This document shows, one piece after another, positions 1-64,000 of a DNA stretch of 64,000 nucleotides. Below the pieces are notes generated by a model that was given only the letters and a program-made list of their open reading frames with translations, ran no database searches and was not told where the DNA came from. Origin of the DNA: Phycisphaerae bacterium. GTDB taxonomy: Bacteria; Planctomycetota; Phycisphaerae; UBA1845. The translations under genes were made by a program, and so were the position numbers. How positions within the stretch are numbered: position 1 is the stretch's first letter; every line of letters starts with the position of its first letter. The DNA lies in assembly GCA_024102815.1 (NCBI GenBank), contig JAGFJJ010000010.1, positions 62,001 to 126,000 of the forward strand. Direction: 5' to 3'.

Positions 1-2
1 AC

Positions 3-704
3 GGTCTCGATGTCGTCGGGAGCGTTGACGTACTCTCGTTCGATGGGCCGCGCACGGTCGATATGACCGCGCCGTTCACGTACCGGGCAGGCGGAATCCA
101 GGCTCAAGCGTCGGGGGCGATCGTCGGTGCCGCAGCCTGCGACTGCAACGCCCTTGGCATCGAGTTCTTCCGCAAGACGGGCGTTATTCTCTCCCTGGAT
201 TTCCGGGAGCGAACGGCCGCGTTTGCCGCGGCAATCGCGCAAGAGGGTGTCTTCGTGCCGTTCGCCGATCCGCCGGAGCACCTTCGCGGATTCGATTCGG
301 CGTTCCTCGAAGTGGACGTGACCTCCGGCAGCACGACCAAACGGATGCGCGCCCTGCTGGACACGGGCGCGGCTGCCTCGGTGATGTACCGTGGCGCCCT
401 GCCCGGGCTCGAGGGCAGCACAGGCGACCGACAAACGATTGACATTCGCCACGATGCGCTGGGTACCGTTCGCGCGGGCGTCATCCTCCACTTGAACGAC
501 GCAGTACCGGAACTCATCATCGGGAATGACATTCTGGGAGCCTGGGGAAACCAGTGGTACTTCCGATTTGATCCCGTCGGAGGCTACGTCGTTGTCGTGC
601 CCGCGGAGCCGAGCCCCAGCAATGATCAGGCCGCATTCTCGCGGTCCCGCCAACCGCCAGCGTTGGGGGGCGGCGTCATCGCAGCGCCAACGCGGCGTCG
701 ATAA
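3..704 (+). CDS. Retropepsin-like aspartic protease family protein, 5' end missing
   Basis: The frame is open from the window edge, so the true start lies upstream; an ATG at 63 is only an internal methionine. The C-terminal half carries the aspartic protease signature LLDTGAAASVM and, about 55 residues later, the LIIGNDILG segment that pairs with it in single-lobe retropepsin folds. A degenerate copy of the second segment (LGIEFFRKTGVILSLDF) precedes it, which suggests a two-lobe protein whose first DTG lies off the window. Such clan AA proteins in bacteria are mostly uncharacterised; proteolysis is inferred from the motif only. The stop overlaps the end of the convergent E1 gene by 29 bases. 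Confidence 0.7.
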   Translation, partial: GLDVVGSVDVLSFDGPRTVDMTAPFTYRAGGIQAQASGAIVGAAACDCNALGIEFFRKTGVILSLDFRERTAAFAAAIAQEGVFVPFADPPEHLRGFDSAFLEVDVTSGSTTKRMRALLDTGAAASVMYRGALPGLEGSTGDRQTIDIRHDALGTVRAGVILHLNDAVPELIIGNDILGAWGNQWYFRFDPVGGYVVVVPAEPSPSNDQAAFSRSRQPPALGGGVIAAPTRRR

Positions 705-2961
705 TGCCTTGCTCACTCGGCAGGACCAGGTCAGCGGCCGGTCCCAGCGGAATGTAGGTATCCAGGCCGGTCACCCGGGCGGCACGCACCGCGCCGCCAC
801 AATGCTCCCAGAGCAGGGCCAGCACGGCCTCGTTGATTCCCCCTGTTCGCCGGCCCTCGTCAACCACGAGAACCCGCCCGGTCGTCTGGGCCTGCGCGAT
901 GATCCAATTTTCATTCAGCGGATTCAGCCAGCGTAGATCAACGATTCTTGCGGCCATCCCATGCTGCTCGTGGAGTGCCCGCGCGGCGCGGAGAGACAAG
1001 TACACGCCGTTGCCGAAGGTGATGATGGTGAGGTCGCGGGCTTCCTCGTGATAGACCGCCCCCTCCCCGAAAGGAATGAACTCCTGCGGCGGAGGGTATT
1101 CGAAGCTCCAGCTCCGATCCTTGGGTTCCCAGAGATCCTTGGTCATGTACAGGGCGATCGGCTCGACAAAGGCAATGACCCGGCCGTCGACCGTTGCCAT
1201 GGCCATACATGTCCGGAGCATCTTCACAGCGTCGTCGCCGCGGCTCGGCGTGGCGATGACGAGACCGGGCACATCGCGTAAGGCGGCGATGCTGTTGTCG
1301 TTATGGAAGTGCCCGCCGAATCCTTTCTGATATCCCCACCCGGCGATGCGAATGACCATGGGGTTGCGAAACTGTCCATTGGAGAAATACTGGAGCGAGC
1401 ACGCCTCGCCGCGAATCTGATCCTCGGCGTTATGGTAGTAGGCCAGGTATTGAATTTCCGGTATGGGAAGCAGCCCCAGATGGGCGGCGCCGACAGCCAG
1501 ACCAAGGATCGTGGTTTCATCCAGAACAGTATTGAAGACGCGCCCCGCTCCGAACCTGGACATGAGTCCGGTCGTGACGTGGTATACCCCGCCACGCTTG
1601 GCTACGTCTTCTCCGAAGACGACGGCGCGGGGGTACTTGACCAGCAGATCATGCAAACCGTGGTTGATCAGCGCTCCCAGGTGGCGAGCGGGCCGGTGCT
1701 CCGGCAACTGGTCTTCACTGCCGAAGATATGAAGACGATCCTCCAGCGACGGCACGCGCGCCGCTTCCGCGGCGACGGCGTCCGGCGAATGCGGCGCCAG
1801 GGGCGCCATGATCTGCGCAGCCGAACTCAATTTCGGCCGGTGGGCCGCGGCCTCCGCGGCCTCGCGAACCCGTTCGCGCGTCCGTTCATAAAGGGCAAGC
1901 ACGTCGGCAGGCGTCATCACGCCCAGATCCATCACGCGACGCGCGCAGCTCAGCAGCGGATCCCGCGCCTCGGCCGCCTCGATTTCGTCCCAGCCGTGGT
2001 ACTCGGTCTCCGGGTCCGTGCCCGCATGTCCCAGCAGGCGCACGACGTTCAAATGGAGGAAAACAGGCTGGCGGCGGGAGCGGCAATGATCGATGGCGGC
2101 GCGCACCGCGGTGTAGCCTTCGATCAGATCGAGTCCGTTGGCCTCGAAATAGGTCAGGCCGAACCGATTCACATAGTTCGCCCGAATCCACCCGTGAGGC
2201 GTCTTCACGCTGATGCCGACACCGTTGTCCTCGCAGACGAAGAGGATGGGAATCGGCAACTGCTGGTATGCCGCCCTTGCCGCCGCATTGAGCGCCGTTT
2301 GCGCGGTGGCATGACTAACGGAAGCATCGCCGAAGGAGCAGACGACGAGCATGTCGGGAGGAATATCGATACGGGGATCGATACGCCGCGCCCGGGCGAT
2401 GCTCATCGCCGCACCGACCGCCTTTGGAAAATGACTGGCAATCGTGCTCGTCTGGGGCGGAACGTTCAGTGCCAGGCTGCCCCAGATCTTGTGCCGCCCG
2501 CCCGCGGTGGGGTCGTCGCTGCTGGCCGCGAAACCGAGCATGGTGTCCCGAATGAAGTCGAGGTCGGGCCGCTTTCGCGCGCGTTCAGCCATGAACGCCC
2601 CACTGCGATAGTGGAGAAACGCCAGATCGGTAACCCGAGTCAGGCGGCCGACCAGCGCGTTCCCCTCGTGCCCGGCACTACCGATGGTATAGAACCCGTC
2701 ATTGCGGGCGCGCATTTCGCGGGCCACGTAGTCGATATGCCGGGACAGAATTTGCGATTCGAACAGCTCGCGCAGGTCGCGACAGGTGAGTTCACTGCCG
2801 GGAACAACCGGCTCGTCGTCCGGCCGAGCGGAGGGGGCGCCGTCTTCAAGCCGGCGGTGGCCGACATAAGAAAGAAAGTTCTCGTCCACCACGACCGCGC
2901 GATTCAGATTGAAGCGCGTTGAGCGGGGAGTCGTCTGCGTGGATTGCGTGGAACGGGACAA
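676..2961 (-). CDS. Fused alpha-beta E1 subunit of a branched-chain 2-oxoacid dehydrogenase-type complex
   Basis: The 761-residue protein joins both E1 halves. Residues about 60-370 form the alpha part, with the thiamine diphosphate motif starting GDAS at 211 and closing at EDN 244-246. Residues about 425-761 form the beta (transketolase-like pyrimidine and C-terminal) part, with FGEDVAKRGGVY and IPEIQYLAYYHNAEDQIRGE. It would decarboxylate a 2-oxoacid, probably a branched-chain one, and pass the acyl group to an E2 lipoyl protein. No E2 or E3 gene is nearby. The chosen start is TTG with a purine-rich GAGAAGAG just upstream. The downstream neighbour on the opposite strand overlaps its 3' end by 29 bases. 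Substrate specificity (pyruvate, acetoin or branched-chain) cannot be settled from sequence. Confidence 0.85.
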   Translation of the reverse strand: MSRSTQSTQTTPRSTRFNLNRAVVVDENFLSYVGHRRLEDGAPSARPDDEPVVPGSELTCRDLRELFESQILSRHIDYVAREMRARNDGFYTIGSAGHEGNALVGRLTRVTDLAFLHYRSGAFMAERARKRPDLDFIRDTMLGFAASSDDPTAGGRHKIWGSLALNVPPQTSTIASHFPKAVGAAMSIARARRIDPRIDIPPDMLVVCSFGDASVSHATAQTALNAAARAAYQQLPIPILFVCEDNGVGISVKTPHGWIRANYVNRFGLTYFEANGLDLIEGYTAVRAAIDHCRSRRQPVFLHLNVVRLLGHAGTDPETEYHGWDEIEAAEARDPLLSCARRVMDLGVMTPADVLALYERTRERVREAAEAAAHRPKLSSAAQIMAPLAPHSPDAVAAEAARVPSLEDRLHIFGSEDQLPEHRPARHLGALINHGLHDLLVKYPRAVVFGEDVAKRGGVYHVTTGLMSRFGAGRVFNTVLDETTILGLAVGAAHLGLLPIPEIQYLAYYHNAEDQIRGEACSLQYFSNGQFRNPMVIRIAGWGYQKGFGGHFHNDNSIAALRDVPGLVIATPSRGDDAVKMLRTCMAMATVDGRVIAFVEPIALYMTKDLWEPKDRSWSFEYPPPQEFIPFGEGAVYHEEARDLTIITFGNGVYLSLRAARALHEQHGMAARIVDLRWLNPLNENWIIAQAQTTGRVLVVDEGRRTGGINEAVLALLWEHCGGAVRAARVTGLDTYIPLGPAADLVLPSEQGIIDAALALR

Positions 2962-3087
2962 GTTCTCTTCTCGTCATGATGATGCGATCGGCCGGCGCGT
3001 CCTCGAAGAAATCTGGCTTGCTGCTGGACCGGCCATACCGAGCGGCGGACCGTTCTCGGCGAAGGTGAACGAGACGCCATGCGGCCG

Positions 3088-4254
3088 TCAGAAGGCCCCT
3101 TTGCCGTCGGCCAGTTCGCGACCGACGATAAGCTGGTGAATCGTCTCCGTTCCCTCATAGGTGATAACGCTCTCCAGGTTGAGCATGTGCCGCACCGGGC
3201 AACACTCCACGCTGATCCCGCCGGCGCCGAGAATGTCTCGAGCGTCGCGGGCAATATCCAGGGCCATGCGCACATTGTTCCATTTGGCCATGGACACGTG
3301 CGAGTGATGCATTGTCCCCTCGTCTTTCAATCGACCCAGTTGCAAGGCGAGCAGTTGTCCGAGCGTAATCTGCCGAACCATGTCCGCCAGTCGAATCTGG
3401 ACGGTCTGCTTGTGGAGCAGCGGCGATCCGAAGAGTACACGGTTGCGGGCGAATTCCAGGGCCTCGCGGTAGCACGCCATGGCCGCGCCGACGCCGCCCC
3501 AGGCAATGCCATAACGCGCCTGCGTGAGGCAACTCAGTGGTGCGGCCAGCCCCTCCGCGAGCGGGAGACGGTTGGCATCGGGAACGCGGCAATCGTCAAA
3601 GAAGAGCTCGCTGGTAATCGACGCCCTGAGGGAGAACTTGTGTGGGATGTCCCGCGAGGTGTAACCCGGGGTCCCTTTCTCGACGAGGAACCCGCGAATG
3701 CCCTCTTCGGTCGCGGCCCAGACGACCGCGACATCGGCCAGCGTGCCGTTGGTGATCCACATCTTGGCGCCGTTGAGGACCCAGTCCCCGCCGCGTTTCA
3801 CGGCCCGGGTCTTCATGTTGCCCGGATCGCTGCCGCCGTCCGGCTCGGTCAAGCCGAAGCAGCCGATGGCGCGTGCCCGGGCCATGTCCGGAAGCCAGCG
3901 CTGCTTTTGCTCCGGCGTTCCATAGCGATCGATGGGATACATGACCAACCCGCTCTGCACCGAGGCGAAGCTGCGGATGCCGCTGTCCCCACGTTCGAGC
4001 TCCTGCATGATGAGCCCGTAGGCAACGTTGTTGAGACCGGCGCAGCCGTAGTCCTTCAGCGTCGGACCGAAGACCCCCAGTTCCGCCATTTCCGGAATGA
4101 GGTCCTTGGGGAAGCGCTCGTGCTCGAAACAATCGGCGATGACGGGAAGTACCCGTTCGTCAACGAACTTCCCCACGGCGTCGCGAACCTGCCGCTCGTC
4201 CTCGGTCAGCAAAGAATCAAAAGCGAAATAGTCAGGTAGAGCGATATCGGGCAC
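3088..4254 (-). CDS. gcdH: Acyl-CoA dehydrogenase, glutaryl-CoA dehydrogenase-like
   Basis: This 388-residue flavoprotein matches the glutaryl-CoA dehydrogenase branch of the acyl-CoA dehydrogenases. It has the SVQSGLVMYPI substrate loop, GCFGLTEPDGGSDP, KFSLRAS, ARYGIAWG, and the YEGTETIHQLIVGRE segment with the catalytic base Glu at about 367. Family members oxidise and decarboxylate glutaryl-CoA to crotonyl-CoA and give electrons to ETF; etfBA lies 50 kb away in this window. The start is GTG with GGAG seven bases upstream. It lies 126 bases upstream of the E1 gene on the same strand, so cotranscription is possible. Glutaryl-CoA specificity is inferred from motifs; another short acyl-CoA is possible. 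Confidence 0.85.
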   Translation of the reverse strand: MPDIALPDYFAFDSLLTEDERQVRDAVGKFVDERVLPVIADCFEHERFPKDLIPEMAELGVFGPTLKDYGCAGLNNVAYGLIMQELERGDSGIRSFASVQSGLVMYPIDRYGTPEQKQRWLPDMARARAIGCFGLTEPDGGSDPGNMKTRAVKRGGDWVLNGAKMWITNGTLADVAVVWAATEEGIRGFLVEKGTPGYTSRDIPHKFSLRASITSELFFDDCRVPDANRLPLAEGLAAPLSCLTQARYGIAWGGVGAAMACYREALEFARNRVLFGSPLLHKQTVQIRLADMVRQITLGQLLALQLGRLKDEGTMHHSHVSMAKWNNVRMALDIARDARDILGAGGISVECCPVRHMLNLESVITYEGTETIHQLIVGRELADGKGAF

Positions 4255-4481
4255 ACTGATCTCCGCGAATTACTACTTTAATAGAACCGGCCGTGGTACT
4301 CGAAATGAATAGTAGCGGAAACGGGTGCGGCTCGTCAAAAGAGGGCCTGTCGTTTGCGGGGCGGCGGGATGCTTACCGTCGCCCAACTTCAGTGACCCAG
4401 CGATTGGCGGGTAGGTGCAGCGGTTCTTTGCGCAATGCGGGGATCGCGAAAGACGAACGTGTTCTTCGGGAATCGTCTGGG

Positions 4482-5198
4482 CTAAGGCCGGCCGCCGCCG
4501 GAGCCACCCGACGAGCCGGGGCGACTCGACCCGCCACGTGCATTTCCGCCCGGTCCTCCCGGTCCGCCTCGTCCTCCCGGACCGCCGCCTCCGCCGCGCC
4601 CGAATCCGGGACCGCCCGGCATCTGGATTCCCCGTTCCTGCGCTCGGGCGCGCATGGCCGAGAAGTAGGCCATTCCCCGAGCCATTTCGTCCGGATTCCG
4701 CGACTCGGATTGCTCTTTCCGCTCCTGCTGTGTGCGATTGGCGAATTGGGCCCGCCAGCGGTCGCGCTCGGCCTCGGAGGGGGGCTGCTGCGGTGCTTCG
4801 CGGCGCCATTCCTCCACACGCTTCATGAACTCGTCGAGGTGCTTGTCCAGGACGGACGGCTTGAGGTCGTCGGGAGCGTCGAAATACTCATCTACCCGCT
4901 CTTTCATGGCCGCCTGCCAGGACTGGCGCATGTTGTCGCGCAGTTCCCGGCGCTGCTCGTCGGTCAGGTCGTCGCGGCGCATGATCTCGCGCATCGTGCC
5001 CGGCCCGCCCTGTTCCATTCGGGCGCGAAGGGCGTCGGGTTGCAGGTCCGGGGGCAACGACGAAGCCGGAGCGCGGTTCACTGGAAAAATCGCAAACACC
5101 GCAGCCACACTGCCGGCCAGCACCACGCCTGCCACGGAAATCCACTTCCACTTGCCTGATTGAACCGGCTTCGCGTTTGTCGAACGCTTCTGCTTCAC
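4482..5198 (-). CDS. Single-pass membrane protein with Gly-rich tail, unknown function
   Basis: The protein is 238 residues. A basic N-terminus (Lys/Arg to about residue 18) leads into one hydrophobic segment at about 19-39, predicting an inner-membrane anchor with the rest in the periplasm. The middle (50-180) is charged and probably helical, with conserved-looking acidic/aromatic stretches such as MKERVDEYFDAPDD. The last 45 residues are almost only Gly, Pro, Arg and Ser. I do not recognise a family with a known role. It sits between the GCDH-like gene and a pseudopilin gene on the same strand, with gaps of 227 and 42 bases. The low-complexity tail may bind nucleic acid or cell wall, but that is speculation. 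Confidence 0.7.
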   Translation of the reverse strand: MKQKRSTNAKPVQSGKWKWISVAGVVLAGSVAAVFAIFPVNRAPASSLPPDLQPDALRARMEQGGPGTMREIMRRDDLTDEQRRELRDNMRQSWQAAMKERVDEYFDAPDDLKPSVLDKHLDEFMKRVEEWRREAPQQPPSEAERDRWRAQFANRTQQERKEQSESRNPDEMARGMAYFSAMRARAQERGIQMPGGPGFGRGGGGGPGGRGGPGGPGGNARGGSSRPGSSGGSGGGRP

Positions 5199-5240
5199 AT
5201 CACGTCTCCCCGAAATTCGGTGAATCGGCCGAATTTCGGA

Positions 5241-5831
5241 TCAGAACTCGTAGTCCGTCACATGACCGTCACCGTAGAGATAGCGACGCGCGCCGACGGT
5301 ACCACCCTTGCCGTGGAAGTTGTCGAAGTCGCGCATGATCCAGATCGTGTTGTCGGGAATGGCCTCGCCGATTCGCCGCTCAATCCTACCGGCAACCTCG
5401 GCGGTGGTTCGCCCGGCGAACTGCCAGCGATATTCGTAGGAGGATCTTTCCGATTCGAAGTACGTTTTGCCGCGGTTCGGCTCCGGCCGGCGGTCCCCGT
5501 TGTCATCCATCGGGCATCGGAAAACGCGGGGTTCGCCACCCACGTGATCTTCCAGAACATCCGCAATATAGATGGGCTCTTTCGTGGAAAGCGGGAACGG
5601 ACCCGTTGAGGGAAGGAAGGAGGCGTACGGCAAGCGGTCCTTGTTCTCGGACAGATAGGACCGAAGCCCGACCCCGACCTGCTTGAGATTGCTTGCGCAC
5701 ATGGTCCGCTTGGCCTGGGAACGAACCTTGCTCAACGCAGGAAAAAGAATGGCGGCCATGATGCCCATGATGGCAATGACCACCAAGAGCTCCAACAGCG
5801 TGAATGCCCGGCGCCGATCCATGGCTTCCAT
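5241..5831 (-). CDS. Prepilin-type N-terminal methylation protein (pseudopilin) with C-terminal DGHV motif
   Basis: This 196-residue protein opens with MEAMDRRRAFTLLELLVVIA, the type IV prepilin/GspG signature. The prepilin peptidase would cut before Phe in A-FTLLELL; Ala at -1 replaces the usual Gly. The hydrophobic helix is followed by a globular domain with CASNLKQ, typical of the planctomycete/Verrucomicrobia family that ends with an H-x9-DG-like motif; here the end is YLYGDGHVTDYEF. The frame is open a further 72 codons upstream, but that stretch has no pilin features, so I chose the ATG at 5831 (a second ATG lies three codons on). It probably forms part of a type II secretion-like or pilus-like fibre. 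No assembly ATPase is nearby. Confidence 0.85.
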   Translation of the reverse strand: MEAMDRRRAFTLLELLVVIAIMGIMAAILFPALSKVRSQAKRTMCASNLKQVGVGLRSYLSENKDRLPYASFLPSTGPFPLSTKEPIYIADVLEDHVGGEPRVFRCPMDDNGDRRPEPNRGKTYFESERSSYEYRWQFAGRTTAEVAGRIERRIGEAIPDNTIWIMRDFDNFHGKGGTVGARRYLYGDGHVTDYEF

Positions 5832-6189
5832 TGTACCTGTATCGACTTCCGCCCGACAATTCCCCAAAATCGGCCCGGACATGATCTTACGGTTACATGA
5901 CGATCGCAGGGGCCGAATTCCCCGCATAACGCAGAACGATGGCCGCAACCACTTATTGCCGGGAAAGCTGCCCAGGAAGTCGAATCCTGCACAGGGGCGA
6001 TCCCGCCAGGCCCACCGCTTGTTCTGGGAGCACGGTTCGGCGTACACTCCACGGCAGCGTTGTCATCGGTTCCGATGACCCAAGGAGCCTTTCCGCGAGG
6101 AACGAGATCGCGGGGATTCAGTCGGGTGGACCCACCCCTGAAACCCGCGAGGAACCGTCCGGACGGATCGGCCTCAAAGGTGGAGCATC
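5832..6189. other. Divergent intergenic region between pseudopilin and ygiQ
   Basis: This 358-base stretch separates two divergent starts and must hold both promoters. I see no clear -35/-10 pair, tRNA or riboswitch. The only clear signal is the AAAGGTGGAG ribosome site just before ygiQ. Confidence 0.4.
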
Positions 6190-8211
6190 ATGGTTTCAAA
6201 GGCAAATGTCGTGCGCGCCGTTCCGGGCGCGTATTCCCCGACGAAATTCGTTCCGCTGGGGGTGCCGTCGCGATCGGCTCCGCGTCCGCTGCCCATGAGC
6301 ATGGACGAGGCACGGGAGCGCGGTTGGGAAGAGATTGACGTCGTATTCGTCACCGGTGACGCGTACATCGATCACCCCAGCTTCGCCATGGCCATTCTGG
6401 GGCGCGTGCTTGAAGCGGACGGGTTCCGCGTGGGAATCGTCGCCCAACCCGACTGGCACTCCTGCGACGCTTGGAAGACGTTCGGCCGGCCTCGACTCTT
6501 CTTCGCCGTCAGTGCCGGCAACATGGACTCGATGATCAACCACTACACGGCCAACCGGAAGGTGCGCAACGATGACGCATACTCTCCCGGCGGTCGCATC
6601 GGGCTGCGGCCGGATCGGGCAACACTGGCGTATTGCCAGCGAGCGCGGGAGGCGTTCAAGGGCGTTCCTGTGATCGCCGGCGGTGTCGAGGCCAGCCTGC
6701 GCCGCCTGGCGCACTATGACTACTGGAGCGATACGGTCCGCCGTTCGATTCTGCTCGACGCCAAGTCCGACCTCGTCGTGTTCGGAATGGGTGAATCGGC
6801 GATCGTTGAAATCGCCCGCCGCTTGCGCGATGGCGAGACGGTTCGGGACCTGCGCGACATGCGCGGCGTGGCCTACGCGATGGGAGCGAGTGAAGATGCG
6901 CCCAGCGGGTCGAACGCTGTCGAGCTTCCGTCCTTCGAAGCTGTCCGCGAGGACAGGCTCGCTTTTGCTGAAGCCACGCGGCTGATCCACGTCGAGACCA
7001 ACCCCTACAACGCCCGCACACTGGTCCAACGGCACGATCGCCAGGCGATCGTATGCAATCCCCCACGTCTGCCGGAGTCGCAGGAGGCGATGGATTACTT
7101 CTACGATCTGCCGTACACGCGCAAACCGCATCCGCGGTACAGCGAGCCGATTCCGGCGTTCGAGATGATCCGGGACTCGGTGACGATCATGCGCGGCTGC
7201 TTCGGCGGCTGCACGTACTGTTCAATCACCACGCACCAGGGCCGGATCATCCAGAGCCGCAGCCGCGGGTCAATCGTGCGGGAGGTGGAATCAATGTCGG
7301 CCGACGGCGACTTCAAGGGCATCGTCAGCGACATCGGCGGGCCCACGGCCAACATGTACGAGATGCGCTGCCTGCGTCCGGAAATCGAAGCCATCTGCCG
7401 GCGGCTGAGCTGCGTGCATCCCACCATCTGCCCGCTGCTGGGCACGGATCACGGCCCGCTGCTGGAGGTCATGCGCGAAACGAGACACGTACCGGGGGTG
7501 CGGAAAGTCCTCGTGGCAAGCGGCGTGCGCATGGACCTGGCGAGACTCTCGCCGGAGTACATGCATGAGCTGACCTCGCATCACGTCGGCGGGCACCTCA
7601 AGGTCGCCCAGGAGCACACCGATACCACGACGCTGTCACTCATGAAGCGCCCGGCGCCGGAGAGCTTTCAGGATTTCGATCGGCAGTTCAAGGAGCAATC
7701 GGCCGAGGCGGGGAAGAAACAGTACCTTGTCCCCTACTTCATCTCCGCCCACCCCGGCACGGACCTGCCGGCGATGATCGACCTGGCGGTGTTCCTCAAG
7801 CAGAACGGATACAAACCGGAGCAGGTGCAGGACTTCATCCCCGCGCCGTTCGACATCGCCGCGTGCATGTACCACACGGGGCTCGACCCGTTCACGAAGA
7901 AGCCCGTGAAGGTGGCCAAGGGCCTACGCGATCGCAAGCTCCAGCGGGCGCTCATGCAGTTTTTCAAGCCGGAGAACTACTTCGCGGTACGAAAGGCGCT
8001 GATCGAGGCGGGGAAGCAGGATTTGATCGGCGACGGCTGCGACTGCCTGATCCCCGCCAAGCCGCCTCAGGCCGCGATCGACGCCCGCATGCGCCGGGCG
8101 CAGCGCGAACTCAAGGACGGCGACCATGTCCACAGCCGCCAACGTACACCGGGGCGAGGGTATCGGCCGGGGAGGAAGACGGCGAAGAGGAGGCATCGCA
8201 AGAGCGAATAA
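6190..8211 (+). CDS. ygiQ: YgiQ family radical SAM protein
   Basis: The 673-residue product shows the full YgiQ layout. An N-terminal domain (about 1-300) has [14 protein letters not shown] and [19 protein letters not shown]. It is followed by a radical SAM core whose [4Fe-4S] cluster ligands are in [16 protein letters not shown] (near residue 337), then the conserved C-terminal region. The family is widespread but its reaction is unknown. The start is supported by AAAGGTGGAG six bases upstream. The last 35 residues are very basic (Arg/Lys), a tail that could contact RNA. It stands alone, with an unrelated gene convergent 23 bases downstream. Confidence 0.92.
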
Positions 8212-8234
8212 GCACATTGGAGAGTTCTCTCGGC

Positions 8235-9173
8235 TTATTGCGTCTCCGTGTTTCCCCCGTGGGTATCGAAATCTCGACGAGAAATCCCTGGGGCGGCGTG
8301 TTTATCAAGCGCCTGCTGGACCTTGAGTCGGAGTAATTTGCGGTTAAGGGGCCAATTGGCGAGATCGCCCGCCTTAATCAGGGCGGAGGCTATCTTGTCC
8401 ACGAAAGCTGCAACGCCAGTGAGGACTATCACGAACCAGACTATCGATTCAGTTGAACTCGGGAGCCAGTCACGGAACGGCCTGTATTCAGGAGTTCCTT
8501 TGAGACGGTCCAAATGCTCAGGGGATTTCGCCTCCTGGAGTTGACTCGAAAGCGCCAAGAGGGTCTCCACGATCTCATAACCATTTGCACCCCGTTGAAA
8601 CATTTCTTGGATTACGTCGTGGAGATCTTCAATTACAATGGGATCGCCAAAGTCAAATCTGTCAGTGTCCCCGCCGCCCTCAACGAGCTTTGCAACCGGG
8701 CCAGGGACTTTCGCGTCAGAGCGTGGCGATGCCCCGTCATCCGATGGACGGCTGAACCAAAGAACCAGTAGAACGAAGAAGAGCGGTGGAAGGAGCTTCT
8801 TGGCCTGCAGAATGCTCTTAGGAAGATATCTATCGAGGGCGTTGCGGCGAAAATCTGCCTCGATGTTCTCAACATCCTGCTCTGTCCGAGCCTTGAGGAG
8901 CTTGTTGAATAATCCTCTGGCAACGTCGTAGCCTTCTGCGCCTTTGCGAAGAGCGTCGAGTAAGTCCTTCGCAACCGCGAATGTAGCCCCACCGGGCAGA
9001 AGATGCAGTCGGCCTTTGTGATCGGTAAACATATTGCTGGAGGGAACCAAAATGCCACATCGTCGGCAGGTCTCGGCGCAACTCATGACCGAGCTGTTGG
9101 TGGAGCCGGAAATCTGAAATGCAGATTCAAAGATCGCACCGCAACGCGGACACTGAAGATAGACTTTTTCCAT
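8235..9173 (-). CDS. Zinc-ribbon membrane protein with duplicated helical-TM unit, unknown function
   Basis: The protein is 312 residues. Residues 8-11 (CPRC) and 36-39 (CRRC) form a zinc ribbon. After it come two similar units. The first has DLLDALRKGAEGYDVARGLF at 70-89, then YLPKS and a hydrophobic segment at about 128-140. The second has DLHDVIQEMFQRGANGYEIV at 183-202, then WLPSS and a hydrophobic segment at about 244-258. The shared pattern is D-L-x-D, G-A-x-G-Y, L-P-x-S then a membrane helix, which implies an internal duplication. No known family is recognised. Base composition is clearly lower in GC than the flanking genes, which hints at recent acquisition. It would place a cytoplasmic zinc ribbon next to the membrane. 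Confidence 0.75.
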   Translation of the reverse strand: MEKVYLQCPRCGAIFESAFQISGSTNSSVMSCAETCRRCGILVPSSNMFTDHKGRLHLLPGGATFAVAKDLLDALRKGAEGYDVARGLFNKLLKARTEQDVENIEADFRRNALDRYLPKSILQAKKLLPPLFFVLLVLWFSRPSDDGASPRSDAKVPGPVAKLVEGGGDTDRFDFGDPIVIEDLHDVIQEMFQRGANGYEIVETLLALSSQLQEAKSPEHLDRLKGTPEYRPFRDWLPSSTESIVWFVIVLTGVAAFVDKIASALIKAGDLANWPLNRKLLRLKVQQALDKHAAPGISRRDFDTHGGNTETQ

Positions 9174-9195
9174 AGGTTATGCCCGCCGTTCTGAA

Positions 9196-9624
9196 CTAAG
9201 CCCCCAGCAATTCCACCGCCCTTTCCCGGTCGGCCACGCCGATGACCAGCGTGAACGTGCCGATCGTCGCCCCGCTGCCATAGACGTACTCGATGTTGAT
9301 GCCCGCGTCGGCCAGGCGGTTGGCGATGCGCTCCAGCTCGCCGGGCTGGTTGTGGGCCCGCATGGTCAGCACGGACTCGGCGAAGAAGTTGTAGCCGGCA
9401 TTGGAAAGAACGGTTCGTGCCGTATCGGGCGGCTGGCAGATCATGTTCACCCAGCAGCAGTTCTGGTCATCGGCCACGCAGATCGCCTCAATGTTCACAC
9501 CGCCCTCGCGCAAGGCGCGGCACAAGGGAGCCAGTGAACCGGGACGATTGGGCAGCCCCACGCAGAACTGCGTACTCTCCGAAATGCTGTTGGGGACAAC
9601 GTGGGTGGGAAGGGCCTGATCCAT
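9196..9624 (-). CDS. Tandem ACT-domain protein
   Basis: The 142-residue product contains two ACT folds. The first, at about 18-75, has FCVGLPNRPGSLAPLCRALREGGVNIEAI; the second, at about 80-142, has LTMRAHNQPGELERIANRLADAGINIEYVY. Each shows the strand-helix-strand pattern with N/Q-x-P-G-x-L. Stand-alone double ACT proteins usually bind amino acids and regulate metabolism, but no partner enzyme is adjacent. The start at 9624 is chosen because GGAGG lies nine bases upstream; the longer open frame upstream (to 10377) lacks protein-like content and overlaps the divergent membrane gene. The ligand is unknown. Confidence 0.88.
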   Translation of the reverse strand: MDQALPTHVVPNSISESTQFCVGLPNRPGSLAPLCRALREGGVNIEAICVADDQNCCWVNMICQPPDTARTVLSNAGYNFFAESVLTMRAHNQPGELERIANRLADAGINIEYVYGSGATIGTFTLVIGVADRERAVELLGA

Positions 9625-9777
9625 GAGATGGTGCCTCCGGGCGGAGGCCGCGACGGACGTCCGCCGATTTGGTGGAACTATTGTACCACGCAAGCCCACC
9701 AGGGTGAAGTGGTGCGGCGTCAATATCGGACGCGGACCGCTCTTGCCGGGCGGGGCCGGGCTGGAGAACATCCGGCC

Positions 9778-10413
9778 ATGCGCTTGTCCCGAGCAGAGCG
9801 AATTCTCCTGGCCGTCAATCTTCTGAACCTTGCGGTTTTCGCGCCGCTGGCCTTGAGGCGCGGCAATGACGAATTCCTGATCTACGCCGTGGTGATCGTG
9901 ATCATCGGCGGGCTGGTTCTGTGGCGGCAGCCGCGCGTTCGATTCAGTGCGTCGCTGCTCGTTGGACTGACCGTCTGGGCGGTCCTGCACATGGCCGGCG
10001 GGATTCTCGTCGTCGGGTCCGACGTGCTGTACGGACTGATGGTCCTGCCGATTCTCGATGAGCCCCCCATTCTCCGTTACGACCAGCTCGTGCACGCCTT
10101 CGGCTTCGGCGTCGCGACCAGCATGTGCTACCACGTCCTTCGCAACTATCTCCATCCGGAGATCGATCGGTGGTTCGCGCTTGGGTGCCTCGTCGTGCTC
10201 ATGGGGCTTGGCGTCGGAGCGCTCAACGAGATCATCGAGTTCGGAGCGGTGCTCGCACTCCCGCAAACCGGCGTCGGCGGATACGAGAACACGTTGCTGG
10301 ATCTTGTATTCGACTTGATCGGGGCGATTGTCGCGGCGGCTTGGATCGTCACCCGTGAGCGCAAGAGAACGCGGCACGCGCCGGCAGGGGAGCCGACACG
10401 TGCCGCGGATTAG
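9778..10413 (+). CDS. DUF2238 (YjdF-like) membrane protein
   Basis: The 211-residue protein has about six hydrophobic segments. Conserved DUF2238 features are visible: YDQLVHAFGFG after the third helix, GVGALNEIIEF, and a final GGYENTLLDLVFDLIGAI helix; the acidic residues in membrane helices are typical of the family. Function of the family is not known. I chose the ATG at 9778 because the hydrophobic protein begins there (MRLSRAERILL); the frame is open upstream but encodes low-quality sequence that overlaps the divergent ACT gene. The 153-base gap between the two starts probably holds both promoters. Confidence 0.8.
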   Translation: MRLSRAERILLAVNLLNLAVFAPLALRRGNDEFLIYAVVIVIIGGLVLWRQPRVRFSASLLVGLTVWAVLHMAGGILVVGSDVLYGLMVLPILDEPPILRYDQLVHAFGFGVATSMCYHVLRNYLHPEIDRWFALGCLVVLMGLGVGALNEIIEFGAVLALPQTGVGGYENTLLDLVFDLIGAIVAAAWIVTRERKRTRHAPAGEPTRAAD

Positions 10414-10466
10414 GAATCAAACCTCACTCAGCGATTACCGCTGAGTTTCGAGCTCTTCACGTTCGA

Positions 10467-13067
10467 TCAACCGCCACTGGCCAGCGCGGTGAGGCCGTCG
10501 ATCGACGCCGTCAGGAACCCGAACACGAAGTCCGGATTGTGGACACCCATGCTGCCGTCGTTGTTGGCAAGGTTGTAGTTCCAGCCGGCCTTGACCAGGC
10601 GCTCGTCGGCGAACATGTAGATGTCGCCGAGGTCGGTGTCGGCGTCATCGATAACCTTCACGCTGTTGAGGCCGACCGGGCCGATGACCGTGTCGTCCGC
10701 CAGCGTGAACGTCAGCGCCTGGCGCCCGCTTCCCTCGCCAAACGACAGGCTGGCGATGTCGGCAATGCTGTCGATGACCGTGGTCGTTCCGCCACTGCTG
10801 ATGCTGATGCGGTTGCCGGCGGCAATCTGCGCCGCGAACAGATCGGAGAAGGCGGCCTCGATAAGGCCCTTGAGCATCTCGGATCTCGTGGCGTATGCGT
10901 CCTGCAGCGCGTCAGGATCGATCATCTCACCGTGGCACTCAGCGCAGATGCCGGTGCTGGCGAAGAAGGTGTGGTTCGTACCGCCGAGGTTGTACGACAG
11001 CAGATCCGGCGGCGGCGTCTGCCGCATGTGGCAGTTCACGCAGGTGTCCTCGACGAAGGAGTGAGGCCCGCGCACACCGACCGTGACCTGGTAGGCATTC
11101 TGACCCATGAGGATGTCGGCCTGGGCGGAGCCGTGCGGGGCACGCGTCGCCTCGGCCGTGCCGAAGTCCGCAGTGAAGTTCGAATCGTTCTTGAGTCCGC
11201 GGCGCGTGTTGTGGCAGGTTACGCAGATGGCACCCTTACCCGCGCCCAGGACGGTGAAGCCGGCAATCAGCGGCGGCGAGTCGCCCTCGATGTACACGTT
11301 AGCGTTGTTGTTGTCTCCGCTGACCGTCCCAACCATGTGCGGATCGTGGCAGGTCACGCAGGTCTGCGGATGCGTTTCGTCGGCCGTCCAGGTGACTTCT
11401 ACATCCGCGAGAGGATCGGTGGCGGGATCGTTATCGAGCAGAACCGGCAGCCAGGCGAGGAAGCCATTCGCCGAGTGGCAGCGTGCGCAACTGCCGTTCG
11501 TGCCTTCCTCCGCCGCCAGCTCGTAGTTGGCGTGGCGGCTGAGCTGCCACTGCTGGAAGCGTCCGTGACGGAGCGGCTCTCCGTGGCAGGAACCGCAGAC
11601 GTCGGAAGCAAGACTTACGCGGGGCGCGCCCATCGTATGGGCACCGCCGGAATTCGGGCCGTGGCAATTCTCGCACTGGATGTTGCCGAACTGCATGGCA
11701 TTGGGGAAATCGGCCAGCGCCGTGGTCCAGTTGTCGGGGCTGGGATTGTTGATGAGCCCGGAGTCGAGGAACGCCTGATAGTCGTCCTGATCGTCCAGAC
11801 CGTTGTTGTCGGCCGTCGGATCAAACCCCACGCTGTGGCAGGCGAAGCAATTCGGACCCCAGTGATCGCCGGTATTGAGCTGATCGGTAAAGATCATCGC
11901 GTGACCGGTCTCGCGCCAAGGCGTAAACATGTCGGGCGCGATCGTGTCGTTGTGGCACACCGTGCAGTTGTCGGCGACCGGAAGCCCGTCGGCCCCCTCT
12001 CCCGTGACGGCACCAACCCACTCGCCGGCATAAATCTCGATCTCGACTTCCGCAGCCGGATCGACCGTCTCATCCGTAACGGTAAGGGTGTATACGCCGC
12101 TTCGGTCCGGTGTGAAATAGGGATTGCGCGTGGTGGCGTCGGTCAGCGCCGCGCCCGAACCGCTCGGACGGGCAAGCGACCAATCATACGTCTCTTGCTC
12201 CTTGCCTTGCAGAAGGACGGGAACACCGATCGGAACGTTGCGCAGGCCGGTCGTCCAGCCCCAGGGCAACTCCGCGTGAACCTGCAGCGAAGCGTTGTAG
12301 GTACCGGAAGACGTTCGCACGGCGACGCTCAAGTTCGAAAGGCCCGCCTCCTCCAATGAGAACGGGTTGATTCCCGCGACCTGGAAGCGGCTCGGCAGTC
12401 CACCCACGAACTCGCCTTCGGGCAAGGGAACGTTTGGAGGCAATTGGTCAGCACCGATCGGCGGCTCGGTCAACGCGGTGTAGAGACGGTCTTTGTAGGT
12501 TGCGAGAGCAGGAAGCTCGACGGAGGGCGTGCCCGAGTTGCCGCCATCGATGACTACGGCAACGCCTTCGCCCTGGGTCCAGGTGTAGCTCTGCAACGTC
12601 GAGCCGTCGAGGATCTCGACCGTGGCCCGCGCTGTAACCGTCTCTCCCGGTGCGGGATCGCCGTCAATGGAGGTTGTGACGATGACGTTGGCAGTCGGCG
12701 TGAGCGCCGCGTCGGCCGTGGTCACCAGACCGGGCAGGATCAGCACGGTACGCGAGACCGACTGGAATCGGCTGTCGGTAAACGTGATCTCATAAATGCC
12801 GTTGGGCAGCACCGCGGAGAATGTTCCGTTCGCCGCAGTGGTGATGTCGACGCCATCAACAGCGGGGTCGACGGCCACCGCCACCCCTTCGACGGCACTG
12901 TCCGTGAGGTCGTTGGTGACGGTACCGGACAGCGTTCCCGTTGCCCCACCGCCGCCACCGCCGGGTATGACCGGACAGCCGGTTACGAAGGCCAGACTCA
13001 ACACGCCGACCAACGCCGCGACGCCTTGCAGGCGTCTGGCACCGAAGGTAGCTCTTTGCGTCATCAT
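10467..13067 (-). CDS. Nine-haem c-type cytochrome lipoprotein
   Basis: The 866-residue protein begins with a lipoprotein signal: basic residues, LVGVLSLAFVTGC with the lipobox VTGC, then a Gly-rich linker, so it is a membrane-anchored, probably outer-membrane or periplasmic, lipoprotein. Residues about 43-115 look like a carboxypeptidase-regulatory/Ig-like beta domain, followed by further beta-rich sequence. Residues about 366-712 hold nine CxxCH haem sites (CTVCH, CFACH, CENCH, CGSCH, CARCH, CVTCH twice, CVNCH, CAECH), with extra His residues as possible distal ligands. The last 150 residues carry no haem. Role inferred: electron storage or transfer to extracellular or periplasmic acceptors. 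GGAGG lies upstream of the start. Confidence 0.9.
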   Translation of the reverse strand: MMTQRATFGARRLQGVAALVGVLSLAFVTGCPVIPGGGGGGATGTLSGTVTNDLTDSAVEGVAVAVDPAVDGVDITTAANGTFSAVLPNGIYEITFTDSRFQSVSRTVLILPGLVTTADAALTPTANVIVTTSIDGDPAPGETVTARATVEILDGSTLQSYTWTQGEGVAVVIDGGNSGTPSVELPALATYKDRLYTALTEPPIGADQLPPNVPLPEGEFVGGLPSRFQVAGINPFSLEEAGLSNLSVAVRTSSGTYNASLQVHAELPWGWTTGLRNVPIGVPVLLQGKEQETYDWSLARPSGSGAALTDATTRNPYFTPDRSGVYTLTVTDETVDPAAEVEIEIYAGEWVGAVTGEGADGLPVADNCTVCHNDTIAPDMFTPWRETGHAMIFTDQLNTGDHWGPNCFACHSVGFDPTADNNGLDDQDDYQAFLDSGLINNPSPDNWTTALADFPNAMQFGNIQCENCHGPNSGGAHTMGAPRVSLASDVCGSCHGEPLRHGRFQQWQLSRHANYELAAEEGTNGSCARCHSANGFLAWLPVLLDNDPATDPLADVEVTWTADETHPQTCVTCHDPHMVGTVSGDNNNANVYIEGDSPPLIAGFTVLGAGKGAICVTCHNTRRGLKNDSNFTADFGTAEATRAPHGSAQADILMGQNAYQVTVGVRGPHSFVEDTCVNCHMRQTPPPDLLSYNLGGTNHTFFASTGICAECHGEMIDPDALQDAYATRSEMLKGLIEAAFSDLFAAQIAAGNRISISSGGTTTVIDSIADIASLSFGEGSGRQALTFTLADDTVIGPVGLNSVKVIDDADTDLGDIYMFADERLVKAGWNYNLANNDGSMGVHNPDFVFGFLTASIDGLTALASGG

Positions 13068-13572
13068 CCCTGTTTACCTCCAGCAACGAGTCCGAACCCG
13101 CCGCCTTGATCAACCACGATTCGCCCTGGGGCTTTGTCGATCGCAAGCGGGTCTATGCATTCATCATCGGAATTCGCGTGGTTGCCTCTCGCACATTACC
13201 TGAGAGAAGCACCGCACGCACGAACATCCTCCCGTGATCTGAAGAACAAACCGCGGCAAAGCCCTGCCCTGAACCTGAGACCCCCGCTTGTCAGGGTGGG
13301 CTGCTTCATACCCGCGCACTGCGCGGCCCAACATAACGCCGCGCCGCGTTAAGCTGCCGCCAACCCAAGACCTTACGACCGACGAGTACCCGCGCCAAGC
13401 GAGAAGGCCGCAATGTATCAGGAAGTCAACCAGCCCAAGTATCACCCGGCAAGTTCAGTGCCAGAAACGGCCAAAACGACTTTCGATTTGGGTGAGGATT
13501 CCAATTCGGTTATCTCCGGCGAGAATCGGCATATTCTGCGCTGAAGAGATATCACAGGGTCTAGTGACAGGG
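13068..13572. other. Intergenic region, no gene recognised
   Basis: This 505-base stretch lies between the start of the nine-haem cytochrome gene and the end of truD. Short open frames exist on both strands but none has a ribosome site plus plausible protein content. It should hold the cytochrome promoter; I cannot point to a convincing one. Confidence 0.4.
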
Positions 13573-14826
13573 TTAGTCTGCGTCTTCGGACTTGCACAAC
13601 TCACGTGTCACGACGGTGGCATAGGCACCAGGGGGAAGTTCAAAGCGAACCTGAACATACGGTCCCCGATCATCGCTACCAGTGTTGGATTGCACGTTTT
13701 TCATTGGAACGCGTAATGGCCGACGAGCGCCGTCCATGGAATCACCCGGCGGCGGATGGCGCATCTGCTCCACATCCAATCCCGCCTCGGACAGTACGGC
13801 TGATTCCATCTCACCGGCTTTGCCCTCGGTCGGGGTCATTCGCTTTCCGAAGAGAGGACCGGTCGGGGAGATCTCCAGCGCCACACAGCGGGGCTGTTCC
13901 TGCGCAGGATCGATCACGCGGAAGCAGGCGCCGTTGGCGTGCTTCCAGGCCATGTCGCCGGCTTCCAACCGATCCAACTCGAAAATGCGCTGAGCGAGTA
14001 CGCGATTGAACAACGCGCTTTGCAGCGCCGACAGAAACAGGCGGCGAAGGTTCGCGGGAATGGACTTCCATGCGCCGCGGTAGTCTCCTGCGCGACGAAC
14101 CAGCGTCCGGCAGATGCGAATCTGGTCCCGAAAGGCATTGGGCCAGGTGCGTGCGGCGCTGTCGAAATCACCGGCATCGTAGAGCTCGCGGGCAACTCGG
14201 ACGTCGCCGCGATCCTCCGGACCGGGACGGCCGACAACCCAGCCGATCGCTTCCGCAAGATCCCCGATGATCGCGGCGCGCCCGATCAGCGCGTTGTCCC
14301 CGCGCGCGCCGAAACGCTGGGCGCCGAAGTAATTGGGAACACCTCGCCGGGTCAGCTCGGAGAGAATCGCCTGCGCGCTCGCATCGGCTTCGCTTTGCGA
14401 GCCCGCGAATTCGCGAACGCGCAGGTCAAACCGATTGCCAGACAGGTGACCGAGTTTCAGCTTGTTCGTGTGCCGCGCGACATCGAGAACGCGGAGCCGA
14501 TCCCAGCCGAGCTTCCGCACACGGTCGGGATCGATGTGTTCCAGACTGAGCTGCTGGCGGGTAACGCCGTGCGCATCTTTGAGCCCCGCGTAACCGATCT
14601 CTCGCGGATGGCGTCCCAGGGCCCTGGCGATGCGCTCGATGGCCGCGGGCGTGGTCATTCCCCCTTTCTCGATCGTGAAATAGACGTGTGTGCCCTCGCC
14701 CGATGCCAGGTAGAGCGGAATTTCCTCCACGAGAAAATCCTCGTTGAAGCGCTTGGTTCGCCCTCCAATGCCGGGCAACTCGGCGGTGAGGAAAGGCAAT
14801 TCGTTTTCGTCGTACGTCAGTTTCAT
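13573..14826 (-). CDS. truD: tRNA pseudouridine(13) synthase TruD
   Basis: The 417-residue product carries the TruD signature GYAGLKDAHGVTRQQLS; by analogy with the E. coli enzyme, the Asp of GLKD is the catalytic nucleophile. It also has FLVEEIPLYLASGEGTH near the N-terminus, NYFGAQRFG at the start of the TruD-specific insertion, and FNRVLAQR. Family members convert U13 of tRNA-Glu to pseudouridine in the cytoplasm. The ATG at 14826 is preferred over an in-frame TTG 12 codons upstream because the family normally starts close to this point. Length is slightly above the usual 350, owing to the C-terminal half. It is divergent from waaA across about 100 bases. Confidence 0.92.
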   Translation of the reverse strand: MKLTYDENELPFLTAELPGIGGRTKRFNEDFLVEEIPLYLASGEGTHVYFTIEKGGMTTPAAIERIARALGRHPREIGYAGLKDAHGVTRQQLSLEHIDPDRVRKLGWDRLRVLDVARHTNKLKLGHLSGNRFDLRVREFAGSQSEADASAQAILSELTRRGVPNYFGAQRFGARGDNALIGRAAIIGDLAEAIGWVVGRPGPEDRGDVRVARELYDAGDFDSAARTWPNAFRDQIRICRTLVRRAGDYRGAWKSIPANLRRLFLSALQSALFNRVLAQRIFELDRLEAGDMAWKHANGACFRVIDPAQEQPRCVALEISPTGPLFGKRMTPTEGKAGEMESAVLSEAGLDVEQMRHPPPGDSMDGARRPLRVPMKNVQSNTGSDDRGPYVQVRFELPPGAYATVVTRELCKSEDAD

Positions 14827-14929
14827 GGTGTTGAGTGTACGTCGTGATTCGCCGGTTACCAATCGTCGGCCATGTCCGGACAGCGGGCCGTCATTGGAGC
14901 GAGGCCGCGGGTGATATAGGATATTCCCC

Positions 14930-16360
14930 GTGATGCGCTATCTTGCGGATGTCGCGTACGCTCTGGCCGGTGCGGCCTATCTCCCCAAGGCGTTGTATGA
15001 CGCGCTGGTCGTGGGTAAGAACCGGCGCGGCTGGGGGCAGCGTCTCGGCGGGTTTCCGCAACTGGACGGTCGACGGCGCCTCTGGATTCACGGTGTCTCC
15101 CTGGGCGAGATCAACGCCACGCCACGGCTGGTAAGTGCGCTCCAGCAACGCCTTCCGGATTTCGATACGATCGTAACGTCCACGACGGACACGGGCTTCG
15201 CCCGCGCCGTCGAGCACTTCGGCCCGGACCGCGTGTTTCGATTTCCGCTCGACTTCAGCGCGGTGATTGTTCAGGCGCTGAAGCGACTCCGTCCGAGCCT
15301 GATCGTCCTCGTCGAATTGGAAGTCTGGTACAACCTGGTCCGTCAGGCAACAGGGCGCGGGGTCCCTGTCGCGGTGGTCAACGGCCGACTCACGGAGCGA
15401 AGCGCTCGACGCCTCGCCCGGCTGGGCACTCCCGTGCGACGGATGTTTGCCGATCTAGCGTGGATCGGGGCGCAGGATGAGACGATTGCGGAGCGGTTTC
15501 GCCGGCTCGGAGCGCGCCCCGAACGTGTTACGGTGACTTCTTCGCTGAAATGGGATACGGCTCCCCTGGATCAGGCCGTGGAGGGCGTAGAACCACTCGC
15601 CCGTGCGCTGGGAATCGTGACCTCTCGTCCCGTCTGGGTGTGCGGCAGCACCGGACCGTCGGAGGAGGAGATCGTCCTTTCAGCTTACCGGCTTCTGCTG
15701 GACCGCTGGGCCGAATTGGCACGGCGCGTGCAAGACGATTCACGAGGGGAGGCGGATCGCGCCGCGCAGCCTCCCTGCCTGGTGATCGTGCCGCGCAAAC
15801 CGGAGCGATTTGAAGAGGTCGCCCGCCTTATTGTGCGGAGAGGCTTCGAATGTACGCAGCGCAGCGCGCACCGTGACGGCAGCCAAGCTCCTCCGGAGTC
15901 CCATCGTCGGGTGATCCTCGGCGACACGATGGGCGAACTGCGGAAGTTCTATGCGCTGGCCGATGTCGTATTTGTCGGACGCAGCCTGGTTCCGCTGGGC
16001 GGTTCGGACCCGATGGAGGTTGCGGCGCTCGCCCGGCCAATGCTGTCCGGCCCGTTCATGAACAACTTCGAGACGCCGGCCCGGGCACTGGAAGGTGCGG
16101 GTGCTCTTCGCACCATTCAGGATGCTGAGACACTGGCCGGCGCCGTCGGAGCGATGCTCGCAGATCGCCATGGGAGCCGACGACTGGGTGAGCGGGCCCG
16201 GGAAGTCGTACGAAGCCATCGGGGTGCGACGGCGCGGACCGTCGACGCATTGTTGCGGCTGATTGATGGAATCAAACCTGCCCGGGCGGGTGCGGAAGCC
16301 TCGGGCGAACATGATCGGATGCAAGTCGAAACGACCACTTTTTCCCAGGAGCGAACATGA
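14930..16360 (+). CDS. waaA: 3-deoxy-D-manno-octulosonic acid (Kdo) transferase
   Basis: This 476-residue GT-B glycosyltransferase matches WaaA/KdtA. It has [13 protein letters not shown] and [11 protein letters not shown] in the N-terminal domain, [11 protein letters not shown], and [21 protein letters not shown] in the C-terminal donor domain. The family adds Kdo to lipid A precursor at the inner membrane, so the cell is expected to make LPS. An N-terminal hydrophobic stretch fits membrane association. GTG (14930) and ATG (14933) are adjacent possible starts, with AGGAT upstream. Its stop overlaps the acs start in an ATGA, so the two are probably translationally coupled, an unusual partner pairing. 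Confidence 0.93.
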
Positions 16361-18351
16361 TGTCTGGCACCACGACCGCGGAGACCGGGACGAATCGCCC
16401 GGCCGTTTTCGATCCACCGGCAAACGTCTCGTCCAAGGCTTACGTCAAGTCGCTGGATGATTACCGCCGCATGTACGATCGGTCCATCAAGGACCCGGAG
16501 GGGTTCTGGACGGAGTTTGCCAACCAGTTCCACTGGCAACAGAAGTGGACCAAGTTCCGCGAGTTCGACTTCAAGAACGATATCTCCGTCAATTATTTCA
16601 TCGGCGGGAAGACGAACGTGTGCTTCAACGCGCTCGACCGGCACCTCGACAAGCGCGGCGACCAGGTCGCTATCCTCTGGGAGGGCAATGAACCCGGCGA
16701 GACGGCCAAGCTCACCTACCGCCAGCTGCACGCCGAGGTCTGCAAGTTTGCCAACGTGCTCAAGAAATTCGGAGTCAAGAAGGGCGACCGTGTGTCCATC
16801 TACATGCCGATGGTGAAGGAACTGGCCATCGCCATGCTGGCCTGCGCGCGTATCGGCGCCATTCACTCCATCGTATTCGGCGGGTTCAGCCCGGAATCGC
16901 TGGCTGACCGCATCGTCGATTCGACCTGCGAGATCATCGTCACGACGGACGGCGTCTTCCGCGGCTCCAAGGCCGTACCGCTCAAGGCCAACGCCGATGA
17001 GGCGATGAAGATCGCCGGGCGCCAGGGCGTGAACGTGCGCACGTGCATCGTGAGCGAGCGGGTCGGCTCCGCGAAGCTGAAAACCGAGATGCAGTCCGGG
17101 CGCGATTACTGGTGGCACGAGGTGATGAAGGACGCACCGGCAAAGTGTGATCCGGAGTGGATGGACTCGGAAGACCCGCTGTTCATCCTGTACACCTCGG
17201 GTTCCACGGGCAAGCCCAAGGGCGTGCTGCACACCACCGGTGGGTACATGGTCTATACGACCACGACGTTCCGCTACATCTTCGACTACCACGACGGCGA
17301 CATCTTCTGGTGCACGGCCGACATCGGCTGGGTCACGGGACACTCGTACATCGTGTACGGCCCGCTTTGCGCCGGGGCCACCACGCTGATGTTCGAGGGC
17401 ATTCCCACGTATCCGGATGCCGGACGCTTCTGGGATGTCGTCGACCGTTACAAGGTGACGCAGTTCTACACGGCGCCGACTGCGATCCGCGCTTTGATGC
17501 GCGAGGGCGAGTCGTGGGTCCAGAAGCACAATCTCTCGTCGCTGCGCATCCTGGGTTCGGTGGGCGAGCCGATCAACCCGGAGGCATGGCTCTGGTATCA
17601 CCGCAATGTTGGACACGGAAAGTGCCCCATTGTGGACACCTGGTGGCAGACGGAGACGGGCGGCATTCTCATCACGCCGCTGCCCGGTGCGACGCCGCTC
17701 AAGCCTGGTTCGGCCACGCTGCCCTTCTTCGGCGTTCGACCTGTCATGCTCACCCCCGAAGGCAAGCGGATCAACGGTCCCGGCTCCGGCGTGCTATGCA
17801 TCGAAGAGCCCTGGCCGGGCATCATGCGGACGGTTTACGGTCAGCATCAGCGTTTCAAAGAGACGTACTTCAGCACGTATCCCGGCCTCTATTTCACCGG
17901 CGATGGTTGCCGTCACGACGAAGACGGCTACTGGTGGATCACGGGCCGTGTTGACGACGTGATCAACGTCTCGGGTCACCGCATGGGCACGGCCGAGGTG
18001 GAAAGCGCCCTCGTCGCCCACCACGCCGTGGCTGAAGCCGCCGTCGTGGGATTCCCGCACGAGATCAAGGGTCAGGGCATCTACGCGTACGTGACCTTGA
18101 AGCAGGGGCAGGAATACACGGATGCACTGAAGAAGGAACTGGTGCAGCACGTGCGCAAGGAGATCGGCCCGATCGCTGCGCCGGATGTCATTCACTGGGC
18201 TCCGGGACTTCCCAAGACGCGCTCGGGCAAGATCATGCGGCGCATCCTGCGTAAGATCGCGGAAGGACAGCCCGAGCAGGTGGGGGATACATCGACACTG
18301 GCCGACCCCGGCGTGGTGAAGAACCTCGTCGATACCTACAAGAAGGCGTGA
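16357..18351 (+). CDS. acs: Acetyl-CoA synthetase (AMP-forming)
   Basis: The 664-residue enzyme has the adenylate-forming motifs [20 protein letters not shown], and the C-terminal [17 protein letters not shown]. In that last motif Lys625 is the catalytic lysine that family members regulate by acetylation. It makes acetyl-CoA from acetate, ATP and CoA in the cytoplasm. Length is normal. The start ATG overlaps the waaA stop by four bases (ATGA); a second ATG follows directly. A strong rho-independent terminator lies about 115 bases past the stop, so waaA-acs looks like a complete two-gene operon. Confidence 0.95.
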
Positions 18352-18467
18352 TCGAAGCCGTTGACCGGGTTGAAGGTCGATCAACCCGATAATCGGTTTT
18401 CAGACTTGGTGAACTGGGGGACAAAGGCCGTTCCCTGATTCGAGGTTTTGTTTCTCATTTTCGGCAA

Positions 18468-18504
18468 GCCCCCGGGGCCCTGCGGGTCTCGGGGGCGTTT
18501 TTTG
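18468..18504 (+). terminator. Rho-independent terminator after acs
   Basis: A GC-rich stem pairs GCCCCCGGGG with TCTCGGGGGC (one G-U pair) and is followed by GTTTTTTG. It ends the waaA-acs transcript. Confidence 0.85.
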
Positions 18505-18584
18505 TTGATGGCACGCCGTTTGCGATGCGGAAAGTATCTCTCTACCTCCGAGGGGAGGGTTTGCGCACATCACGGGAAGAATCC

Positions 18585-21584
18585 ATGAAATCCGTCATCC
18601 TGCTCGCCGTTTTTGCAGTGCTACCGGAACAGGTCGCACCCCTGGAGCATGTTGCTTCGCTTAATGAAATGTTGCGGAGCCCCGCACGAGTCGCCGTGTC
18701 GTCGGACGGTCAGGTCCTGGTAACTGACCCGTCGCGCCGGCAGATCGTACGATTCGATGCCCTCGGGAATCTGCTTGGTAGCTGGCCGGTGCCCGAGCGC
18801 CCGATCGGCCTCGCCGTGCACCCGGACGGTCGCTACTTCGTCTCCTATCGCGATGAGCCCGGCGTGGGGATCTACGATTCGACGTTCACTCGAATCGGTC
18901 TCCTGGGCGAAGGGCAGCCTCTCGTTGCCTTTACACGTCCGACGGACATCGATGTCGCTACGGACACCGGGAGAATCTATGTCGTCGATTCCGGCGCGGA
19001 TCGCATCTACGGCTTCGAAAGCACGGGCGGCCTGGCACTCATCTTCGGCACCCATGGCGAAGGATTGGGGCAGTTTCAATATCCCAGCGCTATCGCGGTG
19101 GATGAAGAACGCAGTCGTCTGCTCGTCGCGGACCAAGACAACTTCCGCGTCCAGGTGTTCTCGACGTCGGGCCTGCTCCTCGGGCGATTCGGGTTTCGCA
19201 ACAAGTACCTGCCCTCAGGCGGACAAGAGGGCTGGCTGCCTCGCACGCAGGGAATCGCCGTCGACGATCAAGGATACATCTACCTTGCCGACGCGCTGAT
19301 GAACACCGTGCGAATCTTCGCCCCCAATGGCATGGAACTGGGCAAAGTCATTGAGCACGGACAAGCGGCAGGTGCGGTGCGCACACCGTGCGATCTTGCA
19401 TTGAGCCCTGACGGCCAGCGGCTGTATGTCGCCAGCACGAATACTTCTACCGTTGAGATCTTCGCCACGCCCACGCTGCCGGCGCCACGAGGCATGAGTA
19501 TCGAGATTGTCGGCGACGGCCACACGGCAGGAACGAATGACTCGGCCCACGACACGGAATTCCGTCGGACCAAGGAAGCACGGGGCGTGACGAAAGAGAA
19601 AGGGCTGCGGCCCTCTCACGCTGAACCATCTCATGTTGATTCGCTCGCCGACTCCGGGCATACGCCAATCGCTGGATTCGCGGTCCTGTCAAGCTACGAA
19701 GGTCCACACATGATCAACGCAACGGTGATCTGCGGGCGGTGCCACGGGATCGCCGGTCAACCCGGCGGTAACCCCGCGACGCTCGAAGGGCAGATTACAC
19801 TTTGCATGTCCTGTCACAGCAGCGGTGGCCAGGCGATGAGCACACCGCTCAATGCGGCGGATATTATCCACGGGAACGATGGCCCCGGGCGTTCGCATCC
19901 CTGGGGAGTTCCCGCCGTAAACGAAGATTTCGGCTCGACCGGACCCCATGCAGGCGGCGACATGGCGGCCTACCTCGCCTCCGGCGGCCTCATCAAGTGC
20001 GGCACATGCCACGACCAGCACAGCAATGATGCTGGTTCGCCGTATCTGCGGGTCCGCAACACCCGCGGCTCCATGTGCAAGGAGTGCCACACGGGGAGGA
20101 GCGATCACACCCCTGACAGCGCATGGCAACCGAACTGCAATGAATGTCACGCGCCGCACGATTCCTCAAGCTACAATCTGTCGTTGATCGCAACGTCCGT
20201 GGAGAACAGGACGCTGGACATGATGATGCCCGTCGTGTTCACGGCTCGTACGGGTCCCGGAAGCTTCGACGACGGGAATCCCGCCAGCAACGACGGCATC
20301 TGTCAGGTATGCCACACGGCCACCGCCTATCATCGATATGACGGATCATCGGCCGGGCACCACGGAGGTTCCGACTGCACCGCCTGTCACCCGCATGAAG
20401 ACGGCTTCCTGGCAACCGGGGGCGCTTGCGATGCCTGTCACGGCGCTCCGCCGGCAACGGGGGCCCACCTGGCGCACTTCGGCGGAACGGCCGAAGACGC
20501 CAATTACGGTGGCGTCGAGAATCTCTCGCTCCCCGCGTCGCACGTATTTCAATGTGGCAACTGCCACCCACACGCGTCATCGCGGCATCTCAACGGCACC
20601 GTTGAGATTGAACTGTATTATCCTGGAGCCCCGCCCGACAGTCTGAAGGGGCGCAACCCGGCTACAGCGGAATATACGCCGGGGCCCGTTGCGCACACGG
20701 ATGTCAACGGCATCCCCTACTCGTTGGGCTCATGTTCAAATGTCTACTGCCACAGCCAAACCGTCTGGTCGTCGCCCACGCCGATTTCCGCGCCGCTGGT
20801 CGATTCCGGAACGGGATTTCCAATCCTGGATGCAAACGGCAACCTGACCTACGACCCGTATTCCGTAACAGAATCGAGGGATTACGCCGTCGTAAGCTGG
20901 GGAGACTCCGCACTGGGCTGTAATGCCTGCCATCGAAACAACCCTCAGACTTCATTCCCGGATGTTCGAGCGGGCGTGGGAAATTCGCACGGCTGGATCG
21001 ACGACTTCGGCTACGAGGATCTCCACGCATGGAATATGGGGTTCGATCCGCTGACGTGCCGGGTATGTCACTTTGCCACGGTTCAGGACGAGATGACCTG
21101 GGTGCGCGATGCGCAGGATATCACGCATTTCGACGATGCGCCGATTGCCGATAGATCCATTCACGTGAACGGCGCCATTGAAGTCGTTTTCGATCCTGTA
21201 AACCCCGTGGTCTATCCGGCGACGGGCCGCACATATGAGTACAATCTGGCCACTGCTGCATACGATCCTTCGAGCAAGACCTGCTCTAACGTCGGTTGCC
21301 ACCTGAATCAGGCCGCCCCGGAATGGGGCAAGCCCTATCGGTGGTGGGATCCGTTCGAGTGCGACCAATGTCATCAGTACGGCGGACCCTGGCCGCGGGG
21401 TTCGTCGGAGATCGTTCTCGAACAACCGACCATGCATTTTGATCCGATTGAGTTGGAGAAGTCCGCCTCATCGGGCGATCCGGCAATCTGTACGCGCTGC
21501 CACCAGGGACATACCCTCCGTCGCGATCAAGACCCAGCACCCGTGCGGAAGGAAACGCGCTCAACGCTGCGTGACGAGCGATAG
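18585..21584 (+). CDS. NHL beta-propeller fused to 15-haem cytochrome c (CxxCH plus CX4CH type)
   Basis: The 999-residue protein starts with a signal peptide (MKSVILLAVFAVLPEQV). Residues about 30-310 form an NHL-type six-bladed propeller with repeats such as RPTDIDVATDTGRIYVVDSG and RTQGIAVDDQGYIYLADALM. From 383 to 973 there are 13 CxxCH sites and two CX4CH sites: CSNVYCH (717) and CSNVGCH (900). The CX4CH...CxxCH arrangement matches the domain family first described in Geobacter outer cytochromes. It is expected to be periplasmic or surface exposed and to move electrons; the propeller may dock a partner. I chose the ATG at 18585 with GGGAAG upstream rather than the ATG 20 codons earlier because the signal peptide begins there. 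Confidence 0.9.
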   Translation: MKSVILLAVFAVLPEQVAPLEHVASLNEMLRSPARVAVSSDGQVLVTDPSRRQIVRFDALGNLLGSWPVPERPIGLAVHPDGRYFVSYRDEPGVGIYDSTFTRIGLLGEGQPLVAFTRPTDIDVATDTGRIYVVDSGADRIYGFESTGGLALIFGTHGEGLGQFQYPSAIAVDEERSRLLVADQDNFRVQVFSTSGLLLGRFGFRNKYLPSGGQEGWLPRTQGIAVDDQGYIYLADALMNTVRIFAPNGMELGKVIEHGQAAGAVRTPCDLALSPDGQRLYVASTNTSTVEIFATPTLPAPRGMSIEIVGDGHTAGTNDSAHDTEFRRTKEARGVTKEKGLRPSHAEPSHVDSLADSGHTPIAGFAVLSSYEGPHMINATVICGRCHGIAGQPGGNPATLEGQITLCMSCHSSGGQAMSTPLNAADIIHGNDGPGRSHPWGVPAVNEDFGSTGPHAGGDMAAYLASGGLIKCGTCHDQHSNDAGSPYLRVRNTRGSMCKECHTGRSDHTPDSAWQPNCNECHAPHDSSSYNLSLIATSVENRTLDMMMPVVFTARTGPGSFDDGNPASNDGICQVCHTATAYHRYDGSSAGHHGGSDCTACHPHEDGFLATGGACDACHGAPPATGAHLAHFGGTAEDANYGGVENLSLPASHVFQCGNCHPHASSRHLNGTVEIELYYPGAPPDSLKGRNPATAEYTPGPVAHTDVNGIPYSLGSCSNVYCHSQTVWSSPTPISAPLVDSGTGFPILDANGNLTYDPYSVTESRDYAVVSWGDSALGCNACHRNNPQTSFPDVRAGVGNSHGWIDDFGYEDLHAWNMGFDPLTCRVCHFATVQDEMTWVRDAQDITHFDDAPIADRSIHVNGAIEVVFDPVNPVVYPATGRTYEYNLATAAYDPSSKTCSNVGCHLNQAAPEWGKPYRWWDPFECDQCHQYGGPWPRGSSEIVLEQPTMHFDPIELEKSASSGDPAICTRCHQGHTLRRDQDPAPVRKETRSTLRDER

Positions 21585-21717
21585 CGTCTCACTTCGGCAG
21601 CTTGCGGCCGCCGCTACAACTTGCGTACCTGCGCGATGCCTATAAGCTTGCGAGCCCCGGCCTCGAGGACTGGCGACCGGGTCGAGAATCACCGCAGGCC
21701 GGCGTAACGGATCGCGC

Positions 21718-23589
21718 ATGAACAAGGAAAAGATCACACGGCTCGGCCCCGTTGGCAGCACCGCCAACCTCGCGCGGATGCTGCTCAGTTGCACTGCGGT
21801 GGGCCTGATTGCGGGCGGCGGTGCAGCATTGCTTCTGGTCATGCTCCAGGCGGGAACGTCCCTCGGCCTGGGTTTCCTGGCGAACTATTTCCCCGGCACG
21901 GCCGGCAACGAGTCCGTCCCGCCCTACTTGATCTTCGGATCGCTTTTCGCCGGCCCCGAAATCGTTCGATGGATGCTTTTGATTCTGCCCGCGCTCGGCG
22001 GACTTGCCAGCGGCATCATCACGTTCACATTCGCGCCGGAAGCCGAAGGGCACGGCACGGACGCGGCCATCGTCGCCTACCACTTTCGCGACGGGGCGAT
22101 TCGCAAACGGGTGCCGATCATCAAGGCCATCAGTTCCACACTCACGATCGGCTCCGGCGGTTCCGGCGGGCGGGAAGGCCCCATTGCCCAAATCGGCGCG
22201 GGATTCGGATCGGTGCTCGGACAATGGCTCGGCGTTCCGCCTGCGGAACGGCGGATACTCATGGCCGCGGGCCTGGCGGCGGGAATCGGGGCGATCTTTC
22301 ACGCACCGTTGGCTGGCGCGCTCTTTGCGGCCGAGGTGCTCTATCGCGATCCGGATTTCGAGCATGAAGTGCTCGTGCCGTCCTTCATTTCCTCGATCGT
22401 GGCCTACAGCACATTCGGAGGCGTATTCGGATTCGAGCCCCTGTTTCGAGCGCCACCCTTCACCTTCGACTCCGTCGCGCAATTGCTCCCCTACCTCTTC
22501 CTGACGGGCGTGCTGACCGTCGCCGCCATGCTTTTCGTGACGGCCTTCTACGCCGTGCGCGACTTGACCTTCAAGCGCGCCTCGCGAATCCCGAACCACA
22601 TCAAACCGGCCATCGGCGGACTCATCGTCGGGCTCATCGGCTACTTTCTGCCTGAAGCCCTCGGCACCGGTTATGGCGTGGTCCAATCGTGTCTCGACGG
22701 CAACGTCATTGCGCTGCCCACGGCGAGTGTCCTGGGCACGATGCTGCCCGCGAACTGGGGGCCCACGTATGTTACCGTGACCGTTCTCGGGCTGATCGCC
22801 ATTTCCAAGATCGCCACGACTTCCTTCACCATCGGCACGGGCGGCAGCGGCGGCGTGTTCGGACCGGCCATCGTCATCGGCGGGGCGCTCGGCGGCATGA
22901 CGGGCATCATCTGCCAGCATCTCTTTCCCTCGTTGAACATCCAGCCCGGGGCGTTCGCCCTCGTAGGCATGGCCGGCTTTTTTGCCGGCGCCGCGAACAC
23001 GCCGGTGTCCACCATCATCATGGTCAACGAAATGTCGGGGAGCTATCGACTGCTCATCCCATCGATGCTCGTCTGCATCTTGTGCTACATCCTCTGCCGC
23101 CGCTTCACGCTGTATCGCGAGCAATTGCCGTCACGGCTCCACGCCCCCAGCAAGATCGGCAGCATGGCCAATGCCGTGCTCCGCTATGTCACCGTCGGTG
23201 ATATTCTGGAAAGACGGGGCGAACTGGCGCCCGTGCTGCTCCGCGACGAAATGAGCTTTCCGGATGTCCTGGATCGTTATGCCACGTCAGCGCAGGACTG
23301 TTTTCCGGTTGTCGACAAGGAAGGGAAGCTCACCGGGGTCATCGACGGCCGCGATATCCGCAGCATTATTCATCTGGGAACGGTGCCGGAACTCATCATC
23401 GCTCATGACATCGTCCGCCCCGCGATCACGGTGACGCCGGGGGACTCGCTGCTGGCGGCACTCAACAGCCTCATGCGCTCCAATCTCAGCGAACTCGTCG
23501 TCATCCAACCGGACGAAGACGACAAGATCGTGGGCACACTCGGCCAACCCGACATCGTCGCCGCTTACAACCGGCAGCTTCGCACGTGA
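21718..23589 (+). CDS. ClC-family chloride channel/transporter with C-terminal CBS domains
   Basis: The 623-residue protein has the ClC core at about 15-440. The ion-path motifs are GSGGSGGREGP (about 143-153, with the gating Glu in GREGP), GTGGSGGVFGPAIVIGGALG (the GxFxP segment) and GMAGFFAGAANTPVS. After the membrane part, residues about 490-620 form a CBS pair (VTVGDILERRGELAPV and PAITVTPGDSLLAALNSL) that in relatives binds nucleotides and gates transport. It lies 133 bases after the 15-haem gene on the same strand and may be cotranscribed. Whether it is a channel or a Cl-/H+ exchanger cannot be decided. It converges on the 13-haem gene with only six bases between. Confidence 0.9.
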   Translation: MNKEKITRLGPVGSTANLARMLLSCTAVGLIAGGGAALLLVMLQAGTSLGLGFLANYFPGTAGNESVPPYLIFGSLFAGPEIVRWMLLILPALGGLASGIITFTFAPEAEGHGTDAAIVAYHFRDGAIRKRVPIIKAISSTLTIGSGGSGGREGPIAQIGAGFGSVLGQWLGVPPAERRILMAAGLAAGIGAIFHAPLAGALFAAEVLYRDPDFEHEVLVPSFISSIVAYSTFGGVFGFEPLFRAPPFTFDSVAQLLPYLFLTGVLTVAAMLFVTAFYAVRDLTFKRASRIPNHIKPAIGGLIVGLIGYFLPEALGTGYGVVQSCLDGNVIALPTASVLGTMLPANWGPTYVTVTVLGLIAISKIATTSFTIGTGGSGGVFGPAIVIGGALGGMTGIICQHLFPSLNIQPGAFALVGMAGFFAGAANTPVSTIIMVNEMSGSYRLLIPSMLVCILCYILCRRFTLYREQLPSRLHAPSKIGSMANAVLRYVTVGDILERRGELAPVLLRDEMSFPDVLDRYATSAQDCFPVVDKEGKLTGVIDGRDIRSIIHLGTVPELIIAHDIVRPAITVTPGDSLLAALNSLMRSNLSELVVIQPDEDDKIVGTLGQPDIVAAYNRQLRT

Positions 23590-23595
23590 CATTTC

Positions 23596-24849
23596 TCAAC
23601 GGGCGGAAGCGCCATCGGCTCCGTTCGGAAACCGCATCTCTCCCTCGTGGCAATCCGTACACACGGGGGGCCGGTCGTAGCGACCATCTTGGTGGCAGGT
23701 GCTGCAATCAATCTCGGCGTGATTCTCGTCAAGAACCTGCCCCGTGATGGCATGGTCGAACGCGCCGGCATCCCAGGGCTCGTGACAGGCCGAGCACTCT
23801 TTTGAAGGCGCCTCAAACGGAACGTCCGCGTGGCAACTGCGGCACGGCACGCCGGCGTGGTAGGATTTCAACGGCCAACCCGCAACGGTGGCGTGGTCAA
23901 ACAAGCCGCGCAGAGGAGTACCGTCAGGAATGTGGCATTTCTCGCAGCGCCCGGCCGACCGTCCCGCAAGACTCATGTCGTCGCGATGGCATCGCACACA
24001 GGGCGCGTGGTGCTCCACCAGGGTCGAATTCCGGCGCGCCTCGTCACTACGGCTGTGGCAGCGCGCGCAGCTCGACTCCCGATGGCAATCCACGCAGCGA
24101 AGACCGAATCGATCCGCATGCTCTCCGTGTCGGAACAGCACGCGTCCCGACGCTTCCCGATTCGCCGACCCTTCATAGAATTCCCCGGCTGGTGAGGGGA
24201 TGGGTGGATGCATCCGTCCGAGTATCTCTCCGGGGCCGGGTGCCGCCGCCACACGGCTCCCTGCCTTGCGCCGATGGCAGAGTTCGCACGCGCGTTCATC
24301 GCTCCATTCCCGATGACAAGCCAGGCATTGTTGGTGATAGGCGCCGCGCAGCCCCGGAAGATCGACGCTCGTACCGGATGCGGCAGGATCATGGCAGGCT
24401 CGACATGGGGGAGGTGGCTGACCCGCTGATGAATGGTGGTGGCACGTCGCGCACCCGTCGCCCATCTCCGCCTTTTCCGCATGACCACGGTGGTCGAACG
24501 GAACGGGCAGGTAGGTGTTCTCCAGGACTCCCAGAACGATCACGTCACTGACCGCAGCGAGCTCCGCCGTCGGGACGAGATGCCGGGTGCAGGGATTCCG
24601 CAGACATGGGGCCGAATGCTTCGGCGTCTCGCAATAGTGGCAATTGCCACAGTTCGTTGCGTGTTCCTCTGGTTCCGCGACGCTTGTCTCGACGGGAACG
24701 GCGTCCACCTGCGTCTTGTCCTGCGCCAGTGTGGTCGCCGTAGCCGTCAACAAGATGGCCATCGTCGCCGCGAGGCGCAGACACGACCCGCGTGCTCCAC
24801 TCTCGGCTGCGCCGAACGGACCATTGCCCCCCAGAGCCTCAGGCGCCAT
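23596..24849 (-). CDS. Thirteen-haem c-type cytochrome
   Basis: The 417-residue protein has an N-terminal hydrophobic stretch (about 24-43, ending ATTLAQ) consistent with a Sec signal. It then carries 13 CxxCH sites from CGNCH at 67 to CTDCH near 400, spaced roughly every 20-30 residues with many unpaired His residues. This is the expected electron acceptor of the Fe-S/NrfD complex encoded just upstream. Its ATG overlaps the end of the NrfD-like gene by 11 bases, indicating translational coupling, and GGTGAG lies before it. It is the last gene of the minus-strand operon. Its haem density, about one per 32 residues, is that of a molecular wire-type cytochrome. Confidence 0.9.
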   Translation of the reverse strand: MAPEALGGNGPFGAAESGARGSCLRLAATMAILLTATATTLAQDKTQVDAVPVETSVAEPEEHATNCGNCHYCETPKHSAPCLRNPCTRHLVPTAELAAVSDVIVLGVLENTYLPVPFDHRGHAEKAEMGDGCATCHHHSSAGQPPPPCRACHDPAASGTSVDLPGLRGAYHQQCLACHREWSDERACELCHRRKAGSRVAAAPGPGEILGRMHPPIPSPAGEFYEGSANREASGRVLFRHGEHADRFGLRCVDCHRESSCARCHSRSDEARRNSTLVEHHAPCVRCHRDDMSLAGRSAGRCEKCHIPDGTPLRGLFDHATVAGWPLKSYHAGVPCRSCHADVPFEAPSKECSACHEPWDAGAFDHAITGQVLDENHAEIDCSTCHQDGRYDRPPVCTDCHEGEMRFPNGADGASAR

Positions 24850-26080
24850 GTCTCACCGCGCCTTTCTCAATCCTCCGTGGCGCATCCACCACGGAGCGCC
24901 CGCATTCCGGCACGAAATCGACGATCGCCAGATTCATTGCCAGGAAACGCCAGAGCACGATCAGGCCGGCGAGGACCCCGATCGTAAACCCCCACTCGGC
25001 AAGTGATGGAAAATATCGGTATGGCGCCATGAACGGACGGAACCCCAGCCAGTACACGTTGGTTCGATAGAGCACGACTCCGAACATGACCATCAGGCAT
25101 GCTGCGCCCAATGCACGGGGACTACGCAGCACGCGCGATGACATGAGCATGACGAGAGGAACAACGAGTCCGACGCCGACTTCCAGTCCGAAGGCAGCGG
25201 ACACCAACGAGAAATGGCGCAACTCGGCGAAGCTCCCACGAACCAGCAGATCGCCGATCTTAAATGCCAGATACACACCCAGGACAACGGGCAGATAGCT
25301 TGCGAGACGGCTCAGTTGTCGCATGGGCGGCCGCAGTCCCAGTGAAGTCGAGGACCAGAGACATACGAACATCACCGTGGGAATTGCCGCTACGACGGCT
25401 GACATCACGAACAGGAGGGAGAGAATGGGCGTCCACCAGAGCGGATGGAGCTTGGGACCGGCCAGCACCATGACGTGCCCCAGGGAGGATTGGTGCAGGC
25501 AGGAGATCGCAATGCCGAGTATCACCACGCCGATCATCACCGGCTCGAGCAGTTGATACAGAGACCCGCAGATAACGCCCAGCCAGGGATGGCGAACATC
25601 AAAACGAAAGCGCTCGCAGACCACCGGAACGAACTCGAGATACAGCACCGACAGATAGCACATCACGCACATGCCGACCTCGAACAGCGCCGAATTCCCC
25701 TGCCACATGCTCGGAAGAAGCGGATGCCAGATGTTGTAATAACGGCCGAGATCGGCCGCGAGTAGAATGCAGGCGCACGTGTAGCCCAGCAACGCCGTCA
25801 GGAGCGCGGGGCGAACGAGGAAGTGATAGTCCTGGCGATTCAGGACGTAGACAAGGCCCGCCGTAACGAACCCCCCGGCCGCCAGCGCGATGAATGAAAC
25901 GTCCGCGACGATCCAGATACCCCACGGATAGACCTGGTTCATGTTGGTGCTGGCCTGCAGGCCGAACGCAAAACGATAGATCCCGAAGGCCACGCCCAGT
26001 CCTGCCATGAGGAGCAGGATCGCCGTTCCCGGGGTAAGAAACTTAACGCGCGAGAATGTCGGCAGCGCACTGTGGCTCAT
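24839..26080 (-). CDS. HybB/NrfD-type quinone-reactive membrane subunit
   Basis: The 413-residue protein has nine to ten predicted membrane helices. The GIYRFAFGLQASTNMNQVYP and WGIWIVADVSFIALAAGGF region is diagnostic of the HybB branch of the NrfD/PsrC family. Such subunits exchange electrons with menaquinol and pair with a HybA/PsrB-like Fe-S protein; that protein is encoded directly upstream with a 38-base overlap. The start at 26080 (MSHSALPTFSRVKF) was chosen over an upstream frame extension of 32 codons that overlaps the Fe-S gene more deeply and is not membrane-like. The cytochrome gene follows with an 11-base overlap. The complex is therefore Fe-S + NrfD + cytochrome c, resembling Hmc, Qrc or Geobacter Cbc-type modules. 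Confidence 0.88.
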   Translation of the reverse strand: MSHSALPTFSRVKFLTPGTAILLLMAGLGVAFGIYRFAFGLQASTNMNQVYPWGIWIVADVSFIALAAGGFVTAGLVYVLNRQDYHFLVRPALLTALLGYTCACILLAADLGRYYNIWHPLLPSMWQGNSALFEVGMCVMCYLSVLYLEFVPVVCERFRFDVRHPWLGVICGSLYQLLEPVMIGVVILGIAISCLHQSSLGHVMVLAGPKLHPLWWTPILSLLFVMSAVVAAIPTVMFVCLWSSTSLGLRPPMRQLSRLASYLPVVLGVYLAFKIGDLLVRGSFAELRHFSLVSAAFGLEVGVGLVVPLVMLMSSRVLRSPRALGAACLMVMFGVVLYRTNVYWLGFRPFMAPYRYFPSLAEWGFTIGVLAGLIVLWRFLAMNLAIVDFVPECGRSVVDAPRRIEKGAVRHGA

Positions 26081-27077
26081 CGTGGGACTCCTCAAGTCTG
26101 GACACGTCACCATGCACGACCGCGATACGATCCCTGCCGACCTGGCCGTTGTCGCTCGAGGCGGAGTCGACACCAAACGGGATTTCGCGACGGCGCGTGA
26201 GCCATGCGGTCAGCCCCAGGATCGCGCACCACGCCACGGGAGGCATGAAGTGCTTGAACACGCCATGCTGGATCGACTCCGTCAGGCGGGGCCAGGAGCT
26301 TGCCGCGACCGGCGGAAACCCGAGCTGCTCGAACGGAACCGGACTCAAGTACAGCCAGGACGTTCCGCCCGCCTCGAACTCTCCGTAGACATGGTCCACG
26401 TACACGTCGGGCTGGCGGGCAACACGCTCATGTGCCTTGGCAATCAGTTCCTCGCGCCGGCCGTAAATGAGGCACTCTTTCGGACACGCCTGCACACACG
26501 CCGGAATCGTGCCCCCGTTCGCGTGATCCTCATCGAAACAGAATGTGCAACGACGGACGCGCGGGGTGAGCGGCCTGGCGTACTCGTAGGCGGGCATTTC
26601 GAATGGACACGCCACCATGCAGTAGCGACAGCCCATGCACTTCTGCGCGTCGTACGTCACGGGCCCGTCAGGCAGTTTCCGCAGAGCACCCACGAGGCAC
26701 GCGGATACACATGCCGGATCGACACAGTGCATGCAATTTTGCTTTACATACACGGCCGAAGTTCCGTCATCGTGGTTGAAGGTGCGTCTGTTGACGACGG
26801 TGAAGGAATCGGGACCGGGACGACGAGCTTGCTCGAACAGGGACTGGTCTTCCAGTTCCTCGGGATCAATCTCGGGAAGGCCGTTGGCTTTTGCGCAGGC
26901 CGCCTCGCAGCGCCGACAGCCGCTGCATCGGACCACGTCCACCAGCACTCCCATGGCCTGCGGTGCCGCCTCAATGTGCGAAGATGAATTCGCCCGCGCC
27001 GGTGAGGCGGCTACTGCAAGCCCCCCCGATCCAATCGCCACCGCCCTGCGAAGAAACGCTCGCCGATCAGGATCCAT
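26043..27077 (-). CDS. HybA-like four-cluster [4Fe-4S] protein with Tat signal and C-terminal anchor
   Basis: The 344-residue protein begins MDPDRRAFLRRAVAIGSG, a twin-arginine signal ending near ASPARA. Four cysteine groups bind Fe-S clusters: CSGCRRCEAAC, CMHCVDPACVSAC, CMGCRYCMVACPF and CTFC with CVQACPKE. A hydrophobic helix near residues 280-300 (PPVAWCAILGLTAWL) anchors the C-terminus, as in HybA. The protein should sit on the periplasmic face and relay electrons between the NrfD-like subunit and the cytochrome. The ATG at 27077 is chosen because it opens the Tat signal. It starts 70 bases after the AcfC-DsrE gene and overlaps the NrfD-like gene by 38 bases. Confidence 0.9.
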   Translation of the reverse strand: MDPDRRAFLRRAVAIGSGGLAVAASPARANSSSHIEAAPQAMGVLVDVVRCSGCRRCEAACAKANGLPEIDPEELEDQSLFEQARRPGPDSFTVVNRRTFNHDDGTSAVYVKQNCMHCVDPACVSACLVGALRKLPDGPVTYDAQKCMGCRYCMVACPFEMPAYEYARPLTPRVRRCTFCFDEDHANGGTIPACVQACPKECLIYGRREELIAKAHERVARQPDVYVDHVYGEFEAGGTSWLYLSPVPFEQLGFPPVAASSWPRLTESIQHGVFKHFMPPVAWCAILGLTAWLTRRREIPFGVDSASSDNGQVGRDRIAVVHGDVSRLEESHDEPQCAADILAR

Positions 27078-27147
27078 GGGAAACACAGCCTTTCTTGCGT
27101 CATCGATCTTGCCATGCTCCGGTGAGCGAATTGAACTGCTCGCCGGA

Positions 27148-28356
27148 CTAGAACCCGACGTAGGCGTAGCCCTGTCCCTGAAGATCGATGATTCTCGGGT
27201 AGGCCGAGGCAATGGCTTTCACACCCGGTATCAGGTCCGCCTTGCTCAAGCCCAGCTTTTCCAGCGACTTGCCGCACACCTCGATCTGCACGCCCATATC
27301 CAGGAGTTCGCGGACTGCCGAACCGTCGGGATTGGCACCGGGAGTCTTGGTCGCCTTGGCGTAACCGGCGTCGCTGAGCAGTCGCCTCACGGAATCGCCG
27401 TCGAACACGGCGGTCAGATGCACCTCGGACGGCGGAACGCCGATTGCCTCGTATTCCTTGAGCAACTCGCGAATCCGCAACAGGCCGTTCGGCTGTCCGT
27501 CGTTGCCGTCGTTCCCGTCAACCCGGCAGACGGCGCAGATGTCGCGCCTCACGACCAGCGGAGACCCTTCCTCTCCGGGGCTCATCCAACCCCACGATGT
27601 GAAGATCTCCTGCCCTTCCGGGGAGGTGAGGAAGTTGATGAACTCCCGCGCCACCGGCTTCTCCGCCCCACGCTGCGTTAACGCAACGCTGCAATGCCGG
27701 TAGACTCGGTAGTCCGCGCTCACCGGGATCAGCTTGGCCTCGTCCCGCAGGGGCATGTACCAGATGTTCCAGGTGATCCAAGCGTCGAGATCGCGGTGCT
27801 GCCGCCACAGCTTCATGGCGTCATCGCTCGTTTCCGCGGAAACCGAGATATTGGCCCGTAGCTCACGCAGCGCGCGGACATCCGCGAAGCGGCCGGCCAT
27901 GTCTTCCCACAGAGCGGTCTGGCCCGATCCCTCGACCACCATGATCCTGAGCCCGGGTTGCAGGAGGTCGGGAAAGTCGCGGATGCCCCGCGGATTATCG
28001 GGCCGAACAAGAATGACGGACGGACGCATGTACAGCGGTGTTACCGAGGCCGGGTCGATCTTCAGGCTCTCCGTCCGCTCGAAACGGGTCATCATGTACC
28101 CGGCACTGGCATAAATCAGGTCAGCATCGTCGCCGGCCTTGGCGATCCAGGAATCCACCGGTCCCGAGTGAACGTCAATGGTAATCTGATGACGCGCCCC
28201 GAACGCCGTCGCCGCGTCGTGAATCGCCGGCGAAGGCCCCGAAGGGCCGTAGAGTTTCATCGACTCCGGCGGATCACCGCGCAACGCGGGAGTCAGGGCG
28301 AACGTGATGACCGCAAAGGTAAGGCAGTGCGTACGGCAAGCGTAACGAGGGAACAT
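27148..28356 (-). CDS. AcfC-like solute-binding domain fused to a DsrE-like domain
   Basis: The 402-residue protein has a signal peptide (MFPRYACRTHCLTFAVITFALTPALRG). Residues about 30-260 match the AcfC/ABC periplasmic-binding family (LYGPSGPSPAIHDAA, IYASAGYMMTRF, VTPLYMRPSVILVRPDNP, WITWNIWY, REFINFLTSPEGQEIF). A CAVC motif near 284 links to residues about 295-402, which resemble the DsrE/DsrF fold (VHLTAVFDGDSVRRLLSDAG, VCGKSLEKLGL, DLIPGVKAIA, QGQGYAYVGF), including the single Cys that DsrE-type proteins use for sulfur. It is the first gene of the Fe-S/NrfD/13-haem operon. It may bind an oxyanion or sulfur compound in the periplasm; the substrate is unknown. Start: ATG preceded by GGGAGAT. 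Confidence 0.82.
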   Translation of the reverse strand: MFPRYACRTHCLTFAVITFALTPALRGDPPESMKLYGPSGPSPAIHDAATAFGARHQITIDVHSGPVDSWIAKAGDDADLIYASAGYMMTRFERTESLKIDPASVTPLYMRPSVILVRPDNPRGIRDFPDLLQPGLRIMVVEGSGQTALWEDMAGRFADVRALRELRANISVSAETSDDAMKLWRQHRDLDAWITWNIWYMPLRDEAKLIPVSADYRVYRHCSVALTQRGAEKPVAREFINFLTSPEGQEIFTSWGWMSPGEEGSPLVVRRDICAVCRVDGNDGNDGQPNGLLRIRELLKEYEAIGVPPSEVHLTAVFDGDSVRRLLSDAGYAKATKTPGANPDGSAVRELLDMGVQIEVCGKSLEKLGLSKADLIPGVKAIASAYPRIIDLQGQGYAYVGF

Positions 28357-28434
28357 GAGTGTATCTCCCAACATCGGCGGGCAAACCAGGACGCATCACA
28401 CCGCAGCGGAATCGCTCCGCCCCATCAACGTCCG

Positions 28435-28464
28435 CCGGATGTGTCGCGCCGAGAGCGCATCCGG
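28435..28464 (-). promoter_or_regulatory. Inverted repeat in the leader of the AcfC-DsrE operon
   Basis: CCGGATG and CATCCGG are separated by 16 bases that themselves contain GCGC-cgaga-GCGC. It lies about 80 bases upstream of the operon start, next to an AT-rich stretch (28465-28570) that probably holds the promoter. It could be an RNA hairpin or an operator. Confidence 0.4.
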
Positions 28465-28588
28465 CAATTAAGTTACTTACATTTTCTGTGCCGCAGCCGG
28501 GCGGCAATGAGGAATTCGTGCGCGACATGGCGCGGTTCAGATATAATTTATTCGCTGAATTATCTGTGTACGGACGCCGGCAGGAGAT

Positions 28589-31500
28589 TTACCGGAAGTC
28601 GCGTGAGCGCCGGGGCAGGTCCGCAACCCAATCCTCGATATTCTCGAACCCCGCCACCAGCAGGTGAACCACCGACCCCCGACGCTCGATGCGCCCGCGA
28701 GCGATCACCAGCCTGGCGTAGACGGCCGCGTCTCGAAATCGCTCATAGACCTCCGGCCGGACGATCAGGTCCAGGCGGGCGGTTTCGTCCTCGATGGTCA
28801 TGAACATCACCCCTTTGGCAGTACCCGGCCGCTGGCGAAAGAGCACAACACCCCCCACCGCCGCCCGACGACCGAACGGCGATGCCCGCTCGTCCTTGGC
28901 CTCGGCAGCGGTGATCACGCGCAGCCCGCTCAACCGCTCGCGCAAAAATGAAACCGGATGGGCCTTCAGCGAAAGCCCTACGGAGCAGTAATCCCGAGTG
29001 ACATCGTCGGCCGGTGGGACGGCGGGCAGGCGCACCCCGCCGTCACGCGATTCCGGAATACCATCGAACAACGGCAGCGCTCGACCCTTGAGCGCGCGAA
29101 CTTCCCACAACGCGTGCTGGCGATCAAGTCCCATCGACCGGAACGCGTCGGCCGTGGCAAGAACGTGGAGCGTGGACGCCGATACCTCACTGGCCCGCCA
29201 CAGGTCGAAGACGGAAGCGAACGGCCCGAACCGCCTCACCGCCTCCACGATCGCGTCGGCATCGCGCCGCCGCAGTCCGTCCACCATCCGCAGCCCCAGG
29301 CGCAACGCCGGCCCGTCTCCCCCCTCCGTGCTTTCTTCTTTCCTTCCCTCCGTCGCTTCGTGCCTCCGTGCCTTCTTGGCTTCTCCTCTCCACCCCTTCG
29401 TCGCTCCGTGGCTCCGTGGCTTCGTGGCTTCTTTTTTCCTGTTGCCCGTTGCCCGTTGCCCGTTGCCTCTCTTCCCCCTTCGTGGCTCCGTGGCTTCGTG
29501 GCTTCGTGGCTTCGTGGCTTCTTTCTTCCTGTTGCCTGTTGCCTGTTGCCCGTTACCTCTTGTCTGCTCCGTGCCTTCGTGCCTCCGTGCCTCCGTGCCT
29601 TCTTCCTCCAACGTACAATCCCATTCACTGTAATTAGCATCCACGCCGCGCACGACGACGCCGTGCTCCTGGGCGTCGCGGACGATCTGCGCGGGCGCAT
29701 AGAAACCCAGCGGCTGGCTGTTCAGCAGCGCGGCCGCGAACACCTCCGGGTAGTAGCACTTGATCCACGCCGAAGCGTAGACGAGCAACGCGAAGCTCGC
29801 GGCGTGCGACTCGGGAAAGCCGTACTGGCTGAAGCCCTTGAACCGCTCGAAGCACCACACGGCAAAATCGCGACTGTAGCCGTTGCGGACCATCCCACTG
29901 ACGAACCGCCCGGGGAACTCCGCGATGTCCGACTTGCTGGTCCACGCCGTGATCGCCCGGCGGAGCTTTTCCGCCTCCCCGGCGGTAAACCCCGCGGCCT
30001 GAATCGCCAGGGCCATCACCTGCTCCTGAAACAGTGGCACCCCCAGCGTCTTGCCCAGCACGCGGCGAATGGTCTCGTCGGGGTAATTCACCGGCTCCTC
30101 GCCGTTGCGACGCCGCAGGTAAGGATGGACCATCTCACCCACGATCGGCCCCGGTCGGACAATGGCCACCTCGATCACGAGGTCATAAAAGCAACGTGGC
30201 TTGAGTCGCGGAAGCATGGTCATCTGCGCCCGCGACTCGACCTGAAACACGCCGAGGCTGTCGGCCCGGCAGAGCATGTCGTACACGGCCGGGTCTTCGG
30301 GGGGAATGGTGGCTAAGGAAAGGCACGAAGGCACGGAGGCACGAAGGCACGAAGGGCCGGAAGGAAGAAGGCACGGAGGCACGGAGGCACGAAGGCACGG
30401 AGGGTCAGGATTCTGGCAGAAAGTACTTTCATGCTCATCGGCTATTTCTCGAGACTCCGTATGAGACCCTGAAGCACGCGGTCCGTTTCCTGGAGCAGGG
30501 CGTTGATCGCTTCCAACGACCGAAGGAACTCCATTTGTTCGCACAAAATCAACTGGGTTTCGAGCTCCGCAAGAGAACCGCGTGCGACTCGAAGAAATCG
30601 GAGATAGTCCGTTCGGCTTTGCCGGGCATAGCCTTCCGCGATGTTGCTCGGAATGGAGACCGCACTGCGCCTCATCTGAATCGTCAGCCCAAACCTTTCG
30701 ACATCGGGCATTGTCCGAGTGGTCTCGTAAACCATCTTTGCCAACAGCATTGATTTCTGCCAGGCAATCAGATCCCGAAATGTCTTGATTTTCATCGCAA
30801 GCCTCTCTTTCCACTTGCCTTGTTATCTTGGCGCCTTTTGCTTCGCGTCTTCTTTCCTTCTTCTGTTCGTGTCTCCATGCCTCGGCACCTTCTTCCTGTT
30901 GCACGTTGCCTGTCGCCTGTTGCCCGCTATCTGCTTCGTGCCTTCGTGGCTTCGTGCCTTCGTGCCTATTAAGAAGCTCCAGCCCCTTCCGTATCGCCGT
31001 CAGCATGCCCAGCCCGAGCACGTCCACCTTGAGTATGCCCAGCGCGTCGATGTCGTCCTTGTCCCACTCGATGACCGTGCGATCGGGCATGGCCGCGTTC
31101 TCGATGGGCACGAGTTCGGAGAGTTTTCCACGGGTGATGACGAACCCCCCCACGTGCTGCGAAAGGTGACGCGGGAAACCCAGCACCTCGCGGACAAGTT
31201 GAATGAACAGCTTGATCGTTTCGTTGGCGGGATCGAAGCCGATGGCGGCAAGCTGCGCGGGCACATCGCCCGACTGCGAATCGGCGAAAGGATTCCTCTC
31301 CCAGCGATCCACGCGTTTGGCGATGCGGTCCACGGCGTCCAGCGAGAGCCCCAGGGCCTTGCCCACGTCGCGGATGGCGCTTCGCCGGCGATACGTAATC
31401 ACCTCGGCCGTGAGCCCGGCGCGGTCCCGCCCGTACTTCTCGTAGATGTATTGAATGACCTCCTCGCGGCGTTCGTGCTCGAAGTCGATGTCGATGTCCG

Positions 31501-32722
31501 GCGGCTCGTTGCGCTCCCGGCTGACGAAACGCTCGAAGAGCAGGTCGATGCGATCCGGATCGACGGAGGTGACGCCCAGGCAATAGCACACGGCGGAGTT
31601 GGCCGCCGCGCCCCGTCCCTGGCAGAGAATTCCCCGCGAACGCGCGAAAACCACCAGATCGTGCACGGTCAGAAAGTACGGCGCGTAGTTGAGTTCCTCG
31701 ATCAGGACAAATTCGTGCTCGATCTGCCCGCGGACTTTATCCGGAACACCACCGGGATAACGCTCCTTCGCGCCCATCCAGGTCAGCGCCTCGAGATGCT
31801 GCATCGGCGTCATTCCCGGCGGGCAGGTTTCCTCGGCATACTCGTAGCGAAGTTGGTCCAGGCTGAACGAACCGGCACGCTCCGCGATCGCCGCACTTCG
31901 CGACAGCGCGCCCGGACGATCGCGCCAGAGTCGCCGGATTTCGTCGAGAGGTTTGAGATAGCGCTCCCCATTGGGGAACAGTCGAAACCCCGCCTCGTCG
32001 ATGGTGCAGCCGTGACGCACGCAGGTCAGCACGTCCTGAAGCGGGCGGCGCTCGGCGACGTGGTAGTAAACGTCCTGAACGGCGACCAGCGGGACCCGCA
32101 GTTGCTTCGCCACCGTTTCGCAGTGTTTCTCGTGCGCCCGGTCCCGCCCGTCATACAACTGCGCCGCGCCGAGAGAGAGCCGATCGTCATCGAATGCCTC
32201 TCGCAATCGATGCCACTCACGCGGCATTTCGTCGCAGTCAGCCGAGGACGGCAACAGCACGCCGAGCAGGCCTTCCTGATGATCCAGCAGATCATCAAGC
32301 GTCAGTTGACACTCCGCCTTGGCCGCGCGGCGCTTGCCGACGGTCAGCAGCGTGCAGAGGCGCCCATACGACGCCCGGTCCGTGGGATAGACGAGAAGTG
32401 AAAGCCCTTCCGGCTCCGTAAAGATCAGACGACAGCCGACGATGAACGGAATCTGCGATTCTTTCGCGGCAACGTGGGCGCGTACGATCCCCGCCAGCGT
32501 GTTGTGATCGGCGACGGCCACGGCGCCATAGCCGAGCTTCGCGGCTTGGTGCACGTACTCGTCGGGATGACTCGCGCCCCGCAGGAACGTGAAATTGCTC
32601 GTGACCGCCAGTTCCGCGTAGGACGGATCTCGCGATCGCCGTTTCGTTCCCGCCCGTCGCTGCGTCGTCGAAGGCTGAACATGCGGATGCGCGTGCGCTT
32701 TGGCGTCAGGAAGATCGGGCAC
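28589..32722 (-). CDS. dnaE2: Error-prone DNA polymerase DnaE2, carrying two large in-frame insertions
   Basis: The frame runs 1377 codons. The N-terminus has the PHP domain (YAELAVTSNFTFLRGASHPD). The palm has PDIDIDF (Asp 409-413) and KVDVLGLG (Asp567), matching the three polymerase aspartates. Later blocks ATIPPEDPAVYDMLCRADSL, SRAQMTMLPRLKPR and QYGFPESHAASFALLVYASA are typical DnaE2. Residues 586-802 and about 1040-1135 are foreign: repetitive or shifted-frame sequence with no polymerase homology. Without them the protein is about 1064 residues, normal for DnaE2. DnaE2 acts with ImuA and ImuB in SOS mutagenesis; imuB ends 15 bases upstream. Whether the polymerase works with insertions beside its active site is unknown; it may be translated through them, be inactive, or be matured at RNA level. 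Confidence 0.9.
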   Translation of the reverse strand: MPDLPDAKAHAHPHVQPSTTQRRAGTKRRSRDPSYAELAVTSNFTFLRGASHPDEYVHQAAKLGYGAVAVADHNTLAGIVRAHVAAKESQIPFIVGCRLIFTEPEGLSLLVYPTDRASYGRLCTLLTVGKRRAAKAECQLTLDDLLDHQEGLLGVLLPSSADCDEMPREWHRLREAFDDDRLSLGAAQLYDGRDRAHEKHCETVAKQLRVPLVAVQDVYYHVAERRPLQDVLTCVRHGCTIDEAGFRLFPNGERYLKPLDEIRRLWRDRPGALSRSAAIAERAGSFSLDQLRYEYAEETCPPGMTPMQHLEALTWMGAKERYPGGVPDKVRGQIEHEFVLIEELNYAPYFLTVHDLVVFARSRGILCQGRGAAANSAVCYCLGVTSVDPDRIDLLFERFVSRERNEPPDIDIDFEHERREEVIQYIYEKYGRDRAGLTAEVITYRRRSAIRDVGKALGLSLDAVDRIAKRVDRWERNPFADSQSGDVPAQLAAIGFDPANETIKLFIQLVREVLGFPRHLSQHVGGFVITRGKLSELVPIENAAMPDRTVIEWDKDDIDALGILKVDVLGLGMLTAIRKGLELLNRHEGTKPRRHEADSGQQATGNVQQEEGAEAWRHEQKKERRREAKGAKITRQVEREACDENQDISGSDCLAEINAVGKDGLRDHSDNARCRKVWADDSDEAQCGLHSEQHRGRLCPAKPNGLSPISSSRTRFSCGARNPVDFVRTNGVPSVVGSDQRPAPGNGPRASGSHTESREIADEHESTFCQNPDPPCLRASVPPCLLPSGPSCLRASVPSCLSLATIPPEDPAVYDMLCRADSLGVFQVESRAQMTMLPRLKPRCFYDLVIEVAIVRPGPIVGEMVHPYLRRRNGEEPVNYPDETIRRVLGKTLGVPLFQEQVMALAIQAAGFTAGEAEKLRRAITAWTSKSDIAEFPGRFVSGMVRNGYSRDFAVWCFERFKGFSQYGFPESHAASFALLVYASAWIKCYYPEVFAAALLNSQPLGFYAPAQIVRDAQEHGVVVRGVDANYSEWDCTLEEEGTEARRHEGTEQTRGNGQQATGNRKKEATKPRSHEATEPRRGKRGNGQRATGNRKKEATKPRSHGATKGWRGEAKKARRHEATEGRKEESTEGGDGPALRLGLRMVDGLRRRDADAIVEAVRRFGPFASVFDLWRASEVSASTLHVLATADAFRSMGLDRQHALWEVRALKGRALPLFDGIPESRDGGVRLPAVPPADDVTRDYCSVGLSLKAHPVSFLRERLSGLRVITAAEAKDERASPFGRRAAVGGVVLFRQRPGTAKGVMFMTIEDETARLDLIVRPEVYERFRDAAVYARLVIARGRIERRGSVVHLLVAGFENIEDWVADLPRRSRDFR
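29318..29605 (-). repeat. Second in-frame insertion in dnaE2: tandem GGCACGRAG / GGCAACR repeat array
   Basis: Read on the gene strand, the stretch starts with GGCACGGAG-type 9-mers, then CAGACAAGAGG, then GGCAACR 7-mers ending CAGGAAGAAAGAAG, then AGCCACGAAG-type 9-mers. A second 7-mer block and a third 9-mer block follow. It adds about 96 codons between WDCTLE and GDGPALRLGLR. The order 9-mers, CAGA leader, 7-mers, AGGAAGAA closely matches the 5' arm of the larger insertion at 30317-30967, so the two are related. No gene lies inside it. Confidence 0.85.
30317..30402. repeat. Left arm of the inverted repeat arrays (GGCACGAAG units)
   Basis: On the + strand the units read GGCACGAAG and GGCACGGAG, with a GGCCGGAAGGAAGAA break in the middle. 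They are the complement of the array at 30934-30967. Confidence 0.85.
30442..30795 (-). CDS. Four-helix-bundle protein of the 23S rRNA intervening-sequence (IVP) family
   Basis: The 117-residue protein shows the family signature almost throughout: FRDLIAWQKSMLLAKMVYE, FGLTIQMRRSAVSIPSNIAEGYAR, YLRFLRVARGSLAELETQL. Length is the family norm of about 115-125. GAGAGG lies seven bases before the ATG, so it can be translated on its own. The same fold is used by Avd proteins of diversity-generating retroelements, but no reverse transcriptase is present here. Family members are usually found in rRNA intervening sequences or beside short repeats; their molecular role is unknown. This gene lies wholly inside dnaE2, same strand, different frame. 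Confidence 0.93.
   Translation of the reverse strand: MKIKTFRDLIAWQKSMLLAKMVYETTRTMPDVERFGLTIQMRRSAVSIPSNIAEGYARQSRTDYLRFLRVARGSLAELETQLILCEQMEFLRSLEAINALLQETDRVLQGLIRSLEK
30934..30967. repeat. Right arm of the inverted repeat arrays (CTTCGTGCC units)
   Basis: On the + strand the arm reads CTTCGTGCC, TTCGTGGC and TTCGTGCC units up to the dnaE2 junction; it is inverted relative to 30317-30402. GTTGCCY 7-mers (30895-30925) flank it on the inner side. Confidence 0.85.
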
Positions 32723-32737
32723 GATGGAACATCCCGC

Positions 32738-34333
32738 TTACGCCCACAGCCCATGCACGAACCATCCCTTGGTGACACGGTCCCGATACACCCACAGGAA
32801 CCGTCCGCAGTCGTCCTGAACCGCGTAGTAATCCCGCCCGCCGTCCGGCGAAGGCGGACCGTCGCGCTTCGACCGCCACCACGGCAGGGCGATCCGCTCC
32901 GGCCCGCCGGCGCACCGCACGGCGAACTCCCGCCCGCGCCAGTGCAGCCACGAGGGCGGACCGTCAGGCACCAGGGAGATCACCTGCACCGGCTCGGGAA
33001 CCGTGAGCAACTGCGAAGGTCGATCGAACACCGCCGCTGCGGCCGCGCGATCGTCATCATCTCCGCGCGATTGCCGCTTCGGCTTCGCCGACCACTTCCC
33101 CAGCGGGAACGCCTCTTCAGGAACATGCGTCGCCACGGGCGAAATTCTCAGCACGCCCCGTGAACCGAACCGATCGATGAGCCGATCCACGAATTCTCCC
33201 AGCGCCGCTTCGTCCCGGGCGAGGCGGTCCTCGTCCTCGCCGTGGGCGAAATGCATCTGCGTGGCCGAGAGCTTTCCCATGCGCAACGCCCGCAGGACAA
33301 CGGACTCCACTCCGTAGCCCATGTTCACCCGCTCGAGCCTGGGGCCGAGCAGCGTCCACAGATGCCGCACGCTGCGGCAGGGATAGGTGAGCATCAGCGT
33401 GATGTGCCACGGCTCCGCCGACAATCGCTGGAAGACGACTTCGAGCGTCCGCGCGCCGCAGCCCCGCTCCTCCAGTTGCAGGACCAGCGCGAAAAGAAGC
33501 TCGCGAACGGTAAGCGTGATCGCCTCCAGGCTGGTCACCGCTCCGTCGAACATGCGTGATACTTCAGGAGGTGTCGACGCCCGTTCAGGAACGATCGCCT
33601 CGGCCGTGAGCCCCGTGGCCTGGTCGAGCCGGCGCAGCAGATCGGCGCCGAAGCGGCAGGCCAGTTCCTCGCGGGGAAGTTCGAGCAGCGAACCGATCCG
33701 CTCGATGCCCACTTCGTGCAGCGCCGTGACGAAGACCGGATCGATGCGCAGCCCCGCCACCGACAGCGGCGCGAGGGCATCGCGAACATGCGCGGCCTCG
33801 ACGATGGTAATGTGATCCTCGTTGAAGCGGGCCATCGCCCAGGCGCAGCCCACCGTGGGAGCCAGCGCCAGCCGGGCGGACAGTCGCCCCTTCCTCAGCG
33901 AGCGATCAACCTGCGCGACCATCGTCCCGTCCCCCCCAAAGAGGTGTTCACAACCGGCCACATCCAGCAGCAGTCCGTCCGGCGCGTCGGCCGCGACCGT
34001 CGGAGAGAAACGCTGCGCCCACAGCGCCAGGCGTCGCAGCCGCTTCGCGTCCTCCTCGGGCGTGAACGGCCGTACCCATACGTCTGTTCCCCGAAGCAAC
34101 GCCTGGGCATGGGCCAGACCCATGCCCAGGCGCACCCCTTTCGCTTCGGCGCGCTCGCAGGCGCAGGCGATCCACTCCTTTCCCCGCTCGCGGGACACGA
34201 GCAGCACGGCGACCGGCTGCGCGGGCGGGCGGCGCGGATCATGCCTGCACGCGCTGCCGCGCGCCGGGGACTGTTCCCGCATCGCCAGTTGCACCGGCCA
34301 GCGGGGCAAGTACACGGAGAGCACCTTGGCCAC
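32738..34333 (-). CDS. imuB: ImuB, Y-family polymerase-like mutasome scaffold
   Basis: The protein begins VAKVLSVYLPRWPVQLA, the ImuB form of the Y-family N-terminus in which the catalytic acidic residues are replaced. It continues with GLAHAQALLRG, DGLLLDVAGCEHLFGG, a helix-hairpin-helix region near RIGSLLELPREELACRFG, and the little-finger-like C-terminus ending YYAVQDDCGRFLWVYRDR. In the known ImuA/ImuB/DnaE2 system ImuB links DnaE2 to the clamp and is itself catalytically inactive. The start is uncertain: I chose GTG at 34333, with GGAG upstream, because the family begins there. The gene overlaps the end of imuA by 95 bases and stops 15 bases before dnaE2. Confidence 0.88.
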   Translation of the reverse strand: MAKVLSVYLPRWPVQLAMREQSPARGSACRHDPRRPPAQPVAVLLVSRERGKEWIACACERAEAKGVRLGMGLAHAQALLRGTDVWVRPFTPEEDAKRLRRLALWAQRFSPTVAADAPDGLLLDVAGCEHLFGGDGTMVAQVDRSLRKGRLSARLALAPTVGCAWAMARFNEDHITIVEAAHVRDALAPLSVAGLRIDPVFVTALHEVGIERIGSLLELPREELACRFGADLLRRLDQATGLTAEAIVPERASTPPEVSRMFDGAVTSLEAITLTVRELLFALVLQLEERGCGARTLEVVFQRLSAEPWHITLMLTYPCRSVRHLWTLLGPRLERVNMGYGVESVVLRALRMGKLSATQMHFAHGEDEDRLARDEAALGEFVDRLIDRFGSRGVLRISPVATHVPEEAFPLGKWSAKPKRQSRGDDDDRAAAAAVFDRPSQLLTVPEPVQVISLVPDGPPSWLHWRGREFAVRCAGGPERIALPWWRSKRDGPPSPDGGRDYYAVQDDCGRFLWVYRDRVTKGWFVHGLWA

Positions 34334-35138
34334 GGTCCCACTCCACCACCCGCACGCGCGGGCGCCGTTCCGGCTGCCCTCCCTTGCAACGCAACAACTC
34401 GATGCGCCATCGCGCATTCAGCACGTCCGCCTCGTCCTCCGCTGATCCGTCGCTTCGCGACTCCCAGCGCACCCACCGGCGCGTCTGCGCTGCCGAAGTC
34501 AGGTTCACCTCCCAGGGCGGGCGAACAAGCCACGCGGGCGTATCGTTCGTTCTGGCCACGAGCTGCACGCGCCGCGTGGCGGCCATGTCGAACCCGCTGC
34601 CATCGGCGATGACAACGCCCACGGCTGGGCAGCGAAGCGCCAGGTCCACGGCCCACAGGCGATCGCCGGGGCGATCGGCCGGGGCGAAGATCGAGCCTTC
34701 GAGACTTCGCCGGTCGCCGTCCGCACCGACCAGGACTTTGCCGTAGGGGAAACAGCGCCGCCCGATCCAGATCGTCCAATGCCCGCCGTCGGCGCGGGCG
34801 AGGAACCGCCTCACGCCATGGACCAGGGGCAGCAGCGGTGGTATCCAGTCGCGGTAAGCACCGCGATTGGGGGCGTCGGGGGCATCAACCGCCGATGCGG
34901 CCACGCCGAACCACTCGTGCAGACCACCTTTCGCCAGATCGTCGCCCAGCGTTGCGGCGACGCCCGTCTCTCCTCTTACGGCAAGCGGGTCGTGCCTGGG
35001 CGAAGCGGGCCGCTCCGCGGACCGGTCGGGATCGCCCAACCGGACCACCCGCCCGCCGAACCGACCCTGAAAAGCGAGAATGTCGTCCACACCGGACACC
35101 GCTGGGCCTCCGATCCTTCCGGGCCTATTGTTTGGCAT
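34239..35138 (-). CDS. imuA: ImuA/SulA-related RecA-like mutasome accessory protein
   Basis: The 299-residue protein lies directly upstream of imuB and matches the ImuA pattern: GGLHEWFGV near residue 70, WIGRRCFPYG, LWAVDLALRCPAVGVVIADGSGFDMAATRRVQL, and ARWRIELLRCKGG near the end. A Walker A lysine is not evident, as in several ImuA members that keep the RecA-like fold only. The start is ATG at 35138. It is the first gene of the three-gene SOS mutagenesis operon; an inverted repeat upstream (35213-35234) could be its operator. Assignment rests on both sequence pattern and gene order. Confidence 0.82.
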   Translation of the reverse strand: MPNNRPGRIGGPAVSGVDDILAFQGRFGGRVVRLGDPDRSAERPASPRHDPLAVRGETGVAATLGDDLAKGGLHEWFGVAASAVDAPDAPNRGAYRDWIPPLLPLVHGVRRFLARADGGHWTIWIGRRCFPYGKVLVGADGDRRSLEGSIFAPADRPGDRLWAVDLALRCPAVGVVIADGSGFDMAATRRVQLVARTNDTPAWLVRPPWEVNLTSAAQTRRWVRWESRSDGSAEDEADVLNARWRIELLRCKGGQPERRPRVRVVEWDRGQGALRVLAPLAGATGDAGTVPGARQRVQA

Positions 35139-35212
35139 ATGTTAGGTTTCTGGACGGGGGAAAGCAAGCCATTTCTTGATAGCAATATAACCTCTTATAG
35201 AACGGTAGATTG

Positions 35213-35234
35213 CGAACAGGAAACGTACGGTTCG
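35213..35234 (-). promoter_or_regulatory. Candidate operator (CGAAC-N12-GTTCG) upstream of imuA
   Basis: A 5-bp inverted repeat with 12-base spacing lies about 75 bases upstream of the imuA start and partly overlaps a weak -35-like TTTCCTG; a TATAAG follows about 17 bases on. SOS boxes in other phyla use GAAC/GTTC half-sites, though with different spacing. Assignment to LexA is a guess. Confidence 0.25.
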
Positions 35235-35381
35235 GCCAGAAATCCTTGGATAAGCAACCGCCGACCCTGGAGTGTGATGCCGGACCGATCGACCGGCATC
35301 CGACGGAAGCGCCGAACGAAACCTGCGATATGATGTGATGTCACTTGCGCAAGTGGGCGCCCGATCGCATCGGCCCGTCGC

Positions 35382-37271
35382 TCAGGAAGACGAGGCAAGA
35401 ACGGGCAGCGCCGTCGTCCGTGGGCCCGCTGAGGGCACGTTGATCTGCACCTTCGATTCCATGCCAAGCTGAACCATACCGGGAAGCGCGTGGCTCGCCG
35501 GTGTACCGTCGATGCTCAACAGCGGGACACGACTCATCGGCGGGGCAGACTTGCGCCGAATCCTCCCGAGCCGAAGCCGCAGGGCCCAGCCGATCGTCCT
35601 CTTGACGGTTTCCGCCAGACCCATCATGCCCAGCACCTGCCAGAAGGGATCCGCAGCGCGAAGCTCCGTATTGGGCCGAACGAGCGACCAAGCGAACCGT
35701 ACGGGGTTATAGAAGTAGGCATAGGCGAGCAGGATGTTGATCTGCTTGCGCCAGGGTTTGGCGTGGTTGGACGCCACGACGTGGTTTCCGCCGAGCATGT
35801 GTTCTTCGATCTGTTTGCCGCCCACGCTTTCGTAGGCCATGCCCGATGTGTAGGTCTCTGAATAGAGCTTCGAACCGGTGGCGGGAACCAGCATGAGCAC
35901 CTGCATGCTCACGGCACCGGCCTTACGGAGCAACCGCACCTGGTTGAGCAGGCCGTAAGGCTTGGGCCCGATGCTGACCAGCGGCTGCTCGTCGTGGTGC
36001 ATCATCATGGGCATGGGGTGAATGCCGTTCTTTCGCAGCAAACGGAAGGCTTCGCTGGTCTTGTCGACGCTCTGCCCCTTCTTGACCAGCGTCGCGGTCA
36101 TGTCTTCCACGCCCATCCAGAGTGAACGGAGTCCGGCCCGCTTGATCAGCGGGAGATGCTCCTGGAGTTTCAGCGTATCGTGAACCGTCGCTTCCGTGGC
36201 CCATCGAAACTGCTTGCGCGGATCGCTGTTGCTGCCCCGCACCCGCGCGAGGGTCTCGACGATTTCGAGCGTTCGCTCCTCGTGATTGAAGAAATTGTCA
36301 TCGGCTCCAAAGTACGTCTTCAAACCGAACTCGCGGTTGATCCGCGTCATTTCGTCGGCGATGCGTTCGCCGCTCTTGACGCGATACTGCCGCTGGTTGT
36401 ATGCGGGAATTGGGCAGTAGGGACACGCGAACTTGCAGCCGAACGTCAGGACCAGCGAGCCGATTGGGCTGTACCGTCTTACCTCCGTAGCAGGAAGCGC
36501 CCGCGCGGACAGCGTCATCGCTCGACTCGGCGGCTCAAGCAGTTGGTACCCCAGCACAGGGTGAGGCAGTTCATCGAGATCGCTCACCAGCCGCTGGATG
36601 CCCGTGTCCACGAGATCTTCCGCGACCCCGTCCAGGCTTGATCGAGCAAACACGAGTCCCGGAATGCTGTCGAGCAATCCTCGGTCGCGGGCGCGAAGGA
36701 ACGTGGCGCGGATCGGCTCCCCGTTCGACCGCTCGTGCAGCAGCGCTTCGAGCAGGCTCAGGAAGACGTACTCCTCGCCGGTGACGGCGACGTCGGCTCC
36801 CCAGCGATCGTTGGGATCCGTGCCAAACACGTCCCAGGGTTCGTAAATGACTTTCGGCCCGCCCACGATAACCAGCGGCCGATGTGCGGGATCGATCCGG
36901 CAGACATCCCGGATCAGCGTCTTGCACGCCGCGGTGTGAAGGGCCATGCTCGACACCATGAAGATGTCCGGCGTCCGGCCGTCGAGCTGCATCATCGAGG
37001 GACGGAACTGGCGGTTCCACTGCTGGAGGACGATCCGGGTCTTGGCGAACCCCACGTCGGCCATGGCGGAGCCGATGGCACGAACGCCCGCGGGAGCCAT
37101 GCGCAGGTCCGCGTAAATGAACGGCAACATGCGCGTGCGATGATCGAAGGCACAGGCGATGACGGTCGCGAGATCGTGCCGGGGTGCGATGCTCCGCAAC
37201 CGGCGGCGGAGTTCGACCAGTGCGCCTGGGCGCAGCAGCTCATCGCCGCGTGTACGACGTGGTAGTTCCAT
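35382..37271 (-). CDS. B12-binding-domain radical SAM protein, unknown substrate
   Basis: The 629-residue protein has an N-terminal cobalamin-binding-like region (about 30-200: MVSSMALHTAACKTLI, LVIVGGPKVIYEPWDVFG, VAVTGEEY). The radical SAM core at about 270-480 has cluster ligands in CKFACPYCPI, followed by YFGADDNFFNH and SLWMGVEDM. A C-terminal region with YFYNPVRFAWSL follows. Such proteins methylate unreactive carbons or build lipids and cofactors, but no diagnostic partner (hopanoid, bacteriochlorophyll or natural-product genes) is next to it. It is transcribed alone. The DxHxxG B12 motif is not clear in the N-terminus, so cobalamin binding itself is uncertain. Confidence 0.85.
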   Translation of the reverse strand: MELPRRTRGDELLRPGALVELRRRLRSIAPRHDLATVIACAFDHRTRMLPFIYADLRMAPAGVRAIGSAMADVGFAKTRIVLQQWNRQFRPSMMQLDGRTPDIFMVSSMALHTAACKTLIRDVCRIDPAHRPLVIVGGPKVIYEPWDVFGTDPNDRWGADVAVTGEEYVFLSLLEALLHERSNGEPIRATFLRARDRGLLDSIPGLVFARSSLDGVAEDLVDTGIQRLVSDLDELPHPVLGYQLLEPPSRAMTLSARALPATEVRRYSPIGSLVLTFGCKFACPYCPIPAYNQRQYRVKSGERIADEMTRINREFGLKTYFGADDNFFNHEERTLEIVETLARVRGSNSDPRKQFRWATEATVHDTLKLQEHLPLIKRAGLRSLWMGVEDMTATLVKKGQSVDKTSEAFRLLRKNGIHPMPMMMHHDEQPLVSIGPKPYGLLNQVRLLRKAGAVSMQVLMLVPATGSKLYSETYTSGMAYESVGGKQIEEHMLGGNHVVASNHAKPWRKQINILLAYAYFYNPVRFAWSLVRPNTELRAADPFWQVLGMMGLAETVKRTIGWALRLRLGRIRRKSAPPMSRVPLLSIDGTPASHALPGMVQLGMESKVQINVPSAGPRTTALPVLASSS

Positions 37272-37563
37272 GTGTTCAGACTGCCCCCGTTCCGTCTGAC
37301 GTTGCTTCCGACGCCATTGCGCGGTCGTTGCGGATGCGCGATCGAGTTCAGGGTGCCGCGAACTTCGCCCCGACCCGTGGCAGAGGTAAGACCTACCCTA
37401 TTGGAGAAATGCGATGCCTTCGGCAGGTGTAAGCAAGCGAACGAAACCGCCTGTCGCGCTTGCACACCCCCTGCGACGAACAGCGTTGTCTCCTCTCCCG
37501 TGCCGAGAAGGATACCCGATCAGCCGGCCCTGAAACAAGCCAGCCGGATCGGGGCGCACACCG

Positions 37564-39832
<2,269 letters not shown>

Positions 39833-40200
39833 AATCAGGTTTTATGGGAACCAGCGCGAACCGTCAACTTGAATCCGCCCGAAGCGCGGGACAACCCTCG
39901 GTCCTCGGCGTCCCGTCCGTGGTTCAAGATTGCAGAGGTGATGGCACGGACCGTGGTCCATCGCGATTCGGCCCCGGCTCGCCGGGTCGGTGACCGGTCG
40001 CGTCCTTATTCGTTTCCCCCGACTCGCCGATGTACCGCTGTCGCAGCAGTGGCCGACGCCGCTCCGCGCCCTCCGCCCGGGTTGCGTCCGCTCATCCGCC
40101 GTTGCCGTTGCGGAGACTGCTGCTCGATATTTTCGGTCCTGCGCCCCAAGTAGGTCTGCCACGCGCCGTTTCAGAAGCGCGGGCCAGGAGTAAGGTTCTG
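39833..40200. other. Intergenic region between TPP riboswitch and HDOD gene
   Basis: The 368 bases hold divergent promoters for thiC and the HDOD gene. No gene or RNA is recognised. An open frame joins the HDOD gene from 40030, but its sequence is Arg/Pro-rich with no homology pattern. Confidence 0.4.
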
Positions 40201-41124
40201 ATGAATGCCAAGGTGCTCGAAGGTCTCAAAAGGTCGGCCGCCGTCCCCTCTGTTCCGCAGGTCGTTACGCGGTTCCTGGAACTCATGCAGGATCCGAACT
40301 TCAAATATGATGATCTCGTCCGGGTGCTGTCCGCCGACGCAGGAACGGTGAGCGAGATCCTTCGCCTGGTGAACTCCGCGTTGTTCGGTGTTCGTCAGAA
40401 GATCGTCTCGCTGCGCCAGGCGCTGACGTTGCTCGGACCGAAGCGCACGCGTTCGCTTATCCTCGGCCGATTCCTCGTCGATCGCATGGCCCAGAAGCAT
40501 CTCACCCGCCTGGACATGAGCTATTTCTGGCGCCGCTCGCTGGCATCGTCGGTCGTGGCCAGCCGCATTGCCGACCGCATCCTTCCCAAGTTCCGCGAGG
40601 AAGTGTTCATCAGCGCATTGCTGGCGGATATCGGCCTGCCGATTCTCGCGGAATCCTTCCCCGAGGCGTACGAACCGATCAGCCGGGAATTCTGCCCGCG
40701 GGGTAAGACGTTCACGGCCGACCAGGAAATTGAGCTCATCGAGGTCGCCCACTCCCAGGTGTCAGCGATGATCCTGAAGTACTGGGCCCTGCCGGACATG
40801 ATCGCGGTCGCGGTGAACCTGCACCAGTCGGCCAATCCCGGCGAGGGCGACACGGCAACCATCGCGCGCATTCTCAACGCATCCGATTCGATCGCGAAAC
40901 TGCTTTGCGAGATTCCCGACACGGACTCGGTCGTGCGTACGTGCATGGAGTCGGCCCGGTTCGCCCACATCGATATGGATGTTCTTGTGGAGTTGCTCCC
41001 CTCCATCGAAGCGGACATCGAGGAACTTGCGGGCGTGCTGCGAATCGACGTCATCCCCAGCAACGTATACGCCATCATCGCGAAGACGATTCACGAGAAG
41101 ATTTCATCAGCGGCGATGGCCTGA
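40201..41124 (+). CDS. HDOD domain protein
   Basis: The 307-residue protein has an HDOD domain at about 10-215: VPQVVTRFLELMQDPNFKYDDL, LSADAGTVSEILRLVNSALFG, VSLRQALTLLGPKRTRSLIL and SALLADIGLPIL. The conserved His/Asp metal site of true HD phosphohydrolases is absent, as is normal for HDOD. Such proteins act in signalling, motility and chemotaxis control, often near flagellar genes; flagellin genes follow 650 bases downstream. The C-terminal 90 residues have no recognised domain. ATG at 40201 is preceded by AGGAG and AAGG. Confidence 0.85.
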   Translation: MNAKVLEGLKRSAAVPSVPQVVTRFLELMQDPNFKYDDLVRVLSADAGTVSEILRLVNSALFGVRQKIVSLRQALTLLGPKRTRSLILGRFLVDRMAQKHLTRLDMSYFWRRSLASSVVASRIADRILPKFREEVFISALLADIGLPILAESFPEAYEPISREFCPRGKTFTADQEIELIEVAHSQVSAMILKYWALPDMIAVAVNLHQSANPGEGDTATIARILNASDSIAKLLCEIPDTDSVVRTCMESARFAHIDMDVLVELLPSIEADIEELAGVLRIDVIPSNVYAIIAKTIHEKISSAAMA

Positions 41125-41776
41125 CCGACTGGCCACTGCGAGGAATCGAATCGAGGCCGTCGGCGCTATCTGGCGCGGACGGCCTCGTTGTTTTCCAACC
41201 CCAAAGCAGCCCGGACGGCACAGGGGCAGAGCGGACCCAGTCCCTGGGGATCAAAGTCCTGTCCTACCGGAGTCGGCTTCCTTGTTCCGAGAATTCCAAT
41301 CGACCCGGGCCGCAAGATTTTCGGGGGACTCACCTTCCAATCGCGAACGTCCCAAAAAAAGGCTCATGGCGAGCGTTCAGGCTCGTCGGGGACGTCCTGT
41401 AACAGGATCTGAAGGATGGCGGATTCGACCGCGTCCTTCAGGGTCCGCTTGTGGGGTCCGAATGTACTAAAGGCCGTTTATCGGCAGGTCGATGCTTGCT
41501 TTGTTATCCCCCCTTGATTTCACCGGGGGCGGTAAGCCGTTCGAGGCGTCATTCGCCGTCGCATGTGTATGCGGACGCCGGGCAAAGGAGTATGGGACTT
41601 GGTCGAAGCAGGACGAGGATTCGCGGCAACGACCGGTCTGCGTGGTCGAGAGGGTCACACGAACAGCCCGTCGCCGAGTAAGGATCGGCGGCAACAGTCT
41701 GCGACGCTGACTTCGTAACGGATGGCGGTTTGCTCTCCGCGGAAACGTCGCGGCGCCTTGGGAGGCACGAACCAGG
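41125..41776. other. Long leader region before the first flagellin gene
   Basis: This 652-base gap has no supported gene. It contains tandem hairpins (41395-41441). A weak sigma-28-like pair, TAAA (41468-41471) and GTCGATGC (41488-41495), has a 16-base spacer; consensus spacing is near 15, so this is a candidate only. The GGAGG ribosome site is at 41761-41765. Confidence 0.4.
41395..41441 (+). other. Tandem hairpins in the flagellin leader
   Basis: TCCTG-taa-CAGGA is followed directly by a longer hairpin in which CTGAAGGA pairs with TCCTTCAG and inner GCGG pairs with CCGC. No T-run follows, so it is not a standard terminator. It may end the HDOD transcript or act in the leader RNA. Confidence 0.5.
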
Positions 41777-43288
41777 ATGAGTCGGATCAACACCAACGTC
41801 GAATCGCTGATCGCCCGTCGCGCACTGTCCATCAACAACCAGTCGCTCAACCAGGCCCTGGGCCGGTTGAGCACCGGCCTGCGCATCAACTCGGGCAAGG
41901 ACGATCCCGCCGGTCTGATCGCCTCCGAGACCTTGCGCTCCACCATCCGGGCCATCGACCAGGCCGTGGAGAACGCCAATCGCGCCGACACGATCGTCGC
42001 CGTGGCGGAGGGCGGGCTCCAGGAAATCAGCTCCCTCTTGCTCGATCTCGAAGCCCTGGTCGACCAGAGCGCCAACGACGCCGGCCTGACCGAACAAGAG
42101 ATCACCGCCAATCAGAATCAGATCGACTCCATTCTTCAGTCCATCAACCGGTTGGCCGAGGCCACGGCCTTCGGTGATCGCAAGCTGCTTAACGGCACGT
42201 TCGACTTCACAACCTCCGGCGTGAACATCAACGAGCCGACGGGCGCAACGCTCGATCACCTCGACCGCGTGCAGATTAACTCCGCCAAGATCGCCGCAGG
42301 TGCGTTCCGCCAGGTCAGCATCAGTCGCGTTACCGCCTCGACTCGCGCTTCGATCAGCGCCGTCCTCGGGGGCGGCAACGGCTCCGGCGTACGAAACGGC
42401 ACGCTCGGCGACACGACCACCATCCAGATCCGTGGTAATTACGGCTCGGAACTGCTCAGCTTCGCGTCCGGCACGGCGGCTGCCGACATTGTCACGGCCA
42501 TCAACGACCGAACGAACCTCACCGGTGTCCGTGCATCGGCTTTTCTGGGCGCCGACGGCGCCGGCACGCCGACGATCAGCTTCTCCAGCACGGAATTCGG
42601 TTCGGACGCAAGCGTCGCCGTCACGGTCCTGGAGAACTCCGGCGCGGCCCTGGGCGACGCCATCGGCGTCAGCGACGCCAAGACCTATGGCACGGACGGG
42701 ACGTTTACCATCAACGGAAACAGCGCCATCGTGGACGGCCTGAACGCGGCGGTCCGTGCCGGCGATCTTTCGCTCGACCTGACGCTCAGCGAGGCATTCG
42801 GCGGCGGAACAAGCACCGAGACCTCGACAGCTTTCGAAATCACCGGCGGCGGTGCCACGTTCTCCATTTCGCCGACCGTGGGCCTCAGCGGACAGGAATC
42901 CGTGGGCATCGGGGAAGTTTCCACGGCCAGACTGGGCAGCGGCGAGTCCACCGTCGGCTTCCTGTCCTCGCTCGGCACCGGACAGGCCAACGACCTCAGC
43001 AGCAAGAACTTCTCGCAGGCCCAGCGTATCGTCCGCTCCGCGATCAATCAGATCGCCAGCCTCCGCGGGCGGCTCGGCGGTTTCCAGAAGGACACGATCG
43101 CCAGCACGGTCAACTCCCTGCGTGTGGCCCGTGAAAACGTCACCGCGGCCGAGAGCGCTATCCGCGACGCCGACTTCGCCGTCGAGACGTCAAACCTCAC
43201 GCGGGCACAGATCCTCGTGAATTCGTCGACGGCCGTCCTGCAACTGGCCAACGCCGCCCCGCAGAACGTCCTCGCCCTGCTCGGCTAA
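41777..43288 (+). CDS. fliC: Flagellin
   Basis: The 503-residue protein has the conserved D0/D1 flagellin ends. The N-terminus is MSRINTNVESLIARRALSIN with LSTGLRINSGKDDPAGLI. The C-terminus has NQIASLRGRLGGFQ, RVARENVTAAESAIRDADFA and a final NAAPQNVLALLG. The middle (about 195-280) has a Flagellin_IN-like element (TIQIRGNYGSELLSFASGT). It forms the filament after export and needs FliS, encoded downstream. A perfect terminator follows 33 bases after the stop, so it is its own transcription unit. It is paralogous to the next gene. Confidence 0.95.
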   Translation: MSRINTNVESLIARRALSINNQSLNQALGRLSTGLRINSGKDDPAGLIASETLRSTIRAIDQAVENANRADTIVAVAEGGLQEISSLLLDLEALVDQSANDAGLTEQEITANQNQIDSILQSINRLAEATAFGDRKLLNGTFDFTTSGVNINEPTGATLDHLDRVQINSAKIAAGAFRQVSISRVTASTRASISAVLGGGNGSGVRNGTLGDTTTIQIRGNYGSELLSFASGTAAADIVTAINDRTNLTGVRASAFLGADGAGTPTISFSSTEFGSDASVAVTVLENSGAALGDAIGVSDAKTYGTDGTFTINGNSAIVDGLNAAVRAGDLSLDLTLSEAFGGGTSTETSTAFEITGGGATFSISPTVGLSGQESVGIGEVSTARLGSGESTVGFLSSLGTGQANDLSSKNFSQAQRIVRSAINQIASLRGRLGGFQKDTIASTVNSLRVARENVTAAESAIRDADFAVETSNLTRAQILVNSSTAVLQLANAAPQNVLALLG

Positions 43289-43320
43289 TCCTGGGCAGAA
43301 TAGCACGCGAATCAGCCACG

Positions 43321-43357
43321 AACCGGCCGGGACCCCGTCCCGGCCGGTTTGTTTCTT
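43321..43357 (+). terminator. Rho-independent terminator after the first flagellin
   Basis: AACCGGCCGGGAC pairs perfectly with GTCCCGGCCGGTT around a CCC loop, followed by TGTTTCTT. Confidence 0.9.
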
Positions 43358-43517
43358 CCGGCGCCGGCCACAAGGAGCAGGATTCCGATTCCGGGGCGCC
43401 TTAAGTCAAGGTCATCTCCGAAGCGTCCGAAAATCCAATTGGTTCGCGCCGCTGGGGAATACCCCTAATGCCCCTGCACGGAAAGGGACGGACCCGCGGA
43501 CGAACGCCGACGAAATC

Positions 43518-43565
43518 AGCGATACACGGCTGTATCGCTTACGGGGCCGGATAGATCGCCGGCCC
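43518..43565 (+). promoter_or_regulatory. Two consecutive perfect hairpins just upstream of the second flagellin
   Basis: The first is AGCGATACA-CGGC-TGTATCGCT (43518-43539). The second is GGGCCGG-N8-CCGGCCC (43544-43565). They end 20 bases before the flagellin start and its AAGGA site, so they could control translation, stabilise the mRNA, or (the first) bind a dimeric regulator. Confidence 0.65.
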
Positions 43566-43585
43566 GTCACGTCAAGGACGACGTG

Positions 43586-45037
43586 ATGAGTCGAATCAAC
43601 TCCAACGTACCCGCGCTTCGCGCGATCCATCAACTGGCGCAGAACCAGGCCGATCTCAACTTGCGCCTGGAGCGCCTCAGCACCGGCCTGCGCATCAACC
43701 GCGGCCGCGATGATCCCGCCGGGCTCATCATCTCCGAGCTGCTCCGTTCCGAAATCTCCGCGACGACGCAGTCCATCGACAATTCCGCGCGGGCGAGCAA
43801 CGTGCTCTCCACCGCCGAGGCCGCGCTCGCGGAAGTCTCCGCCCTTCTGTTGGACCTGCAGGAACTTGTTGTTTCTTCTGCCAACGAAGCTGGACTGTCC
43901 CAGGCCGAGATCCGCGCCAATCAGCAGGAAATCGATGCCATCCTTGAGAGCATCGATCGAATCGGACACACCACGGAATTCGCCGGTGAGCGCCTGCTCG
44001 ATGGAAGCCGCGCGTATCAACTTTCCAGCGTTCCGCCGGCGGCCATTGCGTCACTCGCCTTGTATTCCGCACGCATTCCACATGGACAAACGCAGGACGT
44101 CACCGTCCGGGTCACGCAATCCGCCCAAACGGCTCGCCTTGCGTTTGTCGGGCAGACCGCCGGAGGAACGTCCACCCTGTCGGCCACGACGATTCAGATT
44201 CAGGGACGGTTCGGCAGCCAGCTCCTGAGTTTTGCCAGCGGGACGACGCTCGCCGAGGCCCGTGACGCCATCTCCGTCGTCGCGGCAGGCACCGGCGTTT
44301 CGGCCGTTGTTTCTGCGGTTGCCATCGGCACCGCCGCCAGCGCGCTCATCCTTACGAGCACGGAAGTGGGATCGGACGCGTTTGTTTCAGTCTCCGCCAT
44401 CGATGGCAATTTCGTTACCACCAGCAACGCCAACACGACGTCCCGCGCTGAAGGTCAGGATGCCGGCGTCCTGATCAACGGCGCTTCGGCGTCGGTTCGC
44501 GGACTGCTTGCCGAGGTTCGCTCGGGCGCGCTCGACGCCAAGATCCACCTGACCCAGACCTTCGCTCAGACGTTGTCCTCGGCCAGCTTCTCCATCGCCG
44601 GCGGCGGCAGCGTCTTTCAGCTCACGCCGGAGGTCGCCCCCAACGGTCAGCTCTTCGTCGGCCTGGATGCGATCAACACTACAACCCTGGGCAACGCAGT
44701 AACCGGCCTGCTCTACACCGTTCGCGCCGGCGGCGAGAACGACCTGGAATCCCAGAACTATGCCACGGCCCAGCGCATCGTGGACGAAGCGATCAACCAG
44801 GTCGCTTCATCGCGCGGACGAATCGGCTCCTACGTTCGCAACATTATCGATCCCAACGTGCGGGCGCAGCAGGTCGCACTGGAAAATGTGACTGCGTCGG
44901 AATCGGTCATCCGGGACGCCGACCTGGCCGAGGAAGTATCCGCCCTGACCCGCGCCCAGATTCTCGTCCAGAGCACCCAGAGCGTGCTCCAGATCGCCAA
45001 TTCCGTCCCCAATCTGGTCCTCGCCTTGCTCTCCTGA
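43586..45037 (+). CDS. Flagellin (second paralogue)
   Basis: The 483-residue protein shares the D0/D1 ends with the first flagellin (MSRINSNVPALRAIHQLAQN, LSTGLRINRGRDDPAGLI; C-terminal NQVASSRGRIGSYVRN, SVIRDADLAEEVSAL, NSVPNLVLALLS) but diverges in the middle. It also carries a central Flagellin_IN-like block (TIQIQGRFGSQLLSFASGT). GTG (43583) and ATG (43586) are adjacent; ATG fits the paralogue start and the AAGGA spacing. A minor or stage-specific filament component is plausible. Two leader hairpins set it apart in regulation. Confidence 0.93.
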   Translation: MSRINSNVPALRAIHQLAQNQADLNLRLERLSTGLRINRGRDDPAGLIISELLRSEISATTQSIDNSARASNVLSTAEAALAEVSALLLDLQELVVSSANEAGLSQAEIRANQQEIDAILESIDRIGHTTEFAGERLLDGSRAYQLSSVPPAAIASLALYSARIPHGQTQDVTVRVTQSAQTARLAFVGQTAGGTSTLSATTIQIQGRFGSQLLSFASGTTLAEARDAISVVAAGTGVSAVVSAVAIGTAASALILTSTEVGSDAFVSVSAIDGNFVTTSNANTTSRAEGQDAGVLINGASASVRGLLAEVRSGALDAKIHLTQTFAQTLSSASFSIAGGGSVFQLTPEVAPNGQLFVGLDAINTTTLGNAVTGLLYTVRAGGENDLESQNYATAQRIVDEAINQVASSRGRIGSYVRNIIDPNVRAQQVALENVTASESVIRDADLAEEVSALTRAQILVQSTQSVLQIANSVPNLVLALLS

Positions 45038-45242
45038 TAACTGATACACGCGTCATACTCGTGCCTGAGAGCGTCCTCTCGCAGCCTATTCGAATACGAG
45101 AGGCACTCCCGCACTCAATCCTGAAGGGAGTTTGCGGACCGTGCCGATAACAGACATGGGTTGCGGTGCGCGCTCGTCCGATACTCCGGGGACCCGTTTC
45201 CACGACCAGCGCTACCCACCCCCCTGAACCAAGGCAGGCGTT

Positions 45243-48200
45243 ATGAGCGGAATCTCCAGTGGCATCGGACTCGTTTCCGGCATCAATACCGCGCAGTTGA
45301 TCGATCAGCTCATCGAGCTGGAGCGCGGGCCGATCAAAGCGCTGCAGAAACGGGTCACCGGCATTGACACGCAGCGAACGGCACTGGCGGCGTTGTCGGC
45401 CTCACTCCTCGCCCTTCGCCAGGCAGCCGCTCGTTTCGATGACAAGAATTTCTTCCGGGGATTCAAGACCATCAGCAGCAACGAATCCATCCTTACCGCC
45501 CAGGCCACTTCCGATGCAGCCCCCGGTTCTTACCGCTTTCGCGTTCAATCATTGGTTTCGAATCACGCCGTGGTCAGTCGCGGCTTTGCGGACGCCGATC
45601 AGACCCCCGTCGGATCCGGCACCCTCACCATCGAAGTCGGCGGTCGCGTGGACCCCGATACCAAGTTGGCCGTGCTCAATGGCGGCTCGGGCGTACGTCG
45701 CGGAACCGTCGTGATCACCGACCGTGCCGGCAATTCGGCCGAGATCGATCTCACGCGCGCCGTCACCGTGACGGACGTGCTCGACGCAATCAACAACGCT
45801 GCGGGAATCAACGTCCGCGCTCGCGTCACCGGCGTGGACGGTAATGGAGCCTCAGGAGAGCGCATCGTCATTGAAGACCAGAACGAATTCGCCGAAGGAT
45901 CGACCGCCGGCCGCCTGATCGTGGCTGACAAGGCCAGCGGTACAACCGCGACCGATCTGGGCATCGCCGGCAGCACGACCACGGCGCGGCTCGACGGACT
46001 GGACCTGATCCATCTGGACGATGCCACACCGTTGTCTTTCTTGAACGACGGCAACGGCATCGGGCGGACGACGCAGCTACAGCCCGGCGCGGACCTCAGC
46101 TTCAGCACCAGCGACGGCGACTTCGACGTCAACCTGAACGGAATCCTCGCCCAGAATCTCAACACCGACCTGCGGGCGTTAAACAACGGGAACGGTGTCC
46201 GGCTTGGTGTCATCCGCATCACCGATCGCGCCGGGAAGTCCGTCGAGATCGACTTGGCGGATCCCGACCAGGATCCCATCCGTACGGTGGCCGACCTGCG
46301 GAATCGAATCAACAGTGCGACGGAAGCGGCCGGCGTCTCCGTGCGGCTCGGCCTGGTCAACTCGAGCTTTCAGATCACCGACAACACCGGCCTGACGGGC
46401 GAAAATGCCAAGAAGCTGATCGTCGAGGATGTGAGCGGAAACACGACGGCAGACTTGGGCATCTCGGGAAATGTCTCGTCCTCCTCCATCGTGGGGCGCG
46501 ACGCCTATCGAATTGCGAGCATCGGCGATGTACTTCGGGCAATCAACTACGCGACGGGCAACGACGGAATCGTGGAAGCGAGCATCTCCGCCGATGGAAA
46601 CGGTATTGTTCTCACCGCGCTTGACCCGGCGGTTTCCGTACAGGTCAATGCCGGCGACTCCACCGCCGCCCGCGATCTGGGAATTGAAGGTCTGACGTTC
46701 GGCGGCGACCAAGCCGGTGCGACCGCCTCTTCGCGCCCCCTGCTGGGCGGACTCAACAGCGTCCTCCTGAATTCCCTTCGCGGCGGGCGCGGCATCACGA
46801 CGGGCGTCATCACGCTGACCGATGCCGCCGGTCAATCCGGTGATGTCGACCTGACCAGCGCCCGTACGCTCCAGGACGTCATCGACCTCATCAATACCGC
46901 TACGGAAGGAAGCGGACTCGGGCTGTCCGCCTCCATCAACGCCGCCCGCAATGGAATCCAGCTCACCGACGATTCCGGCGGCAGCGGAAACGTCATCGTG
47001 GCCGATCAATCCGGCTCACTTGCGGCCGACCTCGGTCTGGCCGGAACGCATTCGCTCGGAGCGCGGCGCTCCATCAACGGCGGCAACGCCCAGTTCCAGT
47101 ACATCACGGAGAACACCCTACTCTCCGAGTTCAACAACGGCGCGGGTGTGGAGATCGGCTCGTTCAACATTACCGACTCGGCCGGCGGCGTGCATACCGT
47201 CGCCCTTTCCGCCCTGACCAGCGACCTCGGCGACGTCATCAAGGCCATCAACGATGCGGGCGGCGGCGTAATTGAAGGGCGAATCAACGACACGGGCGAC
47301 GGCCTGGTCGTTGTTGACCAGGCGGGCGGCGACGGACGACTGACCATCGAGGACGAGGAAGGCGGCCGGACAGCTCGCGATCTCAAGTTGACGGGCACGG
47401 CATCGGCCAACGAGAACTACATCGATGGTACGCTCGAGATTCGCGTGAACGTCGGCGGGCGCGACACGCTGCGCGACCTTGTCACGCGGATCAACAACGC
47501 CGGCGGCGCGGTCGCCGCGAATATCGTCAATGACGGCAGCGGCGTGCGCCCCTACAGCCTGACCCTTACTTCCGAGGTCGCCGGCGCGGCGGGCGAGTTG
47601 ACTGTCGACTCAGGTGACCTGGCGATTGACTTCAGCACGCTGAGCCGTCCTCGCGACGCGGTCGTCTCCGTCGGTGGAGGCGACGGTGCGTCTTCGATTC
47701 TGGTTACGGGAACGAGCAATACGATCGAGAACGCCGTTCCCGGTCTTTCTCTCAATTTGCTCTCCGCCGGGAGTGACGAAGTAACCGTTTCCGTGACCGA
47801 GGACATCGAGTCGGTTATCGAGGACATCCGCACATTCGTCTCGCGCTACAACGACCTCCAGTCGCAGATCGATACGGCCACGGCGTTCAACCAGGAGTCG
47901 CTGGAGCGGGGACCGCTGCAAGGCGATCGCACGGTCAACCAGGTCCGTAACCGGCTCCGGTCCCTCCTGCTCCGCTCCTACGGGGACTCCAGTTCCATCA
48001 GCCGCTTGTCCGCCATCGGCATTCGCCCGGCATTCGGAACCGGTGCAAACGCCGGTTCCTCGAACAACCGTCTGGAGTTCGACGAAGAACGCTTCCGTCA
48101 AGTCTACGCCCAGTCGCCGGACCGCGTCGCGGAGCTGTTCTCCTCGCCCGACACCGGCTTCGGCGCGGTGATCGACGGCGTCATGGACGAGCTGTCCAAC

Positions 48201-48407
48201 GGCACCGATGGCCTGATCACGCAGCACGACGGCGTTCTTCTGGACCAGCAGGAATTGCTGCAGAATCGGATCGACCAGCTCAACCAACTGCTGGCCGCGA
48301 AGCGCTCGCGGCTGGAAACGCAGTTCGCAGGACTGGAATCGGCGCTGGCAGCTCTCCAGGACCAGCAGAACTCGCTCAACACGCTGGCCCAGCTTGCGGG
48401 GCAGTAG
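45243..48407 (+). CDS. fliD: Flagellar filament cap protein FliD, greatly enlarged by internal repeats
   Basis: The 1054-residue protein has the FliD N-terminus (GLVSGINTAQLIDQLIELERGPI, KALQKRVTGIDTQRTAL) and C-terminus (SVTEDIESVIEDIRTFVSRY, LRSLLL, LSAIGI, RLEFDEERFRQVYAQSPDRV and a final coiled coil). Usual FliD length is about 450-650. The extra length comes from four related modules at residues about 147-250, 314-420, 511-600 and 631-725. Each has a NGxGVRxGxxxITDxAGxS start, a LxDVIxxIN helix, and an AxDLGIxG end (Flagellin_IN-like). FliD caps the filament and helps flagellin fold. fliS follows 101 bases later. Confidence 0.93.
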   Translation: MSGISSGIGLVSGINTAQLIDQLIELERGPIKALQKRVTGIDTQRTALAALSASLLALRQAAARFDDKNFFRGFKTISSNESILTAQATSDAAPGSYRFRVQSLVSNHAVVSRGFADADQTPVGSGTLTIEVGGRVDPDTKLAVLNGGSGVRRGTVVITDRAGNSAEIDLTRAVTVTDVLDAINNAAGINVRARVTGVDGNGASGERIVIEDQNEFAEGSTAGRLIVADKASGTTATDLGIAGSTTTARLDGLDLIHLDDATPLSFLNDGNGIGRTTQLQPGADLSFSTSDGDFDVNLNGILAQNLNTDLRALNNGNGVRLGVIRITDRAGKSVEIDLADPDQDPIRTVADLRNRINSATEAAGVSVRLGLVNSSFQITDNTGLTGENAKKLIVEDVSGNTTADLGISGNVSSSSIVGRDAYRIASIGDVLRAINYATGNDGIVEASISADGNGIVLTALDPAVSVQVNAGDSTAARDLGIEGLTFGGDQAGATASSRPLLGGLNSVLLNSLRGGRGITTGVITLTDAAGQSGDVDLTSARTLQDVIDLINTATEGSGLGLSASINAARNGIQLTDDSGGSGNVIVADQSGSLAADLGLAGTHSLGARRSINGGNAQFQYITENTLLSEFNNGAGVEIGSFNITDSAGGVHTVALSALTSDLGDVIKAINDAGGGVIEGRINDTGDGLVVVDQAGGDGRLTIEDEEGGRTARDLKLTGTASANENYIDGTLEIRVNVGGRDTLRDLVTRINNAGGAVAANIVNDGSGVRPYSLTLTSEVAGAAGELTVDSGDLAIDFSTLSRPRDAVVSVGGGDGASSILVTGTSNTIENAVPGLSLNLLSAGSDEVTVSVTEDIESVIEDIRTFVSRYNDLQSQIDTATAFNQESLERGPLQGDRTVNQVRNRLRSLLLRSYGDSSSISRLSAIGIRPAFGTGANAGSSNNRLEFDEERFRQVYAQSPDRVAELFSSPDTGFGAVIDGVMDELSNGTDGLITQHDGVLLDQQELLQNRIDQLNQLLAAKRSRLETQFAGLESALAALQDQQNSLNTLAQLAGQ

Positions 48408-48508
48408 CGGCCTCTTCGCCCCGCCGCGATAACCCGTAGCACGACCGGGCGCCATAACCGGCAACCGCGATCAAGCTCCAGGCGCCACTGTCCGATACTA
48501 CCTGCGCC

Positions 48509-48991
48509 ATGACCGAAGCGGCTGACAATCCCTATCTGCGCGACGCCGTGATGACCGCGACCCCGGAGCAGCTCCATCTCATGCTCTATGACGGCGCCAT
48601 CCGTTTCACCACGCAGGCCCGCGACGCCCTTGCGGCCAAGGACTACGCCCGCTCCTTCGACCGCCTCACCCGGGCGCAAAACATTATTTCGGAAATGCAG
48701 TCCGCCCTGAACCACGACGTGAACCCCGAGCTTTGCCAGCGCGTCGCGTCCATCTACGCCTTTCTTTACCGCAAACTCGTCGACGCCAACGTCCAGCGCG
48801 ACGTCCACGCCGTGGAGGATGCCCTCCGCGTTCTGACCATGGAACGAGAAACATGGCAGCTTCTCGTGGACAAGGTCAACGAAGTCCGCCAGACGGGCTC
48901 CCAATCGGCCCCGCGCCAGTCCCGGGAAATGACCACAGACCAATCCGACACCGACAACTCGGTCGGCCAGTCCATATGCTTCGAAGGTTGA
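48509..48991 (+). CDS. fliS: Flagellar export chaperone FliS
   Basis: The 160-residue protein has the FliS pattern: NPYLRDAVMTATPEQLHLML, YDGAIRFTTQARDALAAKDY, IISEMQSALNHDVNPELCQR and IYAFLYRKLVDANVQRDVHA. It binds flagellin C-termini before export. The C-terminal 30 residues (Gln/Asp/Ser-rich) exceed the usual length of about 130 and have no homology. It lies after fliD as in most genomes. Confidence 0.93.
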   Translation: MTEAADNPYLRDAVMTATPEQLHLMLYDGAIRFTTQARDALAAKDYARSFDRLTRAQNIISEMQSALNHDVNPELCQRVASIYAFLYRKLVDANVQRDVHAVEDALRVLTMERETWQLLVDKVNEVRQTGSQSAPRQSREMTTDQSDTDNSVGQSICFEG

Positions 48992-49098
48992 ATCGAACGA
49001 TCCCGTCGGCCCCGCCTGCTCGCGGCACAGCCTCGATATTTCCGCCCTCGCCCGTTCCTTGGCCTGCACCCCTTGCCTTCCGACGCCTGCATGTTTCA

Positions 49099-50307
49099 AT
49101 GTCCGACATGCCGAGATTCAAGGCATCTTTGCTTCCATTCCCGTGGCGTTGCTTCTCCAGCCGTACCGGCTCGGCGTGCATTGTCCTATTCCTGGCCGCG
49201 GTCGTTGCTTCGCCGAGCTCCGCCCAGGCACCCGATCCCACCGGAGACCCTGCTGCGAACCCGGCGCCTGAATCATCCATCGCCGCGCTGCGGGCTGATG
49301 GTCGGCCCGACGATCAGGCGCCTCCCGACACTCGAAGTCCGGAGGAACTGGTCCGCGCCGCCGATGAAGCCCTCGCCGAATTCGATAAGGCAACCTCGGT
49401 CCGTGAGCGCGAACAAGCCCGTAAGCAACTCGATGAAGCGGTGTTTTCCCTTGTGCAGCGCGCTCCGACGGACCCCCGCCTCCTGCTGTACGAGGCGCAG
49501 CGAAAGGTCTGGGCCGGCAACGGCGGACAGGCCTTGGCACTGGCACAAAAGTTCGTCCGGACCCCCGAGGGGGCCAGTGACTGGCGTGGACACCGCCTGA
49601 TCGGCGATCTCCTGGTCAACGATTTCGCCCAACTGGCCCGCTCCAGCTATGAACGAGCGTTGCAACTCCATCCCGATGAGCCCTCGATCCTGCTCGGCCT
49701 CTCCATCTGTGATGGCAAGCTGGGACGGCGCGATGAGGCCGTGGAGTGGGCACGTCGGGCCGCAGCCGTCCGCCCGACGCCGAATACCCTCGGCCAGCTC
49801 GCCAATGCACAGGCGCTCGCGGAACAATGGTCGGACGCCGTCAGCAGCGCGGAGCGCGCGGTGGCTCTGGCACGGGAACGAGCCCTGGCCGAACCCGGTC
49901 AGCGCCCCCCACTCGAAACGCTCGATCGCCTGCTGGGTCTTTCCGTCGAGATCTCACGCCAACGCATGCGCCGCCAGGAATCGAAAGTCGCCTCCGATCA
50001 ATATGTTGAGCTGTATCGCAAGATGTCTGCCCAGGCCGACAATCAACGGGTTTTGCGCGACGACGACATTCACGCCGCACTCGTCGACGGGGTCCTCGGT
50101 CCGGAGGCCGATCCGTCAAACGAACTGCTGGGCATCTTTTTCGATTTGTCCCTGAAGCTCGGGAAATGCGATGCGGCTCGCAAGGCGCAGGCACTGCTGG
50201 CGGATCGATCCCCAGGCGAAGAGGCGGCGCTTTCCTTCGATCGCCTTCGCGCTCGCTGCGGGGACGGCCCTGCAACTCCCGCGTCGGATGTCCCGGATCG
50301 AGGTTGA
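49099..50307 (+). CDS. Secreted or membrane-anchored TPR protein
   Basis: The 402-residue protein has an N-terminal hydrophobic segment (about 21-43, TGSACIVLFLAAVVASPSSAQA) that looks like a signal peptide, then an acidic linker. TPR-like helical repeats follow at about 90-280 (SSYERALQLHPDEPSILLGL, DEAVEWARRAAAVRPTPNTL, SDAVSSAERAVALARERA). No enzyme motif is seen. It follows fliS by 107 bases and could be cotranscribed with it, but a flagellar role is only suggested by position. The start is uncertain: ATG at 49099 or 49108; neither has a strong ribosome site. Confidence 0.78.
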   Translation: MSDMPRFKASLLPFPWRCFSSRTGSACIVLFLAAVVASPSSAQAPDPTGDPAANPAPESSIAALRADGRPDDQAPPDTRSPEELVRAADEALAEFDKATSVREREQARKQLDEAVFSLVQRAPTDPRLLLYEAQRKVWAGNGGQALALAQKFVRTPEGASDWRGHRLIGDLLVNDFAQLARSSYERALQLHPDEPSILLGLSICDGKLGRRDEAVEWARRAAAVRPTPNTLGQLANAQALAEQWSDAVSSAERAVALARERALAEPGQRPPLETLDRLLGLSVEISRQRMRRQESKVASDQYVELYRKMSAQADNQRVLRDDDIHAALVDGVLGPEADPSNELLGIFFDLSLKLGKCDAARKAQALLADRSPGEEAALSFDRLRARCGDGPATPASDVPDRG

Positions 50308-50484
50308 TCCCCGCCGCTGGTCCGAAAATCATGCCTCGGCCGATCGCAAACTGACTTCGGCGCGTTGCACAACCTGCTGCGGGAGACCGCCTTAAGCAAC
50401 GCACCCGACGCTGCGCAGCGCCTCGTACGCACGGCAGTTGCTCGACTTTCACGCGGATTAGGGATATGGCATCGCGCTTGCTTG

Positions 50485-50493
50485 TGCTATAAT
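50485..50493 (+). promoter_or_regulatory. Extended -10 promoter element upstream of ilvE
   Basis: TGC-TATAAT is a perfect extended -10 sequence about 98 bases before the ilvE ATG. The -35 is poor, as is common with extended -10 promoters. It is the clearest housekeeping promoter I see in this part of the window. Confidence 0.5.
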
Positions 50494-50590
50494 GCAGTGC
50501 CACGCGGAGGCGCGGCACGCCGCCGGACACCAGCGTTCGGCATGAGGCACGGTTGCGGCTGTTCGGGTCACGTCTTGGAAGGAGGCAGGT

Positions 50591-51679
50591 ATGGCAACGC
50601 GGGAAATGGTAAACCGCCGAAACAGAGCTCCTGAGATCGTTCCCCCCACACCGGAAAAGGCGGACCTCGATTGGTCCCATCTCGACTTCGGCTATCACAA
50701 GACCGACTTCAACATCCGGTATACGTGGCGCGACGGTTCCTGGGATCTCGGCGTGCTTTCCCCGGACGAGTCGTTGCCCATTCACATCGCCGCCACGTGT
50801 CTTCACTACGGGCAATCCTGCTTTGAAGGGCTCAAGGCCTACGAGACCCGCAAGGGCGACGTGGTCGTCTTCCGCCCCGACGAGAACGCCTGCCGCATGG
50901 TCCGGTCGGCACGCAAGATCCTCATGGAATCCGTCCCCGAGGAGATGTTCCTCGAGGCCGTTTTCCGCGTCGTCAATGCCAACCGCCGCTTTGTGCCCCC
51001 GCACGGCACGGGCGCTTCGCTTTACATCCGGCCGCTGCTCATCGGCACCGGTCCACAGATCGGCGTCAAGGTGGCCACGGAATACACCTTCATGGTGCTC
51101 GTCACGCCCGTGGGCCCCTACTTCAAGACCGGTTTCAAACCCGTTGATCTCGTCGTCGAGGAAGAAGTCGACCGGGCCGCTCCGCTCGGCGTCGGCGACG
51201 TCAAAGTCGGCGGGAATTACGCCGCCGGCATTCGCGCTTCCAAACACGCCCGCGAACGCGGCTTCACCGAGGTCCTCTACCTCGACGCCAAGGAGAAGCA
51301 CTACATCGACGAGTCCGGACCGGCCAACTTCTTCGCGATCACGGCCGATGACCAATACGTCACGCCGGAGAGCCCATCGATCCTGCCCTCGATCACGAAC
51401 ATGTCGCTGATCCAGTTGGCTGAAGAAATGGGCCTTCGTCCTCAACGCCGTCCGCTCCCGGTCGAGGAGATCTTCAACTACAAGGAGGCTGGCTGCTGCG
51501 GGACCGCCGCGGTCATTACACCGGTGGGGTCAATCACCTGGCGCGATCGCAAGAAGGTCTACAGTCCGGACGGCAAGCCCGGCCGCCGCTGCTCCGAGCT
51601 CTACGAAAAGCTGACCAGTATCCAGGTCGGCGATGCGCCGGATAAGTATGGCTGGCTGCGCGTCGTCCCCGAGAACTAG
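50591..51679 (+). CDS. ilvE: Branched-chain amino acid aminotransferase
   Basis: The 362-residue class IV aminotransferase matches the longer BCAT type: HYGQSCFEGLKAYE, ASLYIRPLLIGTG, VGGNYAAGIRASKHARERGF (the preceding Lys in GDVKVGGNYA binds PLP), EVLYLDAKEKHYIDESGPAN, and GCCGTAAVITPV. It interconverts branched-chain amino acids and their 2-oxoacids, the expected substrates of the fused E1 enzyme at 676-2961. AAGGAGGCAGGT lies before the ATG. It is monocistronic as far as can be seen. Confidence 0.95.
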   Translation: MATREMVNRRNRAPEIVPPTPEKADLDWSHLDFGYHKTDFNIRYTWRDGSWDLGVLSPDESLPIHIAATCLHYGQSCFEGLKAYETRKGDVVVFRPDENACRMVRSARKILMESVPEEMFLEAVFRVVNANRRFVPPHGTGASLYIRPLLIGTGPQIGVKVATEYTFMVLVTPVGPYFKTGFKPVDLVVEEEVDRAAPLGVGDVKVGGNYAAGIRASKHARERGFTEVLYLDAKEKHYIDESGPANFFAITADDQYVTPESPSILPSITNMSLIQLAEEMGLRPQRRPLPVEEIFNYKEAGCCGTAAVITPVGSITWRDRKKVYSPDGKPGRRCSELYEKLTSIQVGDAPDKYGWLRVVPEN

Positions 51680-51788
51680 GATCAGACCGTCCGCCCTTCA
51701 GAGGAATGCCCGCGAAAGCTCGGGCTGGGGATGGCGGCGCAATGTACGCCTTGTGAGTCGCGGCGCTCCGGTCTGCGCGCCAACACCA

Positions 51789-52046
51789 TTAGTTGTTCGC
51801 GAACAACGCTTCTCGTGATGGTCGCTGCTTCTTGAGTTCCACACGAATCTCGCGGTCGATTTGCCGTCGGAGGCGCCAGCGCCGCCACCAGCCCGCCTCG
51901 TGAAGCTGATCGGCAAACCGCGCTTCCACCTCAGCTCGAATGGACATCATGAGATCCTTCTCGACGCGCTCTCGCCCGTCGGCGACGAAGTGATCCGACT
52001 TCCTCCTCGACTTGGCTCGCGCACTTGATTCGGCTTTTTCTGACAT
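51789..52046 (-). CDS. Small basic hypothetical protein
   Basis: The 85-residue protein is highly charged and probably all-helical (RVEKDLMMSIRAEVEARFAD, WWRRWRLRRQIDREIRVELK). No family is recognised. It starts 20 bases after the stop of the phospholipase C-like gene on the same strand, so the two probably form an operon. The amphipathic basic helix could bind membranes or nucleic acid; this is only an impression. Confidence 0.6.
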   Translation of the reverse strand: MSEKAESSARAKSRRKSDHFVADGRERVEKDLMMSIRAEVEARFADQLHEAGWWRRWRLRRQIDREIRVELKKQRPSREALFANN

Positions 52047-52066
52047 GATGAGATCCGCCCCCTGGA

Positions 52067-53038
52067 TCAGTTCGCCGTGACGATCGTCGTCCCCGGTGCC
52101 GCGCCCGCGCCTGCCATCGTTGCCGGCGCCCGACTCGGAGCCATCGCCGCGGAGAACTCCCGCCGCCGATACTCCGTCGACAGGCCCGCGCGACGCAAAC
52201 GACGCTCGTCCCGACGGTGGGCGTGCACGTTCATCAACGCTGACGTGCCGTTGGGATCGTCTCGCAGAACCAGCGAGCGATCGCCTTCACTGAGCACGGA
52301 AAGTATCCGGTCCAGGCACTCGCTGTGATAATTCTCCAGCAGATCGGCAGACAACGGCCAACGCGAATTCGCGTTCACGCGCGCCACCGTCCAGCGAAAT
52401 CCGCGCCGGAGCGTGAGCACGTTGATTCGGTCAAACAGCGCTCGGTTGACGTCGTAAGAAAGTAGTGTATTTCGCAAGAGGGGCGCCAGATCACGGTGGT
52501 GCTGCTCGTGGTCCTGGCGCAGCAGCGACCGCAGCGCCGCCCACGATCGCGGACGCTGCATGCCGTCGGCACGGAGTTCCCAATACAGATGGCCGACGTT
52601 GATGTTGTGTCCGCTGACCACCACCTGGCGCGGCACGAACTTCCCGTGCGCCACGGTATCGGCCGCGAGGTGCGACAGGTAGCCGTAAGCAAATGCGCGG
52701 GCGGGCTCGTCCGATGCTTGCTCGAGCAGGCGGAATGCCGTCGACCAGTGATGGCAGAACTGCTTCACCCGGCTCCATCGCTTGGCGAACACCACGTCCG
52801 CCGCGACGTTGCCGTACAGAAAGGAGAATCGGTGTCGAGCCAGAATCGCGGCCAGACCCGCCGGGAGAAGACTGAGTTGGTCGAGTATGCTGCCGCCCAG
52901 AGCAACGTGTGTGGCGGGTCCCCAGGCATAAGCGGAATCGGCACTGAACAACACGATTGCCGCGATCGAAAGCGCAATGACCAGCAGTGAGTTGCGCCGG
53001 CCCGGCATTCTTGCGGGGTCAGGTTGTTGATGTTTCAT
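52067..53038 (-). CDS. Zinc-dependent phospholipase C family protein (predicted)
   Basis: The 323-residue protein has a signal peptide (about 15-39, ending SAYA) and then AWGPATHVALGG, where the new N-terminal Trp and nearby His resemble the metal-binding start of phospholipase C/S1-P1 nuclease enzymes. Further metal-site segments are FLYGNVAADVVF and AFAYGYLSHLAADTVAHGKF, with the expected HxxxD/H pattern. It should be periplasmic or secreted. The substrate (phospholipid or nucleic acid) cannot be told. The C-terminal 60 residues are low complexity. It is transcribed with the small gene downstream. Confidence 0.8.
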   Translation of the reverse strand: MKHQQPDPARMPGRRNSLLVIALSIAAIVLFSADSAYAWGPATHVALGGSILDQLSLLPAGLAAILARHRFSFLYGNVAADVVFAKRWSRVKQFCHHWSTAFRLLEQASDEPARAFAYGYLSHLAADTVAHGKFVPRQVVVSGHNINVGHLYWELRADGMQRPRSWAALRSLLRQDHEQHHRDLAPLLRNTLLSYDVNRALFDRINVLTLRRGFRWTVARVNANSRWPLSADLLENYHSECLDRILSVLSEGDRSLVLRDDPNGTSALMNVHAHRRDERRLRRAGLSTEYRRREFSAAMAPSRAPATMAGAGAAPGTTIVTAN

Positions 53039-53267
53039 GGATCAAGCAGCCGCGCCGAAGCACGGATTGTCCTTAGCTTAGTCGGTTCAATAAACCGCTC
53101 TAACAGGATTGTGGCCATTCGAGGCGACTCCGGCAAGGGAGAACCGCGCACCTTGACCATTCTTGACACCCGTCCGGTCCGTCCTAGACTTTACAATTGC
53201 CCCGATGCCAGACCGGCACCGGGGCCGAGCGCCGGACCGGTCGGACACCAGGACAACGGAAAGACCT

Positions 53268-53624
53268 ATGCCCGAAGATCTTACACACCTGACCGTAACC
53301 CGTACCGGTAACGTCCACGTCATCGAATTCGCGGACCGAAAGATCCTTGAGGAGCTTTCCATCGCCGAAATCGGCGATGAGCTCAACATGATCATCGACG
53401 ACGAGACGGGCATCGAAGTACTGCTTTGCTTCAGAAACGTCGAGCACCTTTCCAGCGCCGCACTCGGAATGCTCATCAAGCTCAAGAACCGCATGGACGA
53501 GCTGCGTGGAAAGCTGATGTTATCGGACATCTCTCCCCAGATTTACGAGGTTTTCAAGATTACCAAGCTCAACAAGCTTTTTCACATCTATGATACCGCG
53601 GATGAGGCGCTGAAGAGCCTGTGA
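53268..53624 (+). CDS. STAS-domain anti-sigma factor antagonist-like protein
   Basis: The 118-residue protein is a single STAS domain (VHVIEFADRKILEELSIAEI, VLLCFRNVEHLSSAALGMLI, KLMLSDISPQIYEVFKITKL). The phosphorylatable Ser of RsbV/SpoIIAA-type proteins falls in HLSSAALG. It would bind and sequester the HATPase partner encoded 36 bases downstream, forming a partner-switch. The ATG at 53268 is preceded by GGAAAG; the frame is open upstream but with no domain content. The sigma factor or other target is not in the window. Confidence 0.9.
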   Translation: MPEDLTHLTVTRTGNVHVIEFADRKILEELSIAEIGDELNMIIDDETGIEVLLCFRNVEHLSSAALGMLIKLKNRMDELRGKLMLSDISPQIYEVFKITKLNKLFHIYDTADEALKSL

Positions 53625-53659
53625 CGCCGGTGAAGCCAGGAGCTTGATTGAGGTTGCCC

Positions 53660-54127
53660 ATGCCCGTCGCGGACCCGGACAGGGAAGAAACATTCGTGGT
53701 CTGTGTCATCCGCAGCGATATCGCCGATGCCCGTGCTCCCAAGGAAGCGATCCTGCGTGAGGCTGAGCGGCACGGATTCAGCGAAGACGATGTTTTTGCA
53801 TTGAAACTGTCTCTCGAAGAAGCGGTCAGCAATGCCATCAAGCACGGCAACCAGAGCGATTCTGAGAAACTGGTCACCATCCGATACGCTGTCGACGACA
53901 AGAAGGCCGCTGTGATCGTCGCCGACGAGGGACGCGGATTCCTCCCGGAACAGCTTCCCGACTGCACGGTCCCGGAACGCCTCTCTGTCCCCAGCGGGCG
54001 CGGCGTCATGCTCATGAAGGCCTATATGGACAAGGTCTGCTATCGGGACAACGGACGCGAAGTGTACTTCGTCAAGCTTCGAAGTCGCGGCGGCCCATCG
54101 GCGGGAGCGGACCAGACCGCCGATTAA
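53660..54127 (+). CDS. RsbW-like anti-sigma/serine kinase ATPase
   Basis: The 155-residue protein is a stand-alone GHKL ATPase: N box LSLEEAVSNAIKHGNQ, G1 box VADEGRGF, and G2 box PSGRGVMLMKAYMD. Such proteins phosphorylate STAS antagonists and bind sigma factors or other switches. It follows the STAS gene by 35 bases and is clearly in one operon. Planctomycete pairs of this type often control responses other than sigma factors. ATG at 53660 with GAGG upstream is preferred to a TTG four codons earlier. Confidence 0.9.
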   Translation: MPVADPDREETFVVCVIRSDIADARAPKEAILREAERHGFSEDDVFALKLSLEEAVSNAIKHGNQSDSEKLVTIRYAVDDKKAAVIVADEGRGFLPEQLPDCTVPERLSVPSGRGVMLMKAYMDKVCYRDNGREVYFVKLRSRGGPSAGADQTAD

Positions 54128-54158
54128 TGGGGCCGCGTGCGAGAGCGGAACTGATACC

Positions 54159-54443
54159 ATGTCTGGGCAGGAAGCCACGCGCCGCACGGTTCACTACAAC
54201 GGATACGTTCAGGGCGTGGGCTTCCGGGCCAGTGTCGCGTCACTGGCCCGGGGCTTCGAAATCACCGGCTATGTGAAGAACTTGCCCGACGGTCGCGTGG
54301 AACTGGTGGCCGAGGGTTCGACCACAGAACTCGATCGATTTCTCGGAGCAATCTCCCGCGAGATGCGTGGCAACATTCGCGACACCCAAGTGAGCGAAGG
54401 CCCGGCCGGCGGAAACTGGCAGGATTTCCGCATCGTCCATTGA
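54159..54443 (+). CDS. acyP: Acylphosphatase
   Basis: The 94-residue protein has the acylphosphatase signature YVQGVGFRASVASLA (catalytic Arg in GFR) and the second motif GYVKNLPDGRVELVAEG (catalytic Asn in KNLPDG). It hydrolyses acyl phosphates such as acetyl phosphate or 1,3-bisphosphoglycerate in the cytoplasm. It lies 31 bases after the RsbW-like gene and may share its transcript. Confidence 0.95.
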   Translation: MSGQEATRRTVHYNGYVQGVGFRASVASLARGFEITGYVKNLPDGRVELVAEGSTTELDRFLGAISREMRGNIRDTQVSEGPAGGNWQDFRIVH

Positions 54444-54677
54444 GCTCGGTCATCCGGACGGCCGATCCTACCCGCCTCCATCCCACCCTCTTTCCTGAGG
54501 CTCCATTCGTTCGATTTCGGCTGGGCTGGCCCGCGATTTGCAGCGGGACCGATGCGCGTCGGATGGATGATTCGCCCTCAAGGGCTGCGTTCTTCGCCCG
54601 AATCCATTACCATCCTGCGGATTACCCGGGTCCGGCCTCGCCCGGCTGACGCCCGTGCAGAAAAGGAGAAGTCCACA

Positions 54678-55469
54678 TTGAAAATCCTCACCATCGTCAA
54701 ACAGGTGCCCGATTCCAACGCGACCATCAAAATCATGCCCGATGGCTCCGGGATTGACCCGGCCGGGCTAAAGCTCGTTCCTGACCCATTTGACGAGTTT
54801 GGGATTGAGCTGGCGGTCCAGCTCAAGGAGAAGCGCAAGGACGTTTCCGAAGTGGTCGCCATCACCCTGGGCCCCGACAAAGCTGCGGAAGCCCTGCGCG
54901 TGGCGCTCGCCATGGGAGCGGACAGCGGCATTCACATTAACGACGCCAAGTTCGACCCACTAAACGAGCTATTATTCGCCCAGGTGGTCGCCGAGGCGGT
55001 TCGTAAGGAAGCGGGCGATTTCTCTCTGATTTTCTGCGGGAAGTACAACATCGACCTCGACGCCGGCGCGGTCGGTCCCGCACTGGCCGAGTTTCTCGAT
55101 ATCCCGCACGTCGGCGCGATTACCGCTTTGGAGGTCAGTGACGACGGCAAGTCGTTCAAGGCCCGCCGGCGGATTGAGGGTGCCGACGAGGTCGTCGAGG
55201 GAACGCTCCCGGCGTTGATGACCATCGAGAAAGGCCTGGTTGAGCCGCGTTACCCGTCGCTGCCCAATCTCATGAAAGCCAAGAAGAAGCCGGTCAAATT
55301 GCTGACCTCTGCCGAACTGAGCGGGGACGAGGCGCTTTCCGCGGGCCTGGGATTCCAGTCCATCGCCCCCCCGCCGCCGCGACCGGAGTGCAAGTTCGTC
55401 GAGGGCGATCCGGAAGACATGGCACGGGTACTGGTTCAACTGCTCCGCGAAGAGGCAAAGGTAATTTAG
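54678..55469 (+). CDS. etfB: Electron transfer flavoprotein beta subunit
   Basis: The 263-residue protein starts with TTG (AAAGGAG eight bases before) and reads KILTIVKQVPDS, LVPDPFDEFGIELAVQLKE, VVAITLGPDKAAEALRVALA, IFCGKYNIDLDAGAVGPALA. These are the EtfB AMP-binding and docking segments. With EtfA it accepts electrons from acyl-CoA dehydrogenases. The gene for EtfA follows after one base, and a membrane Fe-S partner follows that, so the operon makes a complete ETF-to-quinone route. Confidence 0.96.
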   Translation: MKILTIVKQVPDSNATIKIMPDGSGIDPAGLKLVPDPFDEFGIELAVQLKEKRKDVSEVVAITLGPDKAAEALRVALAMGADSGIHINDAKFDPLNELLFAQVVAEAVRKEAGDFSLIFCGKYNIDLDAGAVGPALAEFLDIPHVGAITALEVSDDGKSFKARRRIEGADEVVEGTLPALMTIEKGLVEPRYPSLPNLMKAKKKPVKLLTSAELSGDEALSAGLGFQSIAPPPPRPECKFVEGDPEDMARVLVQLLREEAKVI

Positions 55470-55470
55470 C

Positions 55471-56457
55471 ATGGCCAAGAACATTCTTGTTTTTATCGAA
55501 CAACGTGAAGGGAAGATTCTGCCGGCGTCGTTCCAGCTTCTGGCGCTCGGTGAACAACTCGCGTCCAAGACCGGCGGGCAGGTCGATGCCTGCCTGGTCG
55601 GCAAAGACGTGAGCGGACTGGCGGATTCCGTGGCGTCCTACGGGGCCAAAGCCGTTTACACGATTCAAGACGCGGAACTCGCCCGGTACCGTGCTTCCGC
55701 CTACGCGTCCGCGCTCAGCGCCGCCATCGATGCGGCCAAGCCCGGCATCGTCCTGATTCCCACATCGGCCATGGGGCGCGACCTGGCCCCTCGCGTCGCC
55801 GCCCGCAAGAAAGCGGCGCTGGCCATCGACTGCACGGAGGTCAGCGCCGAGGGCGACGATCTCGTGGTCATGAAGTCGATGTACGCCGGGAAGTTTTCCG
55901 CCAAGTTCGTCCTCAAGGGCGGGCGACTCCAGATCGCCGCGGTTCGCGCCAACGCCTACGCTGCCAAGGAGCCGCAACCGGGTGTCAAGGCCACGACACA
56001 GTCCGTCGCGCTTTCGCTCGACGACAAGGCCCGGCGAGTGGACTGCAAGGAGATCGTGGCCACCGGCTCGGGAGTCAAGGACGTCACCGAGGCGGACATC
56101 GTCGTCTCCGGCGGGCGGGCTTTGAAGTCCGAGGAGAACTTCAAGATCATTTACGAACTCGCCGGCGTGCTCGATGCCGCCGTCGGCGCTTCCCGCGCCG
56201 CCTGCGACGCGGGCTACCAGCCGCACACCCGGCAGGTCGGTCTGACCGGCAAGGTCGTCACGCCCAAGCTTTACATCGCCTGCGGCATCGACGGCGCCAT
56301 TCAGCATCTTGCCGGCATGCGTGGCAGCAAGGTCATCGTGGCCATCAACACCAAGAAGGACGCCCCGATCTACAAGGTCGCCAACTACGGCTGCGTCGCC
56401 GACCTGTTCACCATGGTCCCGCTGCTGACCAAGGAGTTCGAGCGAGCCAAGGGCTGA
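55471..56457 (+). CDS. etfA: Electron transfer flavoprotein alpha subunit
   Basis: The 328-residue protein has the EtfA C-terminal FAD site (GYQPHTRQVGLTGKVVTPKL, YIACGIDGAIQHLAGM, INTKKDAPIYKVANYGCVAD) and the alpha/beta N-terminal domain (VFIEQREGKILPASFQLLAL). It pairs with EtfB one base upstream; AAAGG in the end of etfB serves as its ribosome site. The FAD accepts electrons from acyl-CoA dehydrogenases in the cytoplasm. The downstream gene probably reoxidises it. Confidence 0.96.
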   Translation: MAKNILVFIEQREGKILPASFQLLALGEQLASKTGGQVDACLVGKDVSGLADSVASYGAKAVYTIQDAELARYRASAYASALSAAIDAAKPGIVLIPTSAMGRDLAPRVAARKKAALAIDCTEVSAEGDDLVVMKSMYAGKFSAKFVLKGGRLQIAAVRANAYAAKEPQPGVKATTQSVALSLDDKARRVDCKEIVATGSGVKDVTEADIVVSGGRALKSEENFKIIYELAGVLDAAVGASRAACDAGYQPHTRQVGLTGKVVTPKLYIACGIDGAIQHLAGMRGSKVIVAINTKKDAPIYKVANYGCVADLFTMVPLLTKEFERAKG

Positions 56458-56518
56458 CGGCGCCGCGCGCTCCATGGAGGATCGATCGTCCCGCGTAGAA
56501 CCGTGAGGAGCCATTCGA

Positions 56519-58648
56519 ATGGGTCCGCTTGCCATGACGATGTTGCTGCTCGCCGGCTGGGGCATTTTCGCCTGGTCCGCCTGGCGGCGCTGGAAGTTGA
56601 TGATGGTCGGCGCGGCCGAAAATCGTGCCGACCAGCCCGGCGAACGCCTCAAGCGCACGCTGCGCTACGCCATCGCCCAGGTGCGCATGCGCCGCTACCC
56701 CCTGGCCGGCATCGCCCACCTCATCATTTTCTTCGGCTTCGCCGTCCTGCTCCTGCGCTCGTTGATCCTCTGGGGGCGGGGATACGACCCGTCATTCGAC
56801 TTCTGGATATTCGGCACCGACCAGCCGCTGGGGAAAATCTACGCCTTGCTCAAGGACATCTTCGCTCTGCTCGTGATTCTTGGCACGCTGGTCTTCGTCT
56901 ATTACCGCGTCATCGCTCGTCTGCCGCGCATGACGCTCAGCTTTGAGGGCCTGCTGATCCTCATCATCATCCTGGTGATGATGGTCTCGGATATCTTCTA
57001 CGACGGCGCCTCGATGGTGCGGGCGGCTCGCGCTCCCGGCGAAGTCTCCAGCCACGTCGTAACCGCAAGCACGGTGCCGGCCGAGCCCGGCGAGATCGCC
57101 TTCGTTCCCTACGAACCCGCCGGTTCCGTTGCGGCCATGATGGTCCAAGGGTTCTCCGATCGCGCCCTGGTAGTCCTCGCCCACGCCGGCTTCTGGACGC
57201 ACGCCGCGCTCGTGCTCATCTTCCTCAACCTGCTCCCCTACTCCAAGCACTTCCACGTCATCACCGCCATCCCCAACGTCTATACGCAGAGTCTCAAGCC
57301 CGCCCGGCTCCCGCCCATCATCGACATCGAGGGCAAGCTGGAGCGCGAAGAAACGCTGGGCATCCGCCGCATCAACCAGTTCACCTGGAAGGCCATCCTC
57401 GACTTCTACACCTGCACGGAATGCGGGCGGTGCAGCGATCACTGCCCGGCCACAAATACGGGCAAGAAGCTCTCGCCCAAGCATTTCACGCTCGACTTGC
57501 GCGACTTCCTTTACGCCCAGAAGGAGCCGCTCGTTGCTGCCAAGGCAAGTGGAAATGGCAGCGCCGCCGGCAACGGCGAAGCCGGCGACAACGGCCAGCC
57601 CGACGAGCACCACAAGGATCTTGTCGACGGCGTGATCGACCCCGAAGTCCTCTGGGCCTGCACGACCTGCCGCGCCTGCGAGCAGGAGTGCCCCGTGTTC
57701 ATCAGCTACGTCGACAAGATCGTGGACATGCGCCGTTACCTCGTCCAGGAACGCGGCGAGTTCCCCAACCAGTTGCAGTCGGCATTCAAGGGGCTGGAGA
57801 CCAACGCCAATCCGTGGAGCTTCCCGGCCGAGGACCGCGCCGCATGGGCCGAGGGGCTGGACATCCCCACCCTCGCCGAGAAGCCCGACGTTCCTGTACT
57901 CCTTTGGGTGGGATGCGCTCCCGCATTCGACGAGCGCGCCAAGAAAGTCACCCGCGCCACGGCCCGCCTCCTCCAAAAAGCCGGCGTGGACTTCGCCATC
58001 CTCGGAACCGAAGAGCAGTGCACCGGCGACCCCGCCCGCCGCGCCGGCAACGAGTACCTCTTCCAGATGTTCGCCCAGGCCAACATCGAGGTCCTCAACG
58101 GCTACGGCGTGGACAAGAAGACCGTCGTCACCGTCTGCCCCCACTGCTTTAATACCCTCAAGAACGAGTACGCCGATTTCGGCGGCAACTACAACGTCGT
58201 CCACCACACGACCTTCCTCGCCGGACTGATCCGTCAGGGCAAGCTCAAGCCGACCAGACGCGTCGATCGCGCCGTCGCCTTCCACGACTCCTGCTACCTC
58301 GGCCGGTACAACGACGTCTACGACGATCCGCGAACGGTGCTCTCCTCGATTCCCGGCGTGCGCCTGGTCGAGCCGGTGCAGACGCGCGACCGCGGCATGT
58401 GCTGCGGAGCGGGCGGGGCACAGATGTTCAAGGAAGAAGAAGAGGGCAAGGAGCGGGTCAACGTCGCCCGAACGCAGCAGCTTCTCGACACCAAGCCCGA
58501 CGCCATCGGCAGCGCCTGCCCCTTCTGCATGCGCATGCTCATCGACGGCTTGGCCGAGAAGGAAAAGGAGGACCTGCCCCAGCTCGACGTGGCCGAAATG
58601 CTGCTGGAAGCGGTGGAAATCGAGGAACCGGTGGCGTCCGAGGTGTAA
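56519..58648 (+). CDS. Membrane Fe-S oxidoreductase of the EtfX/FadF type (ETF:quinone oxidoreductase)
   Basis: The 709-residue protein has NarI-like membrane helices over the first about 260 residues. Two 4Fe-4S sites follow, CTECGRCSDHC near 302 and CTTCRACEQECP near 381, and then two CCG-type domains (CPHCFNTLKNEY, CCGAGGAQMF, CPFCMRM) of the heterodisulfide reductase HdrD family. It would take electrons from EtfAB and give them to menaquinone. Linkage to etfBA and the layout match the known ETF-linked FadF/EtfX membrane proteins. A Gly/Ser/Asn-rich linker lies between the two cluster sites. GAGGAG lies eight bases before the ATG. Confidence 0.92.
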   Translation: MGPLAMTMLLLAGWGIFAWSAWRRWKLMMVGAAENRADQPGERLKRTLRYAIAQVRMRRYPLAGIAHLIIFFGFAVLLLRSLILWGRGYDPSFDFWIFGTDQPLGKIYALLKDIFALLVILGTLVFVYYRVIARLPRMTLSFEGLLILIIILVMMVSDIFYDGASMVRAARAPGEVSSHVVTASTVPAEPGEIAFVPYEPAGSVAAMMVQGFSDRALVVLAHAGFWTHAALVLIFLNLLPYSKHFHVITAIPNVYTQSLKPARLPPIIDIEGKLEREETLGIRRINQFTWKAILDFYTCTECGRCSDHCPATNTGKKLSPKHFTLDLRDFLYAQKEPLVAAKASGNGSAAGNGEAGDNGQPDEHHKDLVDGVIDPEVLWACTTCRACEQECPVFISYVDKIVDMRRYLVQERGEFPNQLQSAFKGLETNANPWSFPAEDRAAWAEGLDIPTLAEKPDVPVLLWVGCAPAFDERAKKVTRATARLLQKAGVDFAILGTEEQCTGDPARRAGNEYLFQMFAQANIEVLNGYGVDKKTVVTVCPHCFNTLKNEYADFGGNYNVVHHTTFLAGLIRQGKLKPTRRVDRAVAFHDSCYLGRYNDVYDDPRTVLSSIPGVRLVEPVQTRDRGMCCGAGGAQMFKEEEEGKERVNVARTQQLLDTKPDAIGSACPFCMRMLIDGLAEKEKEDLPQLDVAEMLLEAVEIEEPVASEV

Positions 58649-58807
58649 CAGTTCTGGGGCGCTCACTTTGCGCACCGATTCGAGTGAGCGCCCTTGCGCG
58701 TTATTACTATAGGGGGACCCGCCGGGTGGCGTGGTCCAGCCCGCCGATGGCGGGCGCCGCGATGAGATTTGCCCCGTTCCCCGACGGCCAGATTGGAGGC
58801 CAAACGC

Positions 58808-58885
58808 ATGCAATGGCCACTGTTACTACTGCTCGGCGTGGCGTTCTGGTTCGTTACGATTCTGGAGAGACTGACGGCGTTCTAA
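58808..58885 (+). CDS. Predicted 25-residue single-pass membrane protein
   Basis: A 25-codon frame encodes MQWPLLLLLGVAFWFVTILE and five more residues: one hydrophobic helix with a short charged end. A perfect TTGGAGG ribosome site lies eight bases before the ATG. It falls in the 370-base gap between the FadF-like gene and the MmgE/PrpD gene, where no other frame is convincing. Many bacterial microproteins of this form bind larger membrane complexes, here possibly the oxidoreductase just upstream; that partner is a guess. It is too short for homology to be judged. Confidence 0.5.
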   Translation: MQWPLLLLLGVAFWFVTILERLTAF

Positions 58886-59018
58886 AACCAAGCGAACCCC
58901 TTGGGGCTCACTGGCATTCGCCCGCAGGGCGCACGATCGTAGCCGGCGGCTTCAGCCCCCGGTTGCGGCTCGTACCATGTTCAACGATGACTGACGCATT
59001 CAATACGAAGGGAACGTC

Positions 59019-60392
59019 ATGACCATTGCCAACAAACTCGCCAAGTGGACGAAAGAACTCAAGTTCGAGGACCTGCCCGCCAAGACCGTGCATGAGGTCA
59101 AACGGCGCGTGATCGACTCCCTGGCCACCACCCTGGGCGCCTACTGGTCGCATCCCGCCCGCGTCGCCCGGGCCAAGGCCATGGCCGTCAGCGACATGCC
59201 CCCCTCGTCCACGGTCTGGGGCACCGACCACCACACCACGCCCGACCTCGCCACCTTCGCCAATGGCGCCATGGTCCGCTACCTCGACTACAACGACACC
59301 TACCTCAGCAAGGAACCGGCCCACCCCTCGGACAACATCGCCCCCACGGTCGCCGTCACGCAGAGCGCCGGCCGCCCCGGCCGCGATCTCATCCTCGCCG
59401 CGGTCATCGGCTACGAAATCCAGTGCCGCATGTGCGACGCCGCCAGCTTGCGCGCCGGCGGATGGGACCACGTCACCTACGGCGCCCTCTCCACCGCCCT
59501 GCTCGCCGGCAAGTTGTGGAACCTCTCCGCGGAGCAGCTCGAGCACGCCCTGGGGCTCGCCGGCGTGTGCAACATCACCACCCGCCAGACCCGCACCGGG
59601 CAGATCTCCGACTGGAAAGCCTGCGCCTTCGCCAACGCCGCCCGCAACGGCGTCTTCGCGGCCGACCTCGCCCGCCGCGGCATGACCGGCCCCAACGAAA
59701 TCTTCGAAGGCCCCAAGGGTCTCATGCACCAGCTCAACCTCGGCGGGCTCAAGGAGATGACCCTCGGCAAGGACGGCGACTTCATGATCGACAAGACCTA
59801 CATCAAGTTCTGGCCTGCGGAGTATCACTCGCAGTCGGCCATCGACGCCTGCCTCCAGCTTCGCCCGCAGATCGGTGGCAAAAAGATTGAGAAGATTCAC
59901 ATCAAGAGCTTCGAGGCCGCGGTGAGCATCATCGGTTCCGAGCCGGAGAAGCTCCGCCCCACCTCACGCGAGACCGCCGACCACTCCATGTTCTACTGCT
60001 GCGCGGCCGCACTGCTCGACGGCGACGTGACGCTGGCGACGTTTGACGAGGACCGCCTGGCCGATCCGAAAATTCTCGACCTGATCGATCGCACGAAAAT
60101 CGTCGAGGACGCGGAAATGAATCGCGGCTATCCCAAGGGCATCCCCAACGACGTGACCATCACGCTTGCAGACGGTACGAAGCTCAACAAGCGCGTGGAC
60201 TTCCCCCGCGGCCACGCCGGCAACCCCATGACCGACGACGAGGTCGTGGCCAAGTTCAAGCGCATGGCCGACGGCGTGGTGGACGCTCCCACGGCCGACT
60301 TCATGCTCGAACAGGCCTGGGCATTGGACAAGCTGACCGACGTGACGCCGCTGTTTACGTTCAAGGTGACGGAGCCGAAAGGCGGGAAGTAG
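59019..60392 (+). CDS. MmgE/PrpD family protein (2-methylcitrate dehydratase-like)
   Basis: The 457-residue protein matches MmgE/PrpD: KRRVIDSLATTLGAYWSHPA, MVRYLDYNDTYLSKEPAHPS, GVCNITTRQTRTGQISDWKA, and KFWPAEYHSQSAIDACLQLR. PrpD-type members dehydrate 2-methylcitrate in propionate use, but the family includes several other dehydratases and no methylcitrate synthase or lyase is nearby, so the substrate is open. Its position after the ETF operon suggests acyl-CoA or branched-chain catabolism. Start ATG at 59019. Confidence 0.9.
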   Translation: MTIANKLAKWTKELKFEDLPAKTVHEVKRRVIDSLATTLGAYWSHPARVARAKAMAVSDMPPSSTVWGTDHHTTPDLATFANGAMVRYLDYNDTYLSKEPAHPSDNIAPTVAVTQSAGRPGRDLILAAVIGYEIQCRMCDAASLRAGGWDHVTYGALSTALLAGKLWNLSAEQLEHALGLAGVCNITTRQTRTGQISDWKACAFANAARNGVFAADLARRGMTGPNEIFEGPKGLMHQLNLGGLKEMTLGKDGDFMIDKTYIKFWPAEYHSQSAIDACLQLRPQIGGKKIEKIHIKSFEAAVSIIGSEPEKLRPTSRETADHSMFYCCAAALLDGDVTLATFDEDRLADPKILDLIDRTKIVEDAEMNRGYPKGIPNDVTITLADGTKLNKRVDFPRGHAGNPMTDDEVVAKFKRMADGVVDAPTADFMLEQAWALDKLTDVTPLFTFKVTEPKGGK

Positions 60393-60460
60393 ACGGAGCC
60401 CGAGCAGGTGACGCCCGCGCGACGGAGTTTTCAATTGCGGGATGTGCCCGAGCGGGGTGG

Positions 60461-60480
60461 CCCACCGCTTCAGCGGTGGG
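60461..60480. repeat. Perfect intergenic palindrome (REP-like)
   Basis: CCCACCGCT-TC-AGCGGTGGG is a perfect 9-bp inverted repeat between the MmgE/PrpD gene and the nuclease-like gene. A weaker sequence of the same flavour (CCCACGGCTGTCAAG) lies about 40 bases on. Such palindromes are typical of REP-type elements, but no repeat of this one is seen elsewhere in the window. Confidence 0.55.
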
Positions 60481-60594
60481 GGAGCGACATGGATATTGGG
60501 AGGGGGCGTTGCCCACGGCTGTCAAGTCAGCTTTGCAGCCCCGCTGCCAAAGCGCTGTAGCCCACAGCGAAGGAGAATCTCGGAGGAATTACAG

Positions 60595-61467
60595 TCATTC
60601 CATTTCAGCGAGACGATCAACGTGCGCTTGAGGAAACCAGGGGTTCGGAGTCTCGGCTATACCTGTCAACATATCCGAACAACCGGTAAGCGTGACAAAT
60701 TCAAGATGCGAAATAGTCAAGGGTGCCCCCTGCAGCTCATTCCCAGCGAAGCAATCGTGGCCGACAAAAACACTGCACCGATCGACCTGCTTTGGGTCAC
60801 CATTTCTGGTACCGTTTGCAGCGTAGTCGATTTTCCAGAGCCTCCCATCTGGAACGACCAAGATCGGCAGAATCAGCGAAAGAAAAGTGCCATTGCACTC
60901 TTTGCCTTCGGACGCGGCCTCATCCGCCAAGTCTTGCGCGGACGCGAGCGCTTGAGACCACTTTTCGAAGACATCCGCATCGCTTGCAATAATTTCCCCT
61001 TCCTTCGACTTGCCAATCTGTGGGCAATTCTTGCCAACAGGTTCGCCGATTTGATATTCGGAAGCCGGATGATCGCTCACGCGGATCGTCTTGCAGTAAC
61101 CTGCTATAGCAGGAATGTATGGACGATCCTGCGGAACTTGATCGGGGTCGTAGGAGTGCAGCAATTCATGGAAGCTCTCTTCGGGAGCTCGCGGAACACA
61201 CATGATCAACAAGGGAAAGTTGGTTGTGACGTGCTTACATTCGACGGCACACCGAACCCGGAAAGGACCTTTGGATTTCTGTGCCCGGATGTCGAATTGG
61301 CGGCGTTTGCCAGTTACAGGATCGGTGTAGGAACCACCATGTTGGCATTCGAAGCCCAATCCTGAAATTCGCTCTAGACATTGAAGCTCGAAGGCAAAGT
61401 CGGATGAGGTATTTAGGTATTCAAGCATATCCTCTTGGCAAATCGGGAGGTTTTTCAGTTTGGCCAT
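60595..61467 (-). CDS. Orphan PD-(D/E)xK nuclease-fold protein (predicted)
   Basis: The 290-residue protein has a restriction-endonuclease-like core: Glu27 in FAFELQ, Asp59 in QFDIRA, then VECKH with Glu76 and Lys78, the E...D...ExK arrangement of this superfamily. The middle and C-terminus have no recognised domain. ATG at 61467 with GAGG just upstream is preferred to an ATG 29 codons earlier. Base composition is lower in GC than the neighbours and a palindrome lies past its 3' end, so it may be acquired DNA. No methyltransferase or toxin partner is adjacent; it could be a stand-alone defence or repair nuclease. Confidence 0.72.
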   Translation of the reverse strand: MAKLKNLPICQEDMLEYLNTSSDFAFELQCLERISGLGFECQHGGSYTDPVTGKRRQFDIRAQKSKGPFRVRCAVECKHVTTNFPLLIMCVPRAPEESFHELLHSYDPDQVPQDRPYIPAIAGYCKTIRVSDHPASEYQIGEPVGKNCPQIGKSKEGEIIASDADVFEKWSQALASAQDLADEAASEGKECNGTFLSLILPILVVPDGRLWKIDYAANGTRNGDPKQVDRCSVFVGHDCFAGNELQGAPLTISHLEFVTLTGCSDMLTGIAETPNPWFPQAHVDRLAEME

Positions 61468-61609
61468 GCCCTCGCCGTCCTTTGCGCGTCCATTCGCGAC
61501 TTGCTCAATTCGGGCAAGTGGAGTGCCCAACGAGTCTCGCGCCGTGGGGAGCAACAGAGGATTCTATCCTTCACTCGTTGAACAGGCGAACTCTCGCGTG
61601 GCCCGATTC

Positions 61610-63133
61610 CTACGCGTTCATGTCCTTCCACCGTTTGGCCAGTTGCCCGAAGATCGCCAGGGCGATGGCCGCGGCGAATCCGGTCGCCGCGAAGGGAATC
61701 CATACGTGGTATTGCGGGTGATACGTGTCCCAGAGCAGCTTCGTCGCCGTGTCCGCGTCGACACCGAGAACCGCCTGGAGTTTGGCGAAGGCCTCTGTTC
61801 GCGAAACCCCCGTAACCGTTTCCAGCGTTGCGACCGAACCGTCCCAGGTTTTCCCGGCCACGTACGACGTGTGTTGCACAAGATACTTCAGCGCCAGCGT
61901 GGCCTTCTCCCCGTAGTTGCCGTACACCACGCCCGCGATGTACGAGCCCGCCCCGACGCCCACGCCGACGGGGATGTTGACGTACCCGAGGTAGAGCCCG
62001 CGCTTGCCCGGCGGCGCGATCAGGTTGAGGTACTCGTTCTTCTTCGGCCCGGTGAGCATCTCGCCCAGCGAAAAGCAGACGATACCCAGCAGAAGGAACC
62101 AGCCGTTGCCCGTCATTCCCGCCACGAGCACGCCGGCTGTGGCCATGACCATTCCGAAGAACATGGCCGACAAGGCCCGCATCCGCCGCACCGCCCAAGA
62201 CACCGGCACCATCAGGCACACGATGAGCAGCGCATTGAGCGAAAGGAGCACTTGCTGCGGCACGCGAAGCTGGCCGTTCGGACCCGTTTCGCGCCAGCTC
62301 TCGAACGGCGCCCAGGCTGCGACCTTGGAGCTGTCCACCCAATCCACGATGAAGTTCGGCTGGAGATCCCAGAGCTGGTACATCATCATCCAGAAGCAGG
62401 ACATGATCATCAACCAGATGAACAGCCGCGGCTCGAACACGTGGCGGATCGTCGTCCAGAGCACACCGAGCGGGTTCTGTGTCTTGGACGCTCCGGACGG
62501 CACGTCGCGATAGGTGAACAGCATGATGTAATTCATCGCCGTGAAGCCGGCACACGCCAGAAAAAGCGTCCGCCATCCGCCGTCGGCGCGGTTGGCGTTC
62601 AGCAGGAGCGGCGATACGTAGTGCCCGATCAGCGATCCAACGTTAACGATCCAGTAAAAGACGCCCCAGCCGAGCGATGAGCTCTCTTTGCTCAACTGGT
62701 GACCGAGCGTTGCCTGCAAGCTGGGCTTGAAGAACGACGTGCCGAAGGCGAGGATGACAATGCCGGCGAAGAACCCTTCGTAGCTGTGCGTGAACGCCAT
62801 CATGAGGTAGCCGATGATGTTCACGGTGATGGAGAACGCGAGCGAGTTCTTGTAGCCGTAGCGATCCGCGAATCCGCCCGTCGCCATGGGCAGGATCGAC
62901 TGGATCACCGCCCACCACATGTAGATCACGCCCTTGTGCTGGGCGGTCAGGTGCAGCCCGCCGGGCTCGGTGGCCTGCATGATGTAGATGGGCGCGACCG
63001 GCCGGAGCGTGTAGTAGGCCAGCCGCTCCCACATCTCGATGATGTTGCACAGCCAGTAGGTGGAGTTAAGTCGCCGTGACGCCGGCGGTGCGAATTCTTC
63101 CATCCGGTCGGTGTCGCTCGACGAGTTGCTCAA
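61610..63133 (-). CDS. POT/PTR2-like major facilitator transporter
   Basis: The 507-residue protein has about 12 membrane helices. The N-terminal motif IIEMWERLAYYTLRPV is the ExxER-x-x-YY signature of proton-coupled peptide transporters, and SFFKPSLQATLGHQL matches their second conserved region. Loop GLYLGYVNIPVGVGVG lies late. It should take up small peptides with protons; the substrate is not established. The start is TTG with GAGAGAGGA just upstream; an ATG ten codons later is the alternative. Confidence 0.85.
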   Translation of the reverse strand: MSNSSSDTDRMEEFAPPASRRLNSTYWLCNIIEMWERLAYYTLRPVAPIYIMQATEPGGLHLTAQHKGVIYMWWAVIQSILPMATGGFADRYGYKNSLAFSITVNIIGYLMMAFTHSYEGFFAGIVILAFGTSFFKPSLQATLGHQLSKESSSLGWGVFYWIVNVGSLIGHYVSPLLLNANRADGGWRTLFLACAGFTAMNYIMLFTYRDVPSGASKTQNPLGVLWTTIRHVFEPRLFIWLMIMSCFWMMMYQLWDLQPNFIVDWVDSSKVAAWAPFESWRETGPNGQLRVPQQVLLSLNALLIVCLMVPVSWAVRRMRALSAMFFGMVMATAGVLVAGMTGNGWFLLLGIVCFSLGEMLTGPKKNEYLNLIAPPGKRGLYLGYVNIPVGVGVGAGSYIAGVVYGNYGEKATLALKYLVQHTSYVAGKTWDGSVATLETVTGVSRTEAFAKLQAVLGVDADTATKLLWDTYHPQYHVWIPFAATGFAAAIALAIFGQLAKRWKDMNA

Positions 63134-63352
63134 TATTCCTCTTCCTCTCTCTCAGCTTGGAGCATGCCATGCGGCGGCGAAACAGGAACGGCACGGCCCA
63201 GTCTCACCGACTCCCCTCCCGGGAGGAGCTCACGAAGGACCGGCCGTGCAACGCCACGATGCGGCAACTGCGCCCTAAGTTTCGTCCAATGGCGAAGTTA
63301 GGGCTTCGTCATGGTGGGTTCCCCCAGACTTCGAATCTCGGGAATTCCCACG

Positions 63353-63379
63353 TTGCCAGACGCCAAGTCCGCCTATAAT
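63353..63379 (+). promoter_or_regulatory. Candidate promoter before the right-edge secreted gene
   Basis: TTGCCA and a perfect TATAAT are separated by 15 bases, about 50 bases before the ATG at 63427. The rest of the 293-base gap upstream holds nothing I recognise. Confidence 0.5.
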
Positions 63380-63426
63380 GGGGAGTCTGGGGCGATTACT
63401 CAAGATCTTATCGGAACTCAACAGAA

Positions 63427-64000
63427 ATGCGGAACCGTTGTCGTGCGGTGCTCTTCCTGATGGTGACGCTTGTCGGCGTCATTTATTGCGGTTCAGCTAA
63501 CGCCCAGGTCGAGCTTTCCGTGCCCGCTGAGCCCCCTTCCACACCAGGTTCGGAAAAGCCGAGGGGGCCGGATTCGCCGCTCGCGACGACGCGGCCCGGT
63601 GATCCCGTCGCGTTCATACCGACGGCCTCCCTTTGCATGGAGTCCGAGACGCAGTGTCACGTTCCTGACGGCCTCGTACGGACCGCCCTCCGACTTCGTC
63701 GCAGTGATGTCCCCATCGTCGCCGGGCAGTTCTCGCTCCGCTTCGACCCCGATGTGCTGGATATCGTGGACGTCGCCCCCGGTCGTGCCTGCGATCCGGA
63801 CTCTCCATTCGTTTCAACGTTCGCCGAAAATGTGAACAAGGAATTGGGCGCCATTTTCCTGGCGGTAAGCGTCGATGCGGCAAACCTCGACGATGCCACG
63901 GCCGGTCCGGCCAGCATGGTCTGCCTGACATTTCGAGCGAAGACGCAGGGCCTTTGCGACGTCGGACTGGTCGCCGGCCTCTCGCCGACCACGACCCTGC
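63427..64000 (+). CDS. Secreted cohesin-like protein, 3' end missing
   Basis: The frame is open from an ATG at 63427 to the window edge (191 codons). It begins with a signal peptide (MRNRCRAVLFLMVTLVGV with cleavage after SANA), a Pro-rich linker, then a beta-rich domain with VAGQFSLRFDPDVLDIVDVA and SMVCLTFRAKTQGLCDV. That pattern resembles the cohesin-type beta-sandwich found in many planctomycete exported proteins, often with a C-terminal dockerin; its end is not visible here. Two Cys pairs may form disulfides. Function is unknown; a surface or adhesion role is only a guess. Confidence 0.7.
   Translation, partial: MRNRCRAVLFLMVTLVGVIYCGSANAQVELSVPAEPPSTPGSEKPRGPDSPLATTRPGDPVAFIPTASLCMESETQCHVPDGLVRTALRLRRSDVPIVAGQFSLRFDPDVLDIVDVAPGRACDPDSPFVSTFAENVNKELGAIFLAVSVDAANLDDATAGPASMVCLTFRAKTQGLCDVGLVAGLSPTTTL

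What the first reader, a model, noticed from the sequence alone, without database searches (positions are those of the whole stretch)
18585..21584. 15-haem cytochrome with an NHL propeller and two CX4CH haem sites
A propeller fused to 13 CxxCH and two CX4CH motifs in one exported protein is rare. CX4CH...CxxCH domains are known chiefly from Geobacter-type extracellular electron transfer. The gene is preceded by a clean terminator and followed by a ClC channel on the same strand. It hints that this planctomycete may do long-range electron transfer.
Basis: partly seen in the sequence, partly recalled or inferred. Interest (0 to 1): 0.52.

Follow-up and report, generated by a model that had tools for sequence, protein, structure and literature searches.

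The report
Propeller-fused 15-haem planctomycete electron-transfer protein
This planctomycete gene makes an exported protein that joins a propeller-shaped docking domain to a chain of up to 15 haems, and its close relatives sit beside genes for carrying electrons through the outer membrane, so it is probably part of a machine for exchanging electrons with the outside world.

Summary
Window 18585-21584(+) encodes 999 aa: a short leader, an NHL propeller (residues 26-300) and a cytochrome region with 13 CXXCH and 2 CX4CH. It is not a one-off. In the same planctomycete family NHL-multihaem fusions with 8 to 30 CXXCH are common, and 13 of 21 class genomes with a cytochrome-region match carry one within 25 kb of a conserved operon: MtrA-like 13-haem, tetrahaem homologous to the OmcE filament (PDB 7TFS, E 2.6e-22), two NHL lipoproteins, 5-haem lipoprotein, putative outer-membrane barrel, undecahaem. 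The window's genome has this operon on another contig, with an NHL-cytochrome paralogue nearby. The window protein is an apparently relocated member of a largely conduit-linked clade. Its CX4CH half is 60% identical to one Hydrogenedentota protein and was found in no other of 382 planctomycete genomes, so it is a mosaic. Most likely function: a periplasmic or surface electron carrier of an undecahaem/porin extracellular-electron-transfer route; location and direction of flow are open. The operon, not the CX4CH motifs, is what supports electron transfer to the outside. New variant of a known kind.

The parts
18468..18496 (+). terminator-like hairpin after acs, separating the gene from its upstream neighbour
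   Evidence: 13 pairs, 11 G-C, loop 3, tail GTTTTTTGTT
18585..21584 (+). NHL-15-haem cytochrome gene, 999 aa plus stop
18585..18638 (+). putative short signal peptide (residues 1-18), no lipobox
   Evidence: sequence by eye; N-termini of relatives align; no signal-peptide predictor was run
18660..19484 (+). NHL beta-propeller, residues 26-300
   Evidence: PF01436 74.2 bits; pLDDT about 80 over most of 30-296, 23 strands; best matches are NHL domains (6xg7, TRIM2, TRIM71), E 4e-22
19704..20291 (+). N-terminal part of the cytochrome region, residues 374-569, 5 CXXCH; lies in the family-type module (residues 374-676)
   Evidence: matches of up to 60% identity in same-family genomes
20292..21509 (+). 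mosaic C-terminal cytochrome half, residues 570-975, 8 CXXCH + 2 CX4CH, TIGR01904-type
   Evidence: over cut-off; 60.3% identical (223/370) to L002 over 570-945; for rarity
20733..20753 (+). CX4CH site 1, CSNVYCH
   Evidence: conserved in L002
21282..21302 (+). CX4CH site 2, CSNVGCH
   Evidence: CSSVPCH in L002
23596..24849 (-). 13-CXXCH class III-type cytochrome, HmcA-like in part; convergent neighbour
   Evidence: HmcA model 63.6 bits (cut-off 400)
24839..26176 (-). NrfD-type membrane subunit
   Evidence: PF03916 60.8 bits (cut-off 25.8)
26043..27212 (-). 4Fe-4S protein, HmcB-like; the three genes look like a quinone-linked inner-membrane electron-transfer complex
   Evidence: HmcB 315.3 bits (cut-off 420); paralogous set on contig C5
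10467..13067 (-). second multihaem cytochrome of the window, 9 CXXCH, possible lipoprotein

Best explanation
The gene encodes an exported electron-carrier protein of a porin-cytochrome extracellular-electron-transfer route in a planctomycete. Shown: the domain anatomy, the family, the same-genome operon and the linkage of relatives. Inferred: (1) electrons pass between the quinone pool and the periplasm through Hmc-like NrfD/FeS/multihaem complexes, one of which is the window's convergent neighbour; (2) an MtrA-like 13-haem protein and a lipoprotein barrel carry them across the outer membrane to an undecahaem protein and an OmcE-type tetrahaem that may polymerise; (3) the NHL propeller docks the 15-haem chain on a partner, perhaps the NHL lipoproteins or the undecahaem protein, and the haem chain carries or stores electrons there. 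The protein has no recognised anchor, so it is soluble in the periplasm or held at the surface by its propeller. The C-terminal CX4CH half was gained by exchange between phyla and would extend the haem chain.
For: The closest full-length relative, L002 (Hydrogenedentota), lies directly behind the operon 4-haem, NHL, 5-haem, barrel, NHL, 11-haem. The same six genes in the same order are on contig C76 of the window's genome: pairwise 40, 38, 36, 23, 40 and 46% identity, E 4e-20 to 4e-161. The tetrahaem matches 7TFS at E 2.6e-22 (profile 4.6e-39), and its four CXXCH plus four further His (43, 66, 141, 191) are invariant in 13 rows; 7TFS is OmcE (PMC12954529, passages). The undecahaem N-terminus has the same domain (E 3e-32). 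13-haem protein: DmsE/MtrA-type model, 136.6 bits, below its cut-off of 192.2. Barrel: alternating hydrophobicity (autocorrelation -0.15, +0.12, -0.12, z -4.0, +3.3, -3.2) and a terminal Phe in 8 of 10 rows. Linkage: 13 of 21 genomes (read; gene calls in 48, 60). Co-occurrence within family f1: close form of the operon in 18 of 18 genomes with a cytochrome-region hit against 3 of 11 without, Fisher p 4e-5. Tree: window in a supported clade of 8 (95/95), 4 of whose other 7 members are conduit-linked. In L090 the fusion gene overlaps an NHL gene of the operon by 4 bases. In L003 an NHL gene overlaps a separate 15-CXXCH gene by 4 bases, the unfused form of such a pair. Cytochrome c assembly genes are present.
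Against: The window copy itself is not in the operon; its neighbours are acs, a ClC channel and the Hmc-like set. 8 of 21 genomes show no linkage, several on short contigs. The Fisher tests are not corrected for kinship. No haem binding, localisation, expression or phenotype is known. The structure of the cytochrome half could not be predicted (pLDDT about 20), nor that of the barrel (29). No peptidylprolyl isomerase or trihaem genes of the Uet type were seen in the operon.
Confidence: 0.64

Rival explanations
1. A periplasmic electron buffer or shuttle of ordinary respiration that serves the convergent Hmc-like complex or the terminal oxidases, unconnected with the outer membrane.
For: No anchor or lipobox; the gene lies 2 kb from an Hmc-like set; the window copy is away from the conduit locus, and 8 of 21 genomes show no linkage.
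Against: Clade relatives sit beside the outer-membrane operon; NHL proteins are a feature of published outer-membrane cytochrome clusters (PMC10734462, PMC9769857, passages).
Confidence: 0.22
2. A catalytic multihaem enzyme of the nitrogen cycle, for example hydrazine-synthase-like (propeller plus haems) or of nitrite/hydroxylamine type.
For: Hydrazine-synthase-like genes are reported in Phycisphaerae MAGs (PMC10732223, passages); a very weak NCBIfam match to hydrazine synthase beta (11.1 bits, 30 residues); one conduit-linked relative matches UshA-like and Cyt554 models in part.
Against: No solved hydrazine synthase or nitrite reductase was listed by sequence at E 0.01 for the whole protein or at E 10 for the cytochrome part; the propeller's best fold matches are NHL binding domains.
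Confidence: 0.06
3. A structural or adhesive surface protein whose haems are incidental, or a redox sensor for the two-component and sigma-54 regulators.
For: NHL domains are mostly binding modules (recalled); a histidine kinase and a sigma-54 regulator flank the operon on C76.
Against: All ten haem sites of the shared half and nine further His are conserved between phyla, which points to selection for haem ligation; no sensor output domain was found.
Confidence: 0.08

Closest known systems
TIGR01904 / PF09698 CxxxxCH/CxxCH domain cytochromes (named from Geobacter sulfurreducens)
   Same: Two CX4CH...CXXCH modules; TIGR01904 over its cut-off.
   Different: Joined to an NHL propeller and a family-type cytochrome module; PF09698 under its gathering score.
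Uet (undecahaem electron transfer) complex of Tenderiales and Gallionella (PMC10734462, passages read; original paper PMC9599434 not held)
   Same: Undecahaem, tetrahaem, porin and two NHL proteins in one cluster; the C76 operon has the same kinds of part.
   Different: No peptidylprolyl isomerase or trihaem genes seen; NHL-multihaem fusions present; sequences not compared with Uet, which were not available.
Desulfovibrio ferrophilus outer-membrane cytochrome clusters with DFE_0451 and DFE_0463 NHL proteins (PMC9769857, one passage read)
   Different: NHL proteins are separate genes there as far as the passage says; not compared by sequence.
OmcE cytochrome filament, PDB 7TFS
   Same: The operon's tetrahaem and the undecahaem N-terminus are homologous.
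   Different: The window protein itself did not match it; filament formation is untested.
Mtr/Mto/Pio conduits
   Same: The operon's 13-haem protein resembles the DmsE/MtrA-type model below cut-off.
   Different: No MtrB/PioB match in the genome.

Membership tests
TIGR01904 CxxxxCH/CxxCH domain cytochrome | score over the NCBIfam cut-off | tested here: met
   36.5 bits, cut-off 27
PF09698 GSu_C4xC__C2xCH | score over the Pfam gathering score | tested here: not met
   19.8 bits, gathering 21.7
NHL repeat proteins (PF01436) | NHL repeats over cut-off and a beta-propeller fold | tested here: met
   74.2 bits, cut-off 20; model and fold search
c-type cytochrome | covalently bound haem at the CXXCH and CX4CH sites | not testable with these tools
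   motifs only; Cytochrom_C_asm genes are in the genome
Uet-type porin-cytochrome complex (operon on C76, not the window protein) | undecahaem + tetrahaem + two NHL proteins in one cluster | tested here: met
Uet-type porin-cytochrome complex (operon on C76) | peptidylprolyl isomerase and trihaem cytochromes | tested here: not met
   none among the ten proteins of L031 scanned or the three; no trihaem frame in the L031 gene list
Uet-type porin-cytochrome complex (operon on C76) | sequence homology to the Uet proteins of Ca. Tenderia electrophaga | not tested
Outer-membrane beta-barrel (693-aa protein) | barrel fold | tested here: inconclusive
   alternation and C-terminal Phe for it; OMP_b-brl in L002 17.4 bits, under cut-off 28.7; single-sequence model useless; strand-count test did not differ from shuffles (36 against 33.8)
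OmcE filament cytochrome (4-haem protein) | homology and conserved haem ligands | tested here: met
   E 2.6e-22; four CXXCH and four further His invariant
OmcE filament cytochrome (4-haem protein) | polymerises into a filament | not testable with these tools
   needs microscopy
Mtr/Pio conduit | MtrB/PioB porin PF11854 | tested here: not met
   0 matches at E 1 in the genome
Hydrazine synthase | sequence match to solved hydrazine synthase subunits | tested here: not met
   none listed; model match 11.1 bits, cut-off 560
Hmc complex (window 23596-27212) | HmcA and HmcB equivalog scores | tested here: not met
   HmcB 315.3 of 420, HmcA 63.6 of 400: Hmc-like, not Hmc

The most novel reading that the evidence does not exclude
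One planctomycete family has evolved its own extracellular electron-transfer architecture: an undecahaem/OmcE-type porin conduit whose outer partner is a variable, propeller-tethered haem chain (8 to 30 CXXCH in one polypeptide), lengthened by swapping cytochrome modules between phyla, so that a single-chain protein wire takes over part of the job of a polymer nanowire.
Probability: 0.27. Interest if true: 0.76.

Novelty: new variant of a known kind. Interest (0 to 1): 0.56.

Why it matters
It gives a testable set of genes for extracellular electron transfer in a planctomycete lineage; the authors of PMC10732223 (2023) called theirs, to their knowledge, the first report of iron- and manganese-cycling potential in non-anammox Planctomycetota. 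It also shows that NHL proteins, known as separate members of such clusters, occur fused to long haem chains. That makes an open question directly testable: what the NHL proteins do in these conduits. The fusion says that propeller and haem chain have to sit together.

Tried and rejected
Rejected: that the CX4CH motifs are chance, that the fusion is unique, that it is a hydrazine-synthase-like enzyme, that an MtrB-type porin serves it. Led nowhere: AlphaFold of the L002 barrel from one sequence (pLDDT 29) and of the cytochrome half with a two-row alignment (pLDDT about 20); profile of the barrel against the PDB (one hit, E 0.057, a designed protein); counting amphipathic segments of the barrel (36 against 33.8 in shuffles, no signal), after which I tried autocorrelation; promoter scan (0 found, 2.0 expected); RuBisCO as a hint of electron uptake (none). 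The internal repeat of the two CX4CH modules is modest (score 56 against shuffles 30.0, sd 5.2, highest 51). The TIGR01904 hit in G376 lies in a 67-aa frame and was set aside; one search found the model over cut-off in 2 of 298 class genomes, G376 being one. Limits of counts: the genome search scored only part of its first-look candidates in several genomes (at most 4 per genome, 5), so misses are possible and counts are lower bounds; genomes are a sample of class or phylum. The 13-of-21 linkage was counted by reading. The gene regions fetched were chosen partly because hits shared a contig, so the gene tables are not a random sample.

Literature: ten searches listed no paper whose title or abstract start describes an NHL-multihaem fusion; 'NHL repeat' with 'CXXCH' gave one paper. 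Most subscription papers are not held. Papers seen as passages: PMC10734462, PMC5566968, PMC9769857, PMC10376724, PMC9473688, PMC12954529, PMC5371394, PMC13264449; term searches without hits in PMC11475568, PMC12977616, PMC7399161; PMC10732223 passages and sections 10-11. All others in search listings only.
Full report
WHAT IS THERE. Window 18585-21584(+) is an open frame of 999 codons with 13 CXXCH and two CX4CH. It starts with a short hydrophobic leader (by eye), followed by an NHL propeller at residues 26-300 and haem sites from residue 383 to 973. NHL, Cytochrome_C7 and TIGR01904 models score over their cut-offs, PF09698 just under. A two-row AlphaFold model gives the propeller with fair confidence (23 strands) and nothing for the cytochrome half; the propeller's best matches among solved structures are NHL domains. 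A terminator-like hairpin separates it from the acetyl-CoA-synthetase-like gene upstream (gene named from recall), and a ClC channel follows.

SURROUNDINGS. Convergent to it, at 23596-27212(-), lie a 13-CXXCH cytochrome, an NrfD-type membrane protein and a 4Fe-4S protein that resemble the Hmc complex without reaching its equivalog cut-offs, preceded by a substrate-binding-protein/DsrE fusion at 27148-28374. A parallel set, 44-53% identical, lies on contig C5 with 11-haem and 19-haem cytochromes. A 9-CXXCH protein lies at 10467-13067(-).

THE GENOME. The window is G000:C10:62001-126000 of a 5.09-Mb, 79-contig assembly, 95% complete and 3.7% contaminated. The phylum is Planctomycetota: G301, called 'same phylum', holds a 93,096-base contig that gave a match identical to the one in RFGR01000014.1, a Planctomycetota MAG contig of the same length. 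On contig C76 lies an operon read as 13-haem (+1 CX4CH), 4-haem, NHL lipoprotein, 5-haem lipoprotein, 693-aa lipoprotein barrel, NHL protein, 11-haem, with gaps of 2 to 347 bases, and a sigma-54 regulator and a histidine kinase upstream. About 7 kb beyond the 13-haem gene is a paralogue of the window protein: NHL, dockerin-like stretch, 9 CXXCH. A second, more distant set of 11-haem, 4-haem-like, NHL and barrel genes is on contig C7. There are 16 Cytochrome_C7 matches in the genome, two Cytochrom_C_asm matches, no MtrB/PioB match and no RuBisCO match.

WHAT THE OPERON IS. The 4-haem protein is a homologue of PDB 7TFS (E 2.6e-22 alone, 4.6e-39 as a profile of 13 rows), which a review identifies as the OmcE filament of Geobacter (PMC12954529, passages). 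Its four CXXCH and four further histidines are invariant. The N-terminal 200 residues of the 11-haem protein are the same domain (E 3e-32). The 13-haem protein scores 136.6 bits on the DmsE/MtrA-type model (cut-off 192.2). The 693-aa protein shows the alternating hydrophobicity of a barrel, its family ends in Phe in 8 of 10 rows and has a nearly invariant Gly-Cys near the end of the leader. A strand-count test showed nothing and structure prediction of L002's version failed, so the barrel remains an inference. The parts are those listed for the Uet complex of Tenderiales and Gallionella (undecahaem, tetrahaem, porin, NHL; PMC10734462, passages), minus its isomerase and trihaem proteins.

RELATIVES AND LINKAGE. 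The best relative in genome contigs, L002 of a Candidatus Hydrogenedentota MAG, is a full NHL-cytochrome fusion placed behind the same six-gene operon, with one 5-CXXCH gene between. In the class sample 21 of 298 genomes have a match to the cytochrome region at E 1e-8 and 77 of 298 to the 11-haem protein at E 1e-20; all 21 are among the 77. In the window's family, 18 of 18 genomes with a cytochrome-region match have the close form of the operon's 11-haem gene against 3 of 11 without (Fisher p 4e-5, not corrected for kinship). In 13 of the 21 a cytochrome-region match lies within 25 kb of an 11-haem or 4-haem match on the same contig. Gene calls on these contigs show NHL-multihaem fusions with 8 to 30 CXXCH, mostly beside a 5-haem gene. 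In G522 the fusion overlaps an NHL gene of the operon by four bases. In a more distant planctomycete (L003) a separate NHL gene overlaps a 15-CXXCH gene by four bases. In G123, outside the class, an Ig-NHL-11-haem protein is 4 kb from a homologue of the 13-haem protein.

TREE AND MOSAIC. In a tree of 25 fusion NHL domains plus two outgroups the window falls in a supported clade of 8 (95/95). Of its other 7 members 4 (G599, G440, G617, G626 C17) are conduit-linked; the other 3 lie on short contigs or at a contig end. The simplest reading is that the window copy moved away from the conduit locus. Its C-terminal half (residues 570-945) is 60.3% identical to L002, against 28.3% in the propeller and 25.1% in residues 374-569. 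No other of 382 planctomycete genomes matches residues 640-999 at E 1e-6, and of 68 Hydrogenedentota genomes one matches in full and one weakly. So this CX4CH half was probably exchanged between phyla, from a source not found. Its GC3 (0.675) is within the range of the rest of the gene (0.62 to 0.76) and below acs and ClC (0.84, 0.79), but another gene of the window is as low (0.687), so composition does not settle it.

HOW IT MOST LIKELY WORKS. All ten motif histidines of the half from residue 570 on, CX4CH included, and nine further His (583 to 860) are conserved with L002, as expected if the haems have two His ligands; this is inference. Haem attachment at CX4CH is known from class III cytochromes (recalled). 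The propeller would hold the haem chain on a partner. Whether electrons flow out (metal or electrode reduction) or in (Fe(II) oxidation) is open; the lack of RuBisCO speaks weakly against autotrophic uptake by that cycle.

WHAT IS KNOWN. NHL proteins beside outer-membrane or secreted cytochromes are published for Uet (PMC10734462), Desulfovibrio ferrophilus (PMC9769857) and Dethiobacter (PMC10376724), where a role in assembling complexes was proposed (passages). Iron-reduction potential was reported for 4 of 29 Planctomycetota MAGs of one study (PMC10732223, section 11), and NrfD-type gene clusters with multihaem proteins there too (section 10). Ten searches gave no paper on the fusion (call numbers in Tried and rejected). 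Verdict: the protein is real and belongs to a conduit-linked family; it is a new variant of a known kind, of moderate interest.

Noticed in passing
window 27148-28374 (-): A protein joining a ModA-like substrate-binding domain (PF13531) to a DsrE domain (PF02635), overlapping the start of the Hmc-like FeS gene; role unknown.
   Followed up: partly
window 10467-13067 (-): 9-CXXCH protein with a PKD-like region and a likely lipobox, distantly similar (23% over 454 aa) to the C-terminal part of the C76 NHL-cytochrome paralogue.
   Followed up: partly
L002 8132-11191: The Hydrogenedentota fusion has, between propeller and cytochrome, a dockerin domain, a membrane-anchor-like stretch and what looks like a second signal peptide in one frame, as if two genes had lost the stop between them.
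   Followed up: partly
L102 860-6139: NHL-cytochrome of 1759 aa with 30 CXXCH in one chain, conduit-linked.
   Followed up: no
L032 (G000:C5:56000-75999) 5284-14150: Second Hmc-like set flanked by 11-haem and 19-haem cytochromes that are 30% identical to each other.
   Followed up: no
L101 (G000:C7:50000-69999) 14204-20000: Second, diverged undecahaem conduit locus in the same genome.
   Followed up: partly
L031 9790-10971: 393-aa protein without Pfam or NCBIfam match, overlapping the 13-haem gene by 4 bases and conserved next to it in relatives (33-39% identity).
   Followed up: no
window 41777-48407 (+): Two flagellin genes and a FliD-type cap gene in a row.
   Followed up: no

Follow-up and report, generated by a model that had tools for sequence, protein, structure and literature searches.

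An exported AcfC/PEB3–DsrE fusion protein heads a conserved HybA–HybB–13-haem cytochrome operon: a candidate periplasmic partner of a quinone–cytochrome module

Introduction

What might a protein do that joins, behind an export signal, a binding domain of the AcfC/PEB3 type to a DsrE fold, and whose gene stands at the head of an operon for electron transfer? The question is raised by one gene of the window, by which we mean the whole stretch of 64,000 nucleotides analysed here. The domain families and the general quinone–cytochrome plan are known already. In the open-licence literature, we found no account of the AcfC–DsrE combination, of its fusion-specific cysteines or of the co-inherited operon; a search there for "periplasmic DsrE" was likewise empty, and the sole joint mention of AcfC and DsrE was unrelated.

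Results

Two folds in one exported protein

The gene is an uninterrupted frame of 402 codons (Table 1), and its product is confirmed as an exported AcfC/PEB3-type and DsrE-fold protein. The N-terminal half matches Pfam SBP_bac_11 (residues 34-257, E 5.4e-35), and the C-terminal half matches Pfam DsrE (PF02635; residues 312-402, E 2.9e-9) with 37.6 bits, above the gathering cut-off of 22.7 bits. Among PDB sequences, the N-terminal half finds PEB3 and AcfC (E ~1e-37) and the C-terminal half MTH1491 and ST0148. In an AlphaFold model built with 17 related sequences (pLDDT 81.5), the binding domain superposes on AcfC (4jb7) with a Z of 27.0 over 226 residues and on PEB3 (3fj7) with a Z of 26.8, and the DsrE domain superposes on ST0148 (2pd2) with a Z of 17.2 and an rmsd of 1.4 Å over 107 residues (within 273-402); at a pTM of 0.56, the relative placement of the two domains is uncertain. 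Both domain assignments of the initial annotation are thus supported by profiles, PDB matches and the model, and the domain search places the C-terminal half in the DsrE superfamily. Its assignment of a Sec signal also appears right, judging by clear A-x-A↓Q sites in the homologues (e.g. TASA↓QE, VAGA↓QE and GAAA↓QD).

Table 1. Features of the fusion gene and its operon, in window coordinates
Feature	Position	Strand	Basis
Fusion gene, 402 aa: signal peptide, AcfC/PEB3-type binding domain, DsrE-fold domain	27148..28356	(-)	ORF, Pfam, structure model, 11 further copies
Putative Sec-type signal peptide, about residues 1-28	28273..28356	(-)	Read from sequence by eye
AcfC/PEB3-type binding domain, residues 31-260	27577..28266	(-)	Pfam SBP_bac_11; structure matches 4jb7, 3fj7
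Cys222, in binding domain; 12 of 12 fusions; Phe in PEB3 and AcfC	27691..27693	(-)	Alignments
DsrE-fold domain, residues 273-402	27151..27540	(-)	Pfam DsrE; 2pd2; profile to MTH1491, ST0148, DsrE3A 3MC3
CAVC motif, residues 274-277, DsrE strand 1	27526..27537	(-)	DSSP of AlphaFold model, alignments
Cys361, at DsrE active-site Cys position; 11 of 12 fusions	27274..27276	(-)	Alignments; active-site position from PMC4175335
Tat-exported four-cluster ferredoxin-like protein, HybA/HmcB-like	26043..27077	(-)	Pfam/NCBIfam profiles
HybB/HmcC-like NrfD-family quinone-site membrane subunit	24839..26080	(-)	Pfam/NCBIfam profiles
Periplasmic cytochrome, 13 CXXCH; conserved N-terminal CxxCHxC...CL..C.R motif	23596..24849	(-)	Profiles, motif count

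Conserved cysteines

The initial annotation had the two domains joined by the CAVC motif and the DsrE half keeping a single cysteine, and neither description holds. By DSSP of the model, CAVC is not a linker; it is the first β-strand of the DsrE domain, and because it belongs to that strand, the DsrE half carries three cysteines. A role for CAVC as a conserved redox linker was also rejected because the motif lies inside a strand and its cysteines are unevenly conserved (Cys274 in 5 of the 12 fusions, Cys277 in 10). Position 277 is Tyr in the other two fusions, as it is in the close stand-alone exported relatives. Cys361 aligns with the cysteines of MTH1491 (1l1s) and ST0148 (2pd2) and with the first cysteine of DsrE3A (3MC3, SSO1125). 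The latter is equated by Liu et al. with the established DsrE active-site residue, and DsrE3A is a homotrimer that takes up thiosulfate groups from tetrathionate (PMC4175335). All stand-alone exported relatives that were read have Cys361, and one fusion (L043) has Ser. As read from the alignments, the two new conserved thiols, Cys222 and Cys277, suggest thiol chemistry beyond that of the single-domain relatives.

Recurrence of the fusion

Eleven further copies, full-length or nearly so and 39-76% identical to one another, occur in 10 other genomes, comprising 8 Planctomycetota, one Myxococcales MAG (L040) and one Gemmatimonadota MAG (L041). Because of these copies, two of which lie on MAG chromosome records (CP070718.1 and CP070666.1), an assembly artefact can be ruled out, and the homologues likewise exclude chance juxtaposition or a frame error as the source of the fusion. 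An alignment query of the genome collection returned 21 loci; a scan of the collection with the single fusion protein as query gave no matches. The fusion is rare: of 114 genomes in the order, 9 have it, and among 392 genomes drawn from the phylum it was seen in the window's own genome only, the remaining matches being single domains.

Two copies have local peculiarities. At L038 (1871-4374), in a Planctomycetota genome, two tandem fusion genes lie upstream of HybA, with Tyr at position 277 in the first and Cys in the second. In one Planctomycetota gene (L045 / L026), a frameshift near residue 140 splits the frame, and this may be genuine or an assembly error.

A conserved operon for electron transfer

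The fusion gene is followed, as the initial annotation described, by genes for a Tat-exported Fe-S protein, a HybB-like subunit and a cytochrome with exactly 13 CXXCH motifs, after a 70 bp gap and then with overlaps of 38 and 11 bp. The initial annotation proposed to look for the same fusion beside HybA/HybB genes, and other genomes confirm it: of 11 fusion loci, 10 have HybA immediately downstream, and seven (window, L040, L042, L043, L044, L045 and L077; one is cut by a contig end) keep the full order fusion–HybA–HybB–13-haem cytochrome. Of the others, L038 is cut by the end of its contig, L037 is missing the cytochrome, and L041 has a truncated HybB and a cytochrome located upstream. The fusion at L039 has no adjacent HybA; it lies (L039:863-17064) between a sulfate ABC operon, which includes an alginate-export-type porin, and a hydrogenase-maturation/Hdr/Mvh-type hydrogenase cluster. 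All nine cytochrome copies examined have 13 haem motifs, and the N-terminal motif (Table 1) is conserved among them and adds three extra cysteines.

The HybB-like subunit belongs to the NrfD family (PF03916; 61.2 bits versus a cut-off of 25.8). At the level of NCBIfam models, all scores fall below the cut-offs: 316 of 420 bits for HmcB and 251 of 263 for HybA, the best models for the HybA-like protein; 197 of 550 for HmcC and 290 of 450 for HybB with the membrane subunit; and 64 of 400 for HmcA with the cytochrome. On these grounds, we rejected membership both in the Hmc complex and in the HybA/HybB pair of hydrogenase-2, and no hydrogenase gene was seen beside the window operon.

Several fusion genomes, including that of the window, have a second HybA–HybB–13-haem set without a fusion. 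The set in the window's own genome (L064, C5:58000-72000) is flanked by cytochromes of 19 haems (964 aa) and 11 haems (748 aa), which also carry a cytochrome-b561-like region, and a similar 13-haem/19-haem arrangement is seen in the Myxococcales genome (L040). The window itself encodes further large cytochromes. Across a CLC-channel gene (21718-23589) from the operon lies a 1019-aa protein with NHL β-propeller repeats and many c-haem motifs (18525-21584, plus strand), which may belong to this electron-transfer region as well. A third is an 866-aa multihaem cytochrome with a β-rich N-terminal region and a lipoprotein-like signal (10467-13067, minus strand). On the other side of the fusion gene, also on the minus strand, are two frames named from their sequences, a DnaE2-like DNA polymerase with a long low-complexity insertion of RATGNRKKEATKPRSHEA-type repeats (28589-32722) and one resembling the four-helix-bundle (23S rRNA intervening-sequence) protein family (30442-30795).

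Co-inheritance of the fusion and HybA

In a small tree of HybA proteins (14 rows, with a long outgroup branch), nine fusion-linked HybAs fall on one side of one branch (91/96) and four non-fusion paralogues on the other; 98% of bootstrap trees give the fusion-linked HybAs a single origin. The Myxococcota, Gemmatimonadota and one Planctomycetota copy group together at 100/98, pointing to movement of the fusion operon between phyla as a unit. Because the fusion-linked HybAs group with one another and not with the paralogues encoded in the same genomes, the partnership appears to be a dedicated one, in which fusion, HybA, HybB and cytochrome have been inherited and transferred together. This clade and the co-inheritance of the operon are the strongest functional evidence that the fusion has a partnership with its neighbours, and we consider it very probable that the protein serves as the periplasmic partner of the HybAB–cytochrome set.

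The binding domain and its ligand

The initial annotation called the binding domain oxyanion-type. That it is of the periplasmic binding type stands; the oxyanion label is weak. In fold and full-length similarity, the domain belongs with AcfC and PEB3 (E ~1e-37, Z 25-27), against a Z of ~19-21 for binders of sulfate, molybdate and tungstate, and the ligands in the nearest solved domains, L-phospholactate (PEB3) and D-aspartate (AcfC), are small organic acids, not inorganic oxyanions. Moreover, the SNTSG loop, which we assume to be a defining feature of the AcfC/PEB3 family, is absent: the alignment has a five-residue deletion there, and the loop is short in all fusions. Since this insertion is lacking, the ligand is probably different from those of PEB3 and AcfC. 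One speculative candidate compatible with both halves of the protein is an organic acid that carries a sulfonate or thiol group. No fusion locus has ABC permease or ATPase genes in its fusion operon, and a role as a transport receptor was rejected on gene neighbourhood.

DsrE relatives and the sulfur context

DsrEFH and Tus do work in the cytoplasm, as the initial annotation says DsrE proteins normally do, but stand-alone DsrE proteins that are exported occur in several phyla, and export alone is therefore not new. Near the genes of these exported relatives are YeeE-family transporters (L032, L034 and L049), rhodanese-MBL or rhodanese/persulfide-dioxygenase-like proteins (L032, L034 and L052) and SoxB-like proteins (L034 and L052); the one at L052 scores 283 of 550 bits with TIGR04486 and is thus SoxB-like, not SoxB. 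Of 11 stand-alone DsrE loci, 5 have a rhodanese gene no more than 8 kb away, versus about 0.02-0.07 expected at each from genome-wide counts (P ~2e-5), a value that describes these relatives (about 34-41% identical) and not the fusions, that draws on loci not fully independent, and that uses ORF counts made by hand and contig assignments inferred from coordinates.

The fusion operons contain no catalytic sulfur enzyme, rhodanese, TusA or SoxYZ, and no further DsrE-fold gene is present in the fusion operon, so that it does not constitute a three-gene DsrEFH or TusBCD set. Elsewhere in the window's genome, DsrE matches one protein only, of 107 aa, whose gene neighbours a cysteine-desulfurase-like gene on contig C8. 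Searches of that genome with one Pfam family each found no YeeE-family gene, no dsrAB pair for a Dsr-type sulfite reductase (NIR_SIR matches fell only in one 583-aa frame with two repeats) and no Psr/Phs-type molybdoenzyme (a single molybdopterin match). Aerobic or nitrogen-oxide respiration is suggested by an NO-reductase-like gene and two ACIII-like clusters, one with cytochrome-oxidase-like genes after it, all read from sequence. As to the sulfur- or oxyanion-linked quinone–cytochrome pathway that the initial annotation proposed, the periplasmic quinone–cytochrome role is well supported by context, and the sulfur part is plausible, if indirect, given the retention of Cys361 and the sulfur genes near the stand-alone relatives; against it stand an operon without a sulfur enzyme and a genome poor in the three sulfur families searched.

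Discussion

We favor, tentatively, the idea that the fusion is a periplasmic capture-and-relay protein for a dedicated HybAB–cytochrome quinone module, with sulfur as its likeliest cargo; this statement as a whole we rate somewhat below an even chance. The sulfur role is suggested by the DsrE cysteine together with the sulfur-gene neighbourhoods of the stand-alone exported relatives, and, by this analogy, the chance that the DsrE domain carries sulfur is about even. We infer a physical partnership, a sulfur cargo and electron exchange with the cytochrome that would operate as follows. The AcfC/PEB3-like domain would bind a small anionic compound, in all likelihood independently of any ABC transporter, and the DsrE domain would hold a sulfur group, as persulfide or thiosulfonate, on Cys361, with Cys277 or Cys222 perhaps acting as the resolving thiol. 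Electrons from or for this thiol chemistry would pass between the fusion protein, the 13-haem cytochrome and the Fe-S clusters of HybA, and HybB would exchange them with the quinone pool, in the direction of either oxidation or reduction. Counting against such a relay are the Ser at position 361 in L043, the Tyr at 277 in two fusions and the lack of HybA at L039. The most far-reaching form of the proposal is a previously undescribed periplasmic respiratory route, in which the hybrid captures a sulfur compound (e.g. a thiosulfonate, a persulfide or a sulfonated organic acid), retains the sulfur at Cys361 and is connected by the 13-haem cytochrome, HybA and HybB to the quinone pool for electron exchange, neither a molybdenum nor a sirohaem enzyme being involved. 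This we regard as unlikely.

Several other explanations would account for parts of these data. The fusion could be a ligand-binding assembly or sensor subunit of the HybAB–cytochrome complex, whose DsrE domain, of a fold that forms trimers, serves oligomerization only and whose binding domain reports or concentrates an organic acid, with no sulfur chemistry. The phospholactate and D-aspartate of the nearest solved domains, the trimeric state of DsrE3A (PMC4175335), the one fusion without Cys361, the lack of a sulfur enzyme in the operon and the poverty of the window's genome in the three sulfur families tested are all consistent with such a subunit. However, three cysteines kept in 10 to 12 of 12 proteins that are otherwise so divergent, two of them new relative to the single-domain relatives, would be hard to explain without thiol chemistry, and we consider this explanation rather unlikely. 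The same three cysteines could instead bind or reduce a metal or metalloid (copper, arsenic, selenium or tellurium), the binding domain capturing an oxyanion and the cytochrome supplying electrons, which would suit the multihaem partners and the membership of sulfate, molybdate and tungstate binders in the fold family of the N-terminal domain. But that domain is clearly closer to AcfC and PEB3, the fusion operons contain no metal or arsenic resistance genes, and the DsrE relatives cluster with sulfur genes; this possibility seems distinctly improbable.

Most SBP_bac_11 proteins are ABC receptors, and the fusion might simply serve as the receptor of an ABC or TRAP transporter whose genes lie elsewhere; its adjacency to HybAB would then be incidental, as the position of the L039 copy near a sulfate ABC operon could suggest. 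That operon has its own full-score sulfate-binding protein, however, and an incidental association is difficult to reconcile with HybA adjacency at 10 of 11 loci in three phyla and with a fusion-specific HybA clade, making this the case for which we see very little probability.

The capture-and-relay proposal would link, within one protein, a fold known from sulfur carriers with the periplasmic side of a quinone–cytochrome complex. The hosts are uncultured members of the Planctomycetota, Myxococcota and Gemmatimonadota and need not possess a Dsr, Sox or Psr pathway; if the sulfur assignment is true, the operon would provide a route for respiring or oxidizing sulfur compounds that escapes the marker genes now in use. 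Should it be false, the four genes still form a testable unit whose first protein should reveal the class of substrate.

Comparison with known systems

The N-terminal domain has the same fold as AcfC of Vibrio cholerae (4jb7) and PEB3 of Campylobacter jejuni (3fj7), with about 32% identity over its whole length, and shares with both the motifs YGPxGP, AD, PLYxR, WED, DAWITW and YR. AcfC and PEB3 are not fused to DsrE, however; their common SNTSG loop is deleted in the fusion, and their Phe is replaced by the invariant Cys222. The C-terminal half likewise has the fold and the active-site cysteine position of MTH1491 (1l1s), ST0148 (2pd2) and DsrE3A (SSO1125, 3mc3), but these are short single-domain proteins, whereas the fusion is exported, joined to a second domain and equipped with the extra Cys277 in strand 1. 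Its closest relatives, at about 34-41% identity and with the same Cys361, are the stand-alone DsrE proteins exported by sequence (e.g. L032, L034 and L046-L052), which differ in having no binding domain and, in the close ones, Tyr at position 277; several of their genes lie beside YeeE-family, rhodanese/MBL and SoxB-like genes rather than HybAB.

The operon as a whole resembles HybAB of hydrogenase-2 and the Hmc/Nhc/Qrc and Cbc4-type complexes in combining a four-cluster Fe-S subunit, an NrfD-family subunit and a multihaem cytochrome; Cbc4-type complexes are likewise made up of an Fe-S subunit, an NrfD-family membrane subunit and a multihaem cytochrome. It differs from all of these, including the Hmc/Nhc/Qrc-type quinone–cytochrome families (PMC8076601), in that its 13-haem cytochrome has an N-terminal cysteine motif of its own, its scores fall below the Hmc equivalog cut-offs, it has no adjacent hydrogenase or molybdoenzyme, and its first gene encodes the fusion protein.
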